From positions 434,001 to 498,000 of the forward strand of contig JAHBWW010000002.1 in the NCBI GenBank assembly GCA_019636795.1: 64,000 bases of DNA, in the 5' to 3' direction. Numbering within the stretch: the stretch's first letter is position 1; the number at the start of each line of letters is the position of its first letter. The translations under genes were made by a program, and so were the position numbers. A model generated the notes under the pieces. That model ran no database searches and had not been told where the DNA came from. It was given only the letters and a program-made list of their open reading frames with translations. The stretch is from Phycisphaeraceae bacterium. Its GTDB lineage: Bacteria; Planctomycetota; Phycisphaerae; Phycisphaerales; UBA1924. Below, one piece after another: positions 1 to 64,000 of this stretch.

Positions 1-156
1 TTGTCGCGGATCGATGAGGGCCGGTTTGGGCTGTGCGAGTTGACTGGTCGTGCGATTCGGCTGGAGCGGTTGCGTGAGCTTCCATGGGCGCGGTTTTCGA
101 TTGATGCTGCGCGCGAGCTTGAGCGGCGTTCGTACACCGGCCGCTGGACGCCGTGA
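1..156 (+). CDS. DksA/TraR-like zinc-finger regulator, C-terminal fragment
   Basis: The window opens inside this gene, so the 5' part is missing. The visible 51 residues contain GLCELTGRAI, then RLERLRELPWARFSIDAA and an ELERR tail. That pattern is typical of the C-terminal zinc-finger helix region of TraR/DksA-family proteins, which bind the RNA polymerase secondary channel. Only one of the usual cysteines (in LCELTG) lies in the fragment, and the second Cys pair is replaced by TGR and SIDA, as in many degenerate members. The stop codon TGA overlaps the GTG start of lspA (GTGA), so the two genes are probably translationally coupled. Family assignment is fairly safe. Whether the protein still binds zinc cannot be judged. 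Confidence 0.72.
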   Translation: MSRIDEGRFGLCELTGRAIRLERLRELPWARFSIDAARELERRSYTGRWTP

Positions 157-791
157 GCGTTGAACGTGAACAAGATGTGAAGGATGAGACGCGGGTGCGC
201 GAAATGGTGCCTGCTGGGCGGAGTGTGCGCGCTTGGGCGGTGCTTGCGGTGGTTGTGGTTGCGGGCCTGGTGATTGATCTAGCGAGCAAGAATCTGGCTT
301 TTGAGCGTGTTGCGGCGTTCCCGGTGGTGGTTGACAGGCAGGCGGTGTTGTCGACGGATCGGCTGGACATGCTGATTCCGGTGCATGAGCCGGTGGTGGT
401 GGTGCCTTCGGTGCTTGAGTTCACGCTGGTGCTCAATCCGGGCGCGGTGTTTGGCGTGGGCGCGGGGAAGCGGTGGTTTTTTGTGGCGTTCACGGTGTTG
501 GCGCTGGGTTTTGCGATGTGGATCTTCAGTTGCTGGACGCGAGAGCGGGACCGGCTGGCGCATGTTTCGATCGGGCTGATCGTTGCTGGCGGGCTGGGGA
601 ATCTGTATGACCGGCTGGTGTATGCGTGCGTGCGGGACTTCATTCATCCGCTGCCGGGGCACAGCCTGCCGTTTGGGATTTCGTGGCCTGGTGGGAACCG
701 GGATCTGTGGCCTTATGTGTCGAATGTGGCGGATCTGTATCTGATCGTGGGGATTGTGGTGCTGCTGGTGCTGAACTGGAAGAAGGGTTGA
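153..791 (+). CDS. lspA: Lipoprotein signal peptidase II (LspA)
   Basis: Inner-membrane aspartyl protease that removes the signal peptide from diacylglyceryl-modified prolipoproteins. The 212-residue protein has four hydrophobic segments and the family motifs in order: DLASKN near the end of the first membrane helix, NPGAVFG, GGLGNLYDR, the catalytic Asp in VRDF, and NVADLY with the second catalytic Asp. It is longer than E. coli LspA (about 164) because of a polar N-terminal tail and a periplasmic insert around residues 50-85. The GTG start overlaps the upstream stop codon. Its partner enzyme Lgt is encoded about 13.7 kb downstream in this window. Several lipoproteins here, such as the FlgI-like protein and the sugar-binding protein, are likely substrates. 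Confidence 0.95.
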   Translation: MSVEREQDVKDETRVREMVPAGRSVRAWAVLAVVVVAGLVIDLASKNLAFERVAAFPVVVDRQAVLSTDRLDMLIPVHEPVVVVPSVLEFTLVLNPGAVFGVGAGKRWFFVAFTVLALGFAMWIFSCWTRERDRLAHVSIGLIVAGGLGNLYDRLVYACVRDFIHPLPGHSLPFGISWPGGNRDLWPYVSNVADLYLIVGIVVLLVLNWKKG

Positions 792-861
792 TGCGGACGG
801 GCGGCGCTTGGCGCGGGCGAGAGTTCTGGTACAGTGTCGGAAGGAACAGGAGGTTTTGGTG

Positions 862-1659
862 ATGTTGAAGTGCGGCTTGCTCGCGGGGTTGGTTTCGGCG
901 TTGATGGGTTCGATGGCATTGGCGCAGGGGGTTGGGTATACGGATACGCCGAAGTTGCCTGGGCAGGAGTGGCGCGTGCATGACAAGGACCGGCCGAACC
1001 CGCCGGTGGTGGATGCGGGGCCGGGGCTGAAGGAGGCGATGCCGGTGCCGGCGGATGCGACGGTGCTGTTTGACGGGACGAGCCTGAGCGCGTGGCGGCA
1101 TGGGGATGGGAAGGATGCGGCGTGGTCGCTGGTTGATGGCGGGGCGATGGAAGTCAAACGCGGGACGGGCGACATCCAGACGCGCGAGCATTTCGGGGAT
1201 GTGCAGCTGCATATCGAGTGGATGACGCCGACGGTGATTGAGGGCGAGAGCCAGGGGCGTGCGAACTCGGGGGTGTTTTTCTTTGGGCGCTACGAGGTGC
1301 AGATTCTGGATTCGTGGGAGAATGTGACGTATGCCGATGGGCAGGCGGGGTCGCTGTATGGGCAGTATCCGCCGATGGTGAATGCGAGCCGCAAGCCGGG
1401 CGAGTGGCAGACGTTTGATATTGTGTTCATCGCGCCGCGGTTTGATGAGGATGGGTCGGTGAAGAGCCCGGCGTATGTGACGGTGTTTCACAACGGGGTG
1501 CTGGTGCATCACCATCGAGAGATGGTCGGGGCGACGGCGCACCGGGCTGTGGGGACGTATTCGGCGCACGGGGAGAAGGGGCCGATCAAGTTGCAGGACC
1601 ACGGGAATCCGGTGAGGTTCAGGAATGTGTGGGTGAGGGAGCTTGATTCATCGCGCTGA
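862..1659 (+). CDS. Secreted DUF1080 (3-keto-disaccharide hydrolase-like) protein
   Basis: ATG at 862 is preferred over an in-frame start at 808 because AGGAACAGGAGG lies just upstream and residue 1 then begins a clean signal peptide (MLKCGLLAGLVSALMGSMALAQ). The mature part has ATVLFDGTSLSAWRHGDG near residue 55 and a later REMVGATAHRA region, with a lectin-like all-beta composition. This fits the DUF1080 family (PF06439), which is greatly expanded in planctomycetes. Family members have been linked to hydrolysis of 3-keto-glycosides or to carbohydrate binding, and the exact substrate here is unknown. The 3' end overlaps the convergent hypothetical gene by 12 bases. Confidence 0.85.
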   Translation: MLKCGLLAGLVSALMGSMALAQGVGYTDTPKLPGQEWRVHDKDRPNPPVVDAGPGLKEAMPVPADATVLFDGTSLSAWRHGDGKDAAWSLVDGGAMEVKRGTGDIQTREHFGDVQLHIEWMTPTVIEGESQGRANSGVFFFGRYEVQILDSWENVTYADGQAGSLYGQYPPMVNASRKPGEWQTFDIVFIAPRFDEDGSVKSPAYVTVFHNGVLVHHHREMVGATAHRAVGTYSAHGEKGPIKLQDHGNPVRFRNVWVRELDSSR

Positions 1660-2550
1660 TTTTGCCCGGAATATTGCGAAGACGCCGATTGCCACTGCGA
1701 CGATACCTGTGACAATCAGAGGCCAACTGACGCGGGCGATCTTGGTTTGTTCGTATTGAGCGGGCGTGGTCGGAAATCCGTTGGCTGGATTGCCAGGACC
1801 GGCCAAGAGTTTCATTTCGATAGCCATGCGATTATCGACGGCAATTTGTTCGATGCTTTCGATATCGAATATTGCAGGGTTTCCTTTGGGATGATGTTCC
1901 ACGCTTGCGAGGCGAAAGGACGAACTATTCGATTTGGTGACCAGATGCAGTTCTGGTGGTGATCGTGGGTCGATTGAGAAGGCGTATTCAACTTGCGGGC
2001 GCCCGGTGCCGGGGTCTGCTGCTGCCCAAAACGTGCGTGGGATGCCTGCGGGATCAAACACGACAGCTCCCATTCGAGGATTATTCGGATCTGGCCCACC
2101 CATCGGGAAGGTCAATCGCCAAGACCGATCGGAACCGCGTTCGACTCGAGTCACTCGTGATTGGTCTGCAAGAAACCATTGCCGGTAGGCGCCTAGGAGA
2201 TATCCGGTGACAGAGCGCAGGGACCGACTTACGTCGGGCTCGACATGGACAATTGAGCCGCGACGGGGCTCTCCGGCAAAGGTGCGGCCTTGAGGATCGA
2301 CCCCGACGACCCGGGTCAGTCCCATGTGAAACCATGCTTCAGTCGCAACGTCGTAGCCGATGACTGTTCGTCCCGCGCCGGGTTGATTGTCATCGGAATC
2401 GGACTCGTAGACAGCGACCAAGGTGCCTGTGGGTGTGGCCCACATGAGGACTTCTGCCTTCCAATCCTCCCAAGTGGATGGGTTGTACTTCACGTCTAGT
2501 GCGGCTGCTGGTGATACAAGAACAATGGCGAGGAGGCAAATCAGTCGCAT
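1648..2550 (-). CDS. Secreted or membrane-anchored hypothetical protein
   Basis: No family recognised. The 300-residue product starts with a signal peptide (MRLICLLAIVLVSPAAALD) and ends with one hydrophobic helix (WPLIVTGIVAVAIGVFAIFR) followed by basic residues. It is therefore probably exported and anchored by its C terminus. The middle is rich in beta-type sequence with repeated GxxR and VEP motifs. It is the last gene of a three-gene minus-strand unit with a Cys-rich secreted protein (19-base gap) and a pseudopilin, which suggests a surface or secretion-related job. Its 3' end overlaps the convergent DUF1080 gene by 12 bases, and no terminator was seen between them. Confidence 0.7.
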   Translation of the reverse strand: MRLICLLAIVLVSPAAALDVKYNPSTWEDWKAEVLMWATPTGTLVAVYESDSDDNQPGAGRTVIGYDVATEAWFHMGLTRVVGVDPQGRTFAGEPRRGSIVHVEPDVSRSLRSVTGYLLGAYRQWFLADQSRVTRVERGSDRSWRLTFPMGGPDPNNPRMGAVVFDPAGIPRTFWAAADPGTGRPQVEYAFSIDPRSPPELHLVTKSNSSSFRLASVEHHPKGNPAIFDIESIEQIAVDNRMAIEMKLLAGPGNPANGFPTTPAQYEQTKIARVSWPLIVTGIVAVAIGVFAIFRAKSAR

Positions 2551-2569
2551 GTGGGCACTCGCTTTCGTG

Positions 2570-3034
2570 TTAATTCTCTTCGGGAGGGCCGGTGAGACAG
2601 GGATCTGCGCAGTTCCAGATCTGGAAAAGCTGCGGGACCGCAGCTACATCGAAATCGCCGACAATCCAGCAGCATCGGCCATCTGGAAGTATGGCGATCA
2701 ATTGTCCTCCAGGAGGCGGGCCTCCAGCGCACTCCCCGCGTGCAAAATAGGCATCTCCTTCGAGAGTGTAGACAAAACAGTGCGCCCATCGCCAGCCGTA
2801 TCGCCTTCTCATTTGGGGATCGTTGCTGAATCCGGATTCTGCATCAGTTTCACAGACCGTTGCTATGCTTCCCGAGCATGGTCCGCCAGCTGCGGGGGGT
2901 GGATTTCCGTCGGGTGGCCACTGAAAGAGATATTTGCAGCAGACCGGTGCCACCTGGGCCAGAGCGCCGGTGACAATTATTGCACAAGCGATGACACCCA
3001 TGATCTTTGGTGTGTGCACTGAGAGCCCTTTCAT
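2570..3034 (-). CDS. Small Cys-rich secreted hypothetical protein
   Basis: The start at 3034 (MKGLSVHTPKIMGVIACAIIVTGALAQ) gives a proper signal peptide. The longer in-frame extension runs into the pseudopilin gene and is rejected. The mature protein of about 128 residues has roughly eleven cysteines, including CC pairs, with aromatic and Pro/Gly-rich stretches (PPDGNPPPAAGGPC, GGPPPGGQL). It is probably disulphide-stabilised outside the cytoplasm. No known family is recognised. It sits 25 bases after the pseudopilin gene and 19 bases before the C-terminally anchored protein, so the three are likely co-transcribed from the G-tract promoter near 3850. Confidence 0.65.
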   Translation of the reverse strand: MKGLSVHTPKIMGVIACAIIVTGALAQVAPVCCKYLFQWPPDGNPPPAAGGPCSGSIATVCETDAESGFSNDPQMRRRYGWRWAHCFVYTLEGDAYFARGECAGGPPPGGQLIAILPDGRCCWIVGDFDVAAVPQLFQIWNCADPCLTGPPEEN

Positions 3035-3059
3035 AGAATAAAGTGAAAGACTTTCAAAC

Positions 3060-3818
3060 TCATCGATCGATCCCGCGTACACCAAACCATGTCGAAATGA
3101 TCGGAATGCCAATGCCTTGATCCAGGAATAGCGGCAGGCCTCCTCGAAAATCCATATGTGTGCCGCTGGTTGCGGAGCCGTCACTGAATGCCACTGGCGA
3201 GACCCACGGCCCCGCGCAACAGAACCCCATGGCGACACCTTCGCTGGGGTTGAGTCCATTGTTCTCGCGAACAAGCAATCCTTTGAGACTTGGAAACAGT
3301 ACCTGATACTGACGTGTAGGCCGAGAGGCCTGCAGACCCGTGCGGGGAACATGGCCGGGGCGCATCTCGTCAGGATTGTAAACCATCGCGATGGACATCA
3401 TGTAGGAAAAGTTTCGCCCGTTCAATGTGTCGGGGTCGACTGCTGCGACATTCTCGAAGTGGCCACTGGCGATCATGGGAAGTGCCCAGTCTCCGGCGAC
3501 GCGATACAGGTGCCCAGTGAAGTTGTAAGGATAAGGATACGTATCAGCGAAGTCGGCAGCGTACATTGACACGGTTGCGGAATGTTGACGGATGAGGGAG
3601 ATGTCGCGAGTCAGTTTGGCTTGAGAGGATGCGCGGCCCAACGCCGGTGCCAGCATGCCAATAAGAATCATGACAATACCGATGACAACGACGAGTTCCA
3701 TCATGGAGAAACCTCGCCGAATCAAACTGTGTGGGGATATGTGTGCCTGGCAATCCTGCGGGATTACGGATATGGCCACTATTCGAGTTGCGCCCTGTCC
3801 ACGCCGCGGTCGCATCAT
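3060..3818 (-). CDS. Type II secretion-type pseudopilin (prepilin N-methylation protein)
   Basis: The signature IRRGFSMMELVVVIGIVMILIGML at residues 33-56 is a class III prepilin cleavage/methylation site: processing falls after Gly36, giving Phe +1 and a hydrophobic stalk helix, though the usual Glu at +5 is shifted by one. A 36-residue leader is long but common in planctomycetes. The globular part is poor in known motifs. Two tandem ATG codons at 3818/3815 follow a good SD (AGGAG at 3823-3827). The gene heads a three-gene operon. Its promoter spacer contains a 13-G run, so expression may be phase variable. The cleaving enzyme (PilD) is not in the window; gspD and gspE are 12-16 kb away. Confidence 0.85.
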   Translation of the reverse strand: MMRPRRGQGATRIVAISVIPQDCQAHISPHSLIRRGFSMMELVVVIGIVMILIGMLAPALGRASSQAKLTRDISLIRQHSATVSMYAADFADTYPYPYNFTGHLYRVAGDWALPMIASGHFENVAAVDPDTLNGRNFSYMMSIAMVYNPDEMRPGHVPRTGLQASRPTRQYQVLFPSLKGLLVRENNGLNPSEGVAMGFCCAGPWVSPVAFSDGSATSGTHMDFRGGLPLFLDQGIGIPIISTWFGVRGIDR

Positions 3819-3836
3819 AAGACTCCTGCTGTGTAA

Positions 3837-3867
3837 ACACTACCCCCCCCCCCCCACCCGGTGTCAA
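3837..3867 (-). promoter_or_regulatory. Sigma70-type promoter with poly-G spacer
   Basis: Read on the minus strand there is a perfect -35 hexamer TTGACA (3862-3867), then a 19-base spacer that includes 13 consecutive G, then a weak -10 TAGTGT (3837-3842). The predicted transcript starts near 3830, just upstream of the SD and ATG of the pseudopilin gene. A spacer two bases shorter would be optimal, so slippage in the G run could switch promoter strength. Confidence 0.55.
3843..3855. repeat. 13-base homopolymer (C on plus strand, G on minus)
   Basis: Thirteen identical bases in a row, by far the longest single-base run seen in the window. It lies 25-37 bases upstream of the pseudopilin start, between the candidate -35 and -10 boxes. 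Homopolymers of this length are prone both to replication slippage and to sequencing error, so the exact count is uncertain. Confidence 0.9.
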
Positions 3868-3970
3868 GTCCTCAAAAGTGGGGCGTTCTTTGTGACAACG
3901 CGGCGAAGGTGTGAGACGACCCCCTCGCTTGCGCTTGGGGCTCTTTGTTGTTGTGATTAGTTGGGCGCGC

Positions 3971-4010
3971 AAAAAACCCCCGGGCTGTGGTGGGAGGCGT
4001 GCCCGGGGGT
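3971..4010 (-). terminator. Intrinsic terminator of nrdJ
   Basis: On the minus strand a perfect 10-base-pair stem (ACCCCCGGGC / GCCCGGGGGT, 3976-3985 with 4001-4010) encloses a 15-base loop and is followed by a run of six T (3971-3976). It lies about 100 bases after the nrdJ stop codon. Confidence 0.9.
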
Positions 4011-4107
4011 GGGAGGCGTGGTGTCAGGAGCGTGCGTTGGGAGGCGCATTGGGTGGCTCCCGACACCAACAGTGGGAACAGGTTGTAAGATTCAGGTCAT
4101 CAATCCA

Positions 4108-7659
<3,552 letters not shown>

Positions 7660-7690
7660 GGTCAGCCTAGAGATTTTTTGTCCACCGATT

Positions 7691-7729
7691 CACACTTTGG
7701 TTGACACGATCAACAAAGTGTGTCAGAAT
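7691..7729. promoter_or_regulatory. Palindrome and promoter-like hexamers upstream of nrdJ
   Basis: CACACTTTGGTTGA (7691-7704) pairs with TCAACAAAGTGTG (7710-7722) as a 13-base-pair inverted repeat with one bulged G. The same DNA holds a plus-strand TTGACA (7701-7706), a 17-base spacer and CAGAAT (7724-7729), which would drive transcription antisense to the small Cas2-like gene. It may be a repressor operator or an RNA hairpin. It does not match the NrdR box closely. Confidence 0.45.
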
Positions 7730-7778
7730 GCACTCCTCGGCCTTTCGACCGAGAAGTGAGTGAAAGGTGAAGGAAGCG

Positions 7779-8057
7779 TTACGCTGCCTTCTTGCCGTGG
7801 CAGTGGACCGACATCCACTGCCACACTTCTTCAGAGAGTTGCGCGCAAACAGGCCACGCGAAGGGCAAGACGACAAAGTCGTCTGCTTCGTGCGTGACCA
7901 GCAAGAGACGTCGACGGACCTCTCCCGGCGGCAACTCTGTGTGAACAACCCATGCAGACTGCATGAGCCTGCACGACGGACCGAGCGACCTGAGTTCTCG
8001 GTGAAGTCGTGCATAGTCGCGACTCGGCATTCGCAGGTCATAAGAGACGAGATACAT
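7779..8057 (-). CDS. Orphan Cas2-like/ferredoxin-fold small protein
   Basis: A 92-residue protein starting MYLVSYDLRMPSRDYARL, a beta-strand with an Asp right after it, followed later by RLMQSAWVVHT. This matches the layout of short Cas2/VapD-superfamily proteins (often annotated SinR-like) in which YDL and a QSxW strand frame a ferredoxin-like fold. Canonical Cas2 is a nuclease subunit of CRISPR adaptation, but no cas1, other cas gene or repeat array is present here, so a CRISPR role is unlikely. A good SD (AGGAG, nine bases before ATG) supports the start. It sits alone between nrdJ and dcd, with an A+T-rich stretch upstream. Function unknown; the superfamily call rests on pattern only. Confidence 0.6.
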   Translation of the reverse strand: MYLVSYDLRMPSRDYARLHRELRSLGPSCRLMQSAWVVHTELPPGEVRRRLLLVTHEADDFVVLPFAWPVCAQLSEEVWQWMSVHCHGKKAA

Positions 8058-8217
8058 AAAAAAACTCCTGTGCGGCTCACTCGCCGCGAAGTGCCCGGCC
8101 CGGCAACACGACTTGTGTTACCCGATGACGGGCTCGATGAAAAACGTTGTTTCGGTCTCATGCCGTGCCCCGCTCCAAATGAGGTTGATAATATATAAAA
8201 AAAACATATTACATCTT

Positions 8218-8808
8218 TTAATCCACCTTCGGCAATGTCAGACCGTCCTGGTCCTGGTACTTACCTTTCTTATCTGCGTAACTGACGGCACACACTCGGT
8301 CGGCTTTGAGGAAGACCAATTGGGCGATGCCTTCGTTGGCGTAGACCTTGGCCGGGAGTGGGGTTGTGTTGCTGATTTCGATGGTGATCTTGCCGCGCCA
8401 TTCGGGTTCGAGTGGCGTGACGTTGACGATGAGGCCGCAGCGGGCGTAGGTGCTTTTGCCGACGCAGAGGACGAGGACGTCGCGCGGGATGGTGAAGGTT
8501 TCGACGGTTTCGCAGAGGGCGAAGGAGTTTGGGGGGATGATGACGTGGTCGAGGGGATGGCCGTCCTGGCCATCAGCCTCCTGCACATCCACATCGACCA
8601 TGAAGCGGTCGTCGAATTTTTTAGGATCGACGACAGCGATGCCCCCTCCTCGGGGCGTTGGGGTAAAGATTTTGAAACGGGTTCCGACGCGGACGTCGTA
8701 GCCGTAGCTGGAGACGCCGTAGGAGATTGATCCTGGGCGTTTTCTGGCGTCCTCGAACGGCTCGATGCCGATGAGTTCGCGGATCTGTGTGTCGCATAAG
8801 ACAGCCAT
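8218..8808 (-). CDS. dcd: dCTP deaminase
   Basis: Deaminates dCTP to dUTP for thymidylate synthesis. The 196-residue length is normal. The family core [21 protein letters not shown] is followed by the [22 protein letters not shown] block, which carries the residues for nucleotide binding and catalysis (the Glu in the NEGI region). An early SYGYDVRVG motif is also typical. ATG at 8808 is preceded by GGGAGG ten bases upstream. Together with nrdJ on the same strand 0.5 kb downstream it forms a local deoxynucleotide-supply neighbourhood, although the Cas2-like gene lies between them. Confidence 0.93.
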
Positions 8809-8871
8809 GGCACGAATGCCTCCCGTTTTTGCCCGGCGTGCGGGCGATGACTTATCGCTGAAACAAGCGGA

Positions 8872-8910
8872 CCAGGTCGCGACGCATGCTTCCCAATGTC
8901 GTTGACCTGG
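8872..8910. other. Hairpin-forming segment upstream of dcd
   Basis: CCAGGTC (8872-8878) pairs with GACCTGG (8904-8910), and inside it CGAC (8880-8883) pairs with GTCG (8898-8901), leaving a 14-base loop. If transcribed on the minus strand it would lie in the dcd leader. The loop carries GGGAAGCA, which recalls but does not match the SRP RNA tip. Confidence 0.4.
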
Positions 8911-8927
8911 CCATGATCTGCTCCCAA

Positions 8928-8952
8928 GAACCCGAACGGAACGTTCGGGTTC
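8928..8952. other. Perfect 11-bp inverted repeat
   Basis: GAACCCGAACG (8928-8938) and CGTTCGGGTTC (8942-8952) are separated by three bases. No T run follows on either strand, so it is more likely an operator or a structured leader element than a terminator. Confidence 0.5.
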
Positions 8953-9427
8953 GCCGACTGATCCCCGGAGTGGGTGGCGAAGGGTGTCACTCGCTCCGAG
9001 ACTCTACGATACCACAACCTATCGTACAAGCAAGTGGCAAAAGCACAAAATACGGTAGATTGTCCGTGCATAACCTGTCACTTGGTGTCAACTGTTGTTG
9101 CGACAGGGGTTTAGGGTGGCCTGCGGGGTGTTTTTCGGACGGTATGGCCACAAGATCTTGTGTGAAATGATCAAAAAAGTTGGTTTGGTATCCCACATCA
9201 AGGGGAGTGGGCGAACTGGTTCCACAGGGGGTGGTTGGGTACGTTATTTGATAGGATTTTGATCCCGTGTTGTGGTGGGTCAGCGGGTGGATTGAGCGAG
9301 GTGTATGCGGGAATCGTGGGAGAGGATGGAACGGGAGCACCCCGAACGTCGAACCGCTATAGTGGCTCGGGTCGTCGGTGGGTGCGCACACGATGCGTGG
9401 AACGACTGGCCGAAACTGGAGATTGTC

Positions 9428-11455
9428 ATGACTGGAACTCGTGCCTGTGCACGAACTCTTTGCGTCAGCGTGGTTGCTGTTGTGTTGGCGTCGTTGCTGC
9501 TGGGGGGTTGTTCGTCGGGGAACAAGAAGCCGCCGCGTGCGACACCTGCGCGACCGTTTGTGTTGCGTGATGTTCCTGGGCCGTTGCGTGGGACGGTTGG
9601 GAGCGTGTGTCAGATTCAGGGTTTGCAGCCGGTGCTGGCGTCGGGGCTTGGTTTTGTGGTCGGGCTGAATGGGACGGGTGGACTACCGCTGCCATCGGAT
9701 GTTGCGGCGCACATGGAACGGGAGATGCGGCTGCAGGGGATCGGCTCTGCGACGAGTCTTGGCGGGTCGGTGATTGAGGGGCAGACGGCGCGGCAACTGC
9801 TGACGGACGCGAACACAGCGGTGGTGATTGTGCAGGCGGCGATACCGCCGGGTTCGCCGGAGGGGACGAGTTTTGATTTGTATGTGCGTGCGCTGAATGC
9901 GACGAGCATTGAGGGCGGGACGCTGTGGACGACGGATCTGAGGCTTGGGCTGCCGAGCGCGTTTCGTGCGCGTCAGGCTCGGATTATCGCGCAGGGTCGT
10001 GGGCCGATATTCATCAATCCGTTTGCGGAGCCTGGGCAGGAAACGGACGGGGTGACGCGGACGGCGGGGCGGATTCTTGACGGGGGAGTTTCGACGCAGG
10101 CGATCGAGATGATTCTGCTGCTGGACAACTCGTCGCACTCGATGGCGAGGTCGATCACGACGGCGATCAATGCGCGCTTCCCGACGGGGCGGGGAGACCG
10201 GAGCCCTCCGGCCCATGGTCGCGATGCGGATTCGATCAGAGTGCGTGTGCCGTATGCGTATCGGGATAAGCAGTTTGAGTTTGTGCAGTTGCTGCAGCAT
10301 CTGCCGATTGATCAGACGTATCCGGAGGCGACGGCGAAGCGATTGGCTGATGCGCTGGTGCGTGAGCCGCAGTATGGGGACGAGATTTCGTGGGCTCTGC
10401 AGGCGGTTGGGCCTCAGGCGAGGCCGTTTTTGCGTGAGTTGTATGAGCATCCGGAGTATGTGCCGCGCATGGCGGCGTTGCGTGCGGGGTCGGGGTTGAA
10501 CGATCCTCGTGCGGTGCCGCATCTGATTGAGATAGCCAAGCGTGGGATGGATGTGTACAGGACTGCGGCGATTTCGATGTTGTCGAAGATTGATGGTGGT
10601 CCGGACATTGAGCAATCGTTGAAAGAGTTGCTGGCGGAGGATGATCTGACGGTGCGTGTTGCGGCGTATGAGGCACTGGCGTCGCGAGCGGAGAAGGCGC
10701 AGTTGCAGCGGTTGGTGGCGCTGGAGCGGCGTGATCGTGCGGTGACGACGCGGAGGCCTTATGAGTATCTAGCGGCACTGTCGCGGACGTATCTGCCGGA
10801 GGGGACGATGCAGGGTGTGAGCCGGCAGTTGGTGTCGGACAAGTTTTTCCTGGATCGCGTGCCGGTGGGCGAGCCGTTGATTTATATCACGCAGCAGCGT
10901 GTTCCTCGGATTGTTTTGTTTGGGGAAGGGTCGAAGTTCAAGGAGCCTTTCATATCGAGTATGTGGTCGGATCGGTTGATGATTACGAGCGATTCTCCGG
11001 GCGAGCCGTTGCGGGTGTATTACCGCACGCAGTCGATGATGAGCCGCGGGGAAGCAGTGGCGGGAACGTCGAGCGTGGTGACGCATGAGTTTCGTGGCGG
11101 GCTGACGGATCTGATTGCGTTCATGGCGCACGCGCCGACGCCGGAGAATCCGAAGCCTGGGCTGGCGTTCAGTTATTCGGAGGTGGTCGGCGCGCTGTAT
11201 GGGCTGTACAAGGATGATGCGATTGATGTGCAGTTTTCGACGGAGCGAGATCGGTTGATCTCGGAGATCATCAGGCTGAGCGATTCGGGTGCGATCGAGC
11301 TTCGGCCGGAGCGTGCGGGGGAATCGGTGGAACTGGTGGTGTTTGACAACCCGACGTTTTTGCCTGCGGCGGCGAACGAGATGCGGGATCCATCGCTCAA
11401 CTCGCTGCTGATTCCGTTGAGGCAGGGGAGCGTTGAGACGGGTCAAGACAACTAG
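9428..11455 (+). CDS. Large lipoprotein with FlgI (P-ring)-like N-terminal part and HEAT-like repeats
   Basis: ATG at 9428 gives a lipoprotein signal (VVLASLLLGGCSSG) and follows a GGAG. Residues about 60-270 resemble flagellar P-ring FlgI: IQGLQPVLASGLGFVVGLNGTGG, then a GGTLWTTDLRLGL strand and ARIIAQGRG, all hallmarks of that family. Residues about 310-460 (RMAALRAGSGL, VPHLIEIAKRG, AAISMLSKI, VRVAAYEALASR) look like HEAT repeats. The C-terminal 210 residues are unassigned. At 675 residues it is nearly twice a normal FlgI, is a lipoprotein, and has no flagellar genes beside it. It could be a divergent P-ring homologue or a periplasmic scaffold that reuses the fold. Confidence 0.7.
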   Translation: MTGTRACARTLCVSVVAVVLASLLLGGCSSGNKKPPRATPARPFVLRDVPGPLRGTVGSVCQIQGLQPVLASGLGFVVGLNGTGGLPLPSDVAAHMEREMRLQGIGSATSLGGSVIEGQTARQLLTDANTAVVIVQAAIPPGSPEGTSFDLYVRALNATSIEGGTLWTTDLRLGLPSAFRARQARIIAQGRGPIFINPFAEPGQETDGVTRTAGRILDGGVSTQAIEMILLLDNSSHSMARSITTAINARFPTGRGDRSPPAHGRDADSIRVRVPYAYRDKQFEFVQLLQHLPIDQTYPEATAKRLADALVREPQYGDEISWALQAVGPQARPFLRELYEHPEYVPRMAALRAGSGLNDPRAVPHLIEIAKRGMDVYRTAAISMLSKIDGGPDIEQSLKELLAEDDLTVRVAAYEALASRAEKAQLQRLVALERRDRAVTTRRPYEYLAALSRTYLPEGTMQGVSRQLVSDKFFLDRVPVGEPLIYITQQRVPRIVLFGEGSKFKEPFISSMWSDRLMITSDSPGEPLRVYYRTQSMMSRGEAVAGTSSVVTHEFRGGLTDLIAFMAHAPTPENPKPGLAFSYSEVVGALYGLYKDDAIDVQFSTERDRLISEIIRLSDSGAIELRPERAGESVELVVFDNPTFLPAAANEMRDPSLNSLLIPLRQGSVETGQDN

Positions 11456-11539
11456 AGTCGATCTGAGTTGTAAGCGAGCAGCGCGGAGCCATGTCGGGCG
11501 TGCTGAAGGAGCGCGCGAGTGTTGCTGGGGGGTTGTGTA

Positions 11540-11585
11540 GGCCGCGGATCGTGGCCATGCAGAGCCATGACCACGGCACCCGGCC
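11540..11585. repeat. 46-base palindromic repeat, copy 1
   Basis: Contains CGTGGCCATG (11550-11559), a CAGAGC loop and CATGACCACG (11566-11575), then GGCACCCGGCC. It begins 12 bases after the stop of the minus-strand dockerin gene. Same sequence with one difference per arm at 12071-12116, and a third copy of its core at 22551-22587. Confidence 0.85.
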
Positions 11586-11596
11586 AAATGACGGGA

Positions 11597-11869
11597 TCAG
11601 TCGCATCCTTTGGAGAACGCGCGCATGAAGGCGAGAAGATCGAAAGAGTTGAACGCTCCATCATGAACGAGATCGGCTGATTCGTCCATGTTTGCGAATG
11701 CCTGGAGGAATGCGGCGGCATCGAAGAAGTCGAGCACGCCGTAGGGTTCGGCGAAGTCTGCGATGTTGCACGGCTCCTGCTGTAGCCCGCGGGCAACGAC
11801 GCCTTGGCTGGAGTTTGCCGGCATCATGGCGCAAATGGCAACGCTGGACATGAAAAGTTTGACCTTCAT
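11597..11869 (-). CDS. Tiny secreted stand-alone GC-type dockerin protein
   Basis: Only 90 residues: a signal peptide (MKVKLFMSSVAICAMMPANS) followed at once by two degenerate dockerin-like halves, PYGVLDFFDAAAFLQAF and GAFNSFDLLAFMRAF, ending KGCD. In Phycisphaerales this duplicated domain with a Gly-Cys ending usually sits at the C terminus of large secreted enzymes, as in the protein at the end of this window. Here there is no catalytic part at all. The calcium-loop Asp residues are partly lost (NIADFAEPYGV), so calcium binding may be weak. It could be a domain-only adaptor or a remnant of a larger gene. It is flanked by the two first copies of the palindromic repeat. Confidence 0.7.
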   Translation of the reverse strand: MKVKLFMSSVAICAMMPANSSQGVVARGLQQEPCNIADFAEPYGVLDFFDAAAFLQAFANMDESADLVHDGAFNSFDLLAFMRAFSKGCD

Positions 11870-12070
11870 GGCGATAGCTCCTTTTCATTGTGCGTGGAGT
11901 CGTGGAATTACAACTCTTCTCTTTGATTATGACACAAATGACAACGGTCGCCAAGGATTCCCCGAGAATTTATGAGTATCAGTGCGGTGTACCAGATGTG
12001 GGGACGATTGGAAAACTCATGCTCGGACTCGATCGGAGTTTCACGTCGATGGCACGTCGGATCAGGAGCG

Positions 12071-12128
12071 GGCTGCGGATCGTGGCCATGCAGAGCCATG
12101 ACTACGGCACCCGGCCACGGCACCCGGC
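12071..12128. repeat. 46-base palindromic repeat, copy 2, plus partial tandem copy
   Basis: GGCTGCGGATCGTGGCC starts the element; the arms are 12081-12090 and 12097-12106 around CAGAGC. The right end ACGGCACCCGGC is duplicated at 12117-12128. It ends six bases before the stop of the minus-strand transglutaminase-like gene, the same position relative to a gene as copies 1 and 3. Confidence 0.85.
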
Positions 12129-12133
12129 TGTAC

Positions 12134-13597
12134 TTAGTCGATGGACTCTACTTTGATCTGGAGTCGGCCGAGGAGCGGGGCGAGTTGGAGGAGGCTGTTG
12201 ATGGTTTCGCCATCCTTGAGGCTGCTGGTGCTGAGGGCGATGTGTGTGGCGTCGTATGAGAGGCTGCCGGGGAGTGTGGGGTCGAGATCGATCCATCGCG
12301 CGTGGCCATCGATTTCGATGAGGGCCTGGGTCCACATGTGGTAGCCGAAGATGGCGTCGCTGCCGGCGAATTGGTCGGCGTAGACGAGGCCTGAGACGAC
12401 TCGTGCGGGAATGTCGGCGGCACGGAGGAGTGCAGCGAGGAGAACGCCGTGCTCGGAGCAATCGCCTTCGCAGGAGCGTGCGACTTCACTGGCGCTGGCG
12501 AAACCGACGCCGAGGCTTTTGTTGCTGACGTGACGGTGGACGAAACGGCGCAGTGCTTCGGCGCGTGCGAGGGAGTCTTTGCGTACGCCATCGAGAGCGC
12601 GGTCGCGGAGTTCGATGATGAGTGGGTCGGTGGTGTCGAGCATGCTTGTGGAGGCGAGGTACCCGGCCCGATCGACTTCGCCTGCGGGTTCGAAGGTGCG
12701 AGCGTCGACATGGACGCGTACGGTGCGTTCGTCGATGCGTTCGGCCCGCTGTGAGCCGGTGTTTGGCGGGAGGTCGATCTGGCCATCGGGAATTGACAGG
12801 AGGAAGGTGGCGCGTTTGAGGGTGCGGGCGCCGGAGATGGGTTTGTCGGGGGTGATGAAGGTGGAGACCATGAGTTCGGGGGCGCTGATTTTGGCCAGGG
12901 CGAGTTCGCGATCGGCGGCGATGGTGACGAACTTCATGCCGCCCATGTCGGTTTCGGAGCGGAGGCTTCCGCCGCGGGGATCGATGTATTCGATGGTGGT
13001 GATGCCGGTGGCAATGCTGTTGGTGGTTTTGGCGCGGTATGCGGCGACGGTGCGACCCATGAGTTCGATTTTGACTTCTTCGATGTCGGAGTAGGTGATG
13101 GTCGTGGGCTGAAGTTGAAGCTGGGCATCAACGGTGCGGAAGTTGAAGGTCTTTGCACCGGCTTCGAGGCGCTGGCGGACATATTGCTCGGCGGCGGCAG
13201 GAGTGAGCCAGACGCCTTCGATGGGATCGTGCTTTGTGACTGTTTCGCGGCCTGAGGCGTTGGTGGTTTGTTGGATGCCATCGTCGAGGAAGTCGTAGCG
13301 TGAGACGGTGGGCGAGCCGCCGAAGGACATTGTGACATCGATGGAAACTGGGTTTCCGGCGATGGTTTCGACGAATGAAGAGTTCATTTCGATGGCGATT
13401 TCGGCACCTGCGCGGCTCATGGTCATCTTCATGGCTGAGGTTGTTGTGACGTGTTTATCGTCGCGTTTCATTGTGGTGTGCATCCACCCGGCGGGCTGGT
13501 CCATAAGTTCGACGACGTACCAGCGTTCGCGTGCGTCCTGTGCATGGGCCAGGGGCGTCAGGGCGAGCATGATTGCGGCGAGAATGCAACGGAGCAT
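12134..13597 (-). CDS. Secreted transglutaminase-like superfamily protein
   Basis: A 487-residue exported protein (signal MLRCILAAIMLALTPLAHAQ). The N-terminal two thirds are beta-rich and unassigned. From about residue 350 the transglutaminase-like papain fold appears with the catalytic triad in order: Cys in CEGDCSEHGVLL, His in YHMWTQ, and Asp in WIDLDPT. Bacterial members with this layout act as periplasmic cysteine peptidases or amidases rather than as cross-linkers; the substrate here is unknown. SD GGGAGG precedes ATG at 13597. The gene is divergent from tatD and is followed by palindromic repeat copy 2. Confidence 0.85.
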   Translation of the reverse strand: MLRCILAAIMLALTPLAHAQDARERWYVVELMDQPAGWMHTTMKRDDKHVTTTSAMKMTMSRAGAEIAIEMNSSFVETIAGNPVSIDVTMSFGGSPTVSRYDFLDDGIQQTTNASGRETVTKHDPIEGVWLTPAAAEQYVRQRLEAGAKTFNFRTVDAQLQLQPTTITYSDIEEVKIELMGRTVAAYRAKTTNSIATGITTIEYIDPRGGSLRSETDMGGMKFVTIAADRELALAKISAPELMVSTFITPDKPISGARTLKRATFLLSIPDGQIDLPPNTGSQRAERIDERTVRVHVDARTFEPAGEVDRAGYLASTSMLDTTDPLIIELRDRALDGVRKDSLARAEALRRFVHRHVSNKSLGVGFASASEVARSCEGDCSEHGVLLAALLRAADIPARVVSGLVYADQFAGSDAIFGYHMWTQALIEIDGHARWIDLDPTLPGSLSYDATHIALSTSSLKDGETINSLLQLAPLLGRLQIKVESID

Positions 13598-13685
13598 GGC
13601 GAGTCCTCCCGGCCCGGTTTTGGTTCACGTGGGCCGATGCCATGATGATACAGAGTTGGAGGCGCGCGTGCTATCGTGGTGGGGC

Positions 13686-14477
13686 ATGATTGACACGCAT
13701 TGCCATCTTGTGTTTCCGGATTTCGTGGACCGGGTTGACGCGGTGCTGGCTGAGGCGGCGGCAGCGGGTGTGACGGGCGCGATCACGATCGCGACGAGTT
13801 CGGCCGATGCGGAGGCGGGCATGCGTCTGGCCGAAGACTATGAGCGTGTGTGGTTCAGTGCGGGAGTGCATCCGTTGTATTCGGATGAGGAGCCTCATGA
13901 CTGGATGCTGCTCAAGGCGCTGGCGCGGCATGAGAAGTGTGTTGCGTGGGGGGAGTTGGGGCTTGACAATCATCATGCGAAGCCTGCGCGGGCGATTCAG
14001 GATCGCGTGCTGGCGGATCAGATTGCGTTTATCGAGTCGTGCATGCGTGATGGGATCGATCTTCCGATTGTCCTGCACTGTCGCGAGGCGTTTGACGACC
14101 TGATTCCGATCCTGCGATCGAGCGGTATCGCGGGGGATCGGTGTGTGTTTCACTGTTTTACGGGTGGGGAGCGTGAGGCGAGGCTGGCGCTTGATTTTGG
14201 ATCGATGATTTCGTTTACGGGTGTGGTGACGTATCGCAATGCACGTGAGGTGCAGGCGGCGGCGATGATGGTTCCGCTGGAGCGGGTGATGATTGAGACG
14301 GATGCGCCGTATCTGAGCCCGGAGCCGAAGCGTGGGGTGAGGCCTTGCGTGCCGGCGTTTGCGAGGTTGACGGCTGATTTTGTGGCGAGACTTCGCGGAC
14401 TTTCGAGCGAGGCGTTTCTGGACGTGATTGATGAGAACACTGAGCGGTTCTTTGGAATTCCGGTGCGAGGGCCTTGA
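13686..14477 (+). CDS. tatD: TatD-family metal-dependent DNase/hydrolase
   Basis: The start at 13686 gives MIDTHCHLVFPDF, the usual N terminus with the HxH metal ligands. The longer frame upstream overlaps the divergent gene and is rejected. Further motifs are GVHPLYSDE, GELGLDNH (bridging Glu), PIVLHCREA (His), VFHCFTGG (His) and METDAPYLSPEP-like IETDAPYLSP (Asp). Length 263 is normal. TatD proteins are Mg-dependent 3'-5' exonucleases that act on damaged or fragmented DNA. The gene ends four bases before lgt and is likely co-transcribed with it. Confidence 0.92.
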   Translation: MIDTHCHLVFPDFVDRVDAVLAEAAAAGVTGAITIATSSADAEAGMRLAEDYERVWFSAGVHPLYSDEEPHDWMLLKALARHEKCVAWGELGLDNHHAKPARAIQDRVLADQIAFIESCMRDGIDLPIVLHCREAFDDLIPILRSSGIAGDRCVFHCFTGGEREARLALDFGSMISFTGVVTYRNAREVQAAAMMVPLERVMIETDAPYLSPEPKRGVRPCVPAFARLTADFVARLRGLSSEAFLDVIDENTERFFGIPVRGP

Positions 14478-14480
14478 GTC

Positions 14481-15566
14481 ATGGTGCAGTTAGCGTCTGA
14501 TCTCGGCGGCTGGACCAACACCCTCGACCCGGTGATTGTTTCTGTGCTGGGGCTGAAGATCAGGTGGTATGGGGCGGCGTATCTGGCAGGGTTTGCGCTG
14601 GGTTATGTGTTACTGCGCTGGCTGGCCAAGCGTGGGCTGACGCCGATTCGGAAGGAGCGCATCGCCGACATGGTGTTGACGCTGGCGTTTGGTGCGGTGA
14701 TCGGCGGGCGCGTGGGGTATGCGCTCTTTTATGATCTTCGGCTGTTTGTTGTGTTTACGTCTGATGTGCCGTTCTGGGGGCTGCTGCGCATTCATGACGG
14801 GGGGATGAGCAGCCACGGCGGGATTTTGGGAGTGATTGTGGGCGCGTGGTTGTTTTCGCGCGGGGTCAAGGGGGAAGATGGCCAGCGCGTCGAGCGATGC
14901 TCGATGCTGCATGTGCTGGATCTGGTCGCGTTTGTGGCGCCGGTGGGACTGATGTTTGGTCGGCTGGCGAACTTTGTGAACGGGGAGTTGCTGGGGCGGG
15001 TTGTGGCCAGGCCGGGCGAGCGTGCGCCGTGGTGGGCGGTGCGCTCGCCACAGGAGTTGCTCAGCGGGCACAGGCCTGAGCTGACGTTTGAGCAGCATTT
15101 GGAGTTGTCGAGACTGATTGAGATGTATCGGATGCCGGGGATGAATGATCGTGAGGCGATCGAGGCGTTGATAGCGGCGCTCCAGCGTGGGTCGGTGGAG
15201 GTTGTTGAGCGGTTGCCTCCGCTGCTGGCGGCGCGGCATCCTTCGCAGTTGTATCAGGCGGCTGCGGAGGGGGTGGTGCTGGGGCTTGTGCTGCTGGTGG
15301 TGTGGGCGAGGCCGCGCGTGCCGGGGGTTATTGGGCCGATGTTTTTGATCGCGTATGGAGTGATGCGTTTGTGGACTGAGACGCTGCGGCTGCCGGATGA
15401 CCACTTGAAGGTGCCCAGACCTGGCGGGTTGACGGTGGGGCAATGGTTGAGTGTGGCGATGATTCTGGGCGGGGCAGCGGTGCTGTGCTATGCGGTGCGG
15501 CGGGGCGGGGAGAAGTTCGGGGGGTGGCTCGGGTCGAGGCGAATGGCCGATGTGTCGTTGACTTAG
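14481..15566 (+). CDS. lgt: Prolipoprotein diacylglyceryl transferase
   Basis: Transfers diacylglycerol from phosphatidylglycerol to the lipobox Cys of prolipoproteins, the step before LspA. The 361-residue membrane protein shows IRWYGAAYLAGF, GGRVGYALFYD, DGGMSSHGG and the family signature GRLANFVNGELLGR, plus ARHPSQLYQAAAEG and RLPDDHL near the C terminus. It is about 80 residues longer than E. coli Lgt because of a soluble insert after GELLGR (roughly residues 175-250) that contains a helical LSRLIEMYRMPGMNDREAI-type stretch. The stop overlaps the convergent gspE stop by four bases. Confidence 0.95.
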   Translation: MVQLASDLGGWTNTLDPVIVSVLGLKIRWYGAAYLAGFALGYVLLRWLAKRGLTPIRKERIADMVLTLAFGAVIGGRVGYALFYDLRLFVVFTSDVPFWGLLRIHDGGMSSHGGILGVIVGAWLFSRGVKGEDGQRVERCSMLHVLDLVAFVAPVGLMFGRLANFVNGELLGRVVARPGERAPWWAVRSPQELLSGHRPELTFEQHLELSRLIEMYRMPGMNDREAIEALIAALQRGSVEVVERLPPLLAARHPSQLYQAAAEGVVLGLVLLVVWARPRVPGVIGPMFLIAYGVMRLWTETLRLPDDHLKVPRPGGLTVGQWLSVAMILGGAAVLCYAVRRGGEKFGGWLGSRRMADVSLT

Positions 15567-17254
15567 TGGAGCACGCGGAAGATTTCGGCTTCGTCGGTGA
15601 GGCCGGCGGTCATTTTTTCGGCGGCATCGACGCGCATGGGCTCGAAGCCTTCTTCAACTGCGGCGGCCATGAGTGCGACGGCGTCGGCCGAGTGTGCGGT
15701 CATGGCGCGGAGGCGATCGGTCATCTTCATGATTTCGTAGACGGCGAGGCGGCCTTTGTATCCGGTGCCGAAGCATGTTTCGCAGGTTTTGCCGTTGGCG
15801 AGGCCCGAGCCATTGCAGACGGTGCAGATGCGGCGGAGGAGTCGCTGTGCGAGGACGCCGAGGAGGCTGGAGGTGATGAGGTAGTGCTCGATGCCGATGT
15901 CGATGAGGCGCGGGATGGCGCTGGGTGCGTCGTTGGTGTGGAGGGTGCCGAGGACGAGGTGGCCGGTGAGGGATGCCTGGACGGCGAGTTGTGCGGTTTC
16001 CATGTCGCGGATTTCGCCGATGAGGATGACATCGGGGTCCTGGCGGAGGAGTGCGCGAAGGCCGGTGGCGAAGGTGACGTTTCGTTTTGGGTTGACCTGC
16101 ATCTGGCTGATGCCACTGAGGCGGTACTCGACGGGGTCTTCGATGGTCATGACGTTGCGTGATGCGCGGTCGATGCGGCCGAGGGCGGCGTAGAGGGTTG
16201 TTGTTTTGCCTGAGCCGGTGGGTCCGGTGACGAGGAGCATGCCATTGGGTCGCTCGATGATGTCCATGAGCGTGGTCTGCATGCGTTTGGACATGCCGAC
16301 GGCGTCGAGGCTGAGTTGTGTTTGCGTCTGGTCGAGGAGGCGAAGGACGATGCGTTCGCCATAGATGGTGGGGATGACGGAGAGGCGGATATCGACTTTC
16401 TTGGAACCGATGCGGACGGTGGTCTGACCGTCCTGCGGGCTGTGGCGGTTGGCGATGTCGAGTTCGGTCATGACCTTGAGGCGGCTGGAGATTGCGGGCG
16501 CGAGGGTCATGGGCGGGGTGAAGGCGTCGAAGAGCATGCCGTCGATGCGGAAGCGGATGACGAGGCGGTTTTCCTGCGGGTGGACGTGAACGTCGGAAGC
16601 GCGTCGGCGGAGGGCTTCGAAGAGGATCATGTTGACGAGGCGGATGACGGGGGTCTGGCGCGCCATCGCGAGGAGGTCGTTGCCTGAGGCGATGGAGCCG
16701 GCGGCGGCTTCGAGGGCGGATTCGTCGAGGGGGATTTCTTCGACGATTTCGGTGACGAGGTCGCCGCGCTGTTCGTAGCCACGGTTGATGATGCTGGTGA
16801 CGGCGCCGCGCGGCGCGAGGACGACGCGCACGGGCGAGTCGAGGCGGTCTTCGAGCAGGTTGATGATGCTGGGGATGAGTGGCTGACTGACGGCGACGGT
16901 CATGACATGGCTGTCGGAGCCGAGTCCGGCCAGGCAGTGCGTGCGTGCGAAGTCGGGGGGGACGAGTTCGTAGAAGCGCGAGGCGGATTCTTCGAGTCGC
17001 GGCTCGATGATGAACTCGAGGCCGGTGCGTTCGGCGAGTTTGCTCAGCGCGCTGACTTCGTCGAGGGCGAGCAGTTGGAGGAGTGTGTCCCAGGGGTCGC
17101 TGTCGGAGGCTTGTACGGCCGGGAATTGTGCGAGCTGGTCGGGCGTGGCGCCGAAGGGGGCGAAAGCGCGTGCGACCGATGGCCAGTCGATGGCGGACTG
17201 GTTTGGGTCGATTGCGGCGAGCTGGCGTGATTTGTCTGGAAGTGTTGGGGGCAT
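15563..17254 (-). CDS. gspE: Type II secretion/type IV pilus assembly ATPase GspE
   Basis: Hexameric cytoplasmic ATPase powering pseudopilus assembly. Residues 1-180 form the N-terminal GspE/PilB domain. The ATPase core includes the Asp box (ASDVHVHP near 219), Walker A GPTGSGKTTT near 344-353, TIEDPVEY, a Walker B-like DPDVILIGEIRD and the His box LVLGTLHTNDA. A four-Cys zinc motif (CTVC and CETC) lies in the C-terminal part, as in PilB/GspE. It lies six bases after gspD, the pair forming an operon. The remaining type II genes (gspF, G, K, L, M) are not adjacent; a pseudopilin is 12 kb away. Confidence 0.93.
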   Translation of the reverse strand: MPPTLPDKSRQLAAIDPNQSAIDWPSVARAFAPFGATPDQLAQFPAVQASDSDPWDTLLQLLALDEVSALSKLAERTGLEFIIEPRLEESASRFYELVPPDFARTHCLAGLGSDSHVMTVAVSQPLIPSIINLLEDRLDSPVRVVLAPRGAVTSIINRGYEQRGDLVTEIVEEIPLDESALEAAAGSIASGNDLLAMARQTPVIRLVNMILFEALRRRASDVHVHPQENRLVIRFRIDGMLFDAFTPPMTLAPAISSRLKVMTELDIANRHSPQDGQTTVRIGSKKVDIRLSVIPTIYGERIVLRLLDQTQTQLSLDAVGMSKRMQTTLMDIIERPNGMLLVTGPTGSGKTTTLYAALGRIDRASRNVMTIEDPVEYRLSGISQMQVNPKRNVTFATGLRALLRQDPDVILIGEIRDMETAQLAVQASLTGHLVLGTLHTNDAPSAIPRLIDIGIEHYLITSSLLGVLAQRLLRRICTVCNGSGLANGKTCETCFGTGYKGRLAVYEIMKMTDRLRAMTAHSADAVALMAAAVEEGFEPMRVDAAEKMTAGLTDEAEIFRVLH

Positions 17255-17260
17255 GATGGG

Positions 17261-19744
17261 TCAGGCGTCGTCTTCGTCTTCGTTGCGGATGGCGGGGAGA
17301 GCGGCTGGGGGAGTTGAACGCTCGATGCGCTTGGGCTGAAGCGGCGGGAGATCGACGTCGAACTTGACTTCGGCCTGCGGTCCTCGGCTGAGGAGGCGCA
17401 GATCGGCAAAGGTCGGATCGGTCATGATGCGTGGGGTGATGAAGATGTAGAGGACGGAGTTGGCTGTGTCCTTGTTGGTGTCGCGGAAGAGGTGGCCGAT
17501 GAGCGGAATATCGCCCAGCAGCGGGATTTTGACGATCGTGTTGCGATTGTTCTTGACGGTGATGCCGCCAACGACGATGGTGGCGTCGGTGGGAATCGTG
17601 GCGATGCCTGAGACGGAGTTGTCGGTCTTGGGTGGTGGGATGCCGTCGCCGCTTGACGAGGCGGTGAAGGATGAAAGGGTGACGGCGTAGTCGAGACGGA
17701 TATAACCGGCTTCGGAGATGGTGGGCGTGACGGAGAGCGTTGTGCCCGCGTCTTCATAGCCGCCAAAGGAGGTGATGGTCGTGTTGTCGCCCTGGCTTGT
17801 GGTGGTGGTGGGCTGCTGATCGATGGCGATGATCTCGGCCTGTTCGTTGTCGTTGACGAGAAGTTGGGGCGAAGAGAGAATGCGCGAGTCGGTGTTGGTC
17901 TGAATGGCGTTGATGACGAAGGGGACCGAGTCGGAGCGGATGAGCGCGCTGGTGAAGCCTGCCAGGTTGGGCGCGACGTTGCGTGGATCCTGGAAGGTGG
18001 CGCCGGGTGTGGTGAGGCCGAAGTTGGTCTGGGCCTGGTACTGGCCTGCGGAGAGTTGGCCCTCGAAGGCAAGGCGGAAGTCCTTGGTATCGGAGACGCT
18101 GACGATGGTGGCTTCGATGTAGACTTGCGGCCTGCGGAGGTCGAGTCGGCCGACGAGTTTGCGAAACTCGTCCTGTTGCTTCTTGGGCGCCTTGACGATG
18201 ACCTGATTGTTGGCTTCGTCGGCGATGACAAAGACGCGTGTGGGGTCGGGGGCGAAGCCAGCGTCGTCGCCGACGGCGCGTGTGAACTGCGTCTGCGCGA
18301 AGTTCTGTTGAAATCCCTGCTGTGCGCCGGGCAGGAGGGGCGATGTGCCGGTGAGCGACTGGCCGCTGATGAGGCCCTGGATGATCTCGGCGACGGCGAC
18401 GGCCTGTGCGTTGGCGAGTTTGTAATATTCGAGTGTGATGGCGTCTTCGCCGACATCGAGGAGTTTGATCCAGTCGGCCAGTTCGGCCTGCTGGGCGATT
18501 GTGCCGTAGTAAATGATGGACTGGCGGCGTTCATCGACGATCATGACGGGTCCGCCGACGGCGGTCGTAGTCTGCTGTGTCTGCTGGCCCTGCTGCTGGG
18601 GGAACTGGACGCGGAACTGATTGCTCAGGTCGGTGGTCGGATCGGTGAGCACGATGACCTCGCCCAGAGCGCGCTGCTTGGCGAGGTCGGCGATCTGTCG
18701 GACGGCGGTGCCGGCGAAGTACTGGCGTCGCTCCATGCGGTTGGGCACGTCGATGACGCGGATGACGTCGATGACCTGGGAGAGTTCGGTGTCGTTGCCT
18801 CGGAAGATGAGGGCGTTGTCCTGGGCATCGACGGTGAGGCGATCGGCGATGTTGTCGAGCGCGCTGCCCGAGGCGCCGGCCTGTTGTTGCTGCTGTTGCT
18901 GCTGCTGGGCGCGGCCTTGAGGCTGCTGGGGCGTGACGCGTGTCGTCTGGCCTGTGCCTGAGCCTGCGAGCTGGATGACGCGTTCGCGCGCGACGGGGGC
19001 GGCGATGTGGGCCAGTTCGATGCGAGTGAAGTGGGCCTGGAGATACCGATCGCGCAGTTCTGCGATGAGCGTCTCGACGCGGCGGATATCGCGCGAGGTG
19101 CCGGTCATCACGATCACGCCCAGTTCGTCGATGTAGGCGATCGTCGAGGCGGCCGGAGCGCCTCCGCCGGCTGCGCGCGGGAGGACTGCGTTGAGCGCGT
19201 CGGTCAGGCCGCTGGGGCGCAGGCCCGCGGTGTCGATGACCTTGCTGGTGGCGCGTTCGGTGGAGAAGTTGATGGGTGTTTCGGCGCGTGCCTGGACGGT
19301 GTAGATGCCGCTGGCGTCCTGGGTGATCGAGGCGTCGTACTGCTCGAGCAGGGCGTCGAGGAGGTCGAGCAGGTCGCGTTTGGGCACCTCGACAGGCGCG
19401 TTGAACATGACCGAGCCGGTGAGCGTGCCCTTGATGACGATGTTGATGCCCAGCGTGCTGCCGACATAATCGACGAGCGTGGTCAGTTCGACGGGCTCGC
19501 TGAAGGCGGCGAAGGAGACGGCGTCGGAGGCCGGATCGCCCGGGGGCAGGGCGGGCTCATCGGCGGCGGCGGCTTCCTGGACTCCGTTGTCGGTCGCAGC
19601 GGGCTGGGCGAGCGCGCGGGGGGTGACGCGGATGCCCTGGGTTTCGTTCTGGCGGGCGCTGGCCAGGGGCGTGGCTGCTCCGCAGCAGGCGACGAGCGCA
19701 ATAACCTTGAGGTGTCGGGCGAGAAGCGGGGAATCGTGCAGCAC
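17261..19744 (-). CDS. gspD: Type II secretion outer-membrane secretin GspD
   Basis: GTG at 19744 is chosen because GGAGGT precedes it by nine bases and a signal peptide begins at once (LKVIALVACCGAATPLASA). The longest frame uses TTG at 19801. The product (about 827 residues) has N domains with repeated KKAKGE-like segments, a poly-Gln stretch of about nine Gln encoded by a CAG/CAA-rich tract near 18885-18910, and the secretin core: FVINAIQTNTDSRILSSPQLLVNDN, VTPTISEAGYI and IPLLGDIPLIGHLFR near the C terminus. It forms the outer-membrane channel, confirming a diderm envelope. Divergent from the BtuF-like gene with 67 bases between starts. Confidence 0.92.
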   Translation of the reverse strand: MLHDSPLLARHLKVIALVACCGAATPLASARQNETQGIRVTPRALAQPAATDNGVQEAAAADEPALPPGDPASDAVSFAAFSEPVELTTLVDYVGSTLGINIVIKGTLTGSVMFNAPVEVPKRDLLDLLDALLEQYDASITQDASGIYTVQARAETPINFSTERATSKVIDTAGLRPSGLTDALNAVLPRAAGGGAPAASTIAYIDELGVIVMTGTSRDIRRVETLIAELRDRYLQAHFTRIELAHIAAPVARERVIQLAGSGTGQTTRVTPQQPQGRAQQQQQQQQQAGASGSALDNIADRLTVDAQDNALIFRGNDTELSQVIDVIRVIDVPNRMERRQYFAGTAVRQIADLAKQRALGEVIVLTDPTTDLSNQFRVQFPQQQGQQTQQTTTAVGGPVMIVDERRQSIIYYGTIAQQAELADWIKLLDVGEDAITLEYYKLANAQAVAVAEIIQGLISGQSLTGTSPLLPGAQQGFQQNFAQTQFTRAVGDDAGFAPDPTRVFVIADEANNQVIVKAPKKQQDEFRKLVGRLDLRRPQVYIEATIVSVSDTKDFRLAFEGQLSAGQYQAQTNFGLTTPGATFQDPRNVAPNLAGFTSALIRSDSVPFVINAIQTNTDSRILSSPQLLVNDNEQAEIIAIDQQPTTTTSQGDNTTITSFGGYEDAGTTLSVTPTISEAGYIRLDYAVTLSSFTASSSGDGIPPPKTDNSVSGIATIPTDATIVVGGITVKNNRNTIVKIPLLGDIPLIGHLFRDTNKDTANSVLYIFITPRIMTDPTFADLRLLSRGPQAEVKFDVDLPPLQPKRIERSTPPAALPAIRNEDEDDA

Positions 19745-19811
19745 GCGTGTGGACCTCCGGGTTCGTGGGGCCGCGGGGTGCGGCAGCCTGGACGCAATCA
19801 AGGACTATTCA

Positions 19812-20780
19812 ATGCGCATCGTATCGCTGGTGCCATCGGGAACAGAAATCGTGGGCCAACTTGGCCTTTGTGGGTCGCTGGTGGGTCGGAGCCATGCGTG
19901 CGACCATCCGCCTGGGGTCTTGACCGTGCCGACACTGACGGGACAGCCCATCGGTGTCGATACGGGCTTCTGCGAGACTGACGAACAGGTCGGCGGCTTT
20001 GTTGCACGTCCAGCGGGTCTTTACACGCTCGATACACAACAACTGGTGGATCTCAAGCCCGATGTGGTCCTGTTGCCCGGCGCGGGCGGCGATGTGGCTC
20101 TGGAAGCCCAAAGCGTGCAGGCCGCGCTCGAGGCGCTGGGAAGCCGCGCTGCGGTGGTGCGGTTGGGCCCGCGCTCGATCGAGGACATGCTCGATGATGT
20201 GCTGCGGGTGGGGGCGGCGTGCGGGCGTGAGACGGCGGCGGGTGCGGTGGTGGCGCGGCTGCGGGGCAGGTTGTTCGAGGCGATGGACCGGGTGACGGCG
20301 TTTGACCCGTACCGGCCGGTGGTGGGGTTTCTCGGGTGGACCGATCCGCTCTGTGTGGCCGGGGACTGGAATGTGCAGCTCATCGAGCGGGCGGGGGGGC
20401 GGCACCCGCTCAATGAGACGGTGCGGCGAGAAGCCGACGGCGCGGCGAGCGGGCCTCAGCAGGCCCAGAGGCTCGCGGGGCCAGCGGTCATGGTGAGTCC
20501 GGAGGTCTTTGCGGCGGTGGGGCCTGAGTTTGTGGTTGTGTCGCCGTGCGGGTATGGGCTGGAGCGTGCGGCCGAGGCGACGCGGGCGCTGTGGCGGCAG
20601 GAGTGGTTCCGGAATCTGCCTGCGGCGCGGAACGGGCGTGTGGCGGCGGTGGATGGGAGCGCGATGTTCAGCCGACCGGGGCCACGGGTGGTCGATGCGC
20701 TGGAGTTTCTGGTGGGGTGGTTGCAGGGTCGGGCGGAGGTGGTGCCGGCGGGGTTTCCCTGGCGGGTGGTTGAGGGGTGA
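19812..20780 (+). CDS. BtuF-like cobalamin-binding protein without signal peptide
   Basis: ATG at 19812 follows AAGGA by seven bases and gives MRIVSLVPSGTEIVGQLG, the usual first strand of periplasmic-binding-protein-2 (PF01497) family members annotated as cobalamin-binding. Later motifs: SHACDHPP, DLKPDVVLLPG and VDGSAMFSRPGPRVVDALE. The protein is 322 residues and has no signal peptide or lipobox, so it is predicted cytoplasmic. That is typical of this stand-alone subgroup, often found without a BtuCD transporter, as here. It could scavenge or deliver corrinoid for the B12-dependent NrdJ in the same window; that link is inference. Confidence 0.75.
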   Translation: MRIVSLVPSGTEIVGQLGLCGSLVGRSHACDHPPGVLTVPTLTGQPIGVDTGFCETDEQVGGFVARPAGLYTLDTQQLVDLKPDVVLLPGAGGDVALEAQSVQAALEALGSRAAVVRLGPRSIEDMLDDVLRVGAACGRETAAGAVVARLRGRLFEAMDRVTAFDPYRPVVGFLGWTDPLCVAGDWNVQLIERAGGRHPLNETVRREADGAASGPQQAQRLAGPAVMVSPEVFAAVGPEFVVVSPCGYGLERAAEATRALWRQEWFRNLPAARNGRVAAVDGSAMFSRPGPRVVDALEFLVGWLQGRAEVVPAGFPWRVVEG

Positions 20781-20828
20781 GAGGGTTGAGGGGTGAGGGG
20801 TGAGGGGGAAGGGGCAAGAGGGGGAAGG
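20770..20828 (+). repeat. G-rich tandem GAGGGGT-type repeat
   Basis: After the end of the BtuF-like gene the plus strand carries about six spaced runs of 3-5 G (GGGTTGAGGGGTGAGGGG type). It is a low-complexity tract and a potential G-quadruplex. No gene use is apparent. Confidence 0.6.
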
Positions 20829-21169
20829 TGCGTGCGGCGAGAGGCAATCTTGTGGCATCGCGGGCAGTACGCATCGGCGACGGCGCGTTGTTGCTCGGCG
20901 ACATTTCGTGTACACTGTCTGACAGCATGTTCAGCGTCCGGCGCATCATCGGCGATGACTGGGGCAGCGCGAGCCATTGGGTATGGTTGTGGTCGCGGCG
21001 GGTGGTCGCGATCGGTTTGTTTCGGCAATCCGTGGCATCGTGTTCAGGAGCACCGACCGCTCCGGTCTGTACGCCGGGTCGTGGTTGGTGGCACGTTGAG
21101 CGTGGTACGAGTGGTGGGCGGTGCTACCCTGACGTGTGATAGACAGAGATCAGTGGAGACTTTCTTCCA
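20781..21169. other. Gene-free stretch before the low-GC island
   Basis: About 390 bases with several overlapping open frames on both strands, none with a recognisable protein, good SD and start together. One minus-strand frame contains YCPRCHK, which might be the remnant of a zinc ribbon, but it is not supported. Base composition drops sharply near 21120, marking the start of an A+T-richer segment. Confidence 0.5.
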
Positions 21170-21189
21170 TTACATTCTAACTAATGTAA
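21170..21189. promoter_or_regulatory. Inverted repeat TTACATT/AATGTAA
   Basis: A perfect seven-base inverted repeat with a six-base spacer, ending eight bases before the SD of the next gene. Its position suggests an operator, or a hairpin that could control translation of that gene. Confidence 0.5.
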
Positions 21190-21196
21190 CGGTGAA

Positions 21197-21213
21197 TAAG
21201 GAGCATCACGATT
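21197..21213 (+). promoter_or_regulatory. SD site preceding a probable ATT start
   Basis: TAAGGAG (21197-21203) is followed after seven bases by ATT (21211). In this frame there is no ATG or GTG between the upstream stops at 21187 and 21193 and well inside the protein, so the SD favours ATT (or ATC at 21205) as initiator. Confidence 0.45.
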
Positions 21214-22350
21214 TCAAAGAAAAAAACCAAAAGTCTTCGGATTCGCAGATTTTGGCATTCTCAGATTGAATCGGCAAAGACTCATCTGTCGCTTCTGGAG
21301 GATTTTGCAGCCCGAGCGCTAGGGCCATCTTCGGACGATCGGTACCTCGGCGAGGTTGCCGGCAAACTTCGATTGCTTTTTAGCAATTACGGTAAAAATA
21401 ATGCTCTCATCCCGCGATTATGCAAAATTCACAAACGCGAGTTCGTGATCTCGATGCGGCTTGGGAATTTTCTACGGACGAACTTAGGAAAACCAGGCAC
21501 AGCCGTGAGGATAACTTTAGATCAGTACTTGGATCTTGATGCTGGATACTTTTCTGGTGTTACACTAACTAATCGACAATTTATACACGCATGGGCTGAG
21601 CAACTCGGATCTGCGCACGATGATGCGAATCAGGATATGGGCCTGGCCAATCTTCTCGATTGCGGTGGCATTCGAGTTGAATTATTTGGCCTCTCTCTCC
21701 AGGCGACAATATTTAGACAAATTTGCCGAATTTTACTAGAACCAACAAAGGTTCTTCTTGCTGAATTTGACAACACTCCAGACCTACGATTAGTTATAGA
21801 ACATGATATTCAAGTATGCCGTGACAACATGGGGGTACTGCCGATCGCCGATCGTCGTCACTTGGGTTATGCCCGACATATGCTTTTACTGATTTCGAGT
21901 ACTTTTCCCAATCTTTTGTTAAAAAATGCTATCCAGATGCGTCGGCAATATCTTAATGATCCGATTGTGATGCTCATGCAAGCTGCTGCATTGAGTCAGC
22001 GCGATACTGATTTAACAACTGCTGAAGCAGAACATATCCTCAGAAAAGCGTTGGGGTTCGCGAAGAACGATCCTGATGTTATCAAGTACTGTGCTATGGA
22101 ACTTGCCTGCGTTTTGTGCAAGCGTTCGCGTTTGCCAGAAGCTGCTGAAATGCTGATTCTTTCGATAGAAGCTGGAGGCTATGACATGATTGAGTCACAG
22201 CAGGAGTTACAACCTCTGAGAGAATCAGCGCATTGGGAGCGAGTCATAAAAACGACGCCTCAACCGGCCAAGTTTAGCAACAAGATCTCAAGTGTCAGCT
22301 TTGGTCCTGTGGGTTCTTACAGGCGGGGCGGCACCGGCCATGGAGGTTGA
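21211..22350 (+). CDS. Unrecognised A+T-rich gene with probable non-canonical start
   Basis: About 380 residues if ATT at 21211 is used; a later TTG at 21373 would lose a clearly protein-like helix block (HLSLLEDFAARALG and RYLGEVAGKLRLLFSNYG). The middle is mixed alpha/beta with no known motif. Residues about 250-350 (VMLMQAAALSQRD, AEHILRKALGFA, LACVLCKRSRLPEAAEML) look like TPR-type helical pairs. Codon use and G+C (roughly 45 percent by eye) are far below the neighbours, which suggests recent transfer. The stop lies inside a G+C-rich repeat-bearing spacer. Function unknown. Confidence 0.6.
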   Translation: MSKKKTKSLRIRRFWHSQIESAKTHLSLLEDFAARALGPSSDDRYLGEVAGKLRLLFSNYGKNNALIPRLCKIHKREFVISMRLGNFLRTNLGKPGTAVRITLDQYLDLDAGYFSGVTLTNRQFIHAWAEQLGSAHDDANQDMGLANLLDCGGIRVELFGLSLQATIFRQICRILLEPTKVLLAEFDNTPDLRLVIEHDIQVCRDNMGVLPIADRRHLGYARHMLLLISSTFPNLLLKNAIQMRRQYLNDPIVMLMQAAALSQRDTDLTTAEAEHILRKALGFAKNDPDVIKYCAMELACVLCKRSRLPEAAEMLILSIEAGGYDMIESQQELQPLRESAHWERVIKTTPQPAKFSNKISSVSFGPVGSYRRGGTGHGG

Positions 22351-22629
22351 TCCATATCCGCGTGCCACCGACAGCGCCCGTGCGACCGGGCTTTGGTGCC
22401 ACCCGGACGGTGGTTCGGTTGGAAAAGGAACCAAGGCACACCGACCACTCAAAGCCGTGGTCGGTGGCACGGGTGGTATGCATCGACGGTTGCGGTTGGT
22501 GGTACCCGCCGCAGGGTCGCGGAGTGGGGAGTGGGCGGTCTGGGTCACTGATCGTGGCCATGCAGAGCCATGGCCACGGCACCCGGCATGGATCGGGTCC
22601 GCGCGGCGATGCTGGCCGAGTCCGATGTG
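22351..22629. other. Intergenic spacer with long inverted repeat and palindromic repeat copy 3
   Basis: CGTGCCACCGAC (22361-22372) is repeated inverted as GTCGGTGGCACG (22460-22471), 87 bases apart, bounding a segment with ACCGGGCTTTGG-like inverted words. Downstream lies copy 3 of the 46-base element family. No ORF is supported. Confidence 0.55.
22551..22587. repeat. Palindromic repeat, copy 3 (perfect stem)
   Basis: CGTGGCCATG (22553-22562) and CATGGCCACG (22569-22578) form a perfect ten-base-pair stem around CAGAGC, followed by GCACCCGGC. It lies 43 bases after the stop of the minus-strand alkaline phosphatase gene. Confidence 0.85.
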
Positions 22630-23943
22630 TTACTCACGGACCGGTCCTTCGGCATGACCAAAGAGCGTCAGGCGCATCAGGCGGGGGATGTCGGTGTTGT
22701 CTATTGAGCCGCGCACGCGCTGGCTGTTGAGGCCGTCGGCGCGGACGAGGATGCCGCCTGACAGGTCCTGATCGCTGGCCCAGGCGATGGCGAAGGGAAG
22801 GCGGCGGCCGAACTGGTCGGGTGCGGCCAGGAACGGGGCCGAGGCGGTGCCGGCGATGCCGTCGAGGGGAGACCCGTTGCGGTCGCGCTCGGGGAGGATC
22901 TCGAGGAACGAGCCATCGGGGTTGACGGGGATGCCGATCATGCGCATGCCCCCGGCATCGGAGTCGGAAGCGGTGAGCAGGAGCGTCTCGGGGTTGTGCG
23001 CGAGGTAACGCTGCGCGACGCCGATGGCTTCGTCGGCGCGGCGGAGGCTTTCGAGCACGCCGGCAGCGTTGTTGTTGTTGCCGAAGTTGTCGGTGGCTTC
23101 TTCTTCGACGACCAGCAGGAAGCGGGTGTTGGCGTTGTCGAGCACCTTGAGGGCAGCGTGGGTCATCTCGGCCACGGTGGGTGAGCCTTCGACGAACAAC
23201 GGCAGGCCCCGCTGGGCCAGCGATTCTTCGGAGCGATCGTTGAAGGTCGAGTCGTGGGCGAAGACGCCCAGGACGCGGGCCGTGTCGGACGGCAGGCTGA
23301 GCAGCTGGTCGCGCGTGAAGATGACGGTGTAGCCCAGGTCGCGCGCTTCGGCGTAGAGGTCGCGGCCGTCGCTGCGCCGGCCGGGGCCGTGGACGCCGGA
23401 TTGGCCTTCGGGGAGAAAATGCTTCTCGCCGCCGCTGAAGAGAACGGCTGCGCCGGAGTGGACGAGATCGGCGGTGATGTCGTCGTAGTTGTTTCGGCTC
23501 TGGTTGGGCGCTACGAAGACAGCGGTGCCGGGTTCTGCGGCGATGCCGGTCTGGACCAGGCCGACGGCCAGCCCGGCGCGCAGTGCCTGGTGGGCAACGC
23601 TGAGCGAGTGGCCGTGCTCATCGACGATGGGTTCGCCGCGTTCGCCCCCGGCGGTGCGGCCGAAGGCGTCGGCGTCGGCCTTGATGCCAAAGGCGTGGCT
23701 GGTGGCGCCCGAGTTGCTCGTGGCGCTGAGGCTGTTGCGCAGGTGGCCGCGATAGAGAGCGATCGCGGGGAGGCGGTCCCAGTTGAGATCGCTGTCGGGC
23801 CCGACGTAGAGGGCGCGGGCGGCGGCCCAGCTGGCGGCGCTGGTGCCGTCGGGGTGGATGAAGATGACGCTGCCCAGGGGCTGGGCGCGGGCGGCGGAGG
23901 TGATGAAGAGCGCGAGCAGGACGACAAGACCTTGACGGAACAT
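22630..23943 (-). CDS. Secreted alkaline phosphatase (PhoA-type superfamily)
   Basis: Hydrolyses phosphomonoesters outside the cytoplasm. Signal peptide MFRQGLVVLLALFITSAARA; metal-ligand Asp32 in VIFIHPDGTS; nucleophile region SNSGATSHAFG with Ser78 as the likely catalytic residue (the neighbouring Asp of E. coli PhoA is Asn here); VEEEATDNFGNNNN with metal-binding Glu and Asp; TASDSDAGG late in the protein. Length 437 is normal. SD GGAG precedes ATG. The gene is alone on the minus strand, 110 bases after arsM, with repeat copy 3 downstream. The Asn replacement may alter metal use, as in PhoX-independent marine types. Confidence 0.85.
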   Translation of the reverse strand: MFRQGLVVLLALFITSAARAQPLGSVIFIHPDGTSAASWAAARALYVGPDSDLNWDRLPAIALYRGHLRNSLSATSNSGATSHAFGIKADADAFGRTAGGERGEPIVDEHGHSLSVAHQALRAGLAVGLVQTGIAAEPGTAVFVAPNQSRNNYDDITADLVHSGAAVLFSGGEKHFLPEGQSGVHGPGRRSDGRDLYAEARDLGYTVIFTRDQLLSLPSDTARVLGVFAHDSTFNDRSEESLAQRGLPLFVEGSPTVAEMTHAALKVLDNANTRFLLVVEEEATDNFGNNNNAAGVLESLRRADEAIGVAQRYLAHNPETLLLTASDSDAGGMRMIGIPVNPDGSFLEILPERDRNGSPLDGIAGTASAPFLAAPDQFGRRLPFAIAWASDQDLSGGILVRADGLNSQRVRGSIDNTDIPRLMRLTLFGHAEGPVRE

Positions 23944-24054
23944 GCGGTTCTCCGGTGGATCGATGCGAACGGGAACGAGGGAGATTGAAGGAAGCGCGAG
24001 GGGTGCGTGCGCTTCTTCATGCGTTCTTCATTGATCTTTCACAGTCGATCGCGC

Positions 24055-24999
24055 TTACGGCTGCGGCTTCATGGCGGTGATATCGGCGCTGGTGACATAG
24101 TCGGCCAGGGTGGCGCCTTGCGGCAGGAGAGCGGCGATGCGGGCAAAGAGGGGGTCCTGCACGTTTTCGAGCGCGGCGACGTACTCTGGCTTGGTGGCGA
24201 TGGCGAGGCTCGACAGGCCGGCCTTGGCGGCCAGAGCGCGGATCTCTTCGATCGTGCTGGCGCCCGCGACGCAGCCGATCCACGATTCGATGTGTTCGAC
24301 GACGTCGCGCGGGAGCGGCTTGTAGAGGATCAGGTCGGAGATGGCGACGCGGCCGCCGGGCTTGAGGACGCGGGCGATTTCGTTCCAGACCGATTGCTTG
24401 TCGGGGGAGAGATTGATGACGCAGTTGGAGATGACGACGTCGGCTGAAGCGTCGGCCAGGGGGAGGTGCTCGATCTCGCCGAGGCGGAACTCGACGTTGT
24501 CGAGGTTGTGATGCTTGCGGTAGGCGGCGATGGCCTTGCGGGACTTGGCGATCATTTCGGGCGTCATATCGACGCCGATCGCGCGGCCGGCAGGCCCGAC
24601 GCGTGGCCCGGCGAGAAAGATGTCCATGCCGCCGCCGCTGCCGAGATCGACGACGACTTCGCCGGGCTTGAGCGAGGCCAGAGCGGTGGGGTTGCCGCAG
24701 GAAAGGCCCATGTCGGTGCCTTCGGGCAGGGTTGCCAGATCGGTATCGGAGTAGCCGACGTGCTCGGCGATGCCGGGGCTGCCGACGGTGCAGCATGCAG
24801 GGCCGCAGCCACAGGAGCCCGGGGCGGGGGCGGTGGCCGAGGTGGCGATCTTGGCGTAGCCCTCGCGGACAGCCTGGCGGATGGTTTCGCTTTGTGCTGA
24901 GGACTGGACCGGCGCGCCAGCGGCCGGAACGTGAGCCTGGCGGGTCTCGCCCTGGCAGCAGGAGACGGGATCCGAGCAGCAGGAAGACTCGGTGGTCAT
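24055..24999 (-). CDS. arsM: Arsenite S-adenosylmethionine methyltransferase
   Basis: Methylates As(III) stepwise to volatile or less toxic forms. The 314-residue protein has VVDLGSGGGMDIFLAG (SAM motif I), VDMTPEMI, and the three family cysteines in SCGNP, SNCVINLS and WIGCVAGA. The N terminus adds extra Cys clusters (CCSDPVSCCQG, SCGCGPACC) that probably bind As. ATG at 24999 has AAGGAG upstream and overlaps the DUF486 stop (ATGA). It is the last gene of the arsR operon, which supports its role. Confidence 0.93.
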   Translation of the reverse strand: MTTESSCCSDPVSCCQGETRQAHVPAAGAPVQSSAQSETIRQAVREGYAKIATSATAPAPGSCGCGPACCTVGSPGIAEHVGYSDTDLATLPEGTDMGLSCGNPTALASLKPGEVVVDLGSGGGMDIFLAGPRVGPAGRAIGVDMTPEMIAKSRKAIAAYRKHHNLDNVEFRLGEIEHLPLADASADVVISNCVINLSPDKQSVWNEIARVLKPGGRVAISDLILYKPLPRDVVEHIESWIGCVAGASTIEEIRALAAKAGLSSLAIATKPEYVAALENVQDPLFARIAALLPQGATLADYVTSADITAMKPQP

Positions 25000-25460
25000 G
25001 ATGAAACTCCTTGTGATTGAATGGTTGAGTCGCTCGCGGCGGGTTCGATGGCGGGGACCATGAACGCGGCCGGGGCTTCGATGATCTGGCCTTGCCTGGG
25101 CTCTTCGCGGCGGCCGATCATGGCGACGGCGACGCCGGCGAAGATGAGCGCGAAGGCGATGTATTCGTTGACGCGTGGCTTTTCCTTGAGGATCAGGATC
25201 GCGAAGCCGATGAAGACCGTGAGCGTGATGGCTTCCTGAAGCACCTTGAGCTGCGCCGCAGAGAACGGCCCGCCCTGCGAGACGTGCCCGATGCGGTTGG
25301 CGGGGACCTGGAGCATGTATTCGGGCAGCGCGATCATCCACGAGACGGCGATGGCGAGCGGGATCGACCACGCGGCTTTCTTGAGGTGGCCATACCACGC
25401 CCAGGTCATGAAGATGTTGGAGCCGAAGAGGAGGGCGACGGTGGTGAGAATGCGGGTCAT
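24996..25460 (-). CDS. DUF486 (DMT-like) small membrane protein
   Basis: 154 residues with four hydrophobic helices; NIFMTWAWYGHLK, ALPEYMLQVPANRIGH and QLKVLQEAITLTVFIGF are the conserved DUF486 segments. The C-terminal 40 residues are polar and unique. DUF486 proteins belong to the drug/metabolite transporter-like group, substrate unknown. Placement between arsR/arsC and arsM with four-base overlaps on both sides suggests a role in arsenic handling, for example export of a methylated product, but this is inference. Confidence 0.85.
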   Translation of the reverse strand: MTRILTTVALLFGSNIFMTWAWYGHLKKAAWSIPLAIAVSWMIALPEYMLQVPANRIGHVSQGGPFSAAQLKVLQEAITLTVFIGFAILILKEKPRVNEYIAFALIFAGVAVAMIGRREEPRQGQIIEAPAAFMVPAIEPAASDSTIQSQGVSS

Positions 25461-25546
25461 TGGGTGGTGCTCGCGAAGCCTTCAGCCATCTGGCTGCGGC
25501 AGGAGTTGCCGGTGCAGAGAAACAGGACGCGCGGACGGGAGTTCAT
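25457..25546 (-). pseudogene. arsC: Truncated arsenate reductase (LMW-phosphatase type ArsC)
   Basis: A 29-residue frame, MNSRPRVLFLCTGNSCRSQ then MAEGFASTTQ, which is precisely the N-terminal strand and P-loop (CX5R) of thioredoxin-linked ArsC. The remaining 100 or so residues, including the two resolving cysteines, are missing. It overlaps both neighbours by ATGA, so the deletion kept the operon's translational coupling intact. It should be inactive as a reductase. Either it is a decayed gene or the short peptide only maintains coupling. Confidence 0.8.
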
Positions 25547-25938
25547 GGGCGTTTCTCCGTGGTGCAGCACACGGCCGTGCTGCAGGGTTGGGAGGCATCG
25601 ACCGCGTCGGCCATGTTGCGCAGGAGATCGGCCAGCGAGGGTTGAGCAGCGGCGTACCAGACGGTTCGGCCCTGCTTGGTGGCGGTGAGCAGGCCCGCCC
25701 GGGCCAGATGGGCAAGATGGCGGTTGATGACGGAAAAGTCGACCGAGCAGCAGGCGGCAATCTCGGTGACCGAGCAGGGGCGTCCGCATTTGACCAGGCA
25801 CGAAAGCAGCGAGAGGCGAGTCGGGTCGGCCAGGGCCTTGAAGACCTCGGGGTTGAGCACGCGATCGACGGGTGCTCGGCGGCGAGAGGCCTGTCGCGGG
25901 GAAGTCGGGCGCTGGTTTTTCTGGGTTACTGGCGTCAT
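25543..25938 (-). CDS. arsR: ArsR-family arsenic-responsive repressor
   Basis: 131-residue winged-helix regulator: KALADPTRLSLLSCLVKCGRPCSVTEIAACC, then SVINRHLAHLARAGLLTATKQGRTVWY. The cysteines in CLVKCGRPC and AACC lie near the DNA-recognition helix, as in arsenic-sensing ArsR proteins, and a C-terminal CSTAVCC adds more potential ligands. It begins the operon and presumably represses it. A TTGACT-N17-AATACT promoter lies directly upstream such that the transcript would start at or next to the ATG, and no SD is present, so leaderless translation is likely. Confidence 0.92.
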   Translation of the reverse strand: MTPVTQKNQRPTSPRQASRRRAPVDRVLNPEVFKALADPTRLSLLSCLVKCGRPCSVTEIAACCSVDFSVINRHLAHLARAGLLTATKQGRTVWYAAAQPSLADLLRNMADAVDASQPCSTAVCCTTEKRP

Positions 25939-25944
25939 TGTGCA

Positions 25945-25973
25945 AGTATTGGCGGGATTGGCGGGTAAGTCAA
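25945..25973 (-). promoter_or_regulatory. Promoter of the ars operon (leaderless)
   Basis: Minus strand: -35 TTGACT (25968-25973), 17-base spacer with a doubled CCGCCAAT, -10 AATACT (25945-25950). The start of transcription is predicted at about 25938, the A of the arsR ATG. Confidence 0.6.
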
Positions 25974-26033
25974 GAGGGGGCTTGCCGGTGGTGCGATTGA
26001 GACGTGTGCGCCCTTTGCTGAGGTTGCGACCTC

Positions 26034-26639
26034 TCAGCGGGTGGCGCGGACGGGGGGTTGCAGCTGGCGCCAGGCCTCGATGGTGATGGCCCAGCGTTCG
26101 TGATCGCGCCACTGGCCCCGGATCTTGAGGAATCGGGGCGAGAGGCCTTCGAGTTGCATGCCCGCTGCCCTGGCGACGCCGCGCGAGGCCTCGTTGTGCG
26201 GCTGGAGATTGGCCTCGGCGCGATGCAGGCGCAGATCCCTGAAGACATGGCGCAGCGCCAGGCGCACTGCCTGGGTGGCGTAGCCGTTGCGGATGAACTC
26301 GTGGCCGATCCTGTAGCCGAAGTGGCACGATTGCTGGACGCCGCGCTCGATGCCGCCGATGCTCAGGCGGCCGACGATCGCGCCGTCGTACTTGCGGCAG
26401 ATCAGGTAACGCCGATCGCGCTGGCCGACCGAGAGGGCCAGCTCGAGGTCGAAGCCGGAATCGGAGAAGAAGTCGATGTGTGAAGGGGGCCTGGGCTCCC
26501 AGGGTTCGAGGAAGTGACGGCTGCGGCGGCGCAGGGCGATGAAGGCGGCGCGGTCGGCTTCGAGTGGCGGACGAAGCAGGACCGAGGACGCGCGGGAGGT
26601 GATGATGACGGCATCGACGGTTAATCGCGAGCCAGACAT
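26034..26639 (-). CDS. GNAT-family N-acetyltransferase (RimJ-like)
   Basis: 201 residues. Motifs typical of RimJ/RimL-type GNAT enzymes: LLRPPLEADRAAFIALRRRS, a GRLSIGGI strand, FGYRIGHEFIRNGYATQAVRLALRH (acetyl-CoA loop) and RAEANLQPHNEASRGVARAAGM. Such enzymes acetylate N-terminal amino groups of ribosomal proteins or small molecules; the substrate is not predictable here. ATG at 26639 is chosen; another ATG at 26648 is possible and neither has a clear SD. It lies 47 bases after the membrane-protein gene. Confidence 0.85.
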   Translation of the reverse strand: MSGSRLTVDAVIITSRASSVLLRPPLEADRAAFIALRRRSRHFLEPWEPRPPSHIDFFSDSGFDLELALSVGQRDRRYLICRKYDGAIVGRLSIGGIERGVQQSCHFGYRIGHEFIRNGYATQAVRLALRHVFRDLRLHRAEANLQPHNEASRGVARAAGMQLEGLSPRFLKIRGQWRDHERWAITIEAWRQLQPPVRATR

Positions 26640-26686
26640 GATGAGCATCGTAGTGTGTACGGCAGCCGGCGGCAGGCGCGCGTAGC

Positions 26687-27571
26687 TCAATAACCGCTCG
26701 GGGTCGAGGGCGCAGAAGTCAGGAGCGCGATGACAAGCCCGGCGATGCCGAGCATGAGGCTGAGCGCGAGCGGGAGCAGGGCCCGGAGCCGAGCCCGCTT
26801 GATCGGCAGTCGAGTTGCTGCGGGTGTCAGCGGGATAAGCGCGATGACAAGTGTGGCGGCAGCGTGGACGGGGGTGTAGGAATGGTGATGGCCTGCGACC
26901 ATGATCGCGATGAGCAGCACGACAAAGGTGCCCATCACGCACTCGGGAACCGGGCGGGAACGACGAAGGAAACCGACGATCAGCCAGGCGCTCATCGCGG
27001 CGACTAGCGGGCCGGTCTGCTGCGCGAAGGACGCCTGGTGGGCGAGAAACAGGATGGGGCCGGCAAACACAGACCCGATCAGCAGTGATGCGGGCGTGGT
27101 GAAGCGAGCGCCCGAGGCTTCGACGCGTGGAGCGAGCATCGCAGCGGCTGAGATCAGAGCGCCAAGCGCCAGATGAACTATGAACGACGGCGTGGAGATG
27201 AAACGAGGGTGCAGCGTGTTGAGCACCGCCCACAGCGCCGCGGCCGTCAGCAGCCCGGTGACGATCGCGATGAGCAGCCGCGAGCGGACCAGCGCGGCCA
27301 GCCCGAGCGCGACGGTTGAAACGGCAGCGATGTGCCCAAAGCGAAGGGTGGCATCCTTGGGCCACCATCCGGGGAAGTTGTTGATGGAAAAATCGGCGGG
27401 GAGGTAGGCAAGACCGACCGCCATCGCCGCCAGCAGCCAGGCGAGTCGCCCAGACATCGCCGACGTGCCATTCTCACTGCGCGGAGCGACAAACAGCGAG
27501 GCCAGCAGGAGCACCACAAGCGCCATCGCGCCGGGGACCGGGCCGAGCCAGATGATGGCGGTCGGATCCAT
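26687..27571 (-). CDS. Multi-pass membrane protein of unknown function
   Basis: 294 residues, about eight hydrophobic helices with short polar loops. A GHHHSYTPVHAAA motif in the last third could bind a metal or haem, and YLPADFSINNFPGWWPKDATL forms a conserved-looking loop. No family recognised. It starts six bases after the stop of the YceI gene, so both are co-transcribed. YceI proteins bind isoprenoid lipids, so a membrane partner would be reasonable, but nothing more specific can be said. Confidence 0.65.
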   Translation of the reverse strand: MDPTAIIWLGPVPGAMALVVLLLASLFVAPRSENGTSAMSGRLAWLLAAMAVGLAYLPADFSINNFPGWWPKDATLRFGHIAAVSTVALGLAALVRSRLLIAIVTGLLTAAALWAVLNTLHPRFISTPSFIVHLALGALISAAAMLAPRVEASGARFTTPASLLIGSVFAGPILFLAHQASFAQQTGPLVAAMSAWLIVGFLRRSRPVPECVMGTFVVLLIAIMVAGHHHSYTPVHAAATLVIALIPLTPAATRLPIKRARLRALLPLALSLMLGIAGLVIALLTSAPSTPSGY

Positions 27572-27577
27572 CGCGTC

Positions 27578-28228
27578 TTATTGCTTCTTGGCTTCGACGG
27601 CGACAATGATGCGGACATCGTTGCCCAGGCCGCCCGAGTTGCTCAGATCGGGCGCGAGGTATTTGGTCATGCCGAAGTCGGAGCGCTTGAAGTCGAAGGT
27701 GGCTTCGAAAGCGGCGATGGGTGTGCCTTGAGCCGAGCCGGTGCCGAACCACTCGAGCGTGGCCGTGACGGGTTTGGTCTCGCCATGGAGCGTGAGATTG
27801 CCGGTGAGTTCGTAGATGTTGCCTTCGCGCTTTGAGATGGATGTACCCTTGAAGGTTGTGGTCTCGAACTGCTTGGTGGAGAAGAAGTCGGGGTTGCGCA
27901 GGTGGTTGTCGCGATTGGTGTTGGCGGTGTCGACCGAGTCGTTCTTGATTGTGAACGCGAACGAGGTTGCGACGGGGCCTGATTCGTCGACGCTGAACGT
28001 GCCAGAGAGATCGTTGAATCGGCCCCAGAAGTTTGCGATGCCCGCGTGCTTGATGCGAAACACGACGGCCGAGTGCACCGGATCGACGGTGTAGGCATCG
28101 GCGGCTGCGGGCGCGACGGCCGAGGCAAGGGCGGGGGCTTCGGTCGTGAGACGCGAACCCATGGCTCCGAGGGCGATGACTGAACCGAGGCCGAGCGTGA
28201 CGATCGAGACGTTTTGAATCAGACTCAT
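27578..28228 (-). CDS. YceI-family periplasmic lipid-binding protein
   Basis: Start at 28228 (GGAG nine bases upstream) gives a signal or anchor segment (VTLGLGSVIALGAMG) and then the YceI lipocalin-like barrel: YTVDPVHSAVVFRIKHAGI, HLRNPDFFSTKQFETTTFKG, YELTGNLTLHGETKPV and FKRSDFGMTKYL. YceI proteins bind polyisoprenoids or amphiphiles in the periplasm. Length 216 is usual. It heads a unit with the membrane protein and perhaps the acetyltransferase downstream. Confidence 0.92.
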   Translation of the reverse strand: MSLIQNVSIVTLGLGSVIALGAMGSRLTTEAPALASAVAPAAADAYTVDPVHSAVVFRIKHAGIANFWGRFNDLSGTFSVDESGPVATSFAFTIKNDSVDTANTNRDNHLRNPDFFSTKQFETTTFKGTSISKREGNIYELTGNLTLHGETKPVTATLEWFGTGSAQGTPIAAFEATFDFKRSDFGMTKYLAPDLSNSGGLGNDVRIIVAVEAKKQ

Positions 28229-28458
28229 GTGATGAACTCCGGTTGAGGCTGTGTGACGTATGTGGGCCGGGCAGACGCACTCGTGTGCGCTTGCCTCGAC
28301 CCGAGGAGCATAGAGAGGCAAACGCACTCAGGGGGCACAACTATTCGTGACAACAGGTATTTATTCCTGCCGATCCGTTTGGGGCTTGCTTGTTCGGTTC
28401 GTGCATGGGTGTGAAGCGGTGTGAACAGGTGGGCCGATGAACGTGTAGAAGGTGTTGA

Positions 28459-29130
28459 ATGGATATAGGCGACAGGAGCAGGTGTGTCATGGCGGGAGTG
28501 AAGGCTGTGTTGGGATACGGCTCGGTAGCGCTGCTCGGTCTGGGCGCGTCGCTGCTGGGCTATCAGTTGTTGCGTGCGGATCTGGCGGAGAGTGTCTATC
28601 GCGCCAGACTCGAAAACCTCGCCAGCGAATACGAAACGCTGCGCAGCACCTACAACGAGGCGGTGAAACGAACCGCGGTGACCGAACTGATTGTGCGCGA
28701 GGGCAAGTTGAGCGTTCGCATCCGCAACGCTGGGGGCGTGATCGAGGAGATTGCCACGCCATACGACCCGAAGCGGGAGATTTTTGTCGATTACGCGATT
28801 GTGGACGGACGATTGTGGATCCGGCGCGTTTTCGATGTGCTGACGCCTCCGGCGCGAGGCGTGCTGATCGACCCCGCGCTGGCTGAGATCGACTGGGAGC
28901 AGGATCACGCGCTGTATGGCAAGGCGGTGTATCGCAGCCTCGACGAGGGACGTTGGGTTGTGACGGTCAGTGGCGACGGCAGCCTGGGGCTGATGCGTGC
29001 CGGACCCGAGCCTGTGGTGCTGTCGTCACCGGTGCAGCTCGGGAGTTTTGAAGAGATTGACGCCGAGCTGCGCGGCCGCATTGCGCAGATCCGCCCGGGC
29101 GATGTGTGGCGCGAGTTCTGGGGGCGCTGA
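28459..29130 (+). CDS. Membrane-anchored hypothetical protein
   Basis: 223 residues with one N-terminal membrane helix (YGSVALLGLGASLLGYQLL) followed by a short coiled coil (YRARLENLASEYETLRSTYNEAVKR) and a beta-rich soluble part (YDPKREIFVDYAIVDGRLWIRRVFD). No known family. The start at 28459 and a second ATG at 28489 (AGGAG upstream) are both possible; the second gives a more compact membrane anchor. It is followed after 27 bases by the thioesterase gene. Confidence 0.65.
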   Translation: MDIGDRSRCVMAGVKAVLGYGSVALLGLGASLLGYQLLRADLAESVYRARLENLASEYETLRSTYNEAVKRTAVTELIVREGKLSVRIRNAGGVIEEIATPYDPKREIFVDYAIVDGRLWIRRVFDVLTPPARGVLIDPALAEIDWEQDHALYGKAVYRSLDEGRWVVTVSGDGSLGLMRAGPEPVVLSSPVQLGSFEEIDAELRGRIAQIRPGDVWREFWGR

Positions 29131-29157
29131 GTTCGGCTGGGCTGGCAAGGAATTTCG

Positions 29158-29634
29158 ATGGCGGATGGAGAGCGATTGATGCAGCCGACGCGCGATGTTC
29201 CGACCAGCGGCTCGACGATCGTGCGCGTGCGATATTGCGAGTGTGACCCGATGGGCGTGGCGCATCATGCCAGTTATGTACCGTGGCTGGAGATGGCGCG
29301 GACCGAACTGCTGCGCGGGGTTGGCGTGACGTACGCACATATGGAGCGCAGCGGCGCGTTTCTTGTGGTGACAAAACTCGAGCTGCGTTACCGCAGGCCG
29401 ATTCGATATGACGATCAAGTCGAGATTCGCGCGCGGGTCGTGGGCGGCAGCCGCATCAAGATACGGCATGAGTATGAGATCGTGCTGATTGAACGCCTCG
29501 GCGTCGAGCCCGATCGCACGGATCCCGCAGTGCCTCTCGACGGCGTGTGCACGATCGGATCGAGCGAACTGGCGTGTGTCGGCGCGGATGGCAGGCCTCG
29601 CGAACTGCCTGACTGGCTGATCTGGTCGGCGTGA
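29158..29634 (+). CDS. Acyl-CoA thioesterase, YbgC/4HBT hotdog family
   Basis: 158 residues. The N-terminal RVRYCECDPMGVAHHASYVPW matches the 4-hydroxybenzoyl-CoA thioesterase signature, with the catalytic Asp in CECDPMGV; LELRYRRPIRYDDQVEIRARV is the second conserved strand pair. Such enzymes hydrolyse short-chain or aromatic acyl-CoA. A 15-residue N-terminal extension is present. Likely co-transcribed with the upstream membrane-anchored protein. Confidence 0.9.
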   Translation: MADGERLMQPTRDVPTSGSTIVRVRYCECDPMGVAHHASYVPWLEMARTELLRGVGVTYAHMERSGAFLVVTKLELRYRRPIRYDDQVEIRARVVGGSRIKIRHEYEIVLIERLGVEPDRTDPAVPLDGVCTIGSSELACVGADGRPRELPDWLIWSA

Positions 29635-29777
29635 CGCGCTGCTGAGCATCGAAGCTCAGGTCTACTTGCGGATATGTCACCAGCATGTCACGCGCAACGT
29701 TGCATGTCAGTGACAACCGCATAGCCGATGAATGTGGTATCAATGAGCGTGGGATTGATCCCCGAAAGGAGTTTTCA

Positions 29778-31433
29778 ATGTTCGGAGGTATGCGCGGTAC
29801 TTTCTTGCTTGCGGCGTGTGCGGGGCTTGCATCGGCCGATCTGCCGGTGCGCGAGGTGACGATCTTCAAGGATGGGCATGCGATGGTGCTCCGGCAGGGC
29901 TTGATGCCGGTGAACGCGCAAGGGGATGTTGAGATTGAAGAGTTGCCCAGACCAATCCTCGGGACATTCTGGGCCTACTCGGCGACATCGGGGGTGAAGA
30001 TGTCGAGCGTTAAGGTCGGCAAGGTCGACGAGATAAACGAAATCGATCCGCAGAACCTGCATCATCTGATCAGGCTCGCGGTCGGTACGGATGTCACACT
30101 CGTGCTCCATGACGGCGGCATCGCACGCGGGACGCTCAAGCGAGTCTCCGGCGCAATGGCGATGCTCAGCGGCGAGTCGGCAGTGGCGATCAATCTGGCG
30201 GATGTTCGGCGTGCAGAGTTTCATGATGAATCAATACTCAACCGCAAGGACGAGCAGACCTTCACCAAGGACGTGATGACGATCGACCTTTCGTGGGAAG
30301 GCCATGCACCTGCCAACGAAGCCGAAGTAGGACTCATGTATATCGAAAGAGGACTGCGCTGGATTCCGTCATACCGCGTGACCCTGACGAGCGATGATCG
30401 TGCGATCATCGAGTTGAGCGCCACGCTGGTCAACGAACTGATGGATCTGGACAACGTCAAGGCGAATCTGGTGATCGGTGTCCCGAGTTTCATGTTCGAG
30501 CACACACTCGATCCGATGTCGCTTCAGGAGCAGGTTGCGCAGCTCGGCCAGTATTTTGACAGAGCGTCGTCGATGACCGGCGCGGCGCTGAGCAATGCTC
30601 TCATGTCGCAGACAGCCCGCATGAGCGACAGTCGCGGCTATCGAGACAACAACTCGATGGGCCAGCAAGGGAGCAATGTCGAGGTTGGAAGCACAGATCA
30701 GGCGGAGGATCTGTACATCTTCAACGTCAGCAATGTGACGCTCAAGAGGGGCGAGCGGCTGTTCGTGCCTCTGGCTGTAGCGGAAGTGCCGTATGAATCG
30801 GTGTACACACTCACGCTTCCTATCGCGCCGCCATCGGACATGTGGCAAAACTTCGGCACCGATCAGCAGCGCGAGATCGCGCGCATGCTCGACCGCCCCA
30901 CTGCCAGGCATGTGCTGCGCCTGACCAACGCTTCGGAGCATCCGTTCACCACTGCGCCAGCCCTGATTATCCGCGACGGACAGCCGCTGGCGCAGGGCAT
31001 GCTGCGCTACACCGCCAGGACCGCCCGCGTCGATCTCGAAGTCACCAGCGCAGTCGACATCCGCGTCGAATCGAGTGAGCGAGAAGCCCAGCGCGAGCAT
31101 GACGGGCTTCGGTGGAACGGCAACACGTATGCCCGCGTCGAACTCACAGGCAGTGCGAATCTGACGAACTACAAGACCAAGGCGGTGAAGATCGAAGTCC
31201 GCAAGTTCGTCCTCGGCAAGGCGACCGAAGCCAATGCGAACGGCACGATCGAGGGGATCAACTTCTTCACTGGTATGGACTGGGACCAGCCCTCGTTTGC
31301 ATGGTGGCGCTGGTATGGATGGCCCTGGTGGTGGAGCCGACTCAACAGCGCTTCACGCATCGACTGGACTGTTGAACTTGAGCCCGGAGAGTCGGTCAAC
31401 CTGGAGTGCGCGTGGCAGTACTTCTGGAACTGA
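29778..31433 (+). CDS. Secreted DUF4139-like protein
   Basis: ATG at 29778 has AAAGGAG eight bases upstream and a signal peptide (GTFLLAACAGLASA). The protein of 551 residues begins VREVTIFKDGHAMVLRQGLMPV, like the N domain of DUF4139/mucoidy-inhibitor A proteins, and carries EVGLMYIERGLRWIPSYRVTL, the equivalent of their conserved GWxPxYxL motif. A C-terminal Trp-rich patch (FAWWRWYGWPWWW) is unusual. The function of the family is not established, though members are cell-surface associated. No partner genes nearby. Confidence 0.72.
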   Translation: MFGGMRGTFLLAACAGLASADLPVREVTIFKDGHAMVLRQGLMPVNAQGDVEIEELPRPILGTFWAYSATSGVKMSSVKVGKVDEINEIDPQNLHHLIRLAVGTDVTLVLHDGGIARGTLKRVSGAMAMLSGESAVAINLADVRRAEFHDESILNRKDEQTFTKDVMTIDLSWEGHAPANEAEVGLMYIERGLRWIPSYRVTLTSDDRAIIELSATLVNELMDLDNVKANLVIGVPSFMFEHTLDPMSLQEQVAQLGQYFDRASSMTGAALSNALMSQTARMSDSRGYRDNNSMGQQGSNVEVGSTDQAEDLYIFNVSNVTLKRGERLFVPLAVAEVPYESVYTLTLPIAPPSDMWQNFGTDQQREIARMLDRPTARHVLRLTNASEHPFTTAPALIIRDGQPLAQGMLRYTARTARVDLEVTSAVDIRVESSEREAQREHDGLRWNGNTYARVELTGSANLTNYKTKAVKIEVRKFVLGKATEANANGTIEGINFFTGMDWDQPSFAWWRWYGWPWWWSRLNSASRIDWTVELEPGESVNLECAWQYFWN

Positions 31434-31452
31434 TGGCTGAGAGCATTCACTC

Positions 31453-31468
31453 CAGCCCAGGAGGGCTG
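31453..31468. terminator. Short hairpin between convergent genes
   Basis: CAGCCC (31453-31458), AGGA loop, GGGCTG (31463-31468). It lies 20 bases after the DUF4139-like stop and 55 bases after the FtsK-like stop. There is no T run, so termination is only suggested. Confidence 0.35.
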
Positions 31469-31523
31469 AGCGTGGGCGGCGTCCGACAAGCCGAGCGACG
31501 TGGCGACGATGGGGTCGTGTGAA

Positions 31524-34500
31524 TCACCGCTTCAACGCTTCAGCAAGTTCACGGACCCATGCGGCGCTCGGCTGGGCGTAGGGGCGGAACTTCTCGAATG
31601 TTCCGCTCTCTTCGCTGTAGAGCAGTGCGCGGGCCTGCCCGAGGCGCCCCGCGGCTGGGGAGTCAATCAGCGCGGTCGAGTCGTTGGCGTTCATCTGGAA
31701 GAGGACGCGAGCGTCGAACTCGCCGATTGTCTGGCGGTCGAACGCGCGTTCGAGGTTGCCGATTGTGTCGGCCCAAAGTATCGTGTGGATGCCCAGGCCC
31801 GGGCCCTCGCGCACGATCGACGCGAGTTGCTTGTCGGCACTTGGCTTTTCATCAGGATCGGCAGAGAACGAGAAGTTCTCTTCCTTTCGTCGAAGCCCAC
31901 GGAAGCGGTGCAGGCCGTGGAGGATCAGCACAATCGTGTCCTCATCGGTCTGATTTTGCGTCTCGCGCGTCGTGAGTTCGCTGGCGATCTCGTCAATCAT
32001 TGTGTCGGCATCGCGCCAGGTGCCGATGCGCGAGTGATGCGGCAGTGCCTGCGCGAGCGATGCGAGCACGCCATGCCGCGGGTCATCGGCGGGGGTGCCA
32101 TCCAAGATGAAGAACCTCGCTCCTTTGCGTGGAAACTGTGCTGCCAGAGAAACAAGGGCGGCGCAGTTGAGCGCCAGTGCTTCATCGTCCTGCTGACCGA
32201 CGATGAGGCAGTTTGATCCGGTATGGCGGCGGAACGATGCAGCGGTCGGCTCCTTGATGGCGACCGGTTCGCCGAACCAGGCACGGGCGACGGTGGGCAT
32301 TTCGCGCGTCGGGCTCTTGATCGCGCGTGCAAGCTCGTGGTTGTCTTCGATGCGTGAAGGCACGTTGCCTTCGAAAACAATCTGAGGCTCGGGTGGTTGG
32401 TAGGCGTCGTATTCGACTCGTTTGCGGACGAGATCGAGAGCGTGGTCGCGTACTGAATCTGGCAGCCAGGCAATTTGGAAGGGGCTGTTGCCCTCGATCA
32501 TGCCATTGGCATCGTTGTAGATTGCTTCGCCCGGGCGCGCGAGCAATCGGGCGGCGGCGTTGTCTTCAGACAGGATCAGATACGAATCCGTCTCAGAGCA
32601 TTGCAGAGCGATGCGCACGGCCATCTGCCCGACAGTGCTGCGAGCCAGCGAGTAGGCACCGCTGAGCGTCTGCGAACCGAGCAGCACATGCATGCCAAAC
32701 GCGCGGCCCTGTCGCACGAGTCGATCGAGAAGCAGTGCGGCCTCCTGTGCGATCTTGTCGTCCTCGACAAAGAACTCCTGAAACTCGTCGATGATGAGAA
32801 GGGTGCGTGGCATATGCACATCAGGCTGGCGCTCGCGAAAGCCAGCGATGTCCTGTGCGCCAACTTCGCGATACAGATCGCCCCGGCGCTTGAGTTCGGT
32901 ATCCAGCTTGTGCAGCACACTCAGGCCAAACTCGCGATCCGACTCGACAGCCACTGCCCGTGCGTGCGCGAGCCGGTGTGTCGCATAAGTCTTGAACTCG
33001 ACGCCTTTCTTGAAGTCCACGAGGTAGAACTCGACCTCGTGTGGCGAATACCACATCGCGAGCGACGCCACAAGCACATGCAGCATCGTTGACTTGCCTG
33101 AACCGGTCTTGCCCGCGATCAGAACATGCTGGCTGGTGCCTCGCCCGAGCGTGAGATATTGCAGTTTCGTTGCGCCAGCGCGGCCGAGCGGGACACGCAG
33201 CTCCTTTGCGCAGGATTCCTGCCACATCGCTTCGGGCGCTGGAGTAATTTTCTGAAACGGCACCTCGACGCGGCCCGCATCCTTTGACAATTCTCCGACA
33301 CGTCGCACCAGACGCGACAGAAACTCGTCATCGGGCGGCGCATCGAGTGCGAGCGGTAATTGATTCAGCGGTTCGACCGCCATGCGCAGGCCGGCATCAG
33401 TTTCGACGACCGTCAACGCGTGTCGCTCAAGATCTTCGAGCGTCAGTCCTGCGGGGAGTTTGGCTGCTGGATCTGTCAGGATCAGCGTGTAGACCCCGCA
33501 ACGAGCGCCCGACTCAAGAATACTCTTGAGGCGCTGGGCAGACGCTTCGGTGATCGACGCTGGATAATCGGCAATGACGAGAAAGCGATAGGGTTCAGCA
33601 ATCTCGCCCGCACTCTCGTTGTACGATTCGATGCTCTCGAACTCATTGCGCAGATACTTCTGAATGACCTTTTCCATGTGCTCGGTCAGATCGGTCAGAC
33701 GCTTTTCGATGTGCTTGGGGTCGGTCCAGATGCGGTTGGCAACGAGTGCTTCGTCAAAGTCGGCCAGATGCATAAAGCCCGCGAAACTCTGCCCGAGGCC
33801 TACGGGATCCATGATCGTGAAGCGTACCTTTCCGGGCGGAATTGATGTCAGGAGCCGCAGCATGACGTTCTGAAGCGTCGCAATGGCAGCGGGCCGATGC
33901 TCGGGGCCGCACTCGATCAGCAGCGAACACCGGCCCGGAAAGTCGAGCATTGCGGGCAGCGACATACGCGCTGGTACTTCGTGCGTGAGCGATGGGTCGT
34001 CGGGCAATGCGCCTTCGAAATCAGCCATGTTGACCAGCATCGATCCGAACTGGATGGCGGGCGCGGCTGCAGCCGGCGGGTGGTACGCCTGCCACATCGA
34101 ACTCTGCCAGGCAGGAAAGAGCATCTCGGCCCGATCCTGCATGTCAATCGCAGCATCGTTGATGCGCGTCATGCGCTCGTGCCAGATCCGCGTCAGCTGT
34201 TCGCGCTGATTGGCAGCCTCCTGTTCGATCTCTGCGAGACGGCTGGCCCGTATCGCCTCGGTTCGTTCGGCCACATCTGCGAGCGTCTGACGAATCTGCG
34301 CGAGTCGCTCGTCAGCCTCGCGCTCGATGCGCCCAATGTCCTCTTCCCGCTTGAGCCGCTGCTGTTCGGATTGGGCCAGATACCCTTTATCGAGCGCCTG
34401 CACGTCGGTCTCGCGCCGCTTCTCGATCTCGCGCACCGCACGGCGATGGACAAGTTGCGCACTCTCCGTATCACGCTTCTTGGTTGCCGCCAGATGCTGC

Positions 34501-35447
34501 AACTCTGCCCCGCACTGCGACTCGGCGATATCGAGGATCGCGTCTGCAAGGCGTCGCGCCTTGCTTGTGTGCCGAGCGATTGGATCGGCTGCTGCACGCA
34601 ACTGACCAAGCCCCATCACCCGCAGCGGCAGGATCAGCACAACGAACACCAACCCGAATGCCACCGCTCCGATCGCTGCCGACGGAGCGAGCCCGAGTGA
34701 AACCATCGAGTGCCCCCACGCACCAAGCACTCCACCACCGATGAGCACCAGAGGCAGAAGAAACAGCATGCCATGAAACGTCTTGAGAATCCGCGCTCGT
34801 TGCAGGGACACCAGCCCCTGCTGCGCCGCCTGAAGATGCTCCTCGACCTGCGTGAACGCATCCTGCGGGTCTTGCGCATTGGGTTGGCTCGTCGCGTCGG
34901 CCCCAACATCTGTCACGAGTTTGAACTGCCCCTGAGCCAGGTGTGCAGCATGCGTTTCGATCTCGGTTGCCTGTTTGCGGGCAGCGTCGGCGGCTCGCTT
35001 GATGCGTTCAAAAGCCTGCTTCGGCTTGGCGTGCGCCGCGTCGAAGACGGTCTCGGCAAGCCAGAGCGATTCCTTCATGGTTTCGTCGGCTGCACGCGAA
35101 TCGTGATTGATCGCCTCGAGCAGATCGACACGCTGCGTCTGATAGACCCGCTCGGCCTCACGAAACGCTGCTTCGAACTTTTCTTCAATGCGGGCGAGCG
35201 ACCTCTCTCGTTTCGAAGTCAGTTCTGTGTCGGCTGTATCGTGCGCTTCCTGCGCGAGCGATCGTTCATGCCGGTACGCCCGCTCGGCTTCATCAAGATC
35301 TGCAGCCCGGTTCGCTTCGAGCGAGGCCTGTGCCTGGGCCCGCTCGCGGGTCGCCAATGCAAGCAGCTCGACAAGCGCGCACTCGCGCTGGGTGAATGTA
35401 CCCGCCATCAAGTCGCTGGCGTCCGATCGCACAAGTTCGCTGGTCAT
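31524..35447 (-). CDS. EssC/EccC-type three-domain FtsK ATPase with coiled-coil membrane anchor
   Basis: 1307 residues: coiled coil 20-215; two membrane helices about 226-247 and 252-278; second coiled coil 290-445; then three tandem FtsK-type domains. Domain 1 (about 500-660) lacks a Walker A (ECGPEHRPA). Domain 2 (about 760-960) is intact, with GKTGSGKST at 779-787, YLVDFKKGVEF and Walker B TLLIIDEFQ near 882-890. Domain 3 (about 1070-1275) is degenerate (GQQDDEALAL). Three stacked domains are the hallmark of type VII secretion motors; in mycobacterial EccC the first domain is the active one, so this layout differs. It lies six bases after a WXG100-size gene. It does not look like a chromosome-segregation FtsK (no gamma domain). 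Likely exports the neighbouring small proteins across the inner membrane. Confidence 0.85.
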   Translation of the reverse strand: MTSELVRSDASDLMAGTFTQRECALVELLALATRERAQAQASLEANRAADLDEAERAYRHERSLAQEAHDTADTELTSKRERSLARIEEKFEAAFREAERVYQTQRVDLLEAINHDSRAADETMKESLWLAETVFDAAHAKPKQAFERIKRAADAARKQATEIETHAAHLAQGQFKLVTDVGADATSQPNAQDPQDAFTQVEEHLQAAQQGLVSLQRARILKTFHGMLFLLPLVLIGGGVLGAWGHSMVSLGLAPSAAIGAVAFGLVFVVLILPLRVMGLGQLRAAADPIARHTSKARRLADAILDIAESQCGAELQHLAATKKRDTESAQLVHRRAVREIEKRRETDVQALDKGYLAQSEQQRLKREEDIGRIEREADERLAQIRQTLADVAERTEAIRASRLAEIEQEAANQREQLTRIWHERMTRINDAAIDMQDRAEMLFPAWQSSMWQAYHPPAAAAPAIQFGSMLVNMADFEGALPDDPSLTHEVPARMSLPAMLDFPGRCSLLIECGPEHRPAAIATLQNVMLRLLTSIPPGKVRFTIMDPVGLGQSFAGFMHLADFDEALVANRIWTDPKHIEKRLTDLTEHMEKVIQKYLRNEFESIESYNESAGEIAEPYRFLVIADYPASITEASAQRLKSILESGARCGVYTLILTDPAAKLPAGLTLEDLERHALTVVETDAGLRMAVEPLNQLPLALDAPPDDEFLSRLVRRVGELSKDAGRVEVPFQKITPAPEAMWQESCAKELRVPLGRAGATKLQYLTLGRGTSQHVLIAGKTGSGKSTMLHVLVASLAMWYSPHEVEFYLVDFKKGVEFKTYATHRLAHARAVAVESDREFGLSVLHKLDTELKRRGDLYREVGAQDIAGFRERQPDVHMPRTLLIIDEFQEFFVEDDKIAQEAALLLDRLVRQGRAFGMHVLLGSQTLSGAYSLARSTVGQMAVRIALQCSETDSYLILSEDNAAARLLARPGEAIYNDANGMIEGNSPFQIAWLPDSVRDHALDLVRKRVEYDAYQPPEPQIVFEGNVPSRIEDNHELARAIKSPTREMPTVARAWFGEPVAIKEPTAASFRRHTGSNCLIVGQQDDEALALNCAALVSLAAQFPRKGARFFILDGTPADDPRHGVLASLAQALPHHSRIGTWRDADTMIDEIASELTTRETQNQTDEDTIVLILHGLHRFRGLRRKEENFSFSADPDEKPSADKQLASIVREGPGLGIHTILWADTIGNLERAFDRQTIGEFDARVLFQMNANDSTALIDSPAAGRLGQARALLYSEESGTFEKFRPYAQPSAAWVRELAEALKR

Positions 35448-35453
35448 GGGTGG

Positions 35454-35669
35454 TTAGTCGCCGCACGCTCGACGGGCACTGGCCGAAGCGTCAGAAAGTT
35501 TCTCCATCGCACCGATGGTGGACCGAACTTTCGGCCCGAGGGGTTCAATATACTTCTTCTCATAGCCAGCTGCTGCATTGTCGTTCCAGCTTTCGCGCGC
35601 ACGCGCCCATGCCACCATCAGTTGCTGAGCCGCATCCGCAAGCATCGCCCGCCCGACTGTCGAACTCAT
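35454..35669 (-). CDS. WXG100-like small helical protein, second of pair
   Basis: 71 residues, all helical, with ARARESWNDNAAAGYEKKY in the middle: a Trp-x-Asp turn (Trp28) instead of Trp-x-Gly between two helices, as expected of a WXG100 hairpin. Shorter than the usual 100. The C-terminal half (MEKLSDASASARRACGD) carries no YxxxD/E export motif. It overlaps the coiled-coil gene by ATGA and precedes the FtsK-type gene by six bases. Probable cargo or dimer partner of the other WXG100-like protein. Confidence 0.6.
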   Translation of the reverse strand: MSSTVGRAMLADAAQQLMVAWARARESWNDNAAAGYEKKYIEPLGPKVRSTIGAMEKLSDASASARRACGD

Positions 35670-36724
35670 GCCTCACTCTCCGTGACCCGAGCATATGCCA
35701 GTGTGTCGTTCGGTGCTGTGATCGCAGTGATCGCCGCTCCTTCAACGACAATCAGCGTCCCGCGGTGCAGCAGCAACGCCCGGGCGAGATCAGGCCGGTG
35801 CTCGATCAGATCCGCAAGGCGGACTTTCTCCAGTTCACGCCGATGAGGCTCTGGCTCGACGCCAGGGGTAAATGGTCCAATGTACCACCCGCTGTCCCAT
35901 TCTTCCGCAGGTTCACACCGCTCCAGGTACACGCTGCTCTGCGTCATCGCGCCGGGCGCACAGGTCGCCCAGAGACCTGCGATATCGTCCTTTGGCGGAT
36001 GCAACGACTCGATCGCCTCGAGTTGCCCTTGAGCAGCGACGCGAGGCAGATTTGTCCGCGTCCATAACTCGTCAGGCTCAATTTCCTCTGCCCGGCGTCG
36101 GCGCCCGGCGCTGGGCGTTGCTTTGCGAAAGGCAGCGTAAGGCGATGACGAAGCCGACCCGCCCGCGTCTGGTTGCGCGAAACTCTCGGTCGCGCCCGGT
36201 GTTGCACTCGCCCCGGTCCCGAGTCCATCCTCGTGCACCGACGGAGCGACGAGCGCGACGTACTGTTCGAGGGCGGCTGCCATTTGATCTAGATCGAACA
36301 CTGCCCGATCTTCGAGCTTTGCCAGTTGCGTCGAGAGGCCTTGCGACATGCCCTTGTACTGCATGTGCTCCTTTTCGAGATCGCGTAGCCAACGCCTGGT
36401 ATGCTCTGCTTTCTGCTGGGCTTCCTCAACCCGCTGCTTGGCGCGATCCAGCGCCTTGCGCTCTTCGACCGCAGAGCGAGGATCGCCCGTCGCCGACCTC
36501 TGCTTGTTGAAGAGTTCTGTCTTGCACCGGACAATTTCATCGGATCGCAGGCGGATCTCCCGCTTCCAGTAGGCTTGACGGTCGGACCGCAGCCACTCGA
36601 GGGTCCGCAGAGCCTCGGTCTCGGCTGCTGTCAATGCCGCCCGCGCTTCTTCGATGAACTTGATCAGCGCAGGACGAAACTCGCGCAGTGCCGCGATGGA
36701 TGTGACCTTTGCGCCTTGGTTCAT
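35666..36724 (-). CDS. Coiled-coil protein with Imm33/DUF2185-like C-terminal domain
   Basis: 352 residues. Residues about 10-170 are a long charged coiled coil (REFRPALIKFIEEARAAL, ALDRAKQRVEEAQQKAEHTRR). A Pro/Ser/Gly-rich linker follows (170-215). Residues about 245-350 contain SVYLERCEPAEEWDSGWYIG and EKVRLADLIEHRPDLARALL, which resemble the DSGW and NPDL/GT blocks of DUF2185 (Imm33) domains. No signal peptide or membrane helix. The gene begins six bases after the WXG100 gene and overlaps the second small one. It could be a chaperone, a secreted coiled-coil substrate or an immunity-type factor; the domain call is tentative. Confidence 0.55.
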   Translation of the reverse strand: MNQGAKVTSIAALREFRPALIKFIEEARAALTAAETEALRTLEWLRSDRQAYWKREIRLRSDEIVRCKTELFNKQRSATGDPRSAVEERKALDRAKQRVEEAQQKAEHTRRWLRDLEKEHMQYKGMSQGLSTQLAKLEDRAVFDLDQMAAALEQYVALVAPSVHEDGLGTGASATPGATESFAQPDAGGSASSSPYAAFRKATPSAGRRRRAEEIEPDELWTRTNLPRVAAQGQLEAIESLHPPKDDIAGLWATCAPGAMTQSSVYLERCEPAEEWDSGWYIGPFTPGVEPEPHRRELEKVRLADLIEHRPDLARALLLHRGTLIVVEGAAITAITAPNDTLAYARVTESEA

Positions 36725-36729
36725 CGCGT

Positions 36730-37002
36730 CTACCTCTGCCGCAGATACTCTTCGATCCGATCCGCCTTGCGCAGGAGAAATGGAATGTGCTGCTCGGATG
36801 CCTGCGTAAATCGGGTCAAGGTTCGCAGCGTGTGTTCGAACTCATTGATGAACTTGGCGTGCTCCTGGTCGCGCCAGGTCTGGCTCAGCGCCTGCATCTG
36901 CCCGTTGAGCGCATTCATCTGGGTCGAGAGATTCGCATTGAACCGCTTGAGTGATTGGGCAAAACGACGCAGTTCTTCAGGATCGACAACAGCCTTGGCC
37001 AT
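36730..37002 (-). CDS. WXG100-family protein
   Basis: 90 residues forming two amphipathic helices separated by QTWRDQ (Trp43), close to the WXG turn at the expected midpoint. The first helix (EELRRFAQSLKRFNANLSTQMNALNGQM) and second (FINEFEHTLRTLTRFTQASEQHIPFLLRKADRIEEYLRQ) have the length and heptad pattern of EsxA/EsxB. SD GAGGAG precedes the ATG by seven bases. First gene of the four-gene cluster. WXG100 proteins are exported dimers or export signals in type VII systems. Confidence 0.75.
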   Translation of the reverse strand: MAKAVVDPEELRRFAQSLKRFNANLSTQMNALNGQMQALSQTWRDQEHAKFINEFEHTLRTLTRFTQASEQHIPFLLRKADRIEEYLRQR

Positions 37003-37080
37003 GGGTACTCCTCAGGCAACTCGTGTCTGTATTGTACGAGTGCGCCGCGCGCCATGATCCGCGAGTTTGCACCCATCGGA

Positions 37081-38139
37081 TCAATCAAATACTGGACCGC
37101 GCGGGCTGTCGGTCGCGGGTTGCGGGGATGGCGCAGCCTTCGGCTCGGTCAACTCAGACATGCGCCGCGACAGGTTCGTCGCTGCCCAGCTGGGAATCAT
37201 GAATTCTCGACCCTTGAATCGCGCTTGAAGCGTTTCCAACTGGTCGGGCACGATGTCTGCACCAACAGAGTTGGCATCAAAAACCGCCCACTTTTCTCCC
37301 TCGTAGTCGTAGATCTGGATCGACACCACCAGGCCATCAAACATCTGGAATACCACCTCGATCGGCGAGCCAAACAGCTTGCCCGCCGCAGGGCGAACAT
37401 CGTCAAAGTTGAGACTGGTCAGCGCCCGGCTCATCGGGTCGGCGATTCCCGCGCTGCGCAGCTCGAAACCATCGGGAACCGGCGCGACATCGAAGTTCGG
37501 CTGCGCAGTGTCAGCCCGCGAAAGCCCGATCTCATCGCCATCAGGGTGAATGATGTTCAGTGACTGCACGCGTGAGCCGTCTATTCGCGTCAGTTCGCGC
37601 ACAATCCAGTTGATCGGGTCGGTTGTGACCTCGACCGTCGCAGGCACCAGCCACGAACGGGAGTCGGCGGGCAGCCGCACATACCGCTGCTCGGCGGTGC
37701 CCTCGCGCGTCGCGATCCCGACAATGATGGACGCGAGCTTCTCGCCGCTGGCTGAGGTCACTGTCACGAGCGTGCCTTGCCCCCCGGACCCGGGCTCGGC
37801 CACGCCGATGCGTGCATACATCTCGGGATTCGATGTTTTCTCATCGAGCGCCTTCATCTCGGAGAGAGCCACCAGTAATGGGCGAATTTTGTCCATTCGC
37901 GCCGGTAGCGAAGTCTTGGAAGGGATCACCCAGCCTTCGCCGCTGCGCTCAAGCGTCAACGTTCCGGAATCTGATTTGAGTTCGATCGCAGCAGCATCAT
38001 TGATGCGCTGGGCAAGTATCGGCAGCAATGTCTGCGTCGAAGGCTCTGCGCTTTTACGCGGCACCACCAGCACGCCGACAATTATCAGCCCGACCAATCC
38101 CAGACACACAATCAAGAGTCGCATCTGTCGCTGCTTCAT
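37081..38139 (-). CDS. DUF4340-domain protein of a Gld-type ABC system
   Basis: 352 residues: one N-terminal membrane helix (LLIVCLGLVGLIIVGVLVV), then a DUF4340 repeat pattern (IELKSDSGTLTLERSGEGWVIPS, a KIRPLLVALSEMKALDEKTSNPEMYARIGVAEP block), typical of proteins encoded beside GldG-like ABC transporters. Its start overlaps the gldG-like stop by ATGA. It is 78 bases upstream of the WXG100 gene on the same strand. Proteins of this family probably sit on the periplasmic face and contact the transporter; the substrate is unknown. Confidence 0.85.
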   Translation of the reverse strand: MKQRQMRLLIVCLGLVGLIIVGVLVVPRKSAEPSTQTLLPILAQRINDAAAIELKSDSGTLTLERSGEGWVIPSKTSLPARMDKIRPLLVALSEMKALDEKTSNPEMYARIGVAEPGSGGQGTLVTVTSASGEKLASIIVGIATREGTAEQRYVRLPADSRSWLVPATVEVTTDPINWIVRELTRIDGSRVQSLNIIHPDGDEIGLSRADTAQPNFDVAPVPDGFELRSAGIADPMSRALTSLNFDDVRPAAGKLFGSPIEVVFQMFDGLVVSIQIYDYEGEKWAVFDANSVGADIVPDQLETLQARFKGREFMIPSWAATNLSRRMSELTEPKAAPSPQPATDSPRGPVFD

Positions 38140-40049
38140 GTTGTGCCCTCCGACTCGCGCATCTTCCGACGGTCACGCGTCCTGCGGGAGGCCCGATATG
38201 AGCCAAGCCCCAACGCCAAGAGCGCCACCATTGCTGGCAGCAGCGCGATGTTGATGAGTTTGAGTGTTGTGCCAAGCTTGTTGACGTCCTTGGTCAAGTC
38301 GTGTTGCACACGCCGAAGGTTGCGCCGTGTCTCGGATCGCCGCTCCTGCAAGCGCTGAATCTCAGCACGAACTTCGTCTGAGAGAATCGCGGACTGATCA
38401 TCCCCTGACGCACGAAGCAGTTCATTGATGCGCGCCTCAGTGAGTCGCAGTTCTTCGGAGTACTTTTCCTCTTCTGCGAGGTACTCGGTTTGTGCCGTCT
38501 TCTGCAGTTCCTCGACGCGTTTGAACGGCCGGAACGCGGTCGAGCTCGCCCGAATCGAGATCAGATCGCTCGACCCCGCAAGATTCTCCACCGCATTGAG
38601 CATCAGAGCACCGTTATCCGCGAATCGCTGGTAAATCACATTGTTGGCAAATCGCATCGGCTGCACCCACGCCGCATCGAAGAACATATCGGCATCGGCA
38701 AAGATGATGACGTTGATGTCGGTCTTCGATGCGCTCAGATGCTCAGCGCCCGTCGGAGCCGCTGCCATACCGGCCGGTCGACCTTCGGCAAACGCCGACC
38801 GCACAGGCCCAGTCACGCGCGCCGCCAGCACCAGCGACTCGCCCGAAGGCACAAAGTCGCGCATGAGTTCCTGCGGACTCGGGAACTTGACGCGCTCAAC
38901 GCTGATCCGCTGCGAATCCGTACTCGACACGATCAGCGGCGTCACCGTCAACGAACTGTCTGCCTGCCGCTCTATCACGCCGCCAGCCTGATACGTCAGC
39001 ATCGACAATCCCGCCGTCACCACGTCCTCATCCGACCTCGCCGCGTTCGAGAGTCGCATGTATGGCAGATACCCGATCGGAACTCCTGTTGTTCCCGGAG
39101 CCGCCACCGAAATCGCATACTGCGCATCGCCCGCCACGATGCCGGGTGCCAGATCCACCCCCCACGCCCGACCGAGCCGTCCAAGCGAACTCGAACGATC
39201 AGCCGTGTACGCCTGCAACTGATCATTCGGAGCCGTCGGAGGTACATATGTCTCGCAGTGCGGGTCGATCGCAAAGACAGCGCGCCCGTTCCTCAGAATG
39301 TACTGATCAATCGCGTACCACACCGGCGTTGTGAGCGATTGCGGATGAATCACCACCAGCACGTCAATCGACCCCATCTCCGCAATGTTTGACTCATCGA
39401 TCATCACCACGTCGTACTGCCGCGACAGTTCCTGATGGATCACCCATGGCTGCTGCATCTGCTGGCGCGGCTGGAACTGGCTCGGCTCAACACCCGCGAT
39501 CGGCAGGCTGCTGACGATCCCCACGCGGGTCCTGGCCTGGCTCGAGAGCAGATGGATGCGCTGGGCAATTTCGTAGTTCAGGAATCGTTCCTGCCGCGGA
39601 TCGAAGAACGCAATGACCTCGCGACCATCGGTCGAGTTGGTCAGCACCAACCCGAAGAACAGCCTCCGAGTCCCTACGGGTTGGCCAATCAGCCCCAACG
39701 CAGCCGCATCGTCCTCTTCATCAGAAAACGGATCAGGCTCGATGATCTCGAGTTGAAGTTTCCCGCGGGAAGCCGATGCGAACTCCGCCAGAGTGTCCTG
39801 CACACGTCTTGCATACATCGTCAGCGACGGATCACCAGACGCCAGATCGCGTGTGAAGTAGAACCTCGCCCGGATCGGTTCGTCGATGCTGCTGGCGATG
39901 CTCCTCGCGCCAGCCGGGAGCGTGTAGAGCCTGTCACTCGTCAGATCCAGCCTCACATTGCGCAGGCCGGCTGACACAAGCATATTGATCGCAAAGAACA
40001 GAACCACGCAAACCACAATCGCGATGATCGGAAAAAATCTGTTGTGCAT
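38136..40049 (-). CDS. GldG-like ABC-associated membrane protein
   Basis: 637 residues with membrane helices at both ends (IIAIVVCVVLFFAINMLVS and LLPAMVALLALGLGSY). The start RNVRLDLTSDRLYTLPAGARSI is the diagnostic opening of GldG/ABC-type uncharacterised proteins, followed by a beta-rich periplasmic part and a coiled coil before the last helix (EEEKYSEELRLTEARINELL). In Bacteroidota GldFG supports gliding and protein export, but in planctomycetes the role is not known. It lies 18 bases after the permease gene. Confidence 0.9.
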   Translation of the reverse strand: MHNRFFPIIAIVVCVVLFFAINMLVSAGLRNVRLDLTSDRLYTLPAGARSIASSIDEPIRARFYFTRDLASGDPSLTMYARRVQDTLAEFASASRGKLQLEIIEPDPFSDEEDDAAALGLIGQPVGTRRLFFGLVLTNSTDGREVIAFFDPRQERFLNYEIAQRIHLLSSQARTRVGIVSSLPIAGVEPSQFQPRQQMQQPWVIHQELSRQYDVVMIDESNIAEMGSIDVLVVIHPQSLTTPVWYAIDQYILRNGRAVFAIDPHCETYVPPTAPNDQLQAYTADRSSSLGRLGRAWGVDLAPGIVAGDAQYAISVAAPGTTGVPIGYLPYMRLSNAARSDEDVVTAGLSMLTYQAGGVIERQADSSLTVTPLIVSSTDSQRISVERVKFPSPQELMRDFVPSGESLVLAARVTGPVRSAFAEGRPAGMAAAPTGAEHLSASKTDINVIIFADADMFFDAAWVQPMRFANNVIYQRFADNGALMLNAVENLAGSSDLISIRASSTAFRPFKRVEELQKTAQTEYLAEEEKYSEELRLTEARINELLRASGDDQSAILSDEVRAEIQRLQERRSETRRNLRRVQHDLTKDVNKLGTTLKLINIALLPAMVALLALGLGSYRASRRTRDRRKMRESEGTT

Positions 40050-40067
40050 CGTGTGCCCCCCGTCCTT

Positions 40068-40808
40068 TCATGAACCCTTGCGCCACTGGAGCATCATGCC
40101 ATTGGCAAACAACGCCAGCCCGATCAAACTCCCGAAGAAAACCACATCGCGCGCGTCGATCACGCCCTTGCTGATCGCGTCGAAATGGGTCAGCACGCTG
40201 AAGCTCGCGATTGCATCAACGATCGCCTGCGGCGCCCACCCGCTGAACAGATCCAGCACCGGATTCATCCCCGCCAGGAGCAGCGCAAAGCACGCGACCA
40301 CCGACACAATGAACGCGATGACCTGGCTCTTGGTCGCGGCCGAGATGCACGACCCCACCGCCAGGAATCCCCCCGCCATCACCAGACTTCCGAAATAGCT
40401 GGCCGCGATGACTCCGTTGTCCGGGTCGCCCAGAAAGTTGACCGTCATCCAGATCGGAAACGTCAGCGCCAGAGCAATGGCTGCGAACGCCCACGCAGCT
40501 GCAAACTTCCCTACCACCGCTCCCCACAGGCCGATCGGAAGCGTCATGAGCAGTTCCACCGTACCGCTGCGATGTTCCTCAGCCCACAATCTCATCGAAA
40601 TCGCCGGGATCAGAAAAAGATACAGCCACGGATGAAACATGAAAAACGAAATCAGGTCGGCCTGCCCCTCGATATAGAACCTGCCGAACTGAGCGCTGAA
40701 CGTAAAGATCCCCGCGAGAACCAGAAAGATCACGATGAAGACATACGCCACAGGGGTGATGAAATACCCTGCCAGTTCACGCTTGAAAACAGCAAGCGCC
40801 CCCGTCAT
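40068..40808 (-). CDS. ABC-2 type permease (GldF-like)
   Basis: 246 residues with six hydrophobic helices. Typical ABC-2 features: FKRELAGYFITPVAYVFIVIF at the N terminus and MRLWAEEHRSGTVELLMTLPI after the second helix. It overlaps the ATPase gene by ATGA, so both are made together. With the GldG-like and DUF4340 proteins it forms a complete Gld-type transporter. Confidence 0.92.
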   Translation of the reverse strand: MTGALAVFKRELAGYFITPVAYVFIVIFLVLAGIFTFSAQFGRFYIEGQADLISFFMFHPWLYLFLIPAISMRLWAEEHRSGTVELLMTLPIGLWGAVVGKFAAAWAFAAIALALTFPIWMTVNFLGDPDNGVIAASYFGSLVMAGGFLAVGSCISAATKSQVIAFIVSVVACFALLLAGMNPVLDLFSGWAPQAIVDAIASFSVLTHFDAISKGVIDARDVVFFGSLIGLALFANGMMLQWRKGS

Positions 40809-41752
40809 GCTGCACCTCCCGTGGTGATTGTCCGAAAGACTTCATCCAGTCGCCCCGATTCGACACGAACCTCGATCACCCGCAGCGATCTGGCTATCGC
40901 CGCATCGCGCACATCACTGACAATCAGCTGTCCGCCCTTGGCATACACGCGGCAGCGCAACGACTCCTCCCCGCAATCGAGCGTCTCGACCCGCGCAACC
41001 TTGGGCAACTTTGCCAACAAATCCGCAAACCCCCCGACCGCACCTTCAACTCCTAGCGTCACGGCGTTGTGCATGGCCGACCGCGCCTGCAACACATTGG
41101 GCGTCTCATCCGCAACAACGCGCCCGCGCGCAATCACCACAGCACGGCTGCACACAGTCTCAACCTCCTCAAGAATGTGCGTCGACAAGACAATCACCTT
41201 TCGAGCGCCGCTCGACGCCATGTCCCGAATCAACTGACGCACTTCGTGTTTCTGGTTCGGGTCGAGTCCATCCGTTGGCTCATCAAGAATCAGCACACGC
41301 GGGTCGTGCAGAATCGCCTGCGCAAGACCCACGCGCCGCTTGTAGCCCTTGCTCAAGGTCTCGATCGGCTGATGCATCACGCCTTCCAGATGCACCAGTG
41401 ACCTCACCTCGTCGATACGCTTGCGCCGTTCACGGGCTGGTATTTGCCGCACTTCAGCAATGAAATTCAGGAAGGCTGCAGGCGTCATGTCCGGATACGC
41501 TGGCGCGCCCTCGGGCAGGTATCCGATGCAACGCTTCAATGCCAGAGGTTCCTCCGTCGCGCTGTGCCCGCACACACTCACACTGCCTGATGTCGGGCTG
41601 AGAAAGCCCGTGATCATCTTCATCGTCGTGGACTTTCCCGCGCCATTGGGTCCTAGAAACCCCAATACTTCACCCGGCTCAACGCAAAGCGAGACGCCGT
41701 CCACCGCCACAATCGGGCCAAAGCGTTTGGACAACTTCGTCAGTTCAATCAT
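40805..41752 (-). CDS. ABC transporter ATPase (GldA/CcmA-like)
   Basis: ATG at 41752 has GGAG eight bases upstream; a TTG six bases earlier would add two residues. 315 residues with GPNGAGKSTTMKMI (Walker A), the GYLPEGAPAYPDMT Q-loop region, LSKGYKRRVGLAQAI (ABC signature) and VLILDEPTDGLDP (Walker B). The C-terminal 90 residues are an extra regulatory domain common in the GldA/multidrug group. It drives the permease encoded next. Its start lies 51 bases downstream of the epimerase stop. Confidence 0.95.
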   Translation of the reverse strand: MIELTKLSKRFGPIVAVDGVSLCVEPGEVLGFLGPNGAGKSTTMKMITGFLSPTSGSVSVCGHSATEEPLALKRCIGYLPEGAPAYPDMTPAAFLNFIAEVRQIPARERRKRIDEVRSLVHLEGVMHQPIETLSKGYKRRVGLAQAILHDPRVLILDEPTDGLDPNQKHEVRQLIRDMASSGARKVIVLSTHILEEVETVCSRAVVIARGRVVADETPNVLQARSAMHNAVTLGVEGAVGGFADLLAKLPKVARVETLDCGEESLRCRVYAKGGQLIVSDVRDAAIARSLRVIEVRVESGRLDEVFRTITTGGAA

Positions 41753-41803
41753 GCACAATTCTCCATTCCGTCGCGCCGCCCATCGCCCGCTGGCATTTCA
41801 CCA

Positions 41804-42721
41804 TCAACGGTCTAGCCCAAGTCGCGACATCTCGACGATCAATTCTTCCAGGTGCTTGGCAATCCCGCCGAGCCCTCGATCAAGCCGCACACCGAGCCCC
41901 TCAGCCGCCGCCTTGTCAAACGTATTCTCAGGCTCGGCCGGGCTCGTCACCATGATCTCAGGCCTGATCTTCAAGATCTCCGCCGCCATCTTCGCCCAGT
42001 CCGACCAACGCGCGTAGCAGTCGGCAAGATTGTAAGGCTTGCCCGCTGCATCCTTGTTCCCGAGCACCGCCACTGCCGCATGGGCAACATCATCAACATG
42101 AACAAACTTGCCCCCGCCTGATTTGTTGTAGCGCCGCTCTTCGATGAGCTGACGAACGATCGCAAACCCGTGCGACCGGTCCAGCTTCGGATCGATGCCA
42201 TACACGCCGCAAGGTCGAAGCGCGCACGTGTGCCGCCCACGCGAATAGTGCTCAGCCCACAGATGCGCCTCCACCGCCGCCTTGAACGCGCCATACGGCG
42301 TTCCCGGACGCAGCGGATGGTCCTCATCGGGCTTTCCGTTCCATCGCGGGCGCATCTCGTGATGCACCGCAATCGAACTGATATACACAAACTGCCGAGG
42401 ATGGCTCAACTCGAGCAGCCGCAGCGAAGCAAGCAGATTCTGGCGAAAATGCGTCCGAAGCCCGCCCTTCTGGTCATACCCCGCCCGCAATGGTCCCCAA
42501 TCGACCGAGTTGTGAATCACCGCATCGCAGTCCTCATACAACTCCTGCCAGATCGTTTCGTCTGCCTGGTCCCCCACCACCAGCCGCTCAACCAGAGGAC
42601 GAATGTGATCGCGCGTGCTTGATTCACGAACCATCCCAACCACCGAATGGCCGCCCTCGACCAGTCGCCGCGCAATACGCGAGCCTATGAAACCACTGAT
42701 CCCTGTCAGCGCCACACGCAT
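41804..42721 (-). CDS. Extended SDR NAD(P)-dependent epimerase/dehydratase
   Basis: 305 residues: VALTGISGFIGSRIARRL (nucleotide-binding GxxGxxG at 7-13), YISSIAVHH (catalytic Ser region), TPYGAFKAAVE (YxxxK). It belongs to the UDP-sugar epimerase/dehydratase family and could act on nucleotide sugars or other metabolites; no sugar genes lie next to it. SD GGAGG precedes the start. It is followed by the ABC operon. Confidence 0.88.
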   Translation of the reverse strand: MRVALTGISGFIGSRIARRLVEGGHSVVGMVRESSTRDHIRPLVERLVVGDQADETIWQELYEDCDAVIHNSVDWGPLRAGYDQKGGLRTHFRQNLLASLRLLELSHPRQFVYISSIAVHHEMRPRWNGKPDEDHPLRPGTPYGAFKAAVEAHLWAEHYSRGRHTCALRPCGVYGIDPKLDRSHGFAIVRQLIEERRYNKSGGGKFVHVDDVAHAAVAVLGNKDAAGKPYNLADCYARWSDWAKMAAEILKIRPEIMVTSPAEPENTFDKAAAEGLGVRLDRGLGGIAKHLEELIVEMSRLGLDR

Positions 42722-42816
42722 CGCTCACCTCCATCGTGCCCGCAGGAGATCCGGTGTGCAACTGCAAGCCCGTTACTGTGTAGCGAGTCTCGCGTCACTC
42801 AATCACCCACGTGCGC

Positions 42817-43389
42817 TCATCCACGTCCGACCGAAACCGCCACCGGCTGAGCACGCGTCTGATGGTTCGGCTGCACCGCCAGACCCAGAGGAATGCGCCG
42901 GCCGTCCGGACCCTTTGGCGGAATCCCATCCTCGTCGATGATCCGCTGAATCGCCATCACGCCTTCAATCAGCATCTCAGGCCTCGGCGGACAACCCGGC
43001 ACATACACATCCACCGGAATGAACTGGTCGCACCCCTGCACCGTCGCGTATGTATCAAACACGCCGCCGGTCGAAGCACACGCACCCATCGAGATCACCC
43101 ACTTCGGCTCGGTCATCTGCTCATAGATCCGTTGCAACACAGGCAGCATCTTGATGCTGATCCGTCCGGCCACGATGAGAAGATCGCTTTGGCGCGGGCT
43201 GAACCGCATCACCTCGGCACCAAACCGCGCAAGGTCATACCGGCTCGAAGCCGTCGCCATCAGCTCGATCCCGCAGCACGCCGTCGCAAAAGGGATCGGC
43301 CACAGGCTCGATCGCCTGGACCAATTGACCACACGCCGCAACTGCGTCGTGAGAATGGTGTCCGTCGAGAGTGCCGCTTCCAAACCCAT
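42817..43389 (-). CDS. nuoB: NADH-quinone oxidoreductase subunit B-like protein
   Basis: ATG at 43389 (GGAGGG seven bases upstream) gives a 190-residue protein. It has the four cysteines that bind cluster N2: the CC pair in ATACCGIEL, Cys in [10 protein letters not shown] and Cys in [11 protein letters not shown]2 passes electrons to quinone in complex I. The unusual point is context: no other nuo gene is within the window, the nearest neighbour being an ACT-domain gene 29 bases upstream. Either complex I genes are scattered in this genome or this is an extra copy. Confidence 0.9.
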
Positions 43390-43418
43390 ATCAACCCTCC
43401 GCAAACCGGTTCGGAAGT

Positions 43419-43895
43419 CTACGCGTTGAACGGCACCGATTCGCCCGACTTGCCGCCATTCGAATCCACCCGTGTCGGCCACTCCAGATCCGCAATTGCA
43501 CTCACCGCACGGTCCAGATCATCGACCCGCATCACAGCCCGGCTCGGGTGCCCATTGGCTGGAGTCGTGAGGAATACATACTGGATATTCACTCTCGCAT
43601 CTGCAAGACAGCACGCCACATCGCGCAGCGCGCCAGGCCTGTTCTCGACATCAATCGCCAGCACCGGGCTCTCGACCACAGGTCCAAGCCCCGATTCCAC
43701 CAGCGACTCGCACACATGCCGCAGCGCGTCCTCGGGCTCCCCCACGAGCCTCACAAGCCCGCGATCCCGATACTCCGACACGCACAACCCCGACACATAC
43801 ACCCCGGCCGCAGCCGCCGCCTCAAGAAGTCCCGCCAGTTGCCCGGGCTTCTGGGCCAGATAGATACAGAACTCAGTCAGACGCGAGGAATGCAT
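43419..43895 (-). CDS. Tandem ACT-domain regulatory protein
   Basis: ATG at 43895 is chosen over the longer frame because the latter would run through the terminator of the H1-like gene. 158 residues with two ACT domains, residues about 5-70 ([27 protein letters not shown]) and 80-140 ([25 protein letters not shown]). Stand-alone double-ACT proteins usually bind amino acids and regulate metabolism. It precedes nuoB by 29 bases. The link to class II DAHP synthase across the divergent H1-like gene is only positional. Confidence 0.85.
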
Positions 43896-44002
43896 AGTGG
43901 GTAACCACGATCGTAGGCGGCAAAGCCCGTCCGTTCCGCTAATTCGCAACTCCTCACCCCGCCCAAGGCCCGGCAGCACGCCAGCCCCCGAGAATTCCAT
44001 AG

Positions 44003-44030
44003 AAAAACGCACGGACTTCCGCCCGTGCGT
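44003..44030 (-). terminator. Intrinsic terminator of the H1-like gene
   Basis: Minus strand: ACGCACGG (44023-44030) with CCGTGCGT (44007-44014), eight-base loop, then five T (44003-44007). It lies 27 bases after the H1-like stop and upstream of the ACT-protein start. Confidence 0.88.
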
Positions 44031-44056
44031 CTTGGTCTGCCAATCAGTTCAAAGAC

Positions 44057-44530
44057 TCACGCAGCCCGGCGGGCGCGGCTGGTCGATGAGCGGCTGCGGC
44101 TGATGCGCCCTGCAATCGGCTTGCGGGCAGCGGTCTTGCGGGCCGTCTTGCGGGCTGCCGACTTGCGAGCAGTGCTCTTCTTGGCCGTGCTTTTACGAGC
44201 GGTCGTCTTCTTGGCCCAGGTCTTCTTCGCGGTCGTGCGCTTGCGACCAGCGGTCGACTTCTTGGCTGTGGACTTCTTCGCGGTCGACTTGCGGGCAGTC
44301 GCCTTCTTAGCAGTGGTCCGCTTGGCGGTCGACTTCCTGGTCGTGGCCTTTTTCGCTGTGGACTTGCGGGCGGTCGGCTTCTTGCTCGTGGCCTTGCGAG
44401 CGGTGGACTTCTTGGCGGTGCTCTTCTTGGCGGTCTTGCGGGCCGTCGTCTTCCTTGCTTTCGGCTTGCTGGCGAGTTTTCGCCCCGAAGTGCGTCGCGT
44501 TCGGCTTGTGTTCTTGCTTGAGGTTGCCAT
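44057..44530 (-). CDS. Histone H1-like Lys/Ala/Thr-rich DNA-binding protein
   Basis: 157 residues made almost entirely of repeats of the ARKSTAKK / ARKTTAKK kind (about 20 units), starting MATSSKNTSRTRRTSGRK and ending RSRSSTSRARRAA. Net charge is very high. Such H1/HctB-like proteins condense DNA in chlamydiae, bordetellae and planctomycetes. GGAG lies seven bases before ATG, and a strong terminator follows, so it is a single-gene unit. The repeat unit also gives long antisense frames, which are artefacts. Confidence 0.88.
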   Translation of the reverse strand: MATSSKNTSRTRRTSGRKLASKPKARKTTARKTAKKSTAKKSTARKATSKKPTARKSTAKKATTRKSTAKRTTAKKATARKSTAKKSTAKKSTAGRKRTTAKKTWAKKTTARKSTAKKSTARKSAARKTARKTAARKPIAGRISRSRSSTSRARRAA

Positions 44531-44820
44531 TTCAATACTCCATACAGTGTTTGTTCGTTGCCCGCCGATGCCTTTTTCGATCGTGCGGGACTCGATTGTG
44601 GCCGATGTTCATCCGTGAGCGTCGACCTTTCCGCCGCCCCACCCAACGTGGTGCATGTCGCGGATGCACACGGCAATCGACCGAACGAGAGCAAAAGATC
44701 AATTTATGGACCCAATTTTCCTCACTTTTCTTCACCAAACCCCCGATCAGCCCTCACAACCGGCTCGAAACCAGCGCGCAGCGCGCATCAAATGCTCCCC
44801 GCACGCTTCCGGAGCCTCCA

Positions 44821-46203
44821 ATGTCTGAGTCCTGGTCACCTCAATCCTGGCGCGCCAAACTCATGGCCCAGCAGATCGTCTACCAGGATCGCGATGCCGT
44901 CGCACGCGCCACCGAGAAACTCGCCTCGCTCCCCCCGCTGGTCACCAGTTGGGAGATCGAACGACTCAAAGCCGAGATCGCTCAGGCCCAGCAAGGCCAC
45001 CGCTTCATCCTGCAGGGGGGCGACTGCGCCGAAACCCTCGCCGACTGTCGGCCCGAGGTCATCACCAACAAACTCAAGATCCTCCTTCAAATGTCTCTCG
45101 TCCTCGTGCATGGTCTCCAAAAACCCGTCACCCGCGTGGGACGCATTGCTGGCCAATACGCCAAACCTCGCTCAAGCACCCTTGAACAGGGAATATTTGA
45201 AGGCCAGACCCTCGAACTCCCCAGTTACTTCGGCGACCTGGTCAACGAAGCCGAGTTCTCGCCGCAAGCCCGCACCCCAAACCCTCACCTCATGGTCCGC
45301 GCCTACCAGCACGCCGCCATGACTCTGAACTTCATCCGCTCGTTGGCGGAAGGCGGTTTTGCTGACCTCCACCACCCTGAATACTGGAATCTCAGGTTTT
45401 TCAGCCATGCAAGTCTCCCGGCACACCGCCGCGAGCAGTACGAGCAGATGACCCGCACCCTCGCCGATGGGCTTCGGTTCATGGAAGCGCTCGGCGAGCG
45501 GGCCATCGAAGACATGACCCGAGTCGAGTTCTTCACCAGCCACGAAGGGCTCAATCTCATCTACGAAAGTGCCCAGACTCGCCGCGTCCCACGGCGTACG
45601 GGGTTCTACGACCTCACGACCCATCTCCCCTGGATCGGGGAGCGCACACGCGACCTCGACGGGGCGCACATCGAGTTCTTCCGAGGCATCGCCAATCCGG
45701 TTGGGGTCAAGATCGGACCCAAAACGACTCCAGACGATCTTGTAAAGCTACTCGATGTCCTGAATCCCGCCGAAGAGCCTGGCAAAATGGTGCTCATCGC
45801 CCGCATGGGGCAGGCCAATGTTGAGCGGGCGCTTCCCGCGCTGCTCGACCGCGTTCGTGCCGAGGGCCGATGTGTGCTGTGGATGTGCGATCCGATGCAT
45901 GGCAACGGGATCAAGACCCGCACCGGTATCAAGACGCGCAGTTTCGACGCCATCGCCCAGGAACTCGCGTTGTCGGTCCGGGTTCATAAGGAAGCGGGTA
46001 CCACTCTTGGGGGGGTCCATTTCGAGTTGACCGGCGAAGACGTCACCGAGTGCGTCGGCGGAGCTGCAGGGGTCGGAGAAGATGACCTGACGCTGAACTA
46101 TTCCTCCGTGTGCGACCCGAGGCTGAACTACCAGCAAGCCTTGGAATTGGCGTTCATCCTCGCGCACGAACTGGGCAACTCGCTCGACGCTGGTGGCGAA
46201 TGA
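44821..46203 (+). CDS. aroH: 3-Deoxy-7-phosphoheptulonate synthase, class II
   Basis: First step of the shikimate pathway: phosphoenolpyruvate plus erythrose 4-phosphate. ATG at 44821 follows GGAG by six bases. 460 residues with the plant/actinobacterial type pattern: WSPQSWRAK, FILQGGDCAE (Mn-binding Cys), KPRSS, NPHLMVRAYQHAA, FFTSHEGLNL, HIEFFRGIANPVGVK, WMCDPMHGN and GGVHFELTGEDVTEC. The gene symbol for class II enzymes varies between species. A PilZ-like gene follows after 85 bases. Confidence 0.95.
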   Translation: MSESWSPQSWRAKLMAQQIVYQDRDAVARATEKLASLPPLVTSWEIERLKAEIAQAQQGHRFILQGGDCAETLADCRPEVITNKLKILLQMSLVLVHGLQKPVTRVGRIAGQYAKPRSSTLEQGIFEGQTLELPSYFGDLVNEAEFSPQARTPNPHLMVRAYQHAAMTLNFIRSLAEGGFADLHHPEYWNLRFFSHASLPAHRREQYEQMTRTLADGLRFMEALGERAIEDMTRVEFFTSHEGLNLIYESAQTRRVPRRTGFYDLTTHLPWIGERTRDLDGAHIEFFRGIANPVGVKIGPKTTPDDLVKLLDVLNPAEEPGKMVLIARMGQANVERALPALLDRVRAEGRCVLWMCDPMHGNGIKTRTGIKTRSFDAIAQELALSVRVHKEAGTTLGGVHFELTGEDVTECVGGAAGVGEDDLTLNYSSVCDPRLNYQQALELAFILAHELGNSLDAGGE

Positions 46204-46288
46204 GTCTGAAGTCGGGGTTCAGAACGGCCGATGCTGTCTGACGGGGGCACCAGACCCCGGCAACACTCCAGATTCGGAGGGGACACGC

Positions 46289-46609
46289 ATGAGCGCACAG
46301 AACTCGAAACTTCAGTTGGCCGGACTCAAGGAACGCAGGCGCCTGCCTCGGTCAGTTGCGGGCGGACGCGTCCTAGCCACGGTTTCGCGCAAGAACGGCG
46401 AGGTCGCGGTGGTGGGCGTGCAACTGCTCGATTCGAATGCAGCGGGGCTTGGACTGCTCTGCCCGATCGCGGTCGAACCGGGCGATCTGCTCGGGCTGCA
46501 CTTCGATGCCACGCCGCTGCCCAGCCGCATGGGTCGCGTCGTCCGTTGTGACGCGCATGGCGACGGGTTTCGTATCGGGCTCGTGGCAGCGCGTCGCGCG
46601 GCCGCCTGA
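46289..46609 (+). CDS. PilZ-like small protein
   Basis: ATG at 46289 has CGGAGGGG upstream. 106 residues: LKERRRLPRSVAGGRV at the N terminus resembles the RxxxR half of a PilZ c-di-GMP site, followed by beta-strands with GLGLLCPIAVEPGDLLGLHF (a D/NxSxxG-like turn reduced to NAAGLG). It ends GFRIGLVAARRAAA. The second PilZ motif is therefore weak, so c-di-GMP binding is uncertain. It converges on the HIT gene. Confidence 0.6.
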   Translation: MSAQNSKLQLAGLKERRRLPRSVAGGRVLATVSRKNGEVAVVGVQLLDSNAAGLGLLCPIAVEPGDLLGLHFDATPLPSRMGRVVRCDAHGDGFRIGLVAARRAAA

Positions 46610-46612
46610 GGC

Positions 46613-47161
46613 TTACGTGCTCTGCGACGATGCTACAGCGCGATAGCGTGCAGCCATCGCATCGAGCGAGTTGGGGATCACGCGCACATTTCCGACGGTG
46701 GTCGAAAAGTTCACGTCTCCGTTCCATCGCGGCACAAGGTGCACATGTAAATGCTGAGGCACGCCCGCACCGGCTGCCCGACCCTGATTGATCCCGATGT
46801 TGATGCCCTGCGGCGCCAGTGCGAGTTCCATCAGTTCTGCAGCCCGCTCGGTGAGCGCCCAGAGGAGCGTTCGTTGGTGCGGCTCATAGTCGAGCAGTCG
46901 CCCGCGACTCTCGCCAAGCGCGACGAGCAGGTGCCCGTTGGCGTATGGAAAGGCATTGAGCAAAATCATGCCGAAGTCGGTGCGCACGATGACATGGTTT
47001 CTGATGTCGTCATCAGGCGCGCGCCAATAGTCAGCGAGGAAACATCCGGTCGAAGGCGCACGTTCGCCTGACGGATTCGATGTGTCTCCCTCGTCGAGCG
47101 ATTCGAGATACGTCAGCCGCCATGGTGCCCACAGGGCGTCTGGACCTTGAGAGTCGGACAT
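46613..47161 (-). CDS. HIT-family nucleotide hydrolase/transferase
   Basis: 182 residues with the histidine triad QHLHVHLVPRW near residue 135 and NAFPYANGHLLVAL earlier, the second conserved block of the Ap4A phosphorylase-like branch. These enzymes cleave or transfer nucleotides from dinucleoside polyphosphates or adenylates. The start MSDSQGPDALWAPWRLTYLES is typical of this branch in actinobacteria and planctomycetes. No clear SD. Confidence 0.9.
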   Translation of the reverse strand: MSDSQGPDALWAPWRLTYLESLDEGDTSNPSGERAPSTGCFLADYWRAPDDDIRNHVIVRTDFGMILLNAFPYANGHLLVALGESRGRLLDYEPHQRTLLWALTERAAELMELALAPQGINIGINQGRAAGAGVPQHLHVHLVPRWNGDVNFSTTVGNVRVIPNSLDAMAARYRAVASSQST

Positions 47162-47193
47162 AGCAAGACTGTAGAAGCCCTCGCATGTGGTCG

Positions 47194-47751
47194 TCAGTTC
47201 GCCCTTGCTCGCGCGCTTCTTCGGCGGCGACCATTGCGTCTGGCCACCAACGGCAACACCCAGAGGTACGCCCCGGTAATCATCAACCCCAGCAGAATCA
47301 CGCCCGCGGGCACAAACACGGCAAAACGCACCACCTCACCAAAGTACGCGCCCTCGTGAATGGCTTCGATGATGTGTGATCGCCTGTATTTTGTACTGAG
47401 TACGTTGCCAGTGCCTGCATCGATCTGCACTTCCCAGTCGCTCTTGGCACGGACCTTGATAAGCCCCTTGCCCGGGCGAATGTCGAGGCGGTCGATATCG
47501 CTCCACGATTGAATCCTTGCATCCTGTGCCGATCTTGCTGCTTCGAGCACTTCATCAAAAGAGATCATGGGGACAGAGCCGGTGCCGCGTTCTTCGGCGG
47601 GCTGGACCCATGCCACCTGCTTGCGCACCTGGAGCAGCAGCCCGGTGCCCACGACCACAAGCAACGGAATCAGCGTCGCAATCGCACCCCATCGGTGCAG
47701 CTTTCGCGACCAGATGTTCGCAGTACGTCGAAGACTCGGTCGATAGGGCAT
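47194..47751 (-). CDS. PepSY-associated membrane protein
   Basis: 185 residues: an N-terminal helix (LHRWGAIATLIPLLVVVGTGLLLQV), a PepSY domain (ISFDEVLEAARSAQDARIQSW, then IKVRAKSDWEVQIDAGTGNVL) and a C-terminal helix (AVFVPAGVILLGLMITGAYLWVLP). The RKLHRWGA start is typical of PepSY-TM proteins linked with iron-siderophore reduction or periplasmic peptidase control. Stands alone between the HIT gene and the sugar ABC operon, 36 bases after the last permease stop on the other side. Confidence 0.85.
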   Translation of the reverse strand: MPYRPSLRRTANIWSRKLHRWGAIATLIPLLVVVGTGLLLQVRKQVAWVQPAEERGTGSVPMISFDEVLEAARSAQDARIQSWSDIDRLDIRPGKGLIKVRAKSDWEVQIDAGTGNVLSTKYRRSHIIEAIHEGAYFGEVVRFAVFVPAGVILLGLMITGAYLWVLPLVARRNGRRRRSARARAN

Positions 47752-47787
47752 GTGAGGGCTTTCCGAGTTGAATGCGGGACAATGCGA

Positions 47788-48759
47788 TCATCGCAACCGG
47801 GTGCGACTGAGGAGTGAACCGGCGCGCCCGGCAACGAAGCGCTGAAGGACGATGAACGCTAACAAGAGGCTGCCGACGCAGATGCGTACCCACCAGGAGT
47901 TCTGAACCCCGAGCAGAAGCATGAGTTGCTGGATGAGGCTGAGAATGAGCACCCCGGCCGCCGCACCGACGATGGATCCGACGCCACCGACCAGTGGCGT
48001 GCCGCCGATCACCACTGCTGCGATGGCGTCAAGTTCATACAACATGCCAAAGCTTGCATTGCCCGCGCCAAGGCTGACCGTAGCGAGCACGCCTCCGATC
48101 GCAGCACATCCTGACGAGAGCGCGTAGACAGCGATGCGCGTGCGCGCGACTGGAACACCCATGAGACGTGCCGACTCTTCGCTGCCACCGATGGCAAAGA
48201 CGTTGCGTCCGAAGCATGTGCTCCGGCTCAGGCGCCAGCACACTGCGACGATCAGTATGAACACGATCACCACCGGTGGCAACGCGCCAGCACTCCACAC
48301 ATCGAGACTGCGATAGAAGGCGTGGTCGATGCGGATGGATTCCTCACTGAGCATGAGTCCAAGGCCACGGAACAGAAACATGCCGCCAAGCGTCACGAGG
48401 AACGAAGGAATCTCGAAGGCATGAATGATCGCGCCCATGCCTGCGCCCGCGCATGTCGCCAGCGCGACGACAAGCGGTATGGCAACCAGCGGATGCACCC
48501 CTTGCTGAACAAGAATGGCGATGAGAATGCTTGAAAGCCCAACCATGGCACCGACAGAGAGATCGATGCCGCCGGAAATGATGACGAACGCCATGCCGAT
48601 GGCCACAACACCAATCACAGCACTTCCCATCAGCACCATCCGTGCGCTCTGCCACGACGCGAAGGCGGGCTCGGCCACAATGCACGAAATTGCCACCGCG
48701 ACCAGCACGCAGAAGGTGGCGATGCCCGGCACATGAGCCAGAATTGCGCGAGCCGTCAT
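47788..48759 (-). CDS. Sugar ABC transporter permease (YjfF/RbsC-type)
   Basis: 323 residues with eight to ten hydrophobic helices and the ribose-type EAA-like motif GMAFVIISGGIDLSVGAMVGLSS. Its start overlaps the stop of the first permease by ATGA. In the E. coli galactofuranose system two different permeases (YtfT and YjfF) form the channel; the same two-permease pattern is present here, this being the second. Confidence 0.92.
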   Translation of the reverse strand: MTARAILAHVPGIATFCVLVAVAISCIVAEPAFASWQSARMVLMGSAVIGVVAIGMAFVIISGGIDLSVGAMVGLSSILIAILVQQGVHPLVAIPLVVALATCAGAGMGAIIHAFEIPSFLVTLGGMFLFRGLGLMLSEESIRIDHAFYRSLDVWSAGALPPVVIVFILIVAVCWRLSRSTCFGRNVFAIGGSEESARLMGVPVARTRIAVYALSSGCAAIGGVLATVSLGAGNASFGMLYELDAIAAVVIGGTPLVGGVGSIVGAAAGVLILSLIQQLMLLLGVQNSWWVRICVGSLLLAFIVLQRFVAGRAGSLLSRTRLR

Positions 48760-49781
48760 TGCGGCGCCCTCCGCCAGAAGGTGCCACAGCAACGCCGCAC
48801 AAGGAACCGAAACCTGGATGACAGCATGAGGCACACCACAAGCACAGCAGCTGCTTTGACCGCAAGCATCGCACTCGGATTGATACTCTGCATGAGGAGC
48901 GTGGTGGTGAGCGCTTGAATGAAGATCGCCCCGATGACCGAACCCGCGATCGAGAACTTGCCGCCAGCCAGAGCCGTCCCGCCCAGAACAACCGCGAGAA
49001 TCGCATCGAGTTCGAGGTACAACCCGACGTTGTTGGCATCGGCCGCCCGGATGTCGGACGCGGCGAGGAGCCCGGCGAATGCGGCGCACAAACCGCACAG
49101 GCCATAGCACCACAACCGAATGGACACAACCGGCACGCCGGCAAGCCTGGCCGCCGACTCACTCTCGCCAGTGCTCTCGACCATGAGTGCAAAGCCCGTG
49201 CGACGCGCAAGGAGCGCGACGGCAGTGACCAGCCCGGCGGCAAGAACAATCGGGAGCGGAATGCCGTACACCGTCGCGCTGTCGATCGCAACAAGTACAG
49301 GGTCGGAGAACGTGACGATCTGCCCATTGGTGAGCAACTGCGCCGCGCCGCGTCCGGCGACCATGAGAATGAGGGTCGCAACGATCGGCTGGATGCCGAC
49401 AAACGCGACGAGCGCTCCGTTCCAAAGCCCCGCGGCAACGCCCAGGCCAAGTGCTGCGAGAATCGCAACCCAACCCGGAGCGCCCGCACTTGTTGTCAGA
49501 ACCGCAGCGGCAGCAGCGGCAATCGCCATCACAGCCCCGACCGAAAGATCGATCCCTCGCGTCGCGATGACCAGCGTCATGCCGACCGCCAGCATCACAA
49601 TGATCGAGCCATTGCTCAGCACGTCAACAAGCGAACCTGTCAGCCTCATGTCGCGCAGGCCGACCGAAAAGAACCCGGGCGTCCAGACTGCATTGAACGC
49701 CAGGAGCGCGACCAGCGCGCAGATCGGCCACACAATACGAGGAACCGCGCGGCGAGCGACCATGACCGGCTTGTCAGACAT
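48756..49781 (-). CDS. Sugar ABC transporter permease (YtfT-type)
   Basis: 341 residues, hydrophobic throughout, with GMTLVIATRGIDLSVGAVMAIAAA, the conserved ribose-family permease loop, and LDAILAVVLGGTALAGGKFSIAGSVIGA near the end. It overlaps the ATPase stop by eight bases. Pairs with the following permease. Confidence 0.92.
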   Translation of the reverse strand: MSDKPVMVARRAVPRIVWPICALVALLAFNAVWTPGFFSVGLRDMRLTGSLVDVLSNGSIIVMLAVGMTLVIATRGIDLSVGAVMAIAAAAAAVLTTSAGAPGWVAILAALGLGVAAGLWNGALVAFVGIQPIVATLILMVAGRGAAQLLTNGQIVTFSDPVLVAIDSATVYGIPLPIVLAAGLVTAVALLARRTGFALMVESTGESESAARLAGVPVVSIRLWCYGLCGLCAAFAGLLAASDIRAADANNVGLYLELDAILAVVLGGTALAGGKFSIAGSVIGAIFIQALTTTLLMQSINPSAMLAVKAAAVLVVCLMLSSRFRFLVRRCCGTFWRRAPQ

Positions 49782-51300
49782 CGCTCACCTCGCGCGACAA
49801 TGCGGCAGCGATGCGCTCCAGCGAGACCTCATCACTCGGGATTTCTTCGACCGTTCGCCCCTCGCGCATGACAACGATGCGCGAGGAATCGCGCGCGACT
49901 TCTTCGAGTTCCGACGAGATGAAAACAATCGCAAGATTTTTTGCACACAACTGGTGCATGAGAGTCGCGATTTCGTCCTTTGCTCCGATATCGATCCCTC
50001 GGGTGGGCTCATCGAGGATCAGGGCATCGAGATTCGTCGCCATCCAACGTGCGAGAATGACTTTCTGCTGGTTGCCGCCGCTGAGGTTTCGAACAGGAGT
50101 TTCGGGGCTTGGCGTTGCGATGCGAAGCGAGGTGATGTAGGTGCGTGCGATCTCGTGTTGTCGCTTTGCAGATATTCGCCGGTGCCAGCCCTGACGCGCC
50201 TGCAGAGCCAGAACGATGTTTTCACGCACTCCGAGGTGAGGAATGATCGCATCGTGTCTACGGTCTTCGGGGCACAGTGCGACGCCGCGACGAATCGCAT
50301 CGCGGGGTCCGCGCGGTCGCGCCGAAGTGCCGCCCAGCATCAGCACGCCACGCGCAAGGCGATCGGCGCCTGTCACGAGTCTGGCCAGTTCAGTGCGCCC
50401 CGAGCCGAGCAGGCCCGCAACGCCGACCACTTCGCCTGGTCGAAGCAGAAGATCAAACGGCCCGAAGCCCGAGATGCTACACGCTCCGCGTGTCTCGATC
50501 ACCGGCTTGGCATCCTGCGTCGCGCGCGACACCCGCCGCGTTGACCCGAGCGCCTCTGCCCGCGTCTCATCGACGCCGATCATGTCGGCGACAAGCCGGG
50601 CCCGCGAGAGCGCCGCGACCTGATGTTCAGCGACGAGTGAACCGTTGCGCAGCACGGTCACCGAATCGCACAGTTCGAACACCTGCCCGATGAAATGCGT
50701 GACGAATAACACGCCGACGCCCGTCGTGGCCAGAGTTCGCACGACCTTGAAGAGTCGCGCGACTTCGCTGGGGTCAAGGCTCGATGTCGGTTCATCGAGC
50801 ACAAGCACACGCACATTCTGATCAATAGCACGCGCCATAGCAACGAGCTGCTGCACCGCAACTGGGTGCGACCCCAGCAACGATCGCACATCGATATCGA
50901 GCCCAAGTCGATCGAGCGCCGCCCTTGCGCGGCTCAGGCACGCTCGACGATCGATCAGCCCAAGATGCCTCTCGAAGCGCCCGAGCACGATGTTCTCGGC
51001 CACCGAAAGCGACGGCAGCAGATTGACCTCCTGATACACCGCCCCGATACCCAGGCGCTGGGCTTCGAGCGGAGAGCGCGGGCAAATCGGTTGGCCATTC
51101 AGGAATAACTCGCCTCGGTCGGCACGCTCAGCACCAGTGATGATCTTGAGCAGCGTGCTCTTGCCCGCGCCATTTTCGCCCATGATCCCCCGAATGCTCC
51201 CTGCGCCAAGCCGCATCGAAACATAGCGCAGCGCGTGCACGCCCGGGTACGCCTTGCACAGGCCCGAAGCACGCAAGAGAGGCTTGGCGTCGCTCGTCAC
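49774..51300 (-). CDS. Sugar ABC transporter ATPase with two nucleotide-binding domains (YtfR/RbsA type)
   Basis: 508 residues. Domain 1: GENGAGKSTLLKII Walker A, a VAVQQLVAMARAI signature region, LVLDEPTSSLDPSE. Domain 2: the usual altered Walker A AGLLGSGRTELARL, LSGGNQQKVILARWM signature, LILDEPTRGIDIG. GTG start at 51300 overlaps the GH127 stop (GTGA). It energises the two permeases encoded next. Confidence 0.95.
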   Translation of the reverse strand: MTSDAKPLLRASGLCKAYPGVHALRYVSMRLGAGSIRGIMGENGAGKSTLLKIITGAERADRGELFLNGQPICPRSPLEAQRLGIGAVYQEVNLLPSLSVAENIVLGRFERHLGLIDRRACLSRARAALDRLGLDIDVRSLLGSHPVAVQQLVAMARAIDQNVRVLVLDEPTSSLDPSEVARLFKVVRTLATTGVGVLFVTHFIGQVFELCDSVTVLRNGSLVAEHQVAALSRARLVADMIGVDETRAEALGSTRRVSRATQDAKPVIETRGACSISGFGPFDLLLRPGEVVGVAGLLGSGRTELARLVTGADRLARGVLMLGGTSARPRGPRDAIRRGVALCPEDRRHDAIIPHLGVRENIVLALQARQGWHRRISAKRQHEIARTYITSLRIATPSPETPVRNLSGGNQQKVILARWMATNLDALILDEPTRGIDIGAKDEIATLMHQLCAKNLAIVFISSELEEVARDSSRIVVMREGRTVEEIPSDEVSLERIAAALSREVSDV

Positions 51301-53717
51301 TCGTCAACCGTCCACTCGAGAATGCCTGCCGACGCGCCGTCATCGAGTTGAATATCGATGCGCAGCGCTGCAGCCTTGATTGGCGCAAACTCCACAACGT
51401 TGTATCGGTCCTTGGCCACGCTGTTCACAGCGTCAGTTGCCAGCCGCACCCACACGCCATCGACCAATGCAGAGACGAACCACGACTTGGGCACGCGACA
51501 ACCGCCACGCCCCTCGTCGTCAAACCAGTACACCGAAGTACGTGACACAGTCGTCGGCTCGGCAAAGGTCATTTGTGCCCACTCGGCCGTGCCACGATGA
51601 TTCCACCATGTGTGCCTCGGAATCGAATGATCCGACGAACTCTGCGGCTCGCGCTGGTCATTGATGGCGCGCACCGTATCGCCCGACCAGCAGTGCGAGA
51701 CCGTGATCGATGCGCGCGAGGCAATTGTCGATTCAGGCGGCACACGAACTCCATCAGCTGACGAGTGCATCCAGACCGCCATCGCGCCAGGCTCGCGATG
51801 CGCCCAGGCATAATACGGAATCGCACGGACTCTCACCGGCACGTTCTGAACTGATCCATCGCTCTTGCGCACAGCGCGAGCGCCTTCGATCTCGATGACA
51901 TCGACCCCGCCGAGTAAGTCGGACGCGTGCTTCACCGTTGTTGCCGAATTCGGAGCAATAAAGAGCGTATCGAGTTCGCCTTCATGGTCCACGCCTTCGA
52001 AGCAGTACACCAAAGGCCCGCGCTCGATCGCCACGCGCCCCGCGTTCGCCTTGACCTTGTCATGACTCTTGATGAACCGCACCGGCATCGGGAACTCGAC
52101 TTCGATCACATCGCCAGTCTTCCACGTCCGCGCGATGACTGCATATCCCTTTTCGAAACGCACTGACGCTGTCGCGCCATTGACCAGGATCGATGGTGAC
52201 GCATTAACTGGTGTCAGATCGACATACAAATCAGTCGGGAACGATTGCCCTCGCGTCCAACCGGGAAGTCGCAGGTGCAATGCCAAGTCTGATGGCTCAT
52301 CGACCGTGACCGCAAACTTTGTTCGACCCTTCCACGGATACTCCGTCTCCACATCGAGCGTCAGTTTTCCCTTGTCAGTATTCAGCACGCCGCGGCCGCC
52401 AACATACAGATTCACCCACACATCGCGCCCGCGAGTCGCGTAGGCGTATCCGGGCAGCGACGGCAGAAAGCGCACAACATTGACCGGGCAGCACGAACAA
52501 TCAAACCACGGTGCACGCCCGAGCGAGCCTTGATTAAACGCTGTCACACCATCGCACGCCAGTGGGTTGGGATAGAAGAAGCGATCACCCGAGAGCGAGA
52601 TGCCCGCCAGGAAGCCGTTGTACACCGTTCGCTCGAACACGTCCATGTACTTCGATTCGCCCGAGAGCAGGAACATGCGATGGTTCCATAGCGCGCTGGC
52701 GATGGCGGCACAGGTTTCGTTGTAAGCCGTGTCGTTGGGCAGGTCATAGTCGTCGCCGAAGCCTTCGTTGTGCCGATGCGCCCCGATCCCGCCAGTGAGA
52801 TACATGCGCCGACTGACAAGGTGCTCCCAGATTGTTTCGAGTGCACCGACCCAATCGGCGATCCCCCGCGCATCGGCCACGTCGGCCATCGCGCTGTACA
52901 TATAGCCGGCACGCACCGCGTGCCCCACCGGCTCGCTCTGCTGGGCGACCGGCAGGTGATCCTGAGCATACTGGCCATAGGTCGTGCGCAATTCCGAGCG
53001 GCCGCGCATGTCCAGAAAAAAGTGCGCCAGATCCAGATATCGCTTCTCACCCGTCACGCCCGCCAGACGCACAAGCCCGATCTCGATTTCCTGATGTCCC
53101 GGCACATCGATCCGTTGGCCAGGATTGGGACCGAAGACGCGGTCGATCAGGTTCGCGTTGCGAATCGCCACGTCAAGCAGCGTTCGCTTGCCCGTGGCCT
53201 GAAAGTGCGCCACCGCTGCTTCATACAAGTGCCCCACGTTGTACAGTTCGTGACTGTGCGCCAGATGCGACCATCGCTCTGCACCAGCAGCACGCGAAGT
53301 GATGGCATCTCCCTGAATCGTGCGAATTGTGTAGAGATACCCGTCGTCCTCCTGAGCCGCAGCGATCTTCTCGATCAGTTCATCAAGATACGTGTCCAGT
53401 TCCGGGTCCGGGCTGGTGTGCAATGAGTACGCTGCCCCTTCGATGACCTTGAACACGTCCGAGTCGTTGTAGCAGATGCCTTCGAAATCGCCCTCTTCGA
53501 GCCCGCCAGCGACTGCAAAGTTGCGGATACGCCCCGTCTGCTCGCACATGCGAAAGTCGTACCACACCGTAACTGTGCGGTTGGTGTCGATGCGAGGCTT
53601 CCAGAAGCCGTCGGCAAATTCCACCGCAGTAAACGGCGTGGGCACAATGCGCTCATGCGTCATGCCGGAAACCTGCGATACCGCTGCCAACACCATTGAC
53701 GCAAGAACACAGAGCAT
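51297..53717 (-). CDS. Secreted GH127 beta-L-arabinofuranosidase with F5/8-type carbohydrate-binding domain
   Basis: 806 residues after a signal peptide (MLCVLASMVLAAVSQVSG). The GH127 centre shows YNETCAAIA (Glu334, Cys336) and FDCSCCPVNVVRF (Cys407, 409, 410), matching the Glu plus three Cys zinc site and the Cys nucleophile of Bifidobacterium HypBA1, which cleaves beta-L-arabinofuranosides. Residues about 665-806 resemble a galactose-binding-like F5/8 domain (HTWWNHRGTAEWAQMTFAEP). Its place between the binding protein and the ATPase of a furanose ABC importer indicates degradation of an arabinofuranose-bearing polymer followed by uptake. Substrate specificity within GH127 varies, so the exact sugar is inferred. 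Confidence 0.9.
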   Translation of the reverse strand: MLCVLASMVLAAVSQVSGMTHERIVPTPFTAVEFADGFWKPRIDTNRTVTVWYDFRMCEQTGRIRNFAVAGGLEEGDFEGICYNDSDVFKVIEGAAYSLHTSPDPELDTYLDELIEKIAAAQEDDGYLYTIRTIQGDAITSRAAGAERWSHLAHSHELYNVGHLYEAAVAHFQATGKRTLLDVAIRNANLIDRVFGPNPGQRIDVPGHQEIEIGLVRLAGVTGEKRYLDLAHFFLDMRGRSELRTTYGQYAQDHLPVAQQSEPVGHAVRAGYMYSAMADVADARGIADWVGALETIWEHLVSRRMYLTGGIGAHRHNEGFGDDYDLPNDTAYNETCAAIASALWNHRMFLLSGESKYMDVFERTVYNGFLAGISLSGDRFFYPNPLACDGVTAFNQGSLGRAPWFDCSCCPVNVVRFLPSLPGYAYATRGRDVWVNLYVGGRGVLNTDKGKLTLDVETEYPWKGRTKFAVTVDEPSDLALHLRLPGWTRGQSFPTDLYVDLTPVNASPSILVNGATASVRFEKGYAVIARTWKTGDVIEVEFPMPVRFIKSHDKVKANAGRVAIERGPLVYCFEGVDHEGELDTLFIAPNSATTVKHASDLLGGVDVIEIEGARAVRKSDGSVQNVPVRVRAIPYYAWAHREPGAMAVWMHSSADGVRVPPESTIASRASITVSHCWSGDTVRAINDQREPQSSSDHSIPRHTWWNHRGTAEWAQMTFAEPTTVSRTSVYWFDDEGRGGCRVPKSWFVSALVDGVWVRLATDAVNSVAKDRYNVVEFAPIKAAALRIDIQLDDGASAGILEWTVDE

Positions 53718-53767
53718 GGCCTAATCCTCCAGCGTTGTATCGCGTGTCGGGTGCTACGGGGCTGCAT

Positions 53768-54742
53768 TCAATACTGCCTGGAATCGATCACATCGGCAGC
53801 GACTGACCGATCGAACACCTGATCGACAACCTTGATCCACTTGGGCAGCGTCTCGCCGGCACGCACACGCTCGATGGCGTCGAAGGCCGCCGGCCCAAGA
53901 AGCGGGTTGCACTCCACCGTGCAGTTGAGCGAACCCTCGATCATCGCTTCAAAGGCCGCACGCACTCCGTCAATCGAGATCAGCACGATATCGGTGCCTG
54001 GTACAAGTCCTGCCTCGCGGATGGCCTGGATCGCGCCCAGCGCCATGTCGTCGTTGTGCGCATAGACCGCATGGATCGGTTCGCTCTCGGCTTTGAGAAA
54101 TGCCTCCATCACTTCCTTGCCTTTCGAGCGCGTGAAGTCGCCCGATTGCGATCGCACGATCTGCATGTTCGGGAAGTCGGCAAGCACTTCCTCAAACCCC
54201 TTCTTGCGGTCGATGGCCGGTGCTGCACCGGGCGTGCCTCGAAGTTCGACGATGCGCCCCGTGCCTTCGAGTTTTTCCGCCAGCCAGCGTGCCGCCAGCC
54301 GCCCCTCTTCGACAAAGTCCGACGCGATGAGCGTGGTGTAGAGCGAGTCGTCCGAAACATTGACCCCGCGATCGACGAGGATCACCGGAATGCCCGCGCG
54401 CTTCGCTTCATTGAGCACTGGTTCCCATCCGGTCTCGACAACCGGCGCGAGAATGATCGCATCGACACGCTGGACGATGAACGAGCGCACAGCGTTGATC
54501 TGATTTTCCTGCTTTTGTTGTGCGTCGGAGAATCGCAAATCCACGTTGCGGGCTGCGGCTTCGGCCCGAATCGACTCGGTTTCCGCGGTTCGCCAGGCAC
54601 TCTCGGCTCCGATCTGTGCAAATCCAACCTTGAGGCGTTCAGATTTCGTCGCGGTGCCATTGGTCGGTTGTTCGGCTGGCTTGGAACAACTGACAACGGC
54701 ACAGGCGATCACGGTCAGAGCAAGCAGGGCAAAGCGGCGCAT
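53768..54742 (-). CDS. Sugar-binding lipoprotein of ABC importer (YtfQ-like)
   Basis: ATG at 54742 has AAGGAG six bases upstream. 324 residues with a lipobox (ACAVVSCSKP) and the YtfQ/ribose-binding pattern: LKVGFAQIGAESAWRTAETESI, a QKQENQINAVRSFIVQRVDAIIL block, PVVETGWEP, VHAVYAHNDDMALGAIQA-type AVYAHNDDMALGAI. E. coli YtfQ binds galactofuranose, so a furanose ligand (here perhaps L-arabinofuranose released by the GH127 enzyme) is likely. First gene of a five-gene operon. Confidence 0.92.
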   Translation of the reverse strand: MRRFALLALTVIACAVVSCSKPAEQPTNGTATKSERLKVGFAQIGAESAWRTAETESIRAEAAARNVDLRFSDAQQKQENQINAVRSFIVQRVDAIILAPVVETGWEPVLNEAKRAGIPVILVDRGVNVSDDSLYTTLIASDFVEEGRLAARWLAEKLEGTGRIVELRGTPGAAPAIDRKKGFEEVLADFPNMQIVRSQSGDFTRSKGKEVMEAFLKAESEPIHAVYAHNDDMALGAIQAIREAGLVPGTDIVLISIDGVRAAFEAMIEGSLNCTVECNPLLGPAAFDAIERVRAGETLPKWIKVVDQVFDRSVAADVIDSRQY

Positions 54743-54820
54743 GAAGACTCCTTGTTGCACAGGCCAAAGCGAGTATAAGAGGATGGGCGTTGGGGCGTAG
54801 AGAGAACTGTGGTGCGCATT

Positions 54821-54848
54821 AAAAAACCAGCCCTTTCGGGCTGGTTTT
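54821..54848. terminator. Intrinsic terminator, probably bidirectional
   Basis: AACCAGCCC (54825-54833), loop TTTC, GGGCTGGTT (54838-54846), with A6 on the left and TTTT on the right. On the minus strand it ends the PEP-CTERM-like gene with T6; on the plus strand nothing ends here. Confidence 0.92.
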
Positions 54849-54872
54849 GGAGGTCAAACTGAGGCGATAGAC

Positions 54873-55529
54873 TCAGCGGCGACGACGCAGGCCAGCGAGA
54901 CCAGCGAGACCGAAGAGAGCCGCAGCGCCCGGAGCGGGCACTTCGTTGACATTGAGGGTCCACGACACGAGGCTGCCGGAGTCGGCGCCAACCCAGTCAT
55001 AGATCTGGATCGACCATGTGCCAGCGCTGCCCGAAATGCCAGCAGCCGACGAGTTGAAGATGCCGAGGTTGCCGTTGGTCCACTGGGCGCTGTTGAAGCC
55101 CCAGGCGTACGTGCCCGAAGCGATGTTGTTGGCCGAGCTCACGCCACCGGGGATTGCCGCGCCGCCGTCGGCGAACGTGTAGTTGCCGAGGAAGTTGTCA
55201 CTCCAGCCGACGGAGCCGGCGACCGAACCGCCACGGACGAGCACGTTGTAGCGTGCGGTGGGGGTGGTCAGGACGATGTGCACGTCGCCGATCCACGTGT
55301 GACGCAGGTCGGTGAACGTGATGCTCTTGACGCTCTTGACGTCATTGAGCACAGTGACCGACGAGGTGAACGGGGTGGGCGGCAGAACCGACTGCCATGT
55401 GCCGCCGCCGCCGGTGCCAGCTGCGGGAATCACGCCGCCGCCGCCGGTGTACGAAGCGGGAATATTGGCCATCGCTGCCGATGCCAGACTGAGTGCTGCC
55501 CCTGAAACCAGAATAGTCGCAATCTTCAT
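54873..55529 (-). CDS. Secreted P-domain-like protein with C-terminal sorting tail
   Basis: ATG at 55529 (GAGAGGACAGG upstream) gives a signal peptide (MKIATILVSGAALSLASAAMA). The body (GTWQSVLPPTPFTSSVTV, SITFTDLRHTWIGDVHIVLTTP, WSIQIYDWVGADSGSLVSWTLNV) is the pattern of the proprotein-convertase P domain found on secreted bacterial proteins. The tail VPAPGAAALFGLAGLAGLRRRR is a PEP-CTERM-type export and sorting signal. Terminator and promoter are both clear, so it is a single-gene unit, probably well expressed at the cell surface. Confidence 0.85.
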   Translation of the reverse strand: MKIATILVSGAALSLASAAMANIPASYTGGGGVIPAAGTGGGGTWQSVLPPTPFTSSVTVLNDVKSVKSITFTDLRHTWIGDVHIVLTTPTARYNVLVRGGSVAGSVGWSDNFLGNYTFADGGAAIPGGVSSANNIASGTYAWGFNSAQWTNGNLGIFNSSAAGISGSAGTWSIQIYDWVGADSGSLVSWTLNVNEVPAPGAAALFGLAGLAGLRRRR

Positions 55530-55919
55530 TGTCCTGTCCTCTCTGCAAAATCCTCTGAACCATGACACTCCCAAGGTCCGATGCCACACGCCTTCGGGAT
55601 GGAAGTGCCTCTCTCTCTCAAGTGAGGGGCCGCGGAAACGGTAAACCCTCCCACAAAGGACAGTACACCGAAGTGTTCTTGAAATGTCAAGAGAAATACG
55701 ACTTTTATTTCGTGAATTTTACCGCACATCGCACCATAATGCGTGCCAATCCCACGGCTTACAGGCATGGGTATGATGCTGTCGTGAGCGTACTTTCGTT
55801 GAAATGCAACAACGTCCTGTAAAAGAAAGACTTATGGCATTGACCCTCATACTCGATGCACTCGACTGCGCCACCCCCTAGCAACCGCTGGGCTATTGAC
55901 CTCGGAAACTCTTAACACA
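55530..55919. other. Divergent intergenic region, A+T-rich
   Basis: 390 bases between divergent secreted-protein genes. It contains the minus-strand promoter at 55662-55690 with a 125-base leader, and the inverted repeat TCTTGA/TCAAGA (55677-55692) that overlaps it. On the plus strand TTGAAA (55680-55685) with an 18-base spacer and TTTTAT is a weak promoter candidate for the gene at 55920. No ORF supported. Confidence 0.55.
55662..55690 (-). promoter_or_regulatory. Sigma70-type promoter of the sorting-tail protein
   Basis: Minus strand: perfect -35 TTGACA (55685-55690), spacer of 17, -10 TGTACT (55662-55667). The inverted repeat TCTTGA/TCAAGA (55677-55692) covers the -35 box and could be an operator. 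Confidence 0.65.
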
Positions 55920-57737
55920 ATGTCCATGAATCGAGTACATGTTATCGGGCTATTGCACGGACACGACTATTTAGTTCGTGTTGTGTTCGCATGCCTTATG
56001 GCAAACAGTGCGCATGCCCAGGTCACTCCCGCGGAAACGCGCCTGGATGCGGTTTTTGGGCGACCTGTAGTGGTCCCGATGCGTGCTGTGGGACGGTCGA
56101 TTCCCGATCGTGTCACCATTCGCCTTGACGATGGCCGGACGATCGAGGGTGAGGTGCAGTGGATCAGCGCGACGTGGCCCGAAGAACAGGCTCAATCAAC
56201 CTGGCTCGGGTCGCTGGCAACTCTGACCGCCTACGCGCCGCGCGACCCGGCATCGGGCCGAGGCCCCGGGTCGTGGGTCATGCGCATGAACTATCCGCTT
56301 GCGTCCGCTGGCCAAGGCTTCTGGCTCGATGGGCAGCGTTACGAAGTCAACTGGATGCCCGATCCGCTTCGTCTTGTGGGTCCAAATGCCCGTGATGCGT
56401 GGTCCAGTCCGCTGACTGCTGAGGAACAAAGCGACCCTTTGCTGCGCACGCTGGTGGCTGCATACGAGGGCCATCCGCTTGCCGGGTGGAGGCATGATCT
56501 GGCCATGGGCAATTTGACTCCCAAGCCTGAGTTTGACCCTCCCGAGGCTGGCGGAGCGGTCGATGACCTCGACGCCCTGCGTGCCGAACTGCTTTCGCCT
56601 GCACGCATGAAACCAATCACGCAAGATCTCGCAGCGATCGAGCGTGGGCGCTGGCAGGTGGCATTGGCGCGCATGGCCGAGACCGACGCCGAACTTGCTG
56701 CCCGTGTGCGCACAACGCTGGCTGGAGCAGTCAGGACCGATCTGGGCGCCTTGCCTATCTGGCTGGGGTCGGATCGGCAACTCGATGAACTGCTCGATGC
56801 GGTGCTCGATCCGCAAACCTCCCGCGACACTCGGGCACGGCGCATGAAAGAATGGCTGGACGCGATTCCGAGCACGGCGTCATGGGTGGCTGATGACTCT
56901 GGCTGGCAGGATGGGCTGACGGGCGAACTGAGGCCGACAGTTGGAGTTGTGAATCTTTCAAGTGGCGTGGTTCTGGCGTGGGCGCGTGGCGTGGAGGCCA
57001 CCGGGGGCGGCGATCTCTCGCCACTCCTGCCGCGCGAAATGCGATATTTGCGCGCAGAAATCAATCCGGGAACGGGCATGTCGGGGCCTCGCCTCGGCCC
57101 TGGCGCAGAGATACAGATCGGATCTACGCCAAGATACCTTCCGGTGATCGGGTCGGTGATTCCGGTCGCGCCACCGGGGTTTGCGATTGGGCCTTTGCGG
57201 GCTGAATGGACACTCGATGCGTGGGTCGGAAGCGATGACCAGCGCGACGCAGGAGTCCCGGTTTCGGGGTTGTCGGCGGGGATGCTGTTTCGTGGGGGTC
57301 CGACGGACGTCGGAGGGGTCGCTGCGTTTGTTGGACCTCATGAATCCACCGGGGCGTGGGTTGTGTATGTAGAGGCGCGCGTGCCGGTGGGCGGGCCGAT
57401 GTTGCCGGAGGATCGGTTTGAGCTCTGGTTTGGGCCGTTCGGGGCGGCTACGCGCGTGATTCATGTGTATTCGGATGGTCGTGTCACCAATGGCGTGACG
57501 GGCGCCGACGCCCCCGGATTCGGGGTCAGCGTGCTGCGGCTGGCGGACCGGTGGGTTGCGCGGGTGCCGGTGCCGGCGCATGTGATCGAGGATGATGGGA
57601 TTGTCCGCCTTGGCGCGGTTCGCCGCGATGGGCTGGGGGTGCGTTCTTCGTGGCCGAGGCGATTGCTCCCGGGGCAGATCGAGCCCGGGCGCGTGGCGGT
57701 GCAGACTCGTGCATGGGATGGGTTTCGGGAGGATTGA
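55920..57737 (+). CDS. Large exported hypothetical protein
   Basis: 605 residues from ATG at 55920; a TTG at 55896 would add eight. The N terminus has a weak signal segment (LVRVVFACLMANSAHAQ). The rest has VTPAETRLDAVFGRPVVVPMRAVG, a long helical middle and a beta-rich C-terminal half (FGPFGAATRVIHVYSDGRVTNG), which could be a carbohydrate-binding-like domain. No family recognised. It stands alone on the plus strand. Confidence 0.65.
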   Translation: MSMNRVHVIGLLHGHDYLVRVVFACLMANSAHAQVTPAETRLDAVFGRPVVVPMRAVGRSIPDRVTIRLDDGRTIEGEVQWISATWPEEQAQSTWLGSLATLTAYAPRDPASGRGPGSWVMRMNYPLASAGQGFWLDGQRYEVNWMPDPLRLVGPNARDAWSSPLTAEEQSDPLLRTLVAAYEGHPLAGWRHDLAMGNLTPKPEFDPPEAGGAVDDLDALRAELLSPARMKPITQDLAAIERGRWQVALARMAETDAELAARVRTTLAGAVRTDLGALPIWLGSDRQLDELLDAVLDPQTSRDTRARRMKEWLDAIPSTASWVADDSGWQDGLTGELRPTVGVVNLSSGVVLAWARGVEATGGGDLSPLLPREMRYLRAEINPGTGMSGPRLGPGAEIQIGSTPRYLPVIGSVIPVAPPGFAIGPLRAEWTLDAWVGSDDQRDAGVPVSGLSAGMLFRGGPTDVGGVAAFVGPHESTGAWVVYVEARVPVGGPMLPEDRFELWFGPFGAATRVIHVYSDGRVTNGVTGADAPGFGVSVLRLADRWVARVPVPAHVIEDDGIVRLGAVRRDGLGVRSSWPRRLLPGQIEPGRVAVQTRAWDGFRED

Positions 57738-57890
57738 CCGGGGGACGGGACGCTAGAGTTCACCCGGTGTTCAGATCGACCGGTTGTTGCGTGTGTGACG
57801 CGAACTGGTCTGCGAGACTCGCGGTCGAGGCCCGGTGCTGGGCACTCGATGAACAATCGAACGCTATTCAAATCAAGAAGGAGTGCTGGC

Positions 57891-58553
57891 ATGAAGATTC
57901 GTGATGTGCTGATCGCGACAGGCAGTGTTGTGGTGTGTGGGGCGGCCGCTGGTGTATGGTCCTTGTGCTGCAGCGAGGAATCGCAGCGCACTGTGGTGCC
58001 GGTTTCGTTCGTGTCTCAGCCTGGTGACCCGCAGGAAGAGATGATCAAGAACATGCTTAAGGAGCAGGCAGCACTCGCGCCACAGCACAAGGTGCTGGAG
58101 GCTCTGGTTGGTACGTTCAACGCTGAGATGAACTTTCTGATGGAGCCGGGCGGCGAGCCTGACAAGACCAAAGGCGTCAGCGTGAACAAGTCGATCCTTG
58201 GTGGGCGCTTCGTGACGATGGAGTTTGCGGGCGACATCAACATGTTCGGCGATGTCATCAAGTTTGCGGGGCTTGGGATGATGGGCTTTGACAAGGCCAA
58301 AGGGGAGTACGTCATGACCTGGGTCGACACGATGTCGACGAGTTTGCTGATTCAGGCTGGCAAGCCCGCAGCGGATGAGAAACGCATCGAGGTTTCGGGC
58401 ACGGCAGCATCGGTCATGGGTGAACAGCAGATGAAGCATGTGTACATCATCGAGAGCAACGACAAGCACACGCTCGAGTTCTACCAGGCGGTGCCTGGCA
58501 TGGACGAGATGATGAAGATCGGTTGGATCAACTACTCGCGCAAGGGGGACTGA
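57891..58553 (+). CDS. Exported DUF1579 protein, first of tandem pair
   Basis: ATG at 57891 follows AAGAAGGAG by seven bases. 220 residues with a signal or anchor segment (LIATGSVVVCGAAAGVWSLCC) and the DUF1579 barrel: LVGTFNAEMNFLMEPGGEPDKTKG, KSILGGRFVTMEFAG, GLGMMGFDKAKGEYVMTWVDTM. The family function is unknown; members are small lipocalin-like proteins. The following gene encodes a paralogue without signal peptide. Confidence 0.88.
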   Translation: MKIRDVLIATGSVVVCGAAAGVWSLCCSEESQRTVVPVSFVSQPGDPQEEMIKNMLKEQAALAPQHKVLEALVGTFNAEMNFLMEPGGEPDKTKGVSVNKSILGGRFVTMEFAGDINMFGDVIKFAGLGMMGFDKAKGEYVMTWVDTMSTSLLIQAGKPAADEKRIEVSGTAASVMGEQQMKHVYIIESNDKHTLEFYQAVPGMDEMMKIGWINYSRKGD

Positions 58554-58556
58554 CCC

Positions 58557-59096
58557 ATGGGATGCGGCAAGCACGACTGCGGGTGCGGCGAAGGCGACGC
58601 GATGGCCATGATGAACACAATGGCCGAGTTGGCGGCGCCGGATCAAGCCCATCAACTGCTCACGCCATTTGTGGGTGCCTGGAATGCCGAGGTGAAGTTC
58701 TGGTGGGAAGGCAGCGATGAGCCTCACGTCTCGACAGGTGTGATGCTCAATGACTGGATTCTCGGCGGACGCTGGATTGAACAGCGCTACCGCAGCGATG
58801 ATGGTCTCTTCGCGGGCATGGGGTTGATGGGCTACAACAAGACCACCGGCAAGTTCGAGGGCTTGTGGATCGACAGCGCCTCGACGATGATGCAGTTCGA
58901 AACGGGAGACCACAACCCGAGTTCAAACACCTTCGAGATGACCAGTCAGATGCTTTGCCCGCAAACGAGAGTGCCCCTGCTCAAGCGTTCGGTGCTTCGT
59001 GTCCAGAGCAATGATCGGCACACGATGGAGTCGTATTTCAAGTCGGCGACCGGGCCCGAGCAGAAAACGATGGAGATCACGTTCGTGCGCCGGTAA
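58557..59096 (+). CDS. Cytoplasmic DUF1579 protein with Cys-rich N terminus
   Basis: 179 residues; starts three bases after the previous stop. It repeats the same barrel (FVGAWNAEVKFWWEGSDEPHVSTGVM, DWILGGRWIEQRY, GLMGYNKTTGKFEGLWID) but replaces the signal peptide with MGCGKHDCGCGEGDAM, a likely metal-binding patch. So the tandem pair may put the same fold on both sides of the inner membrane. Confidence 0.88.
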   Translation: MGCGKHDCGCGEGDAMAMMNTMAELAAPDQAHQLLTPFVGAWNAEVKFWWEGSDEPHVSTGVMLNDWILGGRWIEQRYRSDDGLFAGMGLMGYNKTTGKFEGLWIDSASTMMQFETGDHNPSSNTFEMTSQMLCPQTRVPLLKRSVLRVQSNDRHTMESYFKSATGPEQKTMEITFVRR

Positions 59097-59108
59097 CCTG
59101 GCACGCTT

Positions 59109-60236
59109 TTATGAACCTTCGCGCGGCGCGACAACAACGCGACGGCGCAGGTCAGGAACCCATGTCCCGCCCGGATCTTCGATGGTGATGGCAAAGAGGG
59201 CCACGCGCCGGACATCGATGCCGGGCCTGATCGGGACGATGACTTCACCCTCAGCGGTGGCGTTGAACACGCCGCCGCTGACTTTTTGTTCCATGCCGCG
59301 CTCGTCAATGATCCAGACCTGATACTGCTCGATGTTGGGGTCGTTTGGATCAAGACCGACAAAGCGAAGGAAACCCTGTTGAAGTTCGTCGTTCCAGACG
59401 ACATCACCACTGACGCCCTGCTTCTCGGCGGGGTTGTCGGGCAGATCGAATGGAGCCCACCCGATGCGCACGGTGTCGGGGAAATCGAGGAGTTTGCGGC
59501 GATTGGCGGCGAGTTCGGCCGGATCGACGGGAGTTTCGTAGCGGGCGATGGCGAGGCGTGCAAGGCTGAGATCCTCGGTCGCGAGCGAAAGACGCTCGAC
59601 GAGTTCGATCTCGCGTTGTGCGGCCTGTGCCATTGCTACTGCTTGAGATGCCAGGGTATCGTCGCGCAGTGCGAGTTCCTGCGAGAGTGCTTCGGCTCGC
59701 TCGCGGGCAGCCGCCAGAATGGCACGGTTGTTATCAACCTGCTGCTGGAGCGATTCGAGTTGCTGCTGTGCCTGGCTCAGGAGCGAGTTGGATTTTTCGA
59801 GTTCTGACTGCCGCAGCATGATGGCGCGCCCTGACACCGCGACAACGCCCACGAGCAAGGCAATGGTCGCAGCAACTGGCACCCAGCGGGGAAAGGCGCG
59901 GCGACGTGAGATGGACCCGATCGAAGATGCAGCCTGATGATCCGAACTGGCGGTCAGTGATTTCTCGCCGCGAACTATGCGCTGTCCACTTTCGATGAGT
60001 CGTGATCGCAAATTTGCAGGCAGTGTGCTTGTGTCAGTGTTTTGGGGCGATGAGTTTGCCTCGTCCAAAGCAACAATCAGATTGCCGATCACGTTTTCGA
60101 CATCATGATCGAGACTTGCTGAAGTGAGCATGGCGTCCATCTCGGCGCGTTCGTCGGGGTCGAGACCATGCACATTGTGATCGACGAGCAATTCGAGCAA
60201 ACGGGAGCGTTCTGAAGGCGTCAGCGGGGCAGTCAT
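59109..60236 (-). CDS. Anti-sigma factor (RskA-like)
   Basis: 375 residues. The N-terminal part (ERSRLLELLVDHNVHGLDPDERAEM) resembles the ZAS/asdA-type anti-sigma domain of RskA; one membrane helix (VPVAATIALLVGVVAVSGRAIML) follows; then a coiled coil (SQAQQQLESLQQQVDNNRAIL) and a periplasmic RskA C-terminal domain (WAPFDLPDNPAEKQGVSGDVVWNDELQQGFLRF). Its ATG overlaps the sigma-factor stop (ATGA), which is the standard arrangement for an anti-sigma partner. Confidence 0.88.
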   Translation of the reverse strand: MTAPLTPSERSRLLELLVDHNVHGLDPDERAEMDAMLTSASLDHDVENVIGNLIVALDEANSSPQNTDTSTLPANLRSRLIESGQRIVRGEKSLTASSDHQAASSIGSISRRRAFPRWVPVAATIALLVGVVAVSGRAIMLRQSELEKSNSLLSQAQQQLESLQQQVDNNRAILAAARERAEALSQELALRDDTLASQAVAMAQAAQREIELVERLSLATEDLSLARLAIARYETPVDPAELAANRRKLLDFPDTVRIGWAPFDLPDNPAEKQGVSGDVVWNDELQQGFLRFVGLDPNDPNIEQYQVWIIDERGMEQKVSGGVFNATAEGEVIVPIRPGIDVRRVALFAITIEDPGGTWVPDLRRRVVVAPREGS

Positions 60237-60790
60237 GCTCCACCTCCCTTTCGCATCGGCACGGCGCGATCGTTTATCGCGACAGATTCGCACAGGCGAA
60301 TGAGTCCGCGACGAAGGCGCGACTTGACCGTTCCCTCGGGAGAGGCTGTAGCCTGGGCGATTTGGCGCTGGCTCATGCCTCGGTTCAGCGACATCCAGAT
60401 GGCGTTGCGCTCATCAGGCGGGAGTTGATCGAAAGCCTGAGCAATTTTTGTGAAATCGTCGGAACGGCCTTTGGCCGGGTCGAGCGATGCGGGGGCGTCG
60501 TGATCTTCGATCGGGAGCGTGAAGCGCACCTTCATGCGACGCTGGTAGTCGATCAGTTTGCGGTGGGCAATGATGGCCACGAAAGCGGGCTCGGATCCTC
60601 GTGCCGGATCGAAACGGGATGCGTGGGTCCAGAGATCGACAAAGACTTCCTGAACGGCATCCTCGATTTCGCCCGGACACTGTGACAGGTAGCGTTGTGC
60701 CAGGCGCCAGATGAGCCCGCCATACTCGTCTATGCATGCGACGACTGCTGTCTGGTCGCCGGCCGAGATTTGACGCAGGAGGTCGGGCAA
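60233..60790 (-). CDS. ECF-family RNA polymerase sigma factor
   Basis: 185 residues: region 2 (YLSQCPGEIEDAVQEVFVDLW), linker, region 4 with helix-turn-helix GMSQRQIAQATASPEGTVKSRLRRGL. TTG at 60790 is the start, with GGAG ten bases upstream; no in-frame ATG exists nearby. Controlled by the RskA-like protein encoded next, so it probably responds to an envelope signal. Confidence 0.93.
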   Translation of the reverse strand: MPDLLRQISAGDQTAVVACIDEYGGLIWRLAQRYLSQCPGEIEDAVQEVFVDLWTHASRFDPARGSEPAFVAIIAHRKLIDYQRRMKVRFTLPIEDHDAPASLDPAKGRSDDFTKIAQAFDQLPPDERNAIWMSLNRGMSQRQIAQATASPEGTVKSRLRRGLIRLCESVAINDRAVPMRKGGGA

Positions 60791-61033
60791 GGGGCAGAAA
60801 CTCCAAGGACATGTTTGTGAGGGAGCGTTCGGACCGACATGGGTTCGATGCTAGCCCTCAGTTGGGTTCCAAGAGGATCTCTGAAATTTCGATTTGGCAA
60901 AAACCTTTTGATGGGCCAAGCCGAAAGCCCGGCAACATCGGTCGCAAGACCACATCGACACAACCTCGCGTTGGACGAGCGTCGCAGGTATTGCTCGGCG
61001 TGGGGTATGTCATGCACTCGAAAGGAGTCTGTC

Positions 61034-61909
61034 GTGGATAATCGGATGTTCAAGGGTGGAATGAATCTTATCGTACTGGTTGCAGGCTTGGGAATTGGCG
61101 TCTCGAACGCATCGGCCGACCTCGTGCTCGGAGTCACGAACAACGGCGTGCTGATCTCGTTTGAAGCAAGCAACCCATCGGCCATTCTCTCGGGTGTGGC
61201 CATCAGCGGGCTTCAAGTCAATGAGCAGATTCGAGGGATCGATATCCGCCCGGCGACGGGAGAACTGTTTGCGCTTGGCAGCTCAAGCCGCTTGTACACG
61301 ATCAACCGTCACACAGGCGTGGCGATGCAGGTTGGGATTGGACCATTTCAGAACATGCTCAATGGGTCGTCATTCGGGTTCGACTTCAACCCGACAATCG
61401 ATCGCATACGCGTGGTCTCCAATGCCGATCAGAACCTGGTTCTGAACCCCAACGACGGAACGTCAACGCAGGTGACGCCACTGTTCTATGCGACAGGCGA
61501 TGTCAATGAAGGCATCAATCCGAACGTTGTGGGCTCGGCATACACGAACAACTTTGCAGGCGCGTTGACTTCGCAGTTGTATGGCATCGACACCGGGCTG
61601 GACGTTCTTGTGCGCCAGGCCAACAGTGCAGGAACGCTCGAAACCGTCGGCTCGCTCGGAGTCGATCTGACCGACGTGGTGGGCTTTGACATCTCCGGGC
61701 GCACTGGAATCGCGTACGCATCGGTTCTTGATGTCATGCTCTCCCGCACGACTTTCTGGTCAATCGATCTCATGACCGGCCAGGCGATGAGCATCGGCGA
61801 AATCGGTGGCGGATCGCTCGTGACAGCTATGACGGTCATTCCGACGCCGGGCGGGGTAGCGATCGGGAGCATCGCAGGACTTGCACTGCTCCGTCGGCGC
61901 CGTCGTTGA
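61034..61909 (+). CDS. Secreted DUF4394-like protein with sorting tail
   Basis: GTG at 61034 has AGGAG six bases upstream; the next ATG (61046) is too far from it. 291 residues: signal peptide (MNLIVLVAGLGIGVSNASA), then a beta-propeller-like body typical of DUF4394 (LVLGVTNNGVLISFEASNP, DFNPTIDRIRVVSNADQNL, YGIDTGLDVLVRQAN). The tail IPTPGGVAIGSIAGLALLRRRRR is a PEP-CTERM-type signal. It faces away from the ECF sigma gene, which could control it. Confidence 0.85.
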   Translation: MDNRMFKGGMNLIVLVAGLGIGVSNASADLVLGVTNNGVLISFEASNPSAILSGVAISGLQVNEQIRGIDIRPATGELFALGSSSRLYTINRHTGVAMQVGIGPFQNMLNGSSFGFDFNPTIDRIRVVSNADQNLVLNPNDGTSTQVTPLFYATGDVNEGINPNVVGSAYTNNFAGALTSQLYGIDTGLDVLVRQANSAGTLETVGSLGVDLTDVVGFDISGRTGIAYASVLDVMLSRTTFWSIDLMTGQAMSIGEIGGGSLVTAMTVIPTPGGVAIGSIAGLALLRRRRR

Positions 61910-62002
61910 TCTTCAAACGGCAGCTTTGAAGCGATGGTGAGGAGGATTCCATCGCTCGAAGGTCGAGATCAAAGTTTCTGTGGCGCTAAACCCACGTCAG
62001 GC

Positions 62003-62050
62003 ACCCCCGCAGGTGGCATCCGATCGAAGGCTGTTTCACCCTGCGGGGGT
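62003..62050. terminator. Long GC-rich stem-loop between convergent genes
   Basis: ACCCCCGCAGG (62003-62013) pairs with CCTGCGGGGGT (62040-62050), 26-base loop. It sits 10 bases after the DUF1801 stop and 93 bases after the DUF4394-like stop. No T run, so it may act as an mRNA end-protecting structure. Confidence 0.55.
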
Positions 62051-62060
62051 CGCTGCGCGC

Positions 62061-62792
62061 TCAGCGCGAACGGGTGCGTGTTGATCTGCGAGGCTTGGTT
62101 GTCGTGGCCGGCTCCGGAGCGCGTGAACGCGCGCGGGAAGTTGGGGAGATCTGTTTCTTCTCCGCTTTCTTTCCGCCAGTCGCTTTCGTTGCAGGCGATT
62201 TGGTTGACTTTTTCTTCTTCGCTACTTTCTCTTTGACAACCTTTGACACTTTCTTCTTTGACACCTTCTTCGCAGCAGGCTTGGCTGGAGTCGTCCTGGC
62301 AGCTGGTCCAGTTGCTGACTTCTTTGCGGGTGTGCCAGCTTCGACACGTGCAGCTTCGTACTGCGCGACGTACGCAGCGACGGATACACGCTGCACAGCA
62401 TCAGCGATGACATCGAGCGCCAGATCCTCGACCTTCTTGAATCGAATGCAAGCCTTGCCAGCATCGAGTTTCCTGGCACCCGAAGCAGCCCACGCGCGTT
62501 CGAACCGTTCGCGCTCGTCAAGGCTGTAATAGATGCACGACAGGTAAAGCGACATGTGCCCCTTCTGCGAGGCGAGGCCCGCGAAAGGCAATGGCTGTGA
62601 CGGGTCGCAGTGATAGCCCGGCGGATAGATCGAGTGCGGCACGTAGTACCCGATCATGCCGTACTGCATGCCCTCTTCATAGCCCGCGGGAAGGCAAGCG
62701 AGAATTGCCTTCCGCACAGTCTGGATCGCTGCCCGGCGATCGGCGGGCAACTGGGCCACATACTCGTCAACCGTTCGTGCGTTGCTTTGCAT
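62061..62792 (-). CDS. DUF1801 protein fused to a histone-like Lys-rich tail
   Basis: ATG at 62792 gives 243 residues. Residues 1-140 form a DUF1801 (YdhG-like) domain: VDEYVAQLPADRRAAIQTVRKAI, YGMIGYYVPHSIYP, GHMSLYLSCIYY, GKACIRFKKVEDLAL. Residues about 155-243 are almost only Lys, Ala, Thr, Ser, Arg and Pro (AKKVSKKKVSKVVKEKVAKK), like the H1-like protein at 44 kb. Such tails could bind DNA. DUF1801 function is unknown; some relate to iron or lipid handling. Confidence 0.82.
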   Translation of the reverse strand: MQSNARTVDEYVAQLPADRRAAIQTVRKAILACLPAGYEEGMQYGMIGYYVPHSIYPPGYHCDPSQPLPFAGLASQKGHMSLYLSCIYYSLDERERFERAWAASGARKLDAGKACIRFKKVEDLALDVIADAVQRVSVAAYVAQYEAARVEAGTPAKKSATGPAARTTPAKPAAKKVSKKKVSKVVKEKVAKKKKSTKSPATKATGGKKAEKKQISPTSRARSRAPEPATTTKPRRSTRTRSR

Positions 62793-62850
62793 GGCACAAT
62801 TGTACCATGCTGTCACGCTCATCGACAATCTGCCGCGAACCGCACGCCGA

Positions 62851-64000
62851 TCAGGGGCAACCGGCGCTGTAGGCATTCAGATACGTCTGCACATCAAAGA
62901 AGTCGAGGATGCCGTCGCCATTGAAGTCGGCAACGGGGTTCTGAGTGGAATACGCATGCAAGAACGCCTGCACGTCGAAGAAATCGAGAATCCCGTCAGC
63001 ATTGATGTCTGCGAGGCAGGGCAGTGGCTCATCGGGTAAGACTGCGTGCAAAATGGCAAAGCCGAGGGTGTCAGGAACATGGATGACAAGCGTGCGCGTT
63101 GTGCGGAACTTGCCGTCGTCGGCTGTGAAGAGCACATGGTGGGGTTCGGAGTACCCATTGGCGCTCGTGACCTGAAGTGAGTCGGGATTGAACTCGAAGC
63201 GCCCATCCTCGGGGTTGAAGGTGCCGTTTTCGATCGGGGTTGCGCGAAGGGTGATCGGATCGCCGTTGGCGTCAGACGCAAGAACTCGCATCGAGAACAT
63301 GCCGCCCTCTGCAACGGTAACGGTATCAGCAGAAGTAAAACCGAGGGTCGGCAACGCGTTGCTCTGTCGCGACCGATGGGTCATGATGTCGAACGTGTAC
63401 TGGTCCTGTTGGCCTGCGGCGAAGGCAATGTTCACATCATCGACTTCGAGGAAGTGATATTCAACGACCTGCTGCACACCTTCGGTCCAGACTGCTTCGA
63501 GCACGAGCAGCGCGTTGCGACCGACGGGGTCTGGCGCGTTGAAGGTGTTGTTGTTCTCGCGGCTTGACCAGGGGTTGTTGACATTCATGCCGCCGTTCCA
63601 ACCGGGCAGGGTCACATTCGGGAAGGTCCACTGCCCCTGAGCGTTGGTGGTGCCTGAGAACTTCGGGGTATTGGGCACGATCGCGTTGCGCTCGCGCTGG
63701 AAGATGCGCAGTGCTGCGTTCGCGACTGGTGAGCCGTCGAAGTTGCGGAGTTTGATCGAGATCGGTCCTTGCGGGATCGCACCGAGATAGTCGCCATAGA
63801 ACCCGCGACGGAGGCCGAGGTTGCGGTTCATGCCCGCTACCGACCCGCGGCTGAAGAAGCGGGCTCCGGTGTTTGCCATAGCCCCGCGACCGGTTGCGTC
63901 GATGCGTGCGACACCGTTGAAATAAAAGTATCGTTCGTTGCCATAGGCCACGTTCCATGGGCTGACGAGCGGCATGAGTGCCGTGCCTGCTACGAGTTGC
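62851..64000 (-). CDS. C-terminal part of a large secreted protein with dockerin-like end
   Basis: The frame stays open to the right edge, so the 5' end lies outside the window. The visible part has a beta-sandwich repeat region, a cadherin-like domain (TVTVAEGGMFSMRVLASDANGDPITLRA) and a duplicated ADINADGILDFFDVQAFLHAY / ADFNGDGILDFFDVQTYLNAY dockerin-like end closing in GCP. In Phycisphaerales this end is found on many secreted enzymes, perhaps for attachment. A peptidase catalytic domain may precede it, but it is not visible. Confidence 0.8.
   Translation of the reverse strand, partial: QLVAGTALMPLVSPWNVAYGNERYFYFNGVARIDATGRGAMANTGARFFSRGSVAGMNRNLGLRRGFYGDYLGAIPQGPISIKLRNFDGSPVANAALRIFQRERNAIVPNTPKFSGTTNAQGQWTFPNVTLPGWNGGMNVNNPWSSRENNNTFNAPDPVGRNALLVLEAVWTEGVQQVVEYHFLEVDDVNIAFAAGQQDQYTFDIMTHRSRQSNALPTLGFTSADTVTVAEGGMFSMRVLASDANGDPITLRATPIENGTFNPEDGRFEFNPDSLQVTSANGYSEPHHVLFTADDGKFRTTRTLVIHVPDTLGFAILHAVLPDEPLPCLADINADGILDFFDVQAFLHAYSTQNPVADFNGDGILDFFDVQTYLNAYSAGCP

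What the first reader, a model, noticed from the sequence alone, without database searches (positions are those of the whole stretch)
31524..37002. Minimal type VII-like secretion locus in a diderm planctomycete
Four minus-strand genes with gaps of 6, -4 and 6 bases encode a WXG100 protein, a coiled-coil protein, a second small Trp-x-Asp helical protein and a three-domain EssC-like ATPase. This is the core of a type VII system but without EccB, D, E, EsaA or a mycosin, and the same window has a secretin, so the cell has an outer membrane. How cargo would cross two membranes is unexplained, and such systems are little described outside Gram-positive bacteria.
Basis: partly seen in the sequence, partly recalled or inferred. 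Interest (0 to 1): 0.78.

Follow-up and report, generated by a model that had tools for sequence, protein, structure and literature searches.

The report
Toxin-free, membrane-anchored WXG100 export module
Many planctomycetes, bacteria with two membranes, carry a four-gene cassette related to the type VII secretion core of Gram-positive bacteria; here it has a likely membrane anchor and no toxin, which makes it a small test case for export across two membranes.

Summary
The four genes are real: a WXG100 protein over its curated cut-off, an alpha-helical hairpin protein with an Imm33-like tail (P0003), a second Trp-x-Asp hairpin, and a three-domain EccC/EssC-fold ATPase with only the middle domain intact. 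Among 61 related genomes WXG100 and P0003 occur in the same 28; the ATPase occurs in 27 of these and in one other; both mismatches lie at contig ends. In six planctomycete genomes the ATPase stands apart from its partners, yet P0003 is kept. The kind is not new: a 2012 footnote mentions planctomycete 'solo WXG' genes with such an ATPase, and papers of 2016 and 2024 describe Helicobacter and TerY-P/CoCoNuT versions. Not met in the papers seen: planctomycete ATPases have a predicted transmembrane hairpin (69 of 76; 0 of 16 in other phyla), and none of 70 planctomycete P0003 proteins carries the long, partly nuclease-like tails of all five homologs from other phyla. Best reading: a pared-down, inner-membrane-anchored type VII-like exporter whose cargo is the WXG100/hairpin complex itself. 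An intracellular membrane-bound stress or defence complex remains possible. How anything would cross the outer membrane is open.

The parts
36730..37002 (-). P0004, WXG100 protein, 90 aa, Trp-Arg-Asp in the turn (codons about 36868-36876)
   Evidence: Pfam WXG100 36.4 bits over cut-off 27.3; PDB best matches H. pylori HP0062 3fx7 E 1.3e-7 and 2gts; 90 aa in all 22 loci in which it was located, this window included
35666..36724 (-). P0003, 352 aa: long helical hairpin (residues 10-77 and 82-159) plus C-terminal Imm33-like alpha/beta domain
   Evidence: AlphaFold2 pLDDT 87.8, pTM 0.49; Pfam Imm33-like 28.9 bits over cut-off 27; hairpin domain found in 28 of 61 relatives, this genome included
36248..36697 (-). 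hairpin domain of P0003
   Evidence: model helices H10-77 and H82-159; family alignment A2
35732..35959 (-). Imm33-like domain of P0003 (residues 256-331)
   Evidence: 12 of 43 aligned members match it at E <= 0.01
35454..35669 (-). P0002, 71 aa, second WXG100-like protein with Trp-Asn-Asp; overlaps P0003 by 4 bases
   Evidence: the -4 overlap is found in 17 of 20 loci where both were located, this window included; W28 and D30 invariant in 20 aligned; 6 of 20 members match Pfam WXG100 at E <= 0.1
31524..35447 (-). P0001, EccC/EssC-like ATPase, 1307 aa: coiled coil, transmembrane hairpin, coiled coil, D1-D2-D3 (the coiled coils are read by eye)
34614..34778 (-). predicted transmembrane hairpin of P0001 (about residues 224-278), basic residues on both outer sides, so N-in/C-in is likely
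   Evidence: hydropathy
32400..33212 (-). D2, the only ATPase domain with Walker A (GKTGSGKS, 33090-33113) and Walker B (IIDEF)
   Evidence: one Walker A match each in the window's and 27 relatives' ATPases, some of them fragments; D1 and D3 P-loop positions degenerate in the 12 of 36 aligned rows shown

Best explanation
This is a pared-down, inner-membrane-anchored relative of the type VII secretion core. Shown: WXG100 (P0004), a second WxD protein (P0002), a long hairpin protein (P0003) and an EccC/EssC-fold ATPase (P0001) form one co-inherited unit. Inferred: P0004, P0002 and P0003 pack into an elongated helical pre-export complex, as LXG effectors do with the WXG100-like Lap1 and Lap2. P0001 forms a hexamer anchored by its two-helix hairpin, as EccC helices line the ESX-5 pore, and D2 drives the complex through the inner membrane. 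In other phyla the hairpin domain of P0003 carries further domains, some nuclease-like, that would ride along; in planctomycetes these are absent or replaced by an Imm33-like domain, so the hairpin complex itself would be the cargo, a periplasmic or surface component rather than a toxin. The step across the outer membrane is unknown and needs a partner not encoded in the cassette.
For: WXG100 over cut-off and P0003 are in the same 28 of 61 genomes, 27 of which also hold the ATPase (Fisher p 5e-15 for WXG100 against ATPase, ignoring shared ancestry). In six planctomycete genomes where no partner lies by the ATPase, P0003 persists elsewhere: G029 and G037 and four of four others checked. Full three-domain EccC fold. 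Two or more hydrophobic stretches ahead of the motor in 69 of 76 planctomycete ATPases and 0 of 16 others. In 3 of the 5 Chloroflexota loci with over 1.7 kb upstream (L077, L090, L106; not L074, L123), and beside the plasmid ATPases of Deinococcus and R. pseudokoreensis, a separate coiled-coil protein (by eye) with a membrane helix is encoded close by, which hints at anchoring in trans. P0003-like hairpin fused to a shared ParB-like domain in L090, L106, L133 and the Rhodococcus AH-ZY2 plasmid. Precedents: LXG-Lap1-Lap2 (PMC9600955, passages) and the EccC5 pore helices (PMC8232910, passages).
Against: No secretion data. The canonical YxxxD/E or FxxxD/E export arm is absent from the last 25 residues. 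No YukD, and no convincing EccB or EssB-like partner, was found, although in ESX-5 EccB and EccD scaffold the EccC helices. The relatives' ATPases outside planctomycetes lack the hairpin, and several of them sit in stress or defence islands; the authors of PMC11090510 therefore expect a different mechanism for theirs. D2 also resembles FtsK and HerA motors structurally, and FtsK motors rank first by Z. No outer-membrane component is linked. Hydropathy alone supports the hairpin.
Confidence: 0.5

Rival explanations
1. A membrane-tethered intracellular stress or defence complex, derived from the TerY-P/CoCoNuT-associated WXG100-FtsK module: the ATPase remodels or releases the hairpin complex inside the cell and nothing is exported.
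For: A like gene set lies in a TerY-P island on the Caballeronia plasmid, beside TerD genes on the Rhodococcus plasmid, and is described so in PMC11090510 and PMC4978471 (passages and one section). Relatives' ATPases lack the membrane hairpin. Imm33 domains are listed as immunity domains in PMC3482391 (passages).
Against: No TerD match in this genome at E <= 0.001; no TerY-P genes among the neighbouring ORFs scanned (6, 8) and no conserved neighbours in relatives; the planctomycete ATPase has a membrane hairpin and the nuclease-like tail is gone, which removes the obvious effector.
Confidence: 0.3
2. A complete type VII system whose other membrane parts are encoded elsewhere or are too diverged to see.
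For: Three-domain EccC fold, WXG100 protein with a second WxD protein, two predicted membrane helices. A weak YukC-like stretch exists on contig 1 (15.9 bits).
Against: YukD not found; the YukC match is far under its cut-off, and weak matches of this kind also ring in other control genomes such as E. coli; no conserved neighbours in relatives; NCBIfam EccC/EssC scores of 100-114 bits against cut-offs of 347-778.
Confidence: 0.1
3. A DNA translocation, conjugation or partition module.
For: FtsK_SpoIIIE family; FtsK motor structures rank top by Z; the FtsK-like coupling protein TcpA also matches.
Against: The genome has another, stronger FtsK match on contig 5; no relaxase or Par family was among the Pfam matches of the 14 neighbouring ORFs scanned; WXG100 partners are inherited with it; the three-ATPase EccC is the only match over all three domains in the Foldseek rows shown.
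Confidence: 0.05
4. A decaying remnant of a mobile toxin system kept without function.
For: Patchy: 28 of 61 relatives, 39 of 294 in the phylum at E <= 1e-50; the long tails of other phyla are absent; one P0003 match (G347) spans a TAG.
Against: D2 motifs intact, operon spacing and the 4-base overlap kept, WXG100 42-90% identical in 21 relatives' loci, 55% or more in 20, and a planctomycete-only side of the ATPase tree.
Confidence: 0.05

Closest known systems
'Solo WXG' genes with a three-domain YueA-like ATPase, middle domain active (PMC3482391, 2012, footnote 6, passages seen)
   Same: WXG100 plus ATPase with only the middle domain intact; planctomycetes named among the lineages; called mobile versions of T7SS
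   Different: The passages seen do not mention the hairpin protein P0003, the second WxD protein, the membrane hairpin or the lack of toxin; here the planctomycete ATPases fall on one side of the tree, so not simply mobile
[quoted passage not shown]
   Same: Coiled-coil N-terminus, three domains with D2 active, two WXG100 proteins, a coiled-coil protein in the same set
   Different: There the ATPase lacks transmembrane helices and the coiled-coil protein carries a D-ExK nuclease; here there is a predicted membrane hairpin, no nuclease and no TerY-P genes seen
Helicobacter HP0062-HP0066 type locus (PMC3397514 and PMC4978471, passages; plasmid pNHP190012_1)
   Same: WXG100-like protein (WRD turn in HP0062), FtsK/SpoIIIE ATPase; on the plasmid also a small protein just before the ATPase (by position)
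   Different: On the plasmid the slot holds a WHH/colicin-DNase protein plus an SMI1/KNR4-family gene, and no P0003 similarity was detected; the H. pylori locus itself was not fetched
T7SSb LXG toxin with Lap1 and Lap2 (PMC9600955, passages)
   Same: Long helical protein with two small WXG100-like partners and an EssC ATPase
   Different: No LXG match in Pfam, no FxxxD arm, no toxin domain
T7SSa EccC (4nh0; ESX-5, PMC8232910, passages)
   Same: Three-ATPase fold; two transmembrane helices before the motor
   Different: Long coiled coil before the helices, D1 without a P-loop, no EccD-type YukD domain found, EccB not found (no control)

Membership tests
WXG100 family (PF06013), P0004 | Score over the curated cut-off | tested here: met
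   36.4 bits, cut-off 27.3
WXG100 family (PF06013), P0004 | Trp-x-Gly in the turn | tested here: not met
   Trp-Arg-Asp; WxD in 70 of 70 family members collected by profile, 65 of them from planctomycete-side loci; one also has a WxG
WXG100 family, P0002 | Score over the curated cut-off | tested here: not met
   Window protein: WXG100_2 E 0.017 only; 6 of 20 family members match PF06013 at E <= 0.1; a match in the P0002 region of G054 scores 27.4 bits, just over
T7SS ATPase EccC/EssC | Three FtsK-type domains in the EccC arrangement | tested here: met
   Model aligned to 4nh0 over 968 columns, E 1.7e-33, TM-score 0.39 over the whole length
T7SS ATPase EccC/EssC | NCBIfam equivalog cut-offs (TIGR03924, TIGR03925, TIGR03928) | tested here: not met
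   114.4, 100.1 and 104.5 bits against 509, 347 and 778
T7SS ATPase EccC/EssC | Two transmembrane helices ahead of the motor | tested here: met
   Hydropathy only
Type VII secretion system (a or b) | EccD/YukD ubiquitin-like component | tested here: not met
   None in genome at E <= 0.1; control rang in B. subtilis
Type VII secretion system (a or b) | EccB or EssB/YukC | tested here: inconclusive
   EccB none but no control rang; YukC 15.9 bits against 27.4
Type VII secretion system (a or b) | EccE, EssA, EsaA, mycosin | not tested
   No search was run for these
Type VII secretion system (a or b) | C-terminal YxxxD/E export signal | tested here: not met
   0 of 70 WXG100 and 0 of 73 P0002 in the last 25 residues
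Type VII secretion system (a or b) | ATPase-dependent export of a WXG100 protein | not testable with these tools
   Needs fractionation of wild type and mutant
Solo WXG / three-domain ATPase module (PMC3482391, PMC11090510) | WXG100 gene with an ATPase of three domains, middle one active, N-terminal coiled coil | tested here: met
   the coiled coil is read by eye
CoCoNuT/TerY-P extension | TerY-P genes beside it; nuclease fused to the coiled-coil protein; ATPase without membrane helices | tested here: not met
   No TerY-P family among the 14 neighbouring ORFs scanned, no TerD in genome, Imm33-like tail instead of a nuclease, membrane hairpin

The most novel reading that the evidence does not exclude
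Planctomycetes turned a mobile toxin-delivery module into a resident, toxin-free export machine whose inner-membrane pore is made by the ATPase's own helical hairpins alone, without EccB/D/E. It would export a WxD-type hairpin complex to the periplasm or cell surface: a minimal diderm type VII pathway, with the membrane anchor supplied in cis here and in trans in some Chloroflexota.
Probability: 0.3. Interest if true: 0.8.

Novelty: new variant of a known kind. Interest (0 to 1): 0.5.

Why it matters
If it exports, it is a very small type VII-like machine (four genes) in a cell with an outer membrane, and would show that an EccC-type ATPase can suffice for the inner-membrane step. If it does not, it shows WXG100 proteins serving a motor inside the cell. 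Either way one deletion and one fractionation decide it.

Tried and rejected
DNA transfer or partition: rejected as main reading (rivals). A toxin in the window's P0003: none found; the C-terminal domain is Imm33-like. A dispersed toxin using the P0003 domain: the profile finds one copy in each of the 28 positive genomes. LXG membership of P0003: Pfam gave no LXG match and Foldseek gave no PDB match at E <= 0.001 for the long hairpin, so only the architecture resembles LXG-Lap1-Lap2. Homology of the Helicobacter HNH protein and of the Caballeronia 436-aa protein to P0003: not detected (Caballeronia E 0.12; Helicobacter not among the matches shown); they are compared by position only. The small proteins before the ATPase on those two plasmids are likewise placed by position (Helicobacter E 0.036). 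The ParB-like label of the shared C-terminal domain rests on weak matches (ParB_N E 0.08, parB_part E 0.0023, all under cut-off) and on the four being mutually alike; the nuclease labels for L074 and L123 rest on motifs read by eye, no family matched their tails. The idea that the coiled-coil/TM proteins of Chloroflexota are homologous to the N-terminus of P0001: the profile did not match them. Phage origin: of 59 phage records 20 were listed; 19 of these cover 16-27% of P0001 around D2 and one, an unannotated faecal scaffold, residues 493-1137. PADLOC: P0001 matched SspH, mad8 and HerA models at best over D2; P0003 and P0004 had one weak match each. A recent import: the cassette's G+C equals the window's, 61.2%.

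The ATPase tree used the quick method and 69 of the ATPase sequences held; long branches in it are unsure, and some rows (for example L132, L142, named Isosphaeraceae and Planctomycetaceae) sit among Phycisphaerae, so some transfer within the phylum or misnamed bins are likely. For the hydropathy comparison rows were dropped: sequences open at the 5' end, two with a short N-part (L071, Helicobacter), two without a Walker match (L086, Deinococcus); one row from a bacterium of unnamed phylum (L127, two stretches) was kept apart.


Full report
What is there. Four minus-strand genes run 36730-37002, 35666-36724, 35454-35669 and 31524-35447, with gaps of 5, -4 and 6 bases. They encode 90, 352, 71 and 1307 residues. 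The first is a WXG100 protein over the curated cut-off (36.4 against 27.3 bits) and the only such match in the genome at E <= 0.001. Its best solved relatives are H. pylori HP0062 (3fx7, E 1.3e-7; 2gts), ahead of the Gram-positive EsxB and EsxA entries. The third protein has the same Trp-x-Asp turn; on its own it is under the Pfam cut-offs, but 6 of 20 family members match WXG100 at E <= 0.1.

The ATPase. NCBIfam scores it with EccC and EssC (114.4, 104.5 bits) far above FtsK (29.9), yet far below the cut-offs for membership. The AlphaFold2 model of its last 861 residues (pLDDT 88.2) has three RecA-like domains; the best Foldseek match is the three-ATPase EccC 4nh0 (E 1.7e-33), while a second aligner ranks single-domain FtsK motors and EccC/EssC about equally (Z 28-31). 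Only D2 has Walker A and B; D1 and D3 have lost the P-loop. Ahead of D1 lie, by eye and by hydropathy, a coiled coil, a hydrophobic two-helix hairpin and a second coiled coil.

One co-inherited unit. Among 61 genomes (this one and 60 relatives) the ATPase is found in 28 (matches well beyond the general FtsK background), the P0003 domain in 28 and WXG100 over cut-off in 28 (three further genomes have WXG100 matches under the cut-off). The last two sets are identical. 27 genomes have all three and 32 have none over these limits. The two mismatches are G005, whose ATPase is cut by a contig end, and G018, whose P0003 frame runs to a contig end. Around the gene order WXG100-P0003-P0002-ATPase, flanking genes are not shared except among a few of the closest relatives. 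P0003 and P0002 overlap by 4 bases in 17 of the 20 loci where both were located. In G029 the trio lies on another contig than the ATPase, and in G037 about 180 kb away with a changed order. Four named loci of the genome-contig scan without any of the trio in the stretch held, on either strand (L078, L089, L099, L108), come from genomes that hold P0003 elsewhere, 4 of 4. So the link is likely functional and not mere neighbourhood.

Spread. At E <= 1e-50 the ATPase is in 39 of 294 sampled genomes of the phylum. A scan of named genomes gave relatives in Phycisphaerae, Gemmatales, Isosphaeraceae, Planctomycetaceae, Kuenenia, Chloroflexota, Actinomycetota and Pseudomonadota (best 80 of 498). Of 44 planctomycete-side loci with over 2.2 kb upstream (one, L127, from an unnamed bacterium), 38 show the strictly ordered quartet, 2 more (L096, L097) hold all four genes with an over-long ATPase ORF, 4 have none nearby. 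Of 12 such loci outside the phylum, 5 show it (four Chloroflexota and one betaproteobacterium); in the actinobacterial ones WXG100-like genes lie downstream of the ATPase instead. In the tree the 49 planctomycete-side rows lie on one side of a branch with full support.

What differs in planctomycetes. First, the membrane hairpin: two or more hydrophobic stretches in 69 of 76 planctomycete ATPases, one in 5, none in 2; outside the phylum none of 16 has two, 5 have one, 11 none. In the Chloroflexota loci L077, L090 and L106, and beside the plasmid ATPases of Deinococcus and Rhodococcus pseudokoreensis, a separate coiled-coil protein (by eye) with a membrane helix is encoded next to or near the ATPase, though not in L074 or L123. 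Second, P0003. Its conserved part is a hairpin of two helices of about 70 residues each. Of 75 homologs, 53 end within 100 residues of the hairpin, 14 carry a tail with a DSGW motif, and 8 have another long tail. Three of those 8 are planctomycete: L081 (over the Imm33-like cut-off), L109 and L083 (25.3 and 19.5 bits to Imm33-like, cut-off 27). So the 70 planctomycete-side proteins have no long tail or an Imm33-like one (12 of the 43 scanned match that family at E <= 0.01). The other five are the only rows from other phyla: L090, L106 and L133 share a ParB-like domain with the Rhodococcus AH-ZY2 plasmid protein (36-52% identity); L074 and L123 have tails that by eye look nuclease-like, without a family match. 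In the same position a Helicobacter plasmid has a WHH/colicin-type DNase (44.6 bits to WHH) followed by an SMI1/KNR4-family gene, and a Caballeronia plasmid has a 436-residue protein inside a TerY-P island; neither is detectably similar to P0003. Third, the turn motif is WxD in 70 of 70 WXG100 and 73 of 73 P0002 proteins collected (five and four of them from other phyla), and the export arm YxxxD/E is absent from the ends of all of them.

Prior art. PMC3482391 (passages) states in a table footnote that planctomycetes and others have solo WXG domains with a YueA-like ATPase of three domains, only the middle active, 'mobile versions of T7SS'. PMC11090510 (passages) describes the TerY-P/CoCoNuT version in detail, stresses that it lacks transmembrane domains, and cites Anantharaman 2012 (not held) for stand-alone cases. 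PMC4978471 (passages and section 17) treats WxG plus FtsK in H. pylori as a minimal type VII set, and PMC3397514 (passages) notes the WRD turn of HP0062. PMC3935865 (passages) found WXG100 almost only in Actinobacteria and Firmicutes, with some Chloroflexi; it harvested proteins with a central W-X-G, which would pass over WxD proteins like these. In the searches run and the passages seen I met no description of the membrane hairpin, of the toxin-free P0003, or of the co-inheritance in planctomycetes; subscription papers are mostly not held.

How it most likely works. By analogy with LXG-Lap1-Lap2 complexes (PMC9600955, passages) and with EccC helices lining the ESX-5 pore (PMC8232910, passages), I propose that P0004, P0002 and P0003 form an elongated helical bundle that is fed by D2 of a hexameric, membrane-anchored P0001 through its own hairpin helices. 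Component identity and co-inheritance are shown; the domain fold is predicted; complex formation, hexamer, pore and export are inferred. The outer membrane step is unexplained: seven secretins exist in the genome, one in this window at 17423-17908, but nothing links any of them to the cassette. The main rival is a membrane-bound intracellular stress or defence complex.

Scores. Observation confirmed; interpretation partly supported; a new variant of a known kind. Interest 0.5: specialists can know that the module exists, but a toxin-free, membrane-anchored and phylum-wide version in diderm bacteria is unexpected and easily tested.

Noticed in passing
window 37081-41758, minus strand: Upstream operon: ABC ATPase, ABC-2 permease, GldG-like ABC_transp_aux protein (171 bits) and DUF4340 protein; similar upstream genes are clustered with those of the close relative L031 but of few other loci.
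   Followed up: partly
window 29685-31433, plus strand: 582-aa protein with a Trp-rich stretch near its end, only a weak MuiA-like match; convergent with the ATPase gene.
   Followed up: no
window 17423-17908, minus strand: Secretin domain in an 847-residue frame; seven secretins in the genome, one in a frame of 4598 residues on contig 4.
   Followed up: no
L090:7496-8998 and L106:5353-9412: Between trio and ATPase in Chloroflexota: coiled-coil plus single membrane helix proteins whose C-terminal parts look by eye like a formylglycine-generating-enzyme domain (L090) and WD40 repeats (L106, 478-aa protein).
   Followed up: partly
L062:8489-13919: Rhodococcus plasmid ATPase whose N-terminus looks by eye like a TerD domain, followed by P0003-, P0002- and WXG100-like genes and near two genes annotated TerD family.
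   Followed up: partly
L060:8504-25326: Caballeronia plasmid island: vWA, WXG100, 436-aa protein, two small proteins, FtsK, CARF, vWA, PP2C, kinase, AAA, ParA-annotated protein.
   Followed up: partly
L065 (MT836827.1), 3555-5471: A faecal 'phage' scaffold of 10.4 kb encodes a stretch 27.7% identical to residues 493-1137 of the ATPase; may be a bacterial fragment.
   Followed up: no
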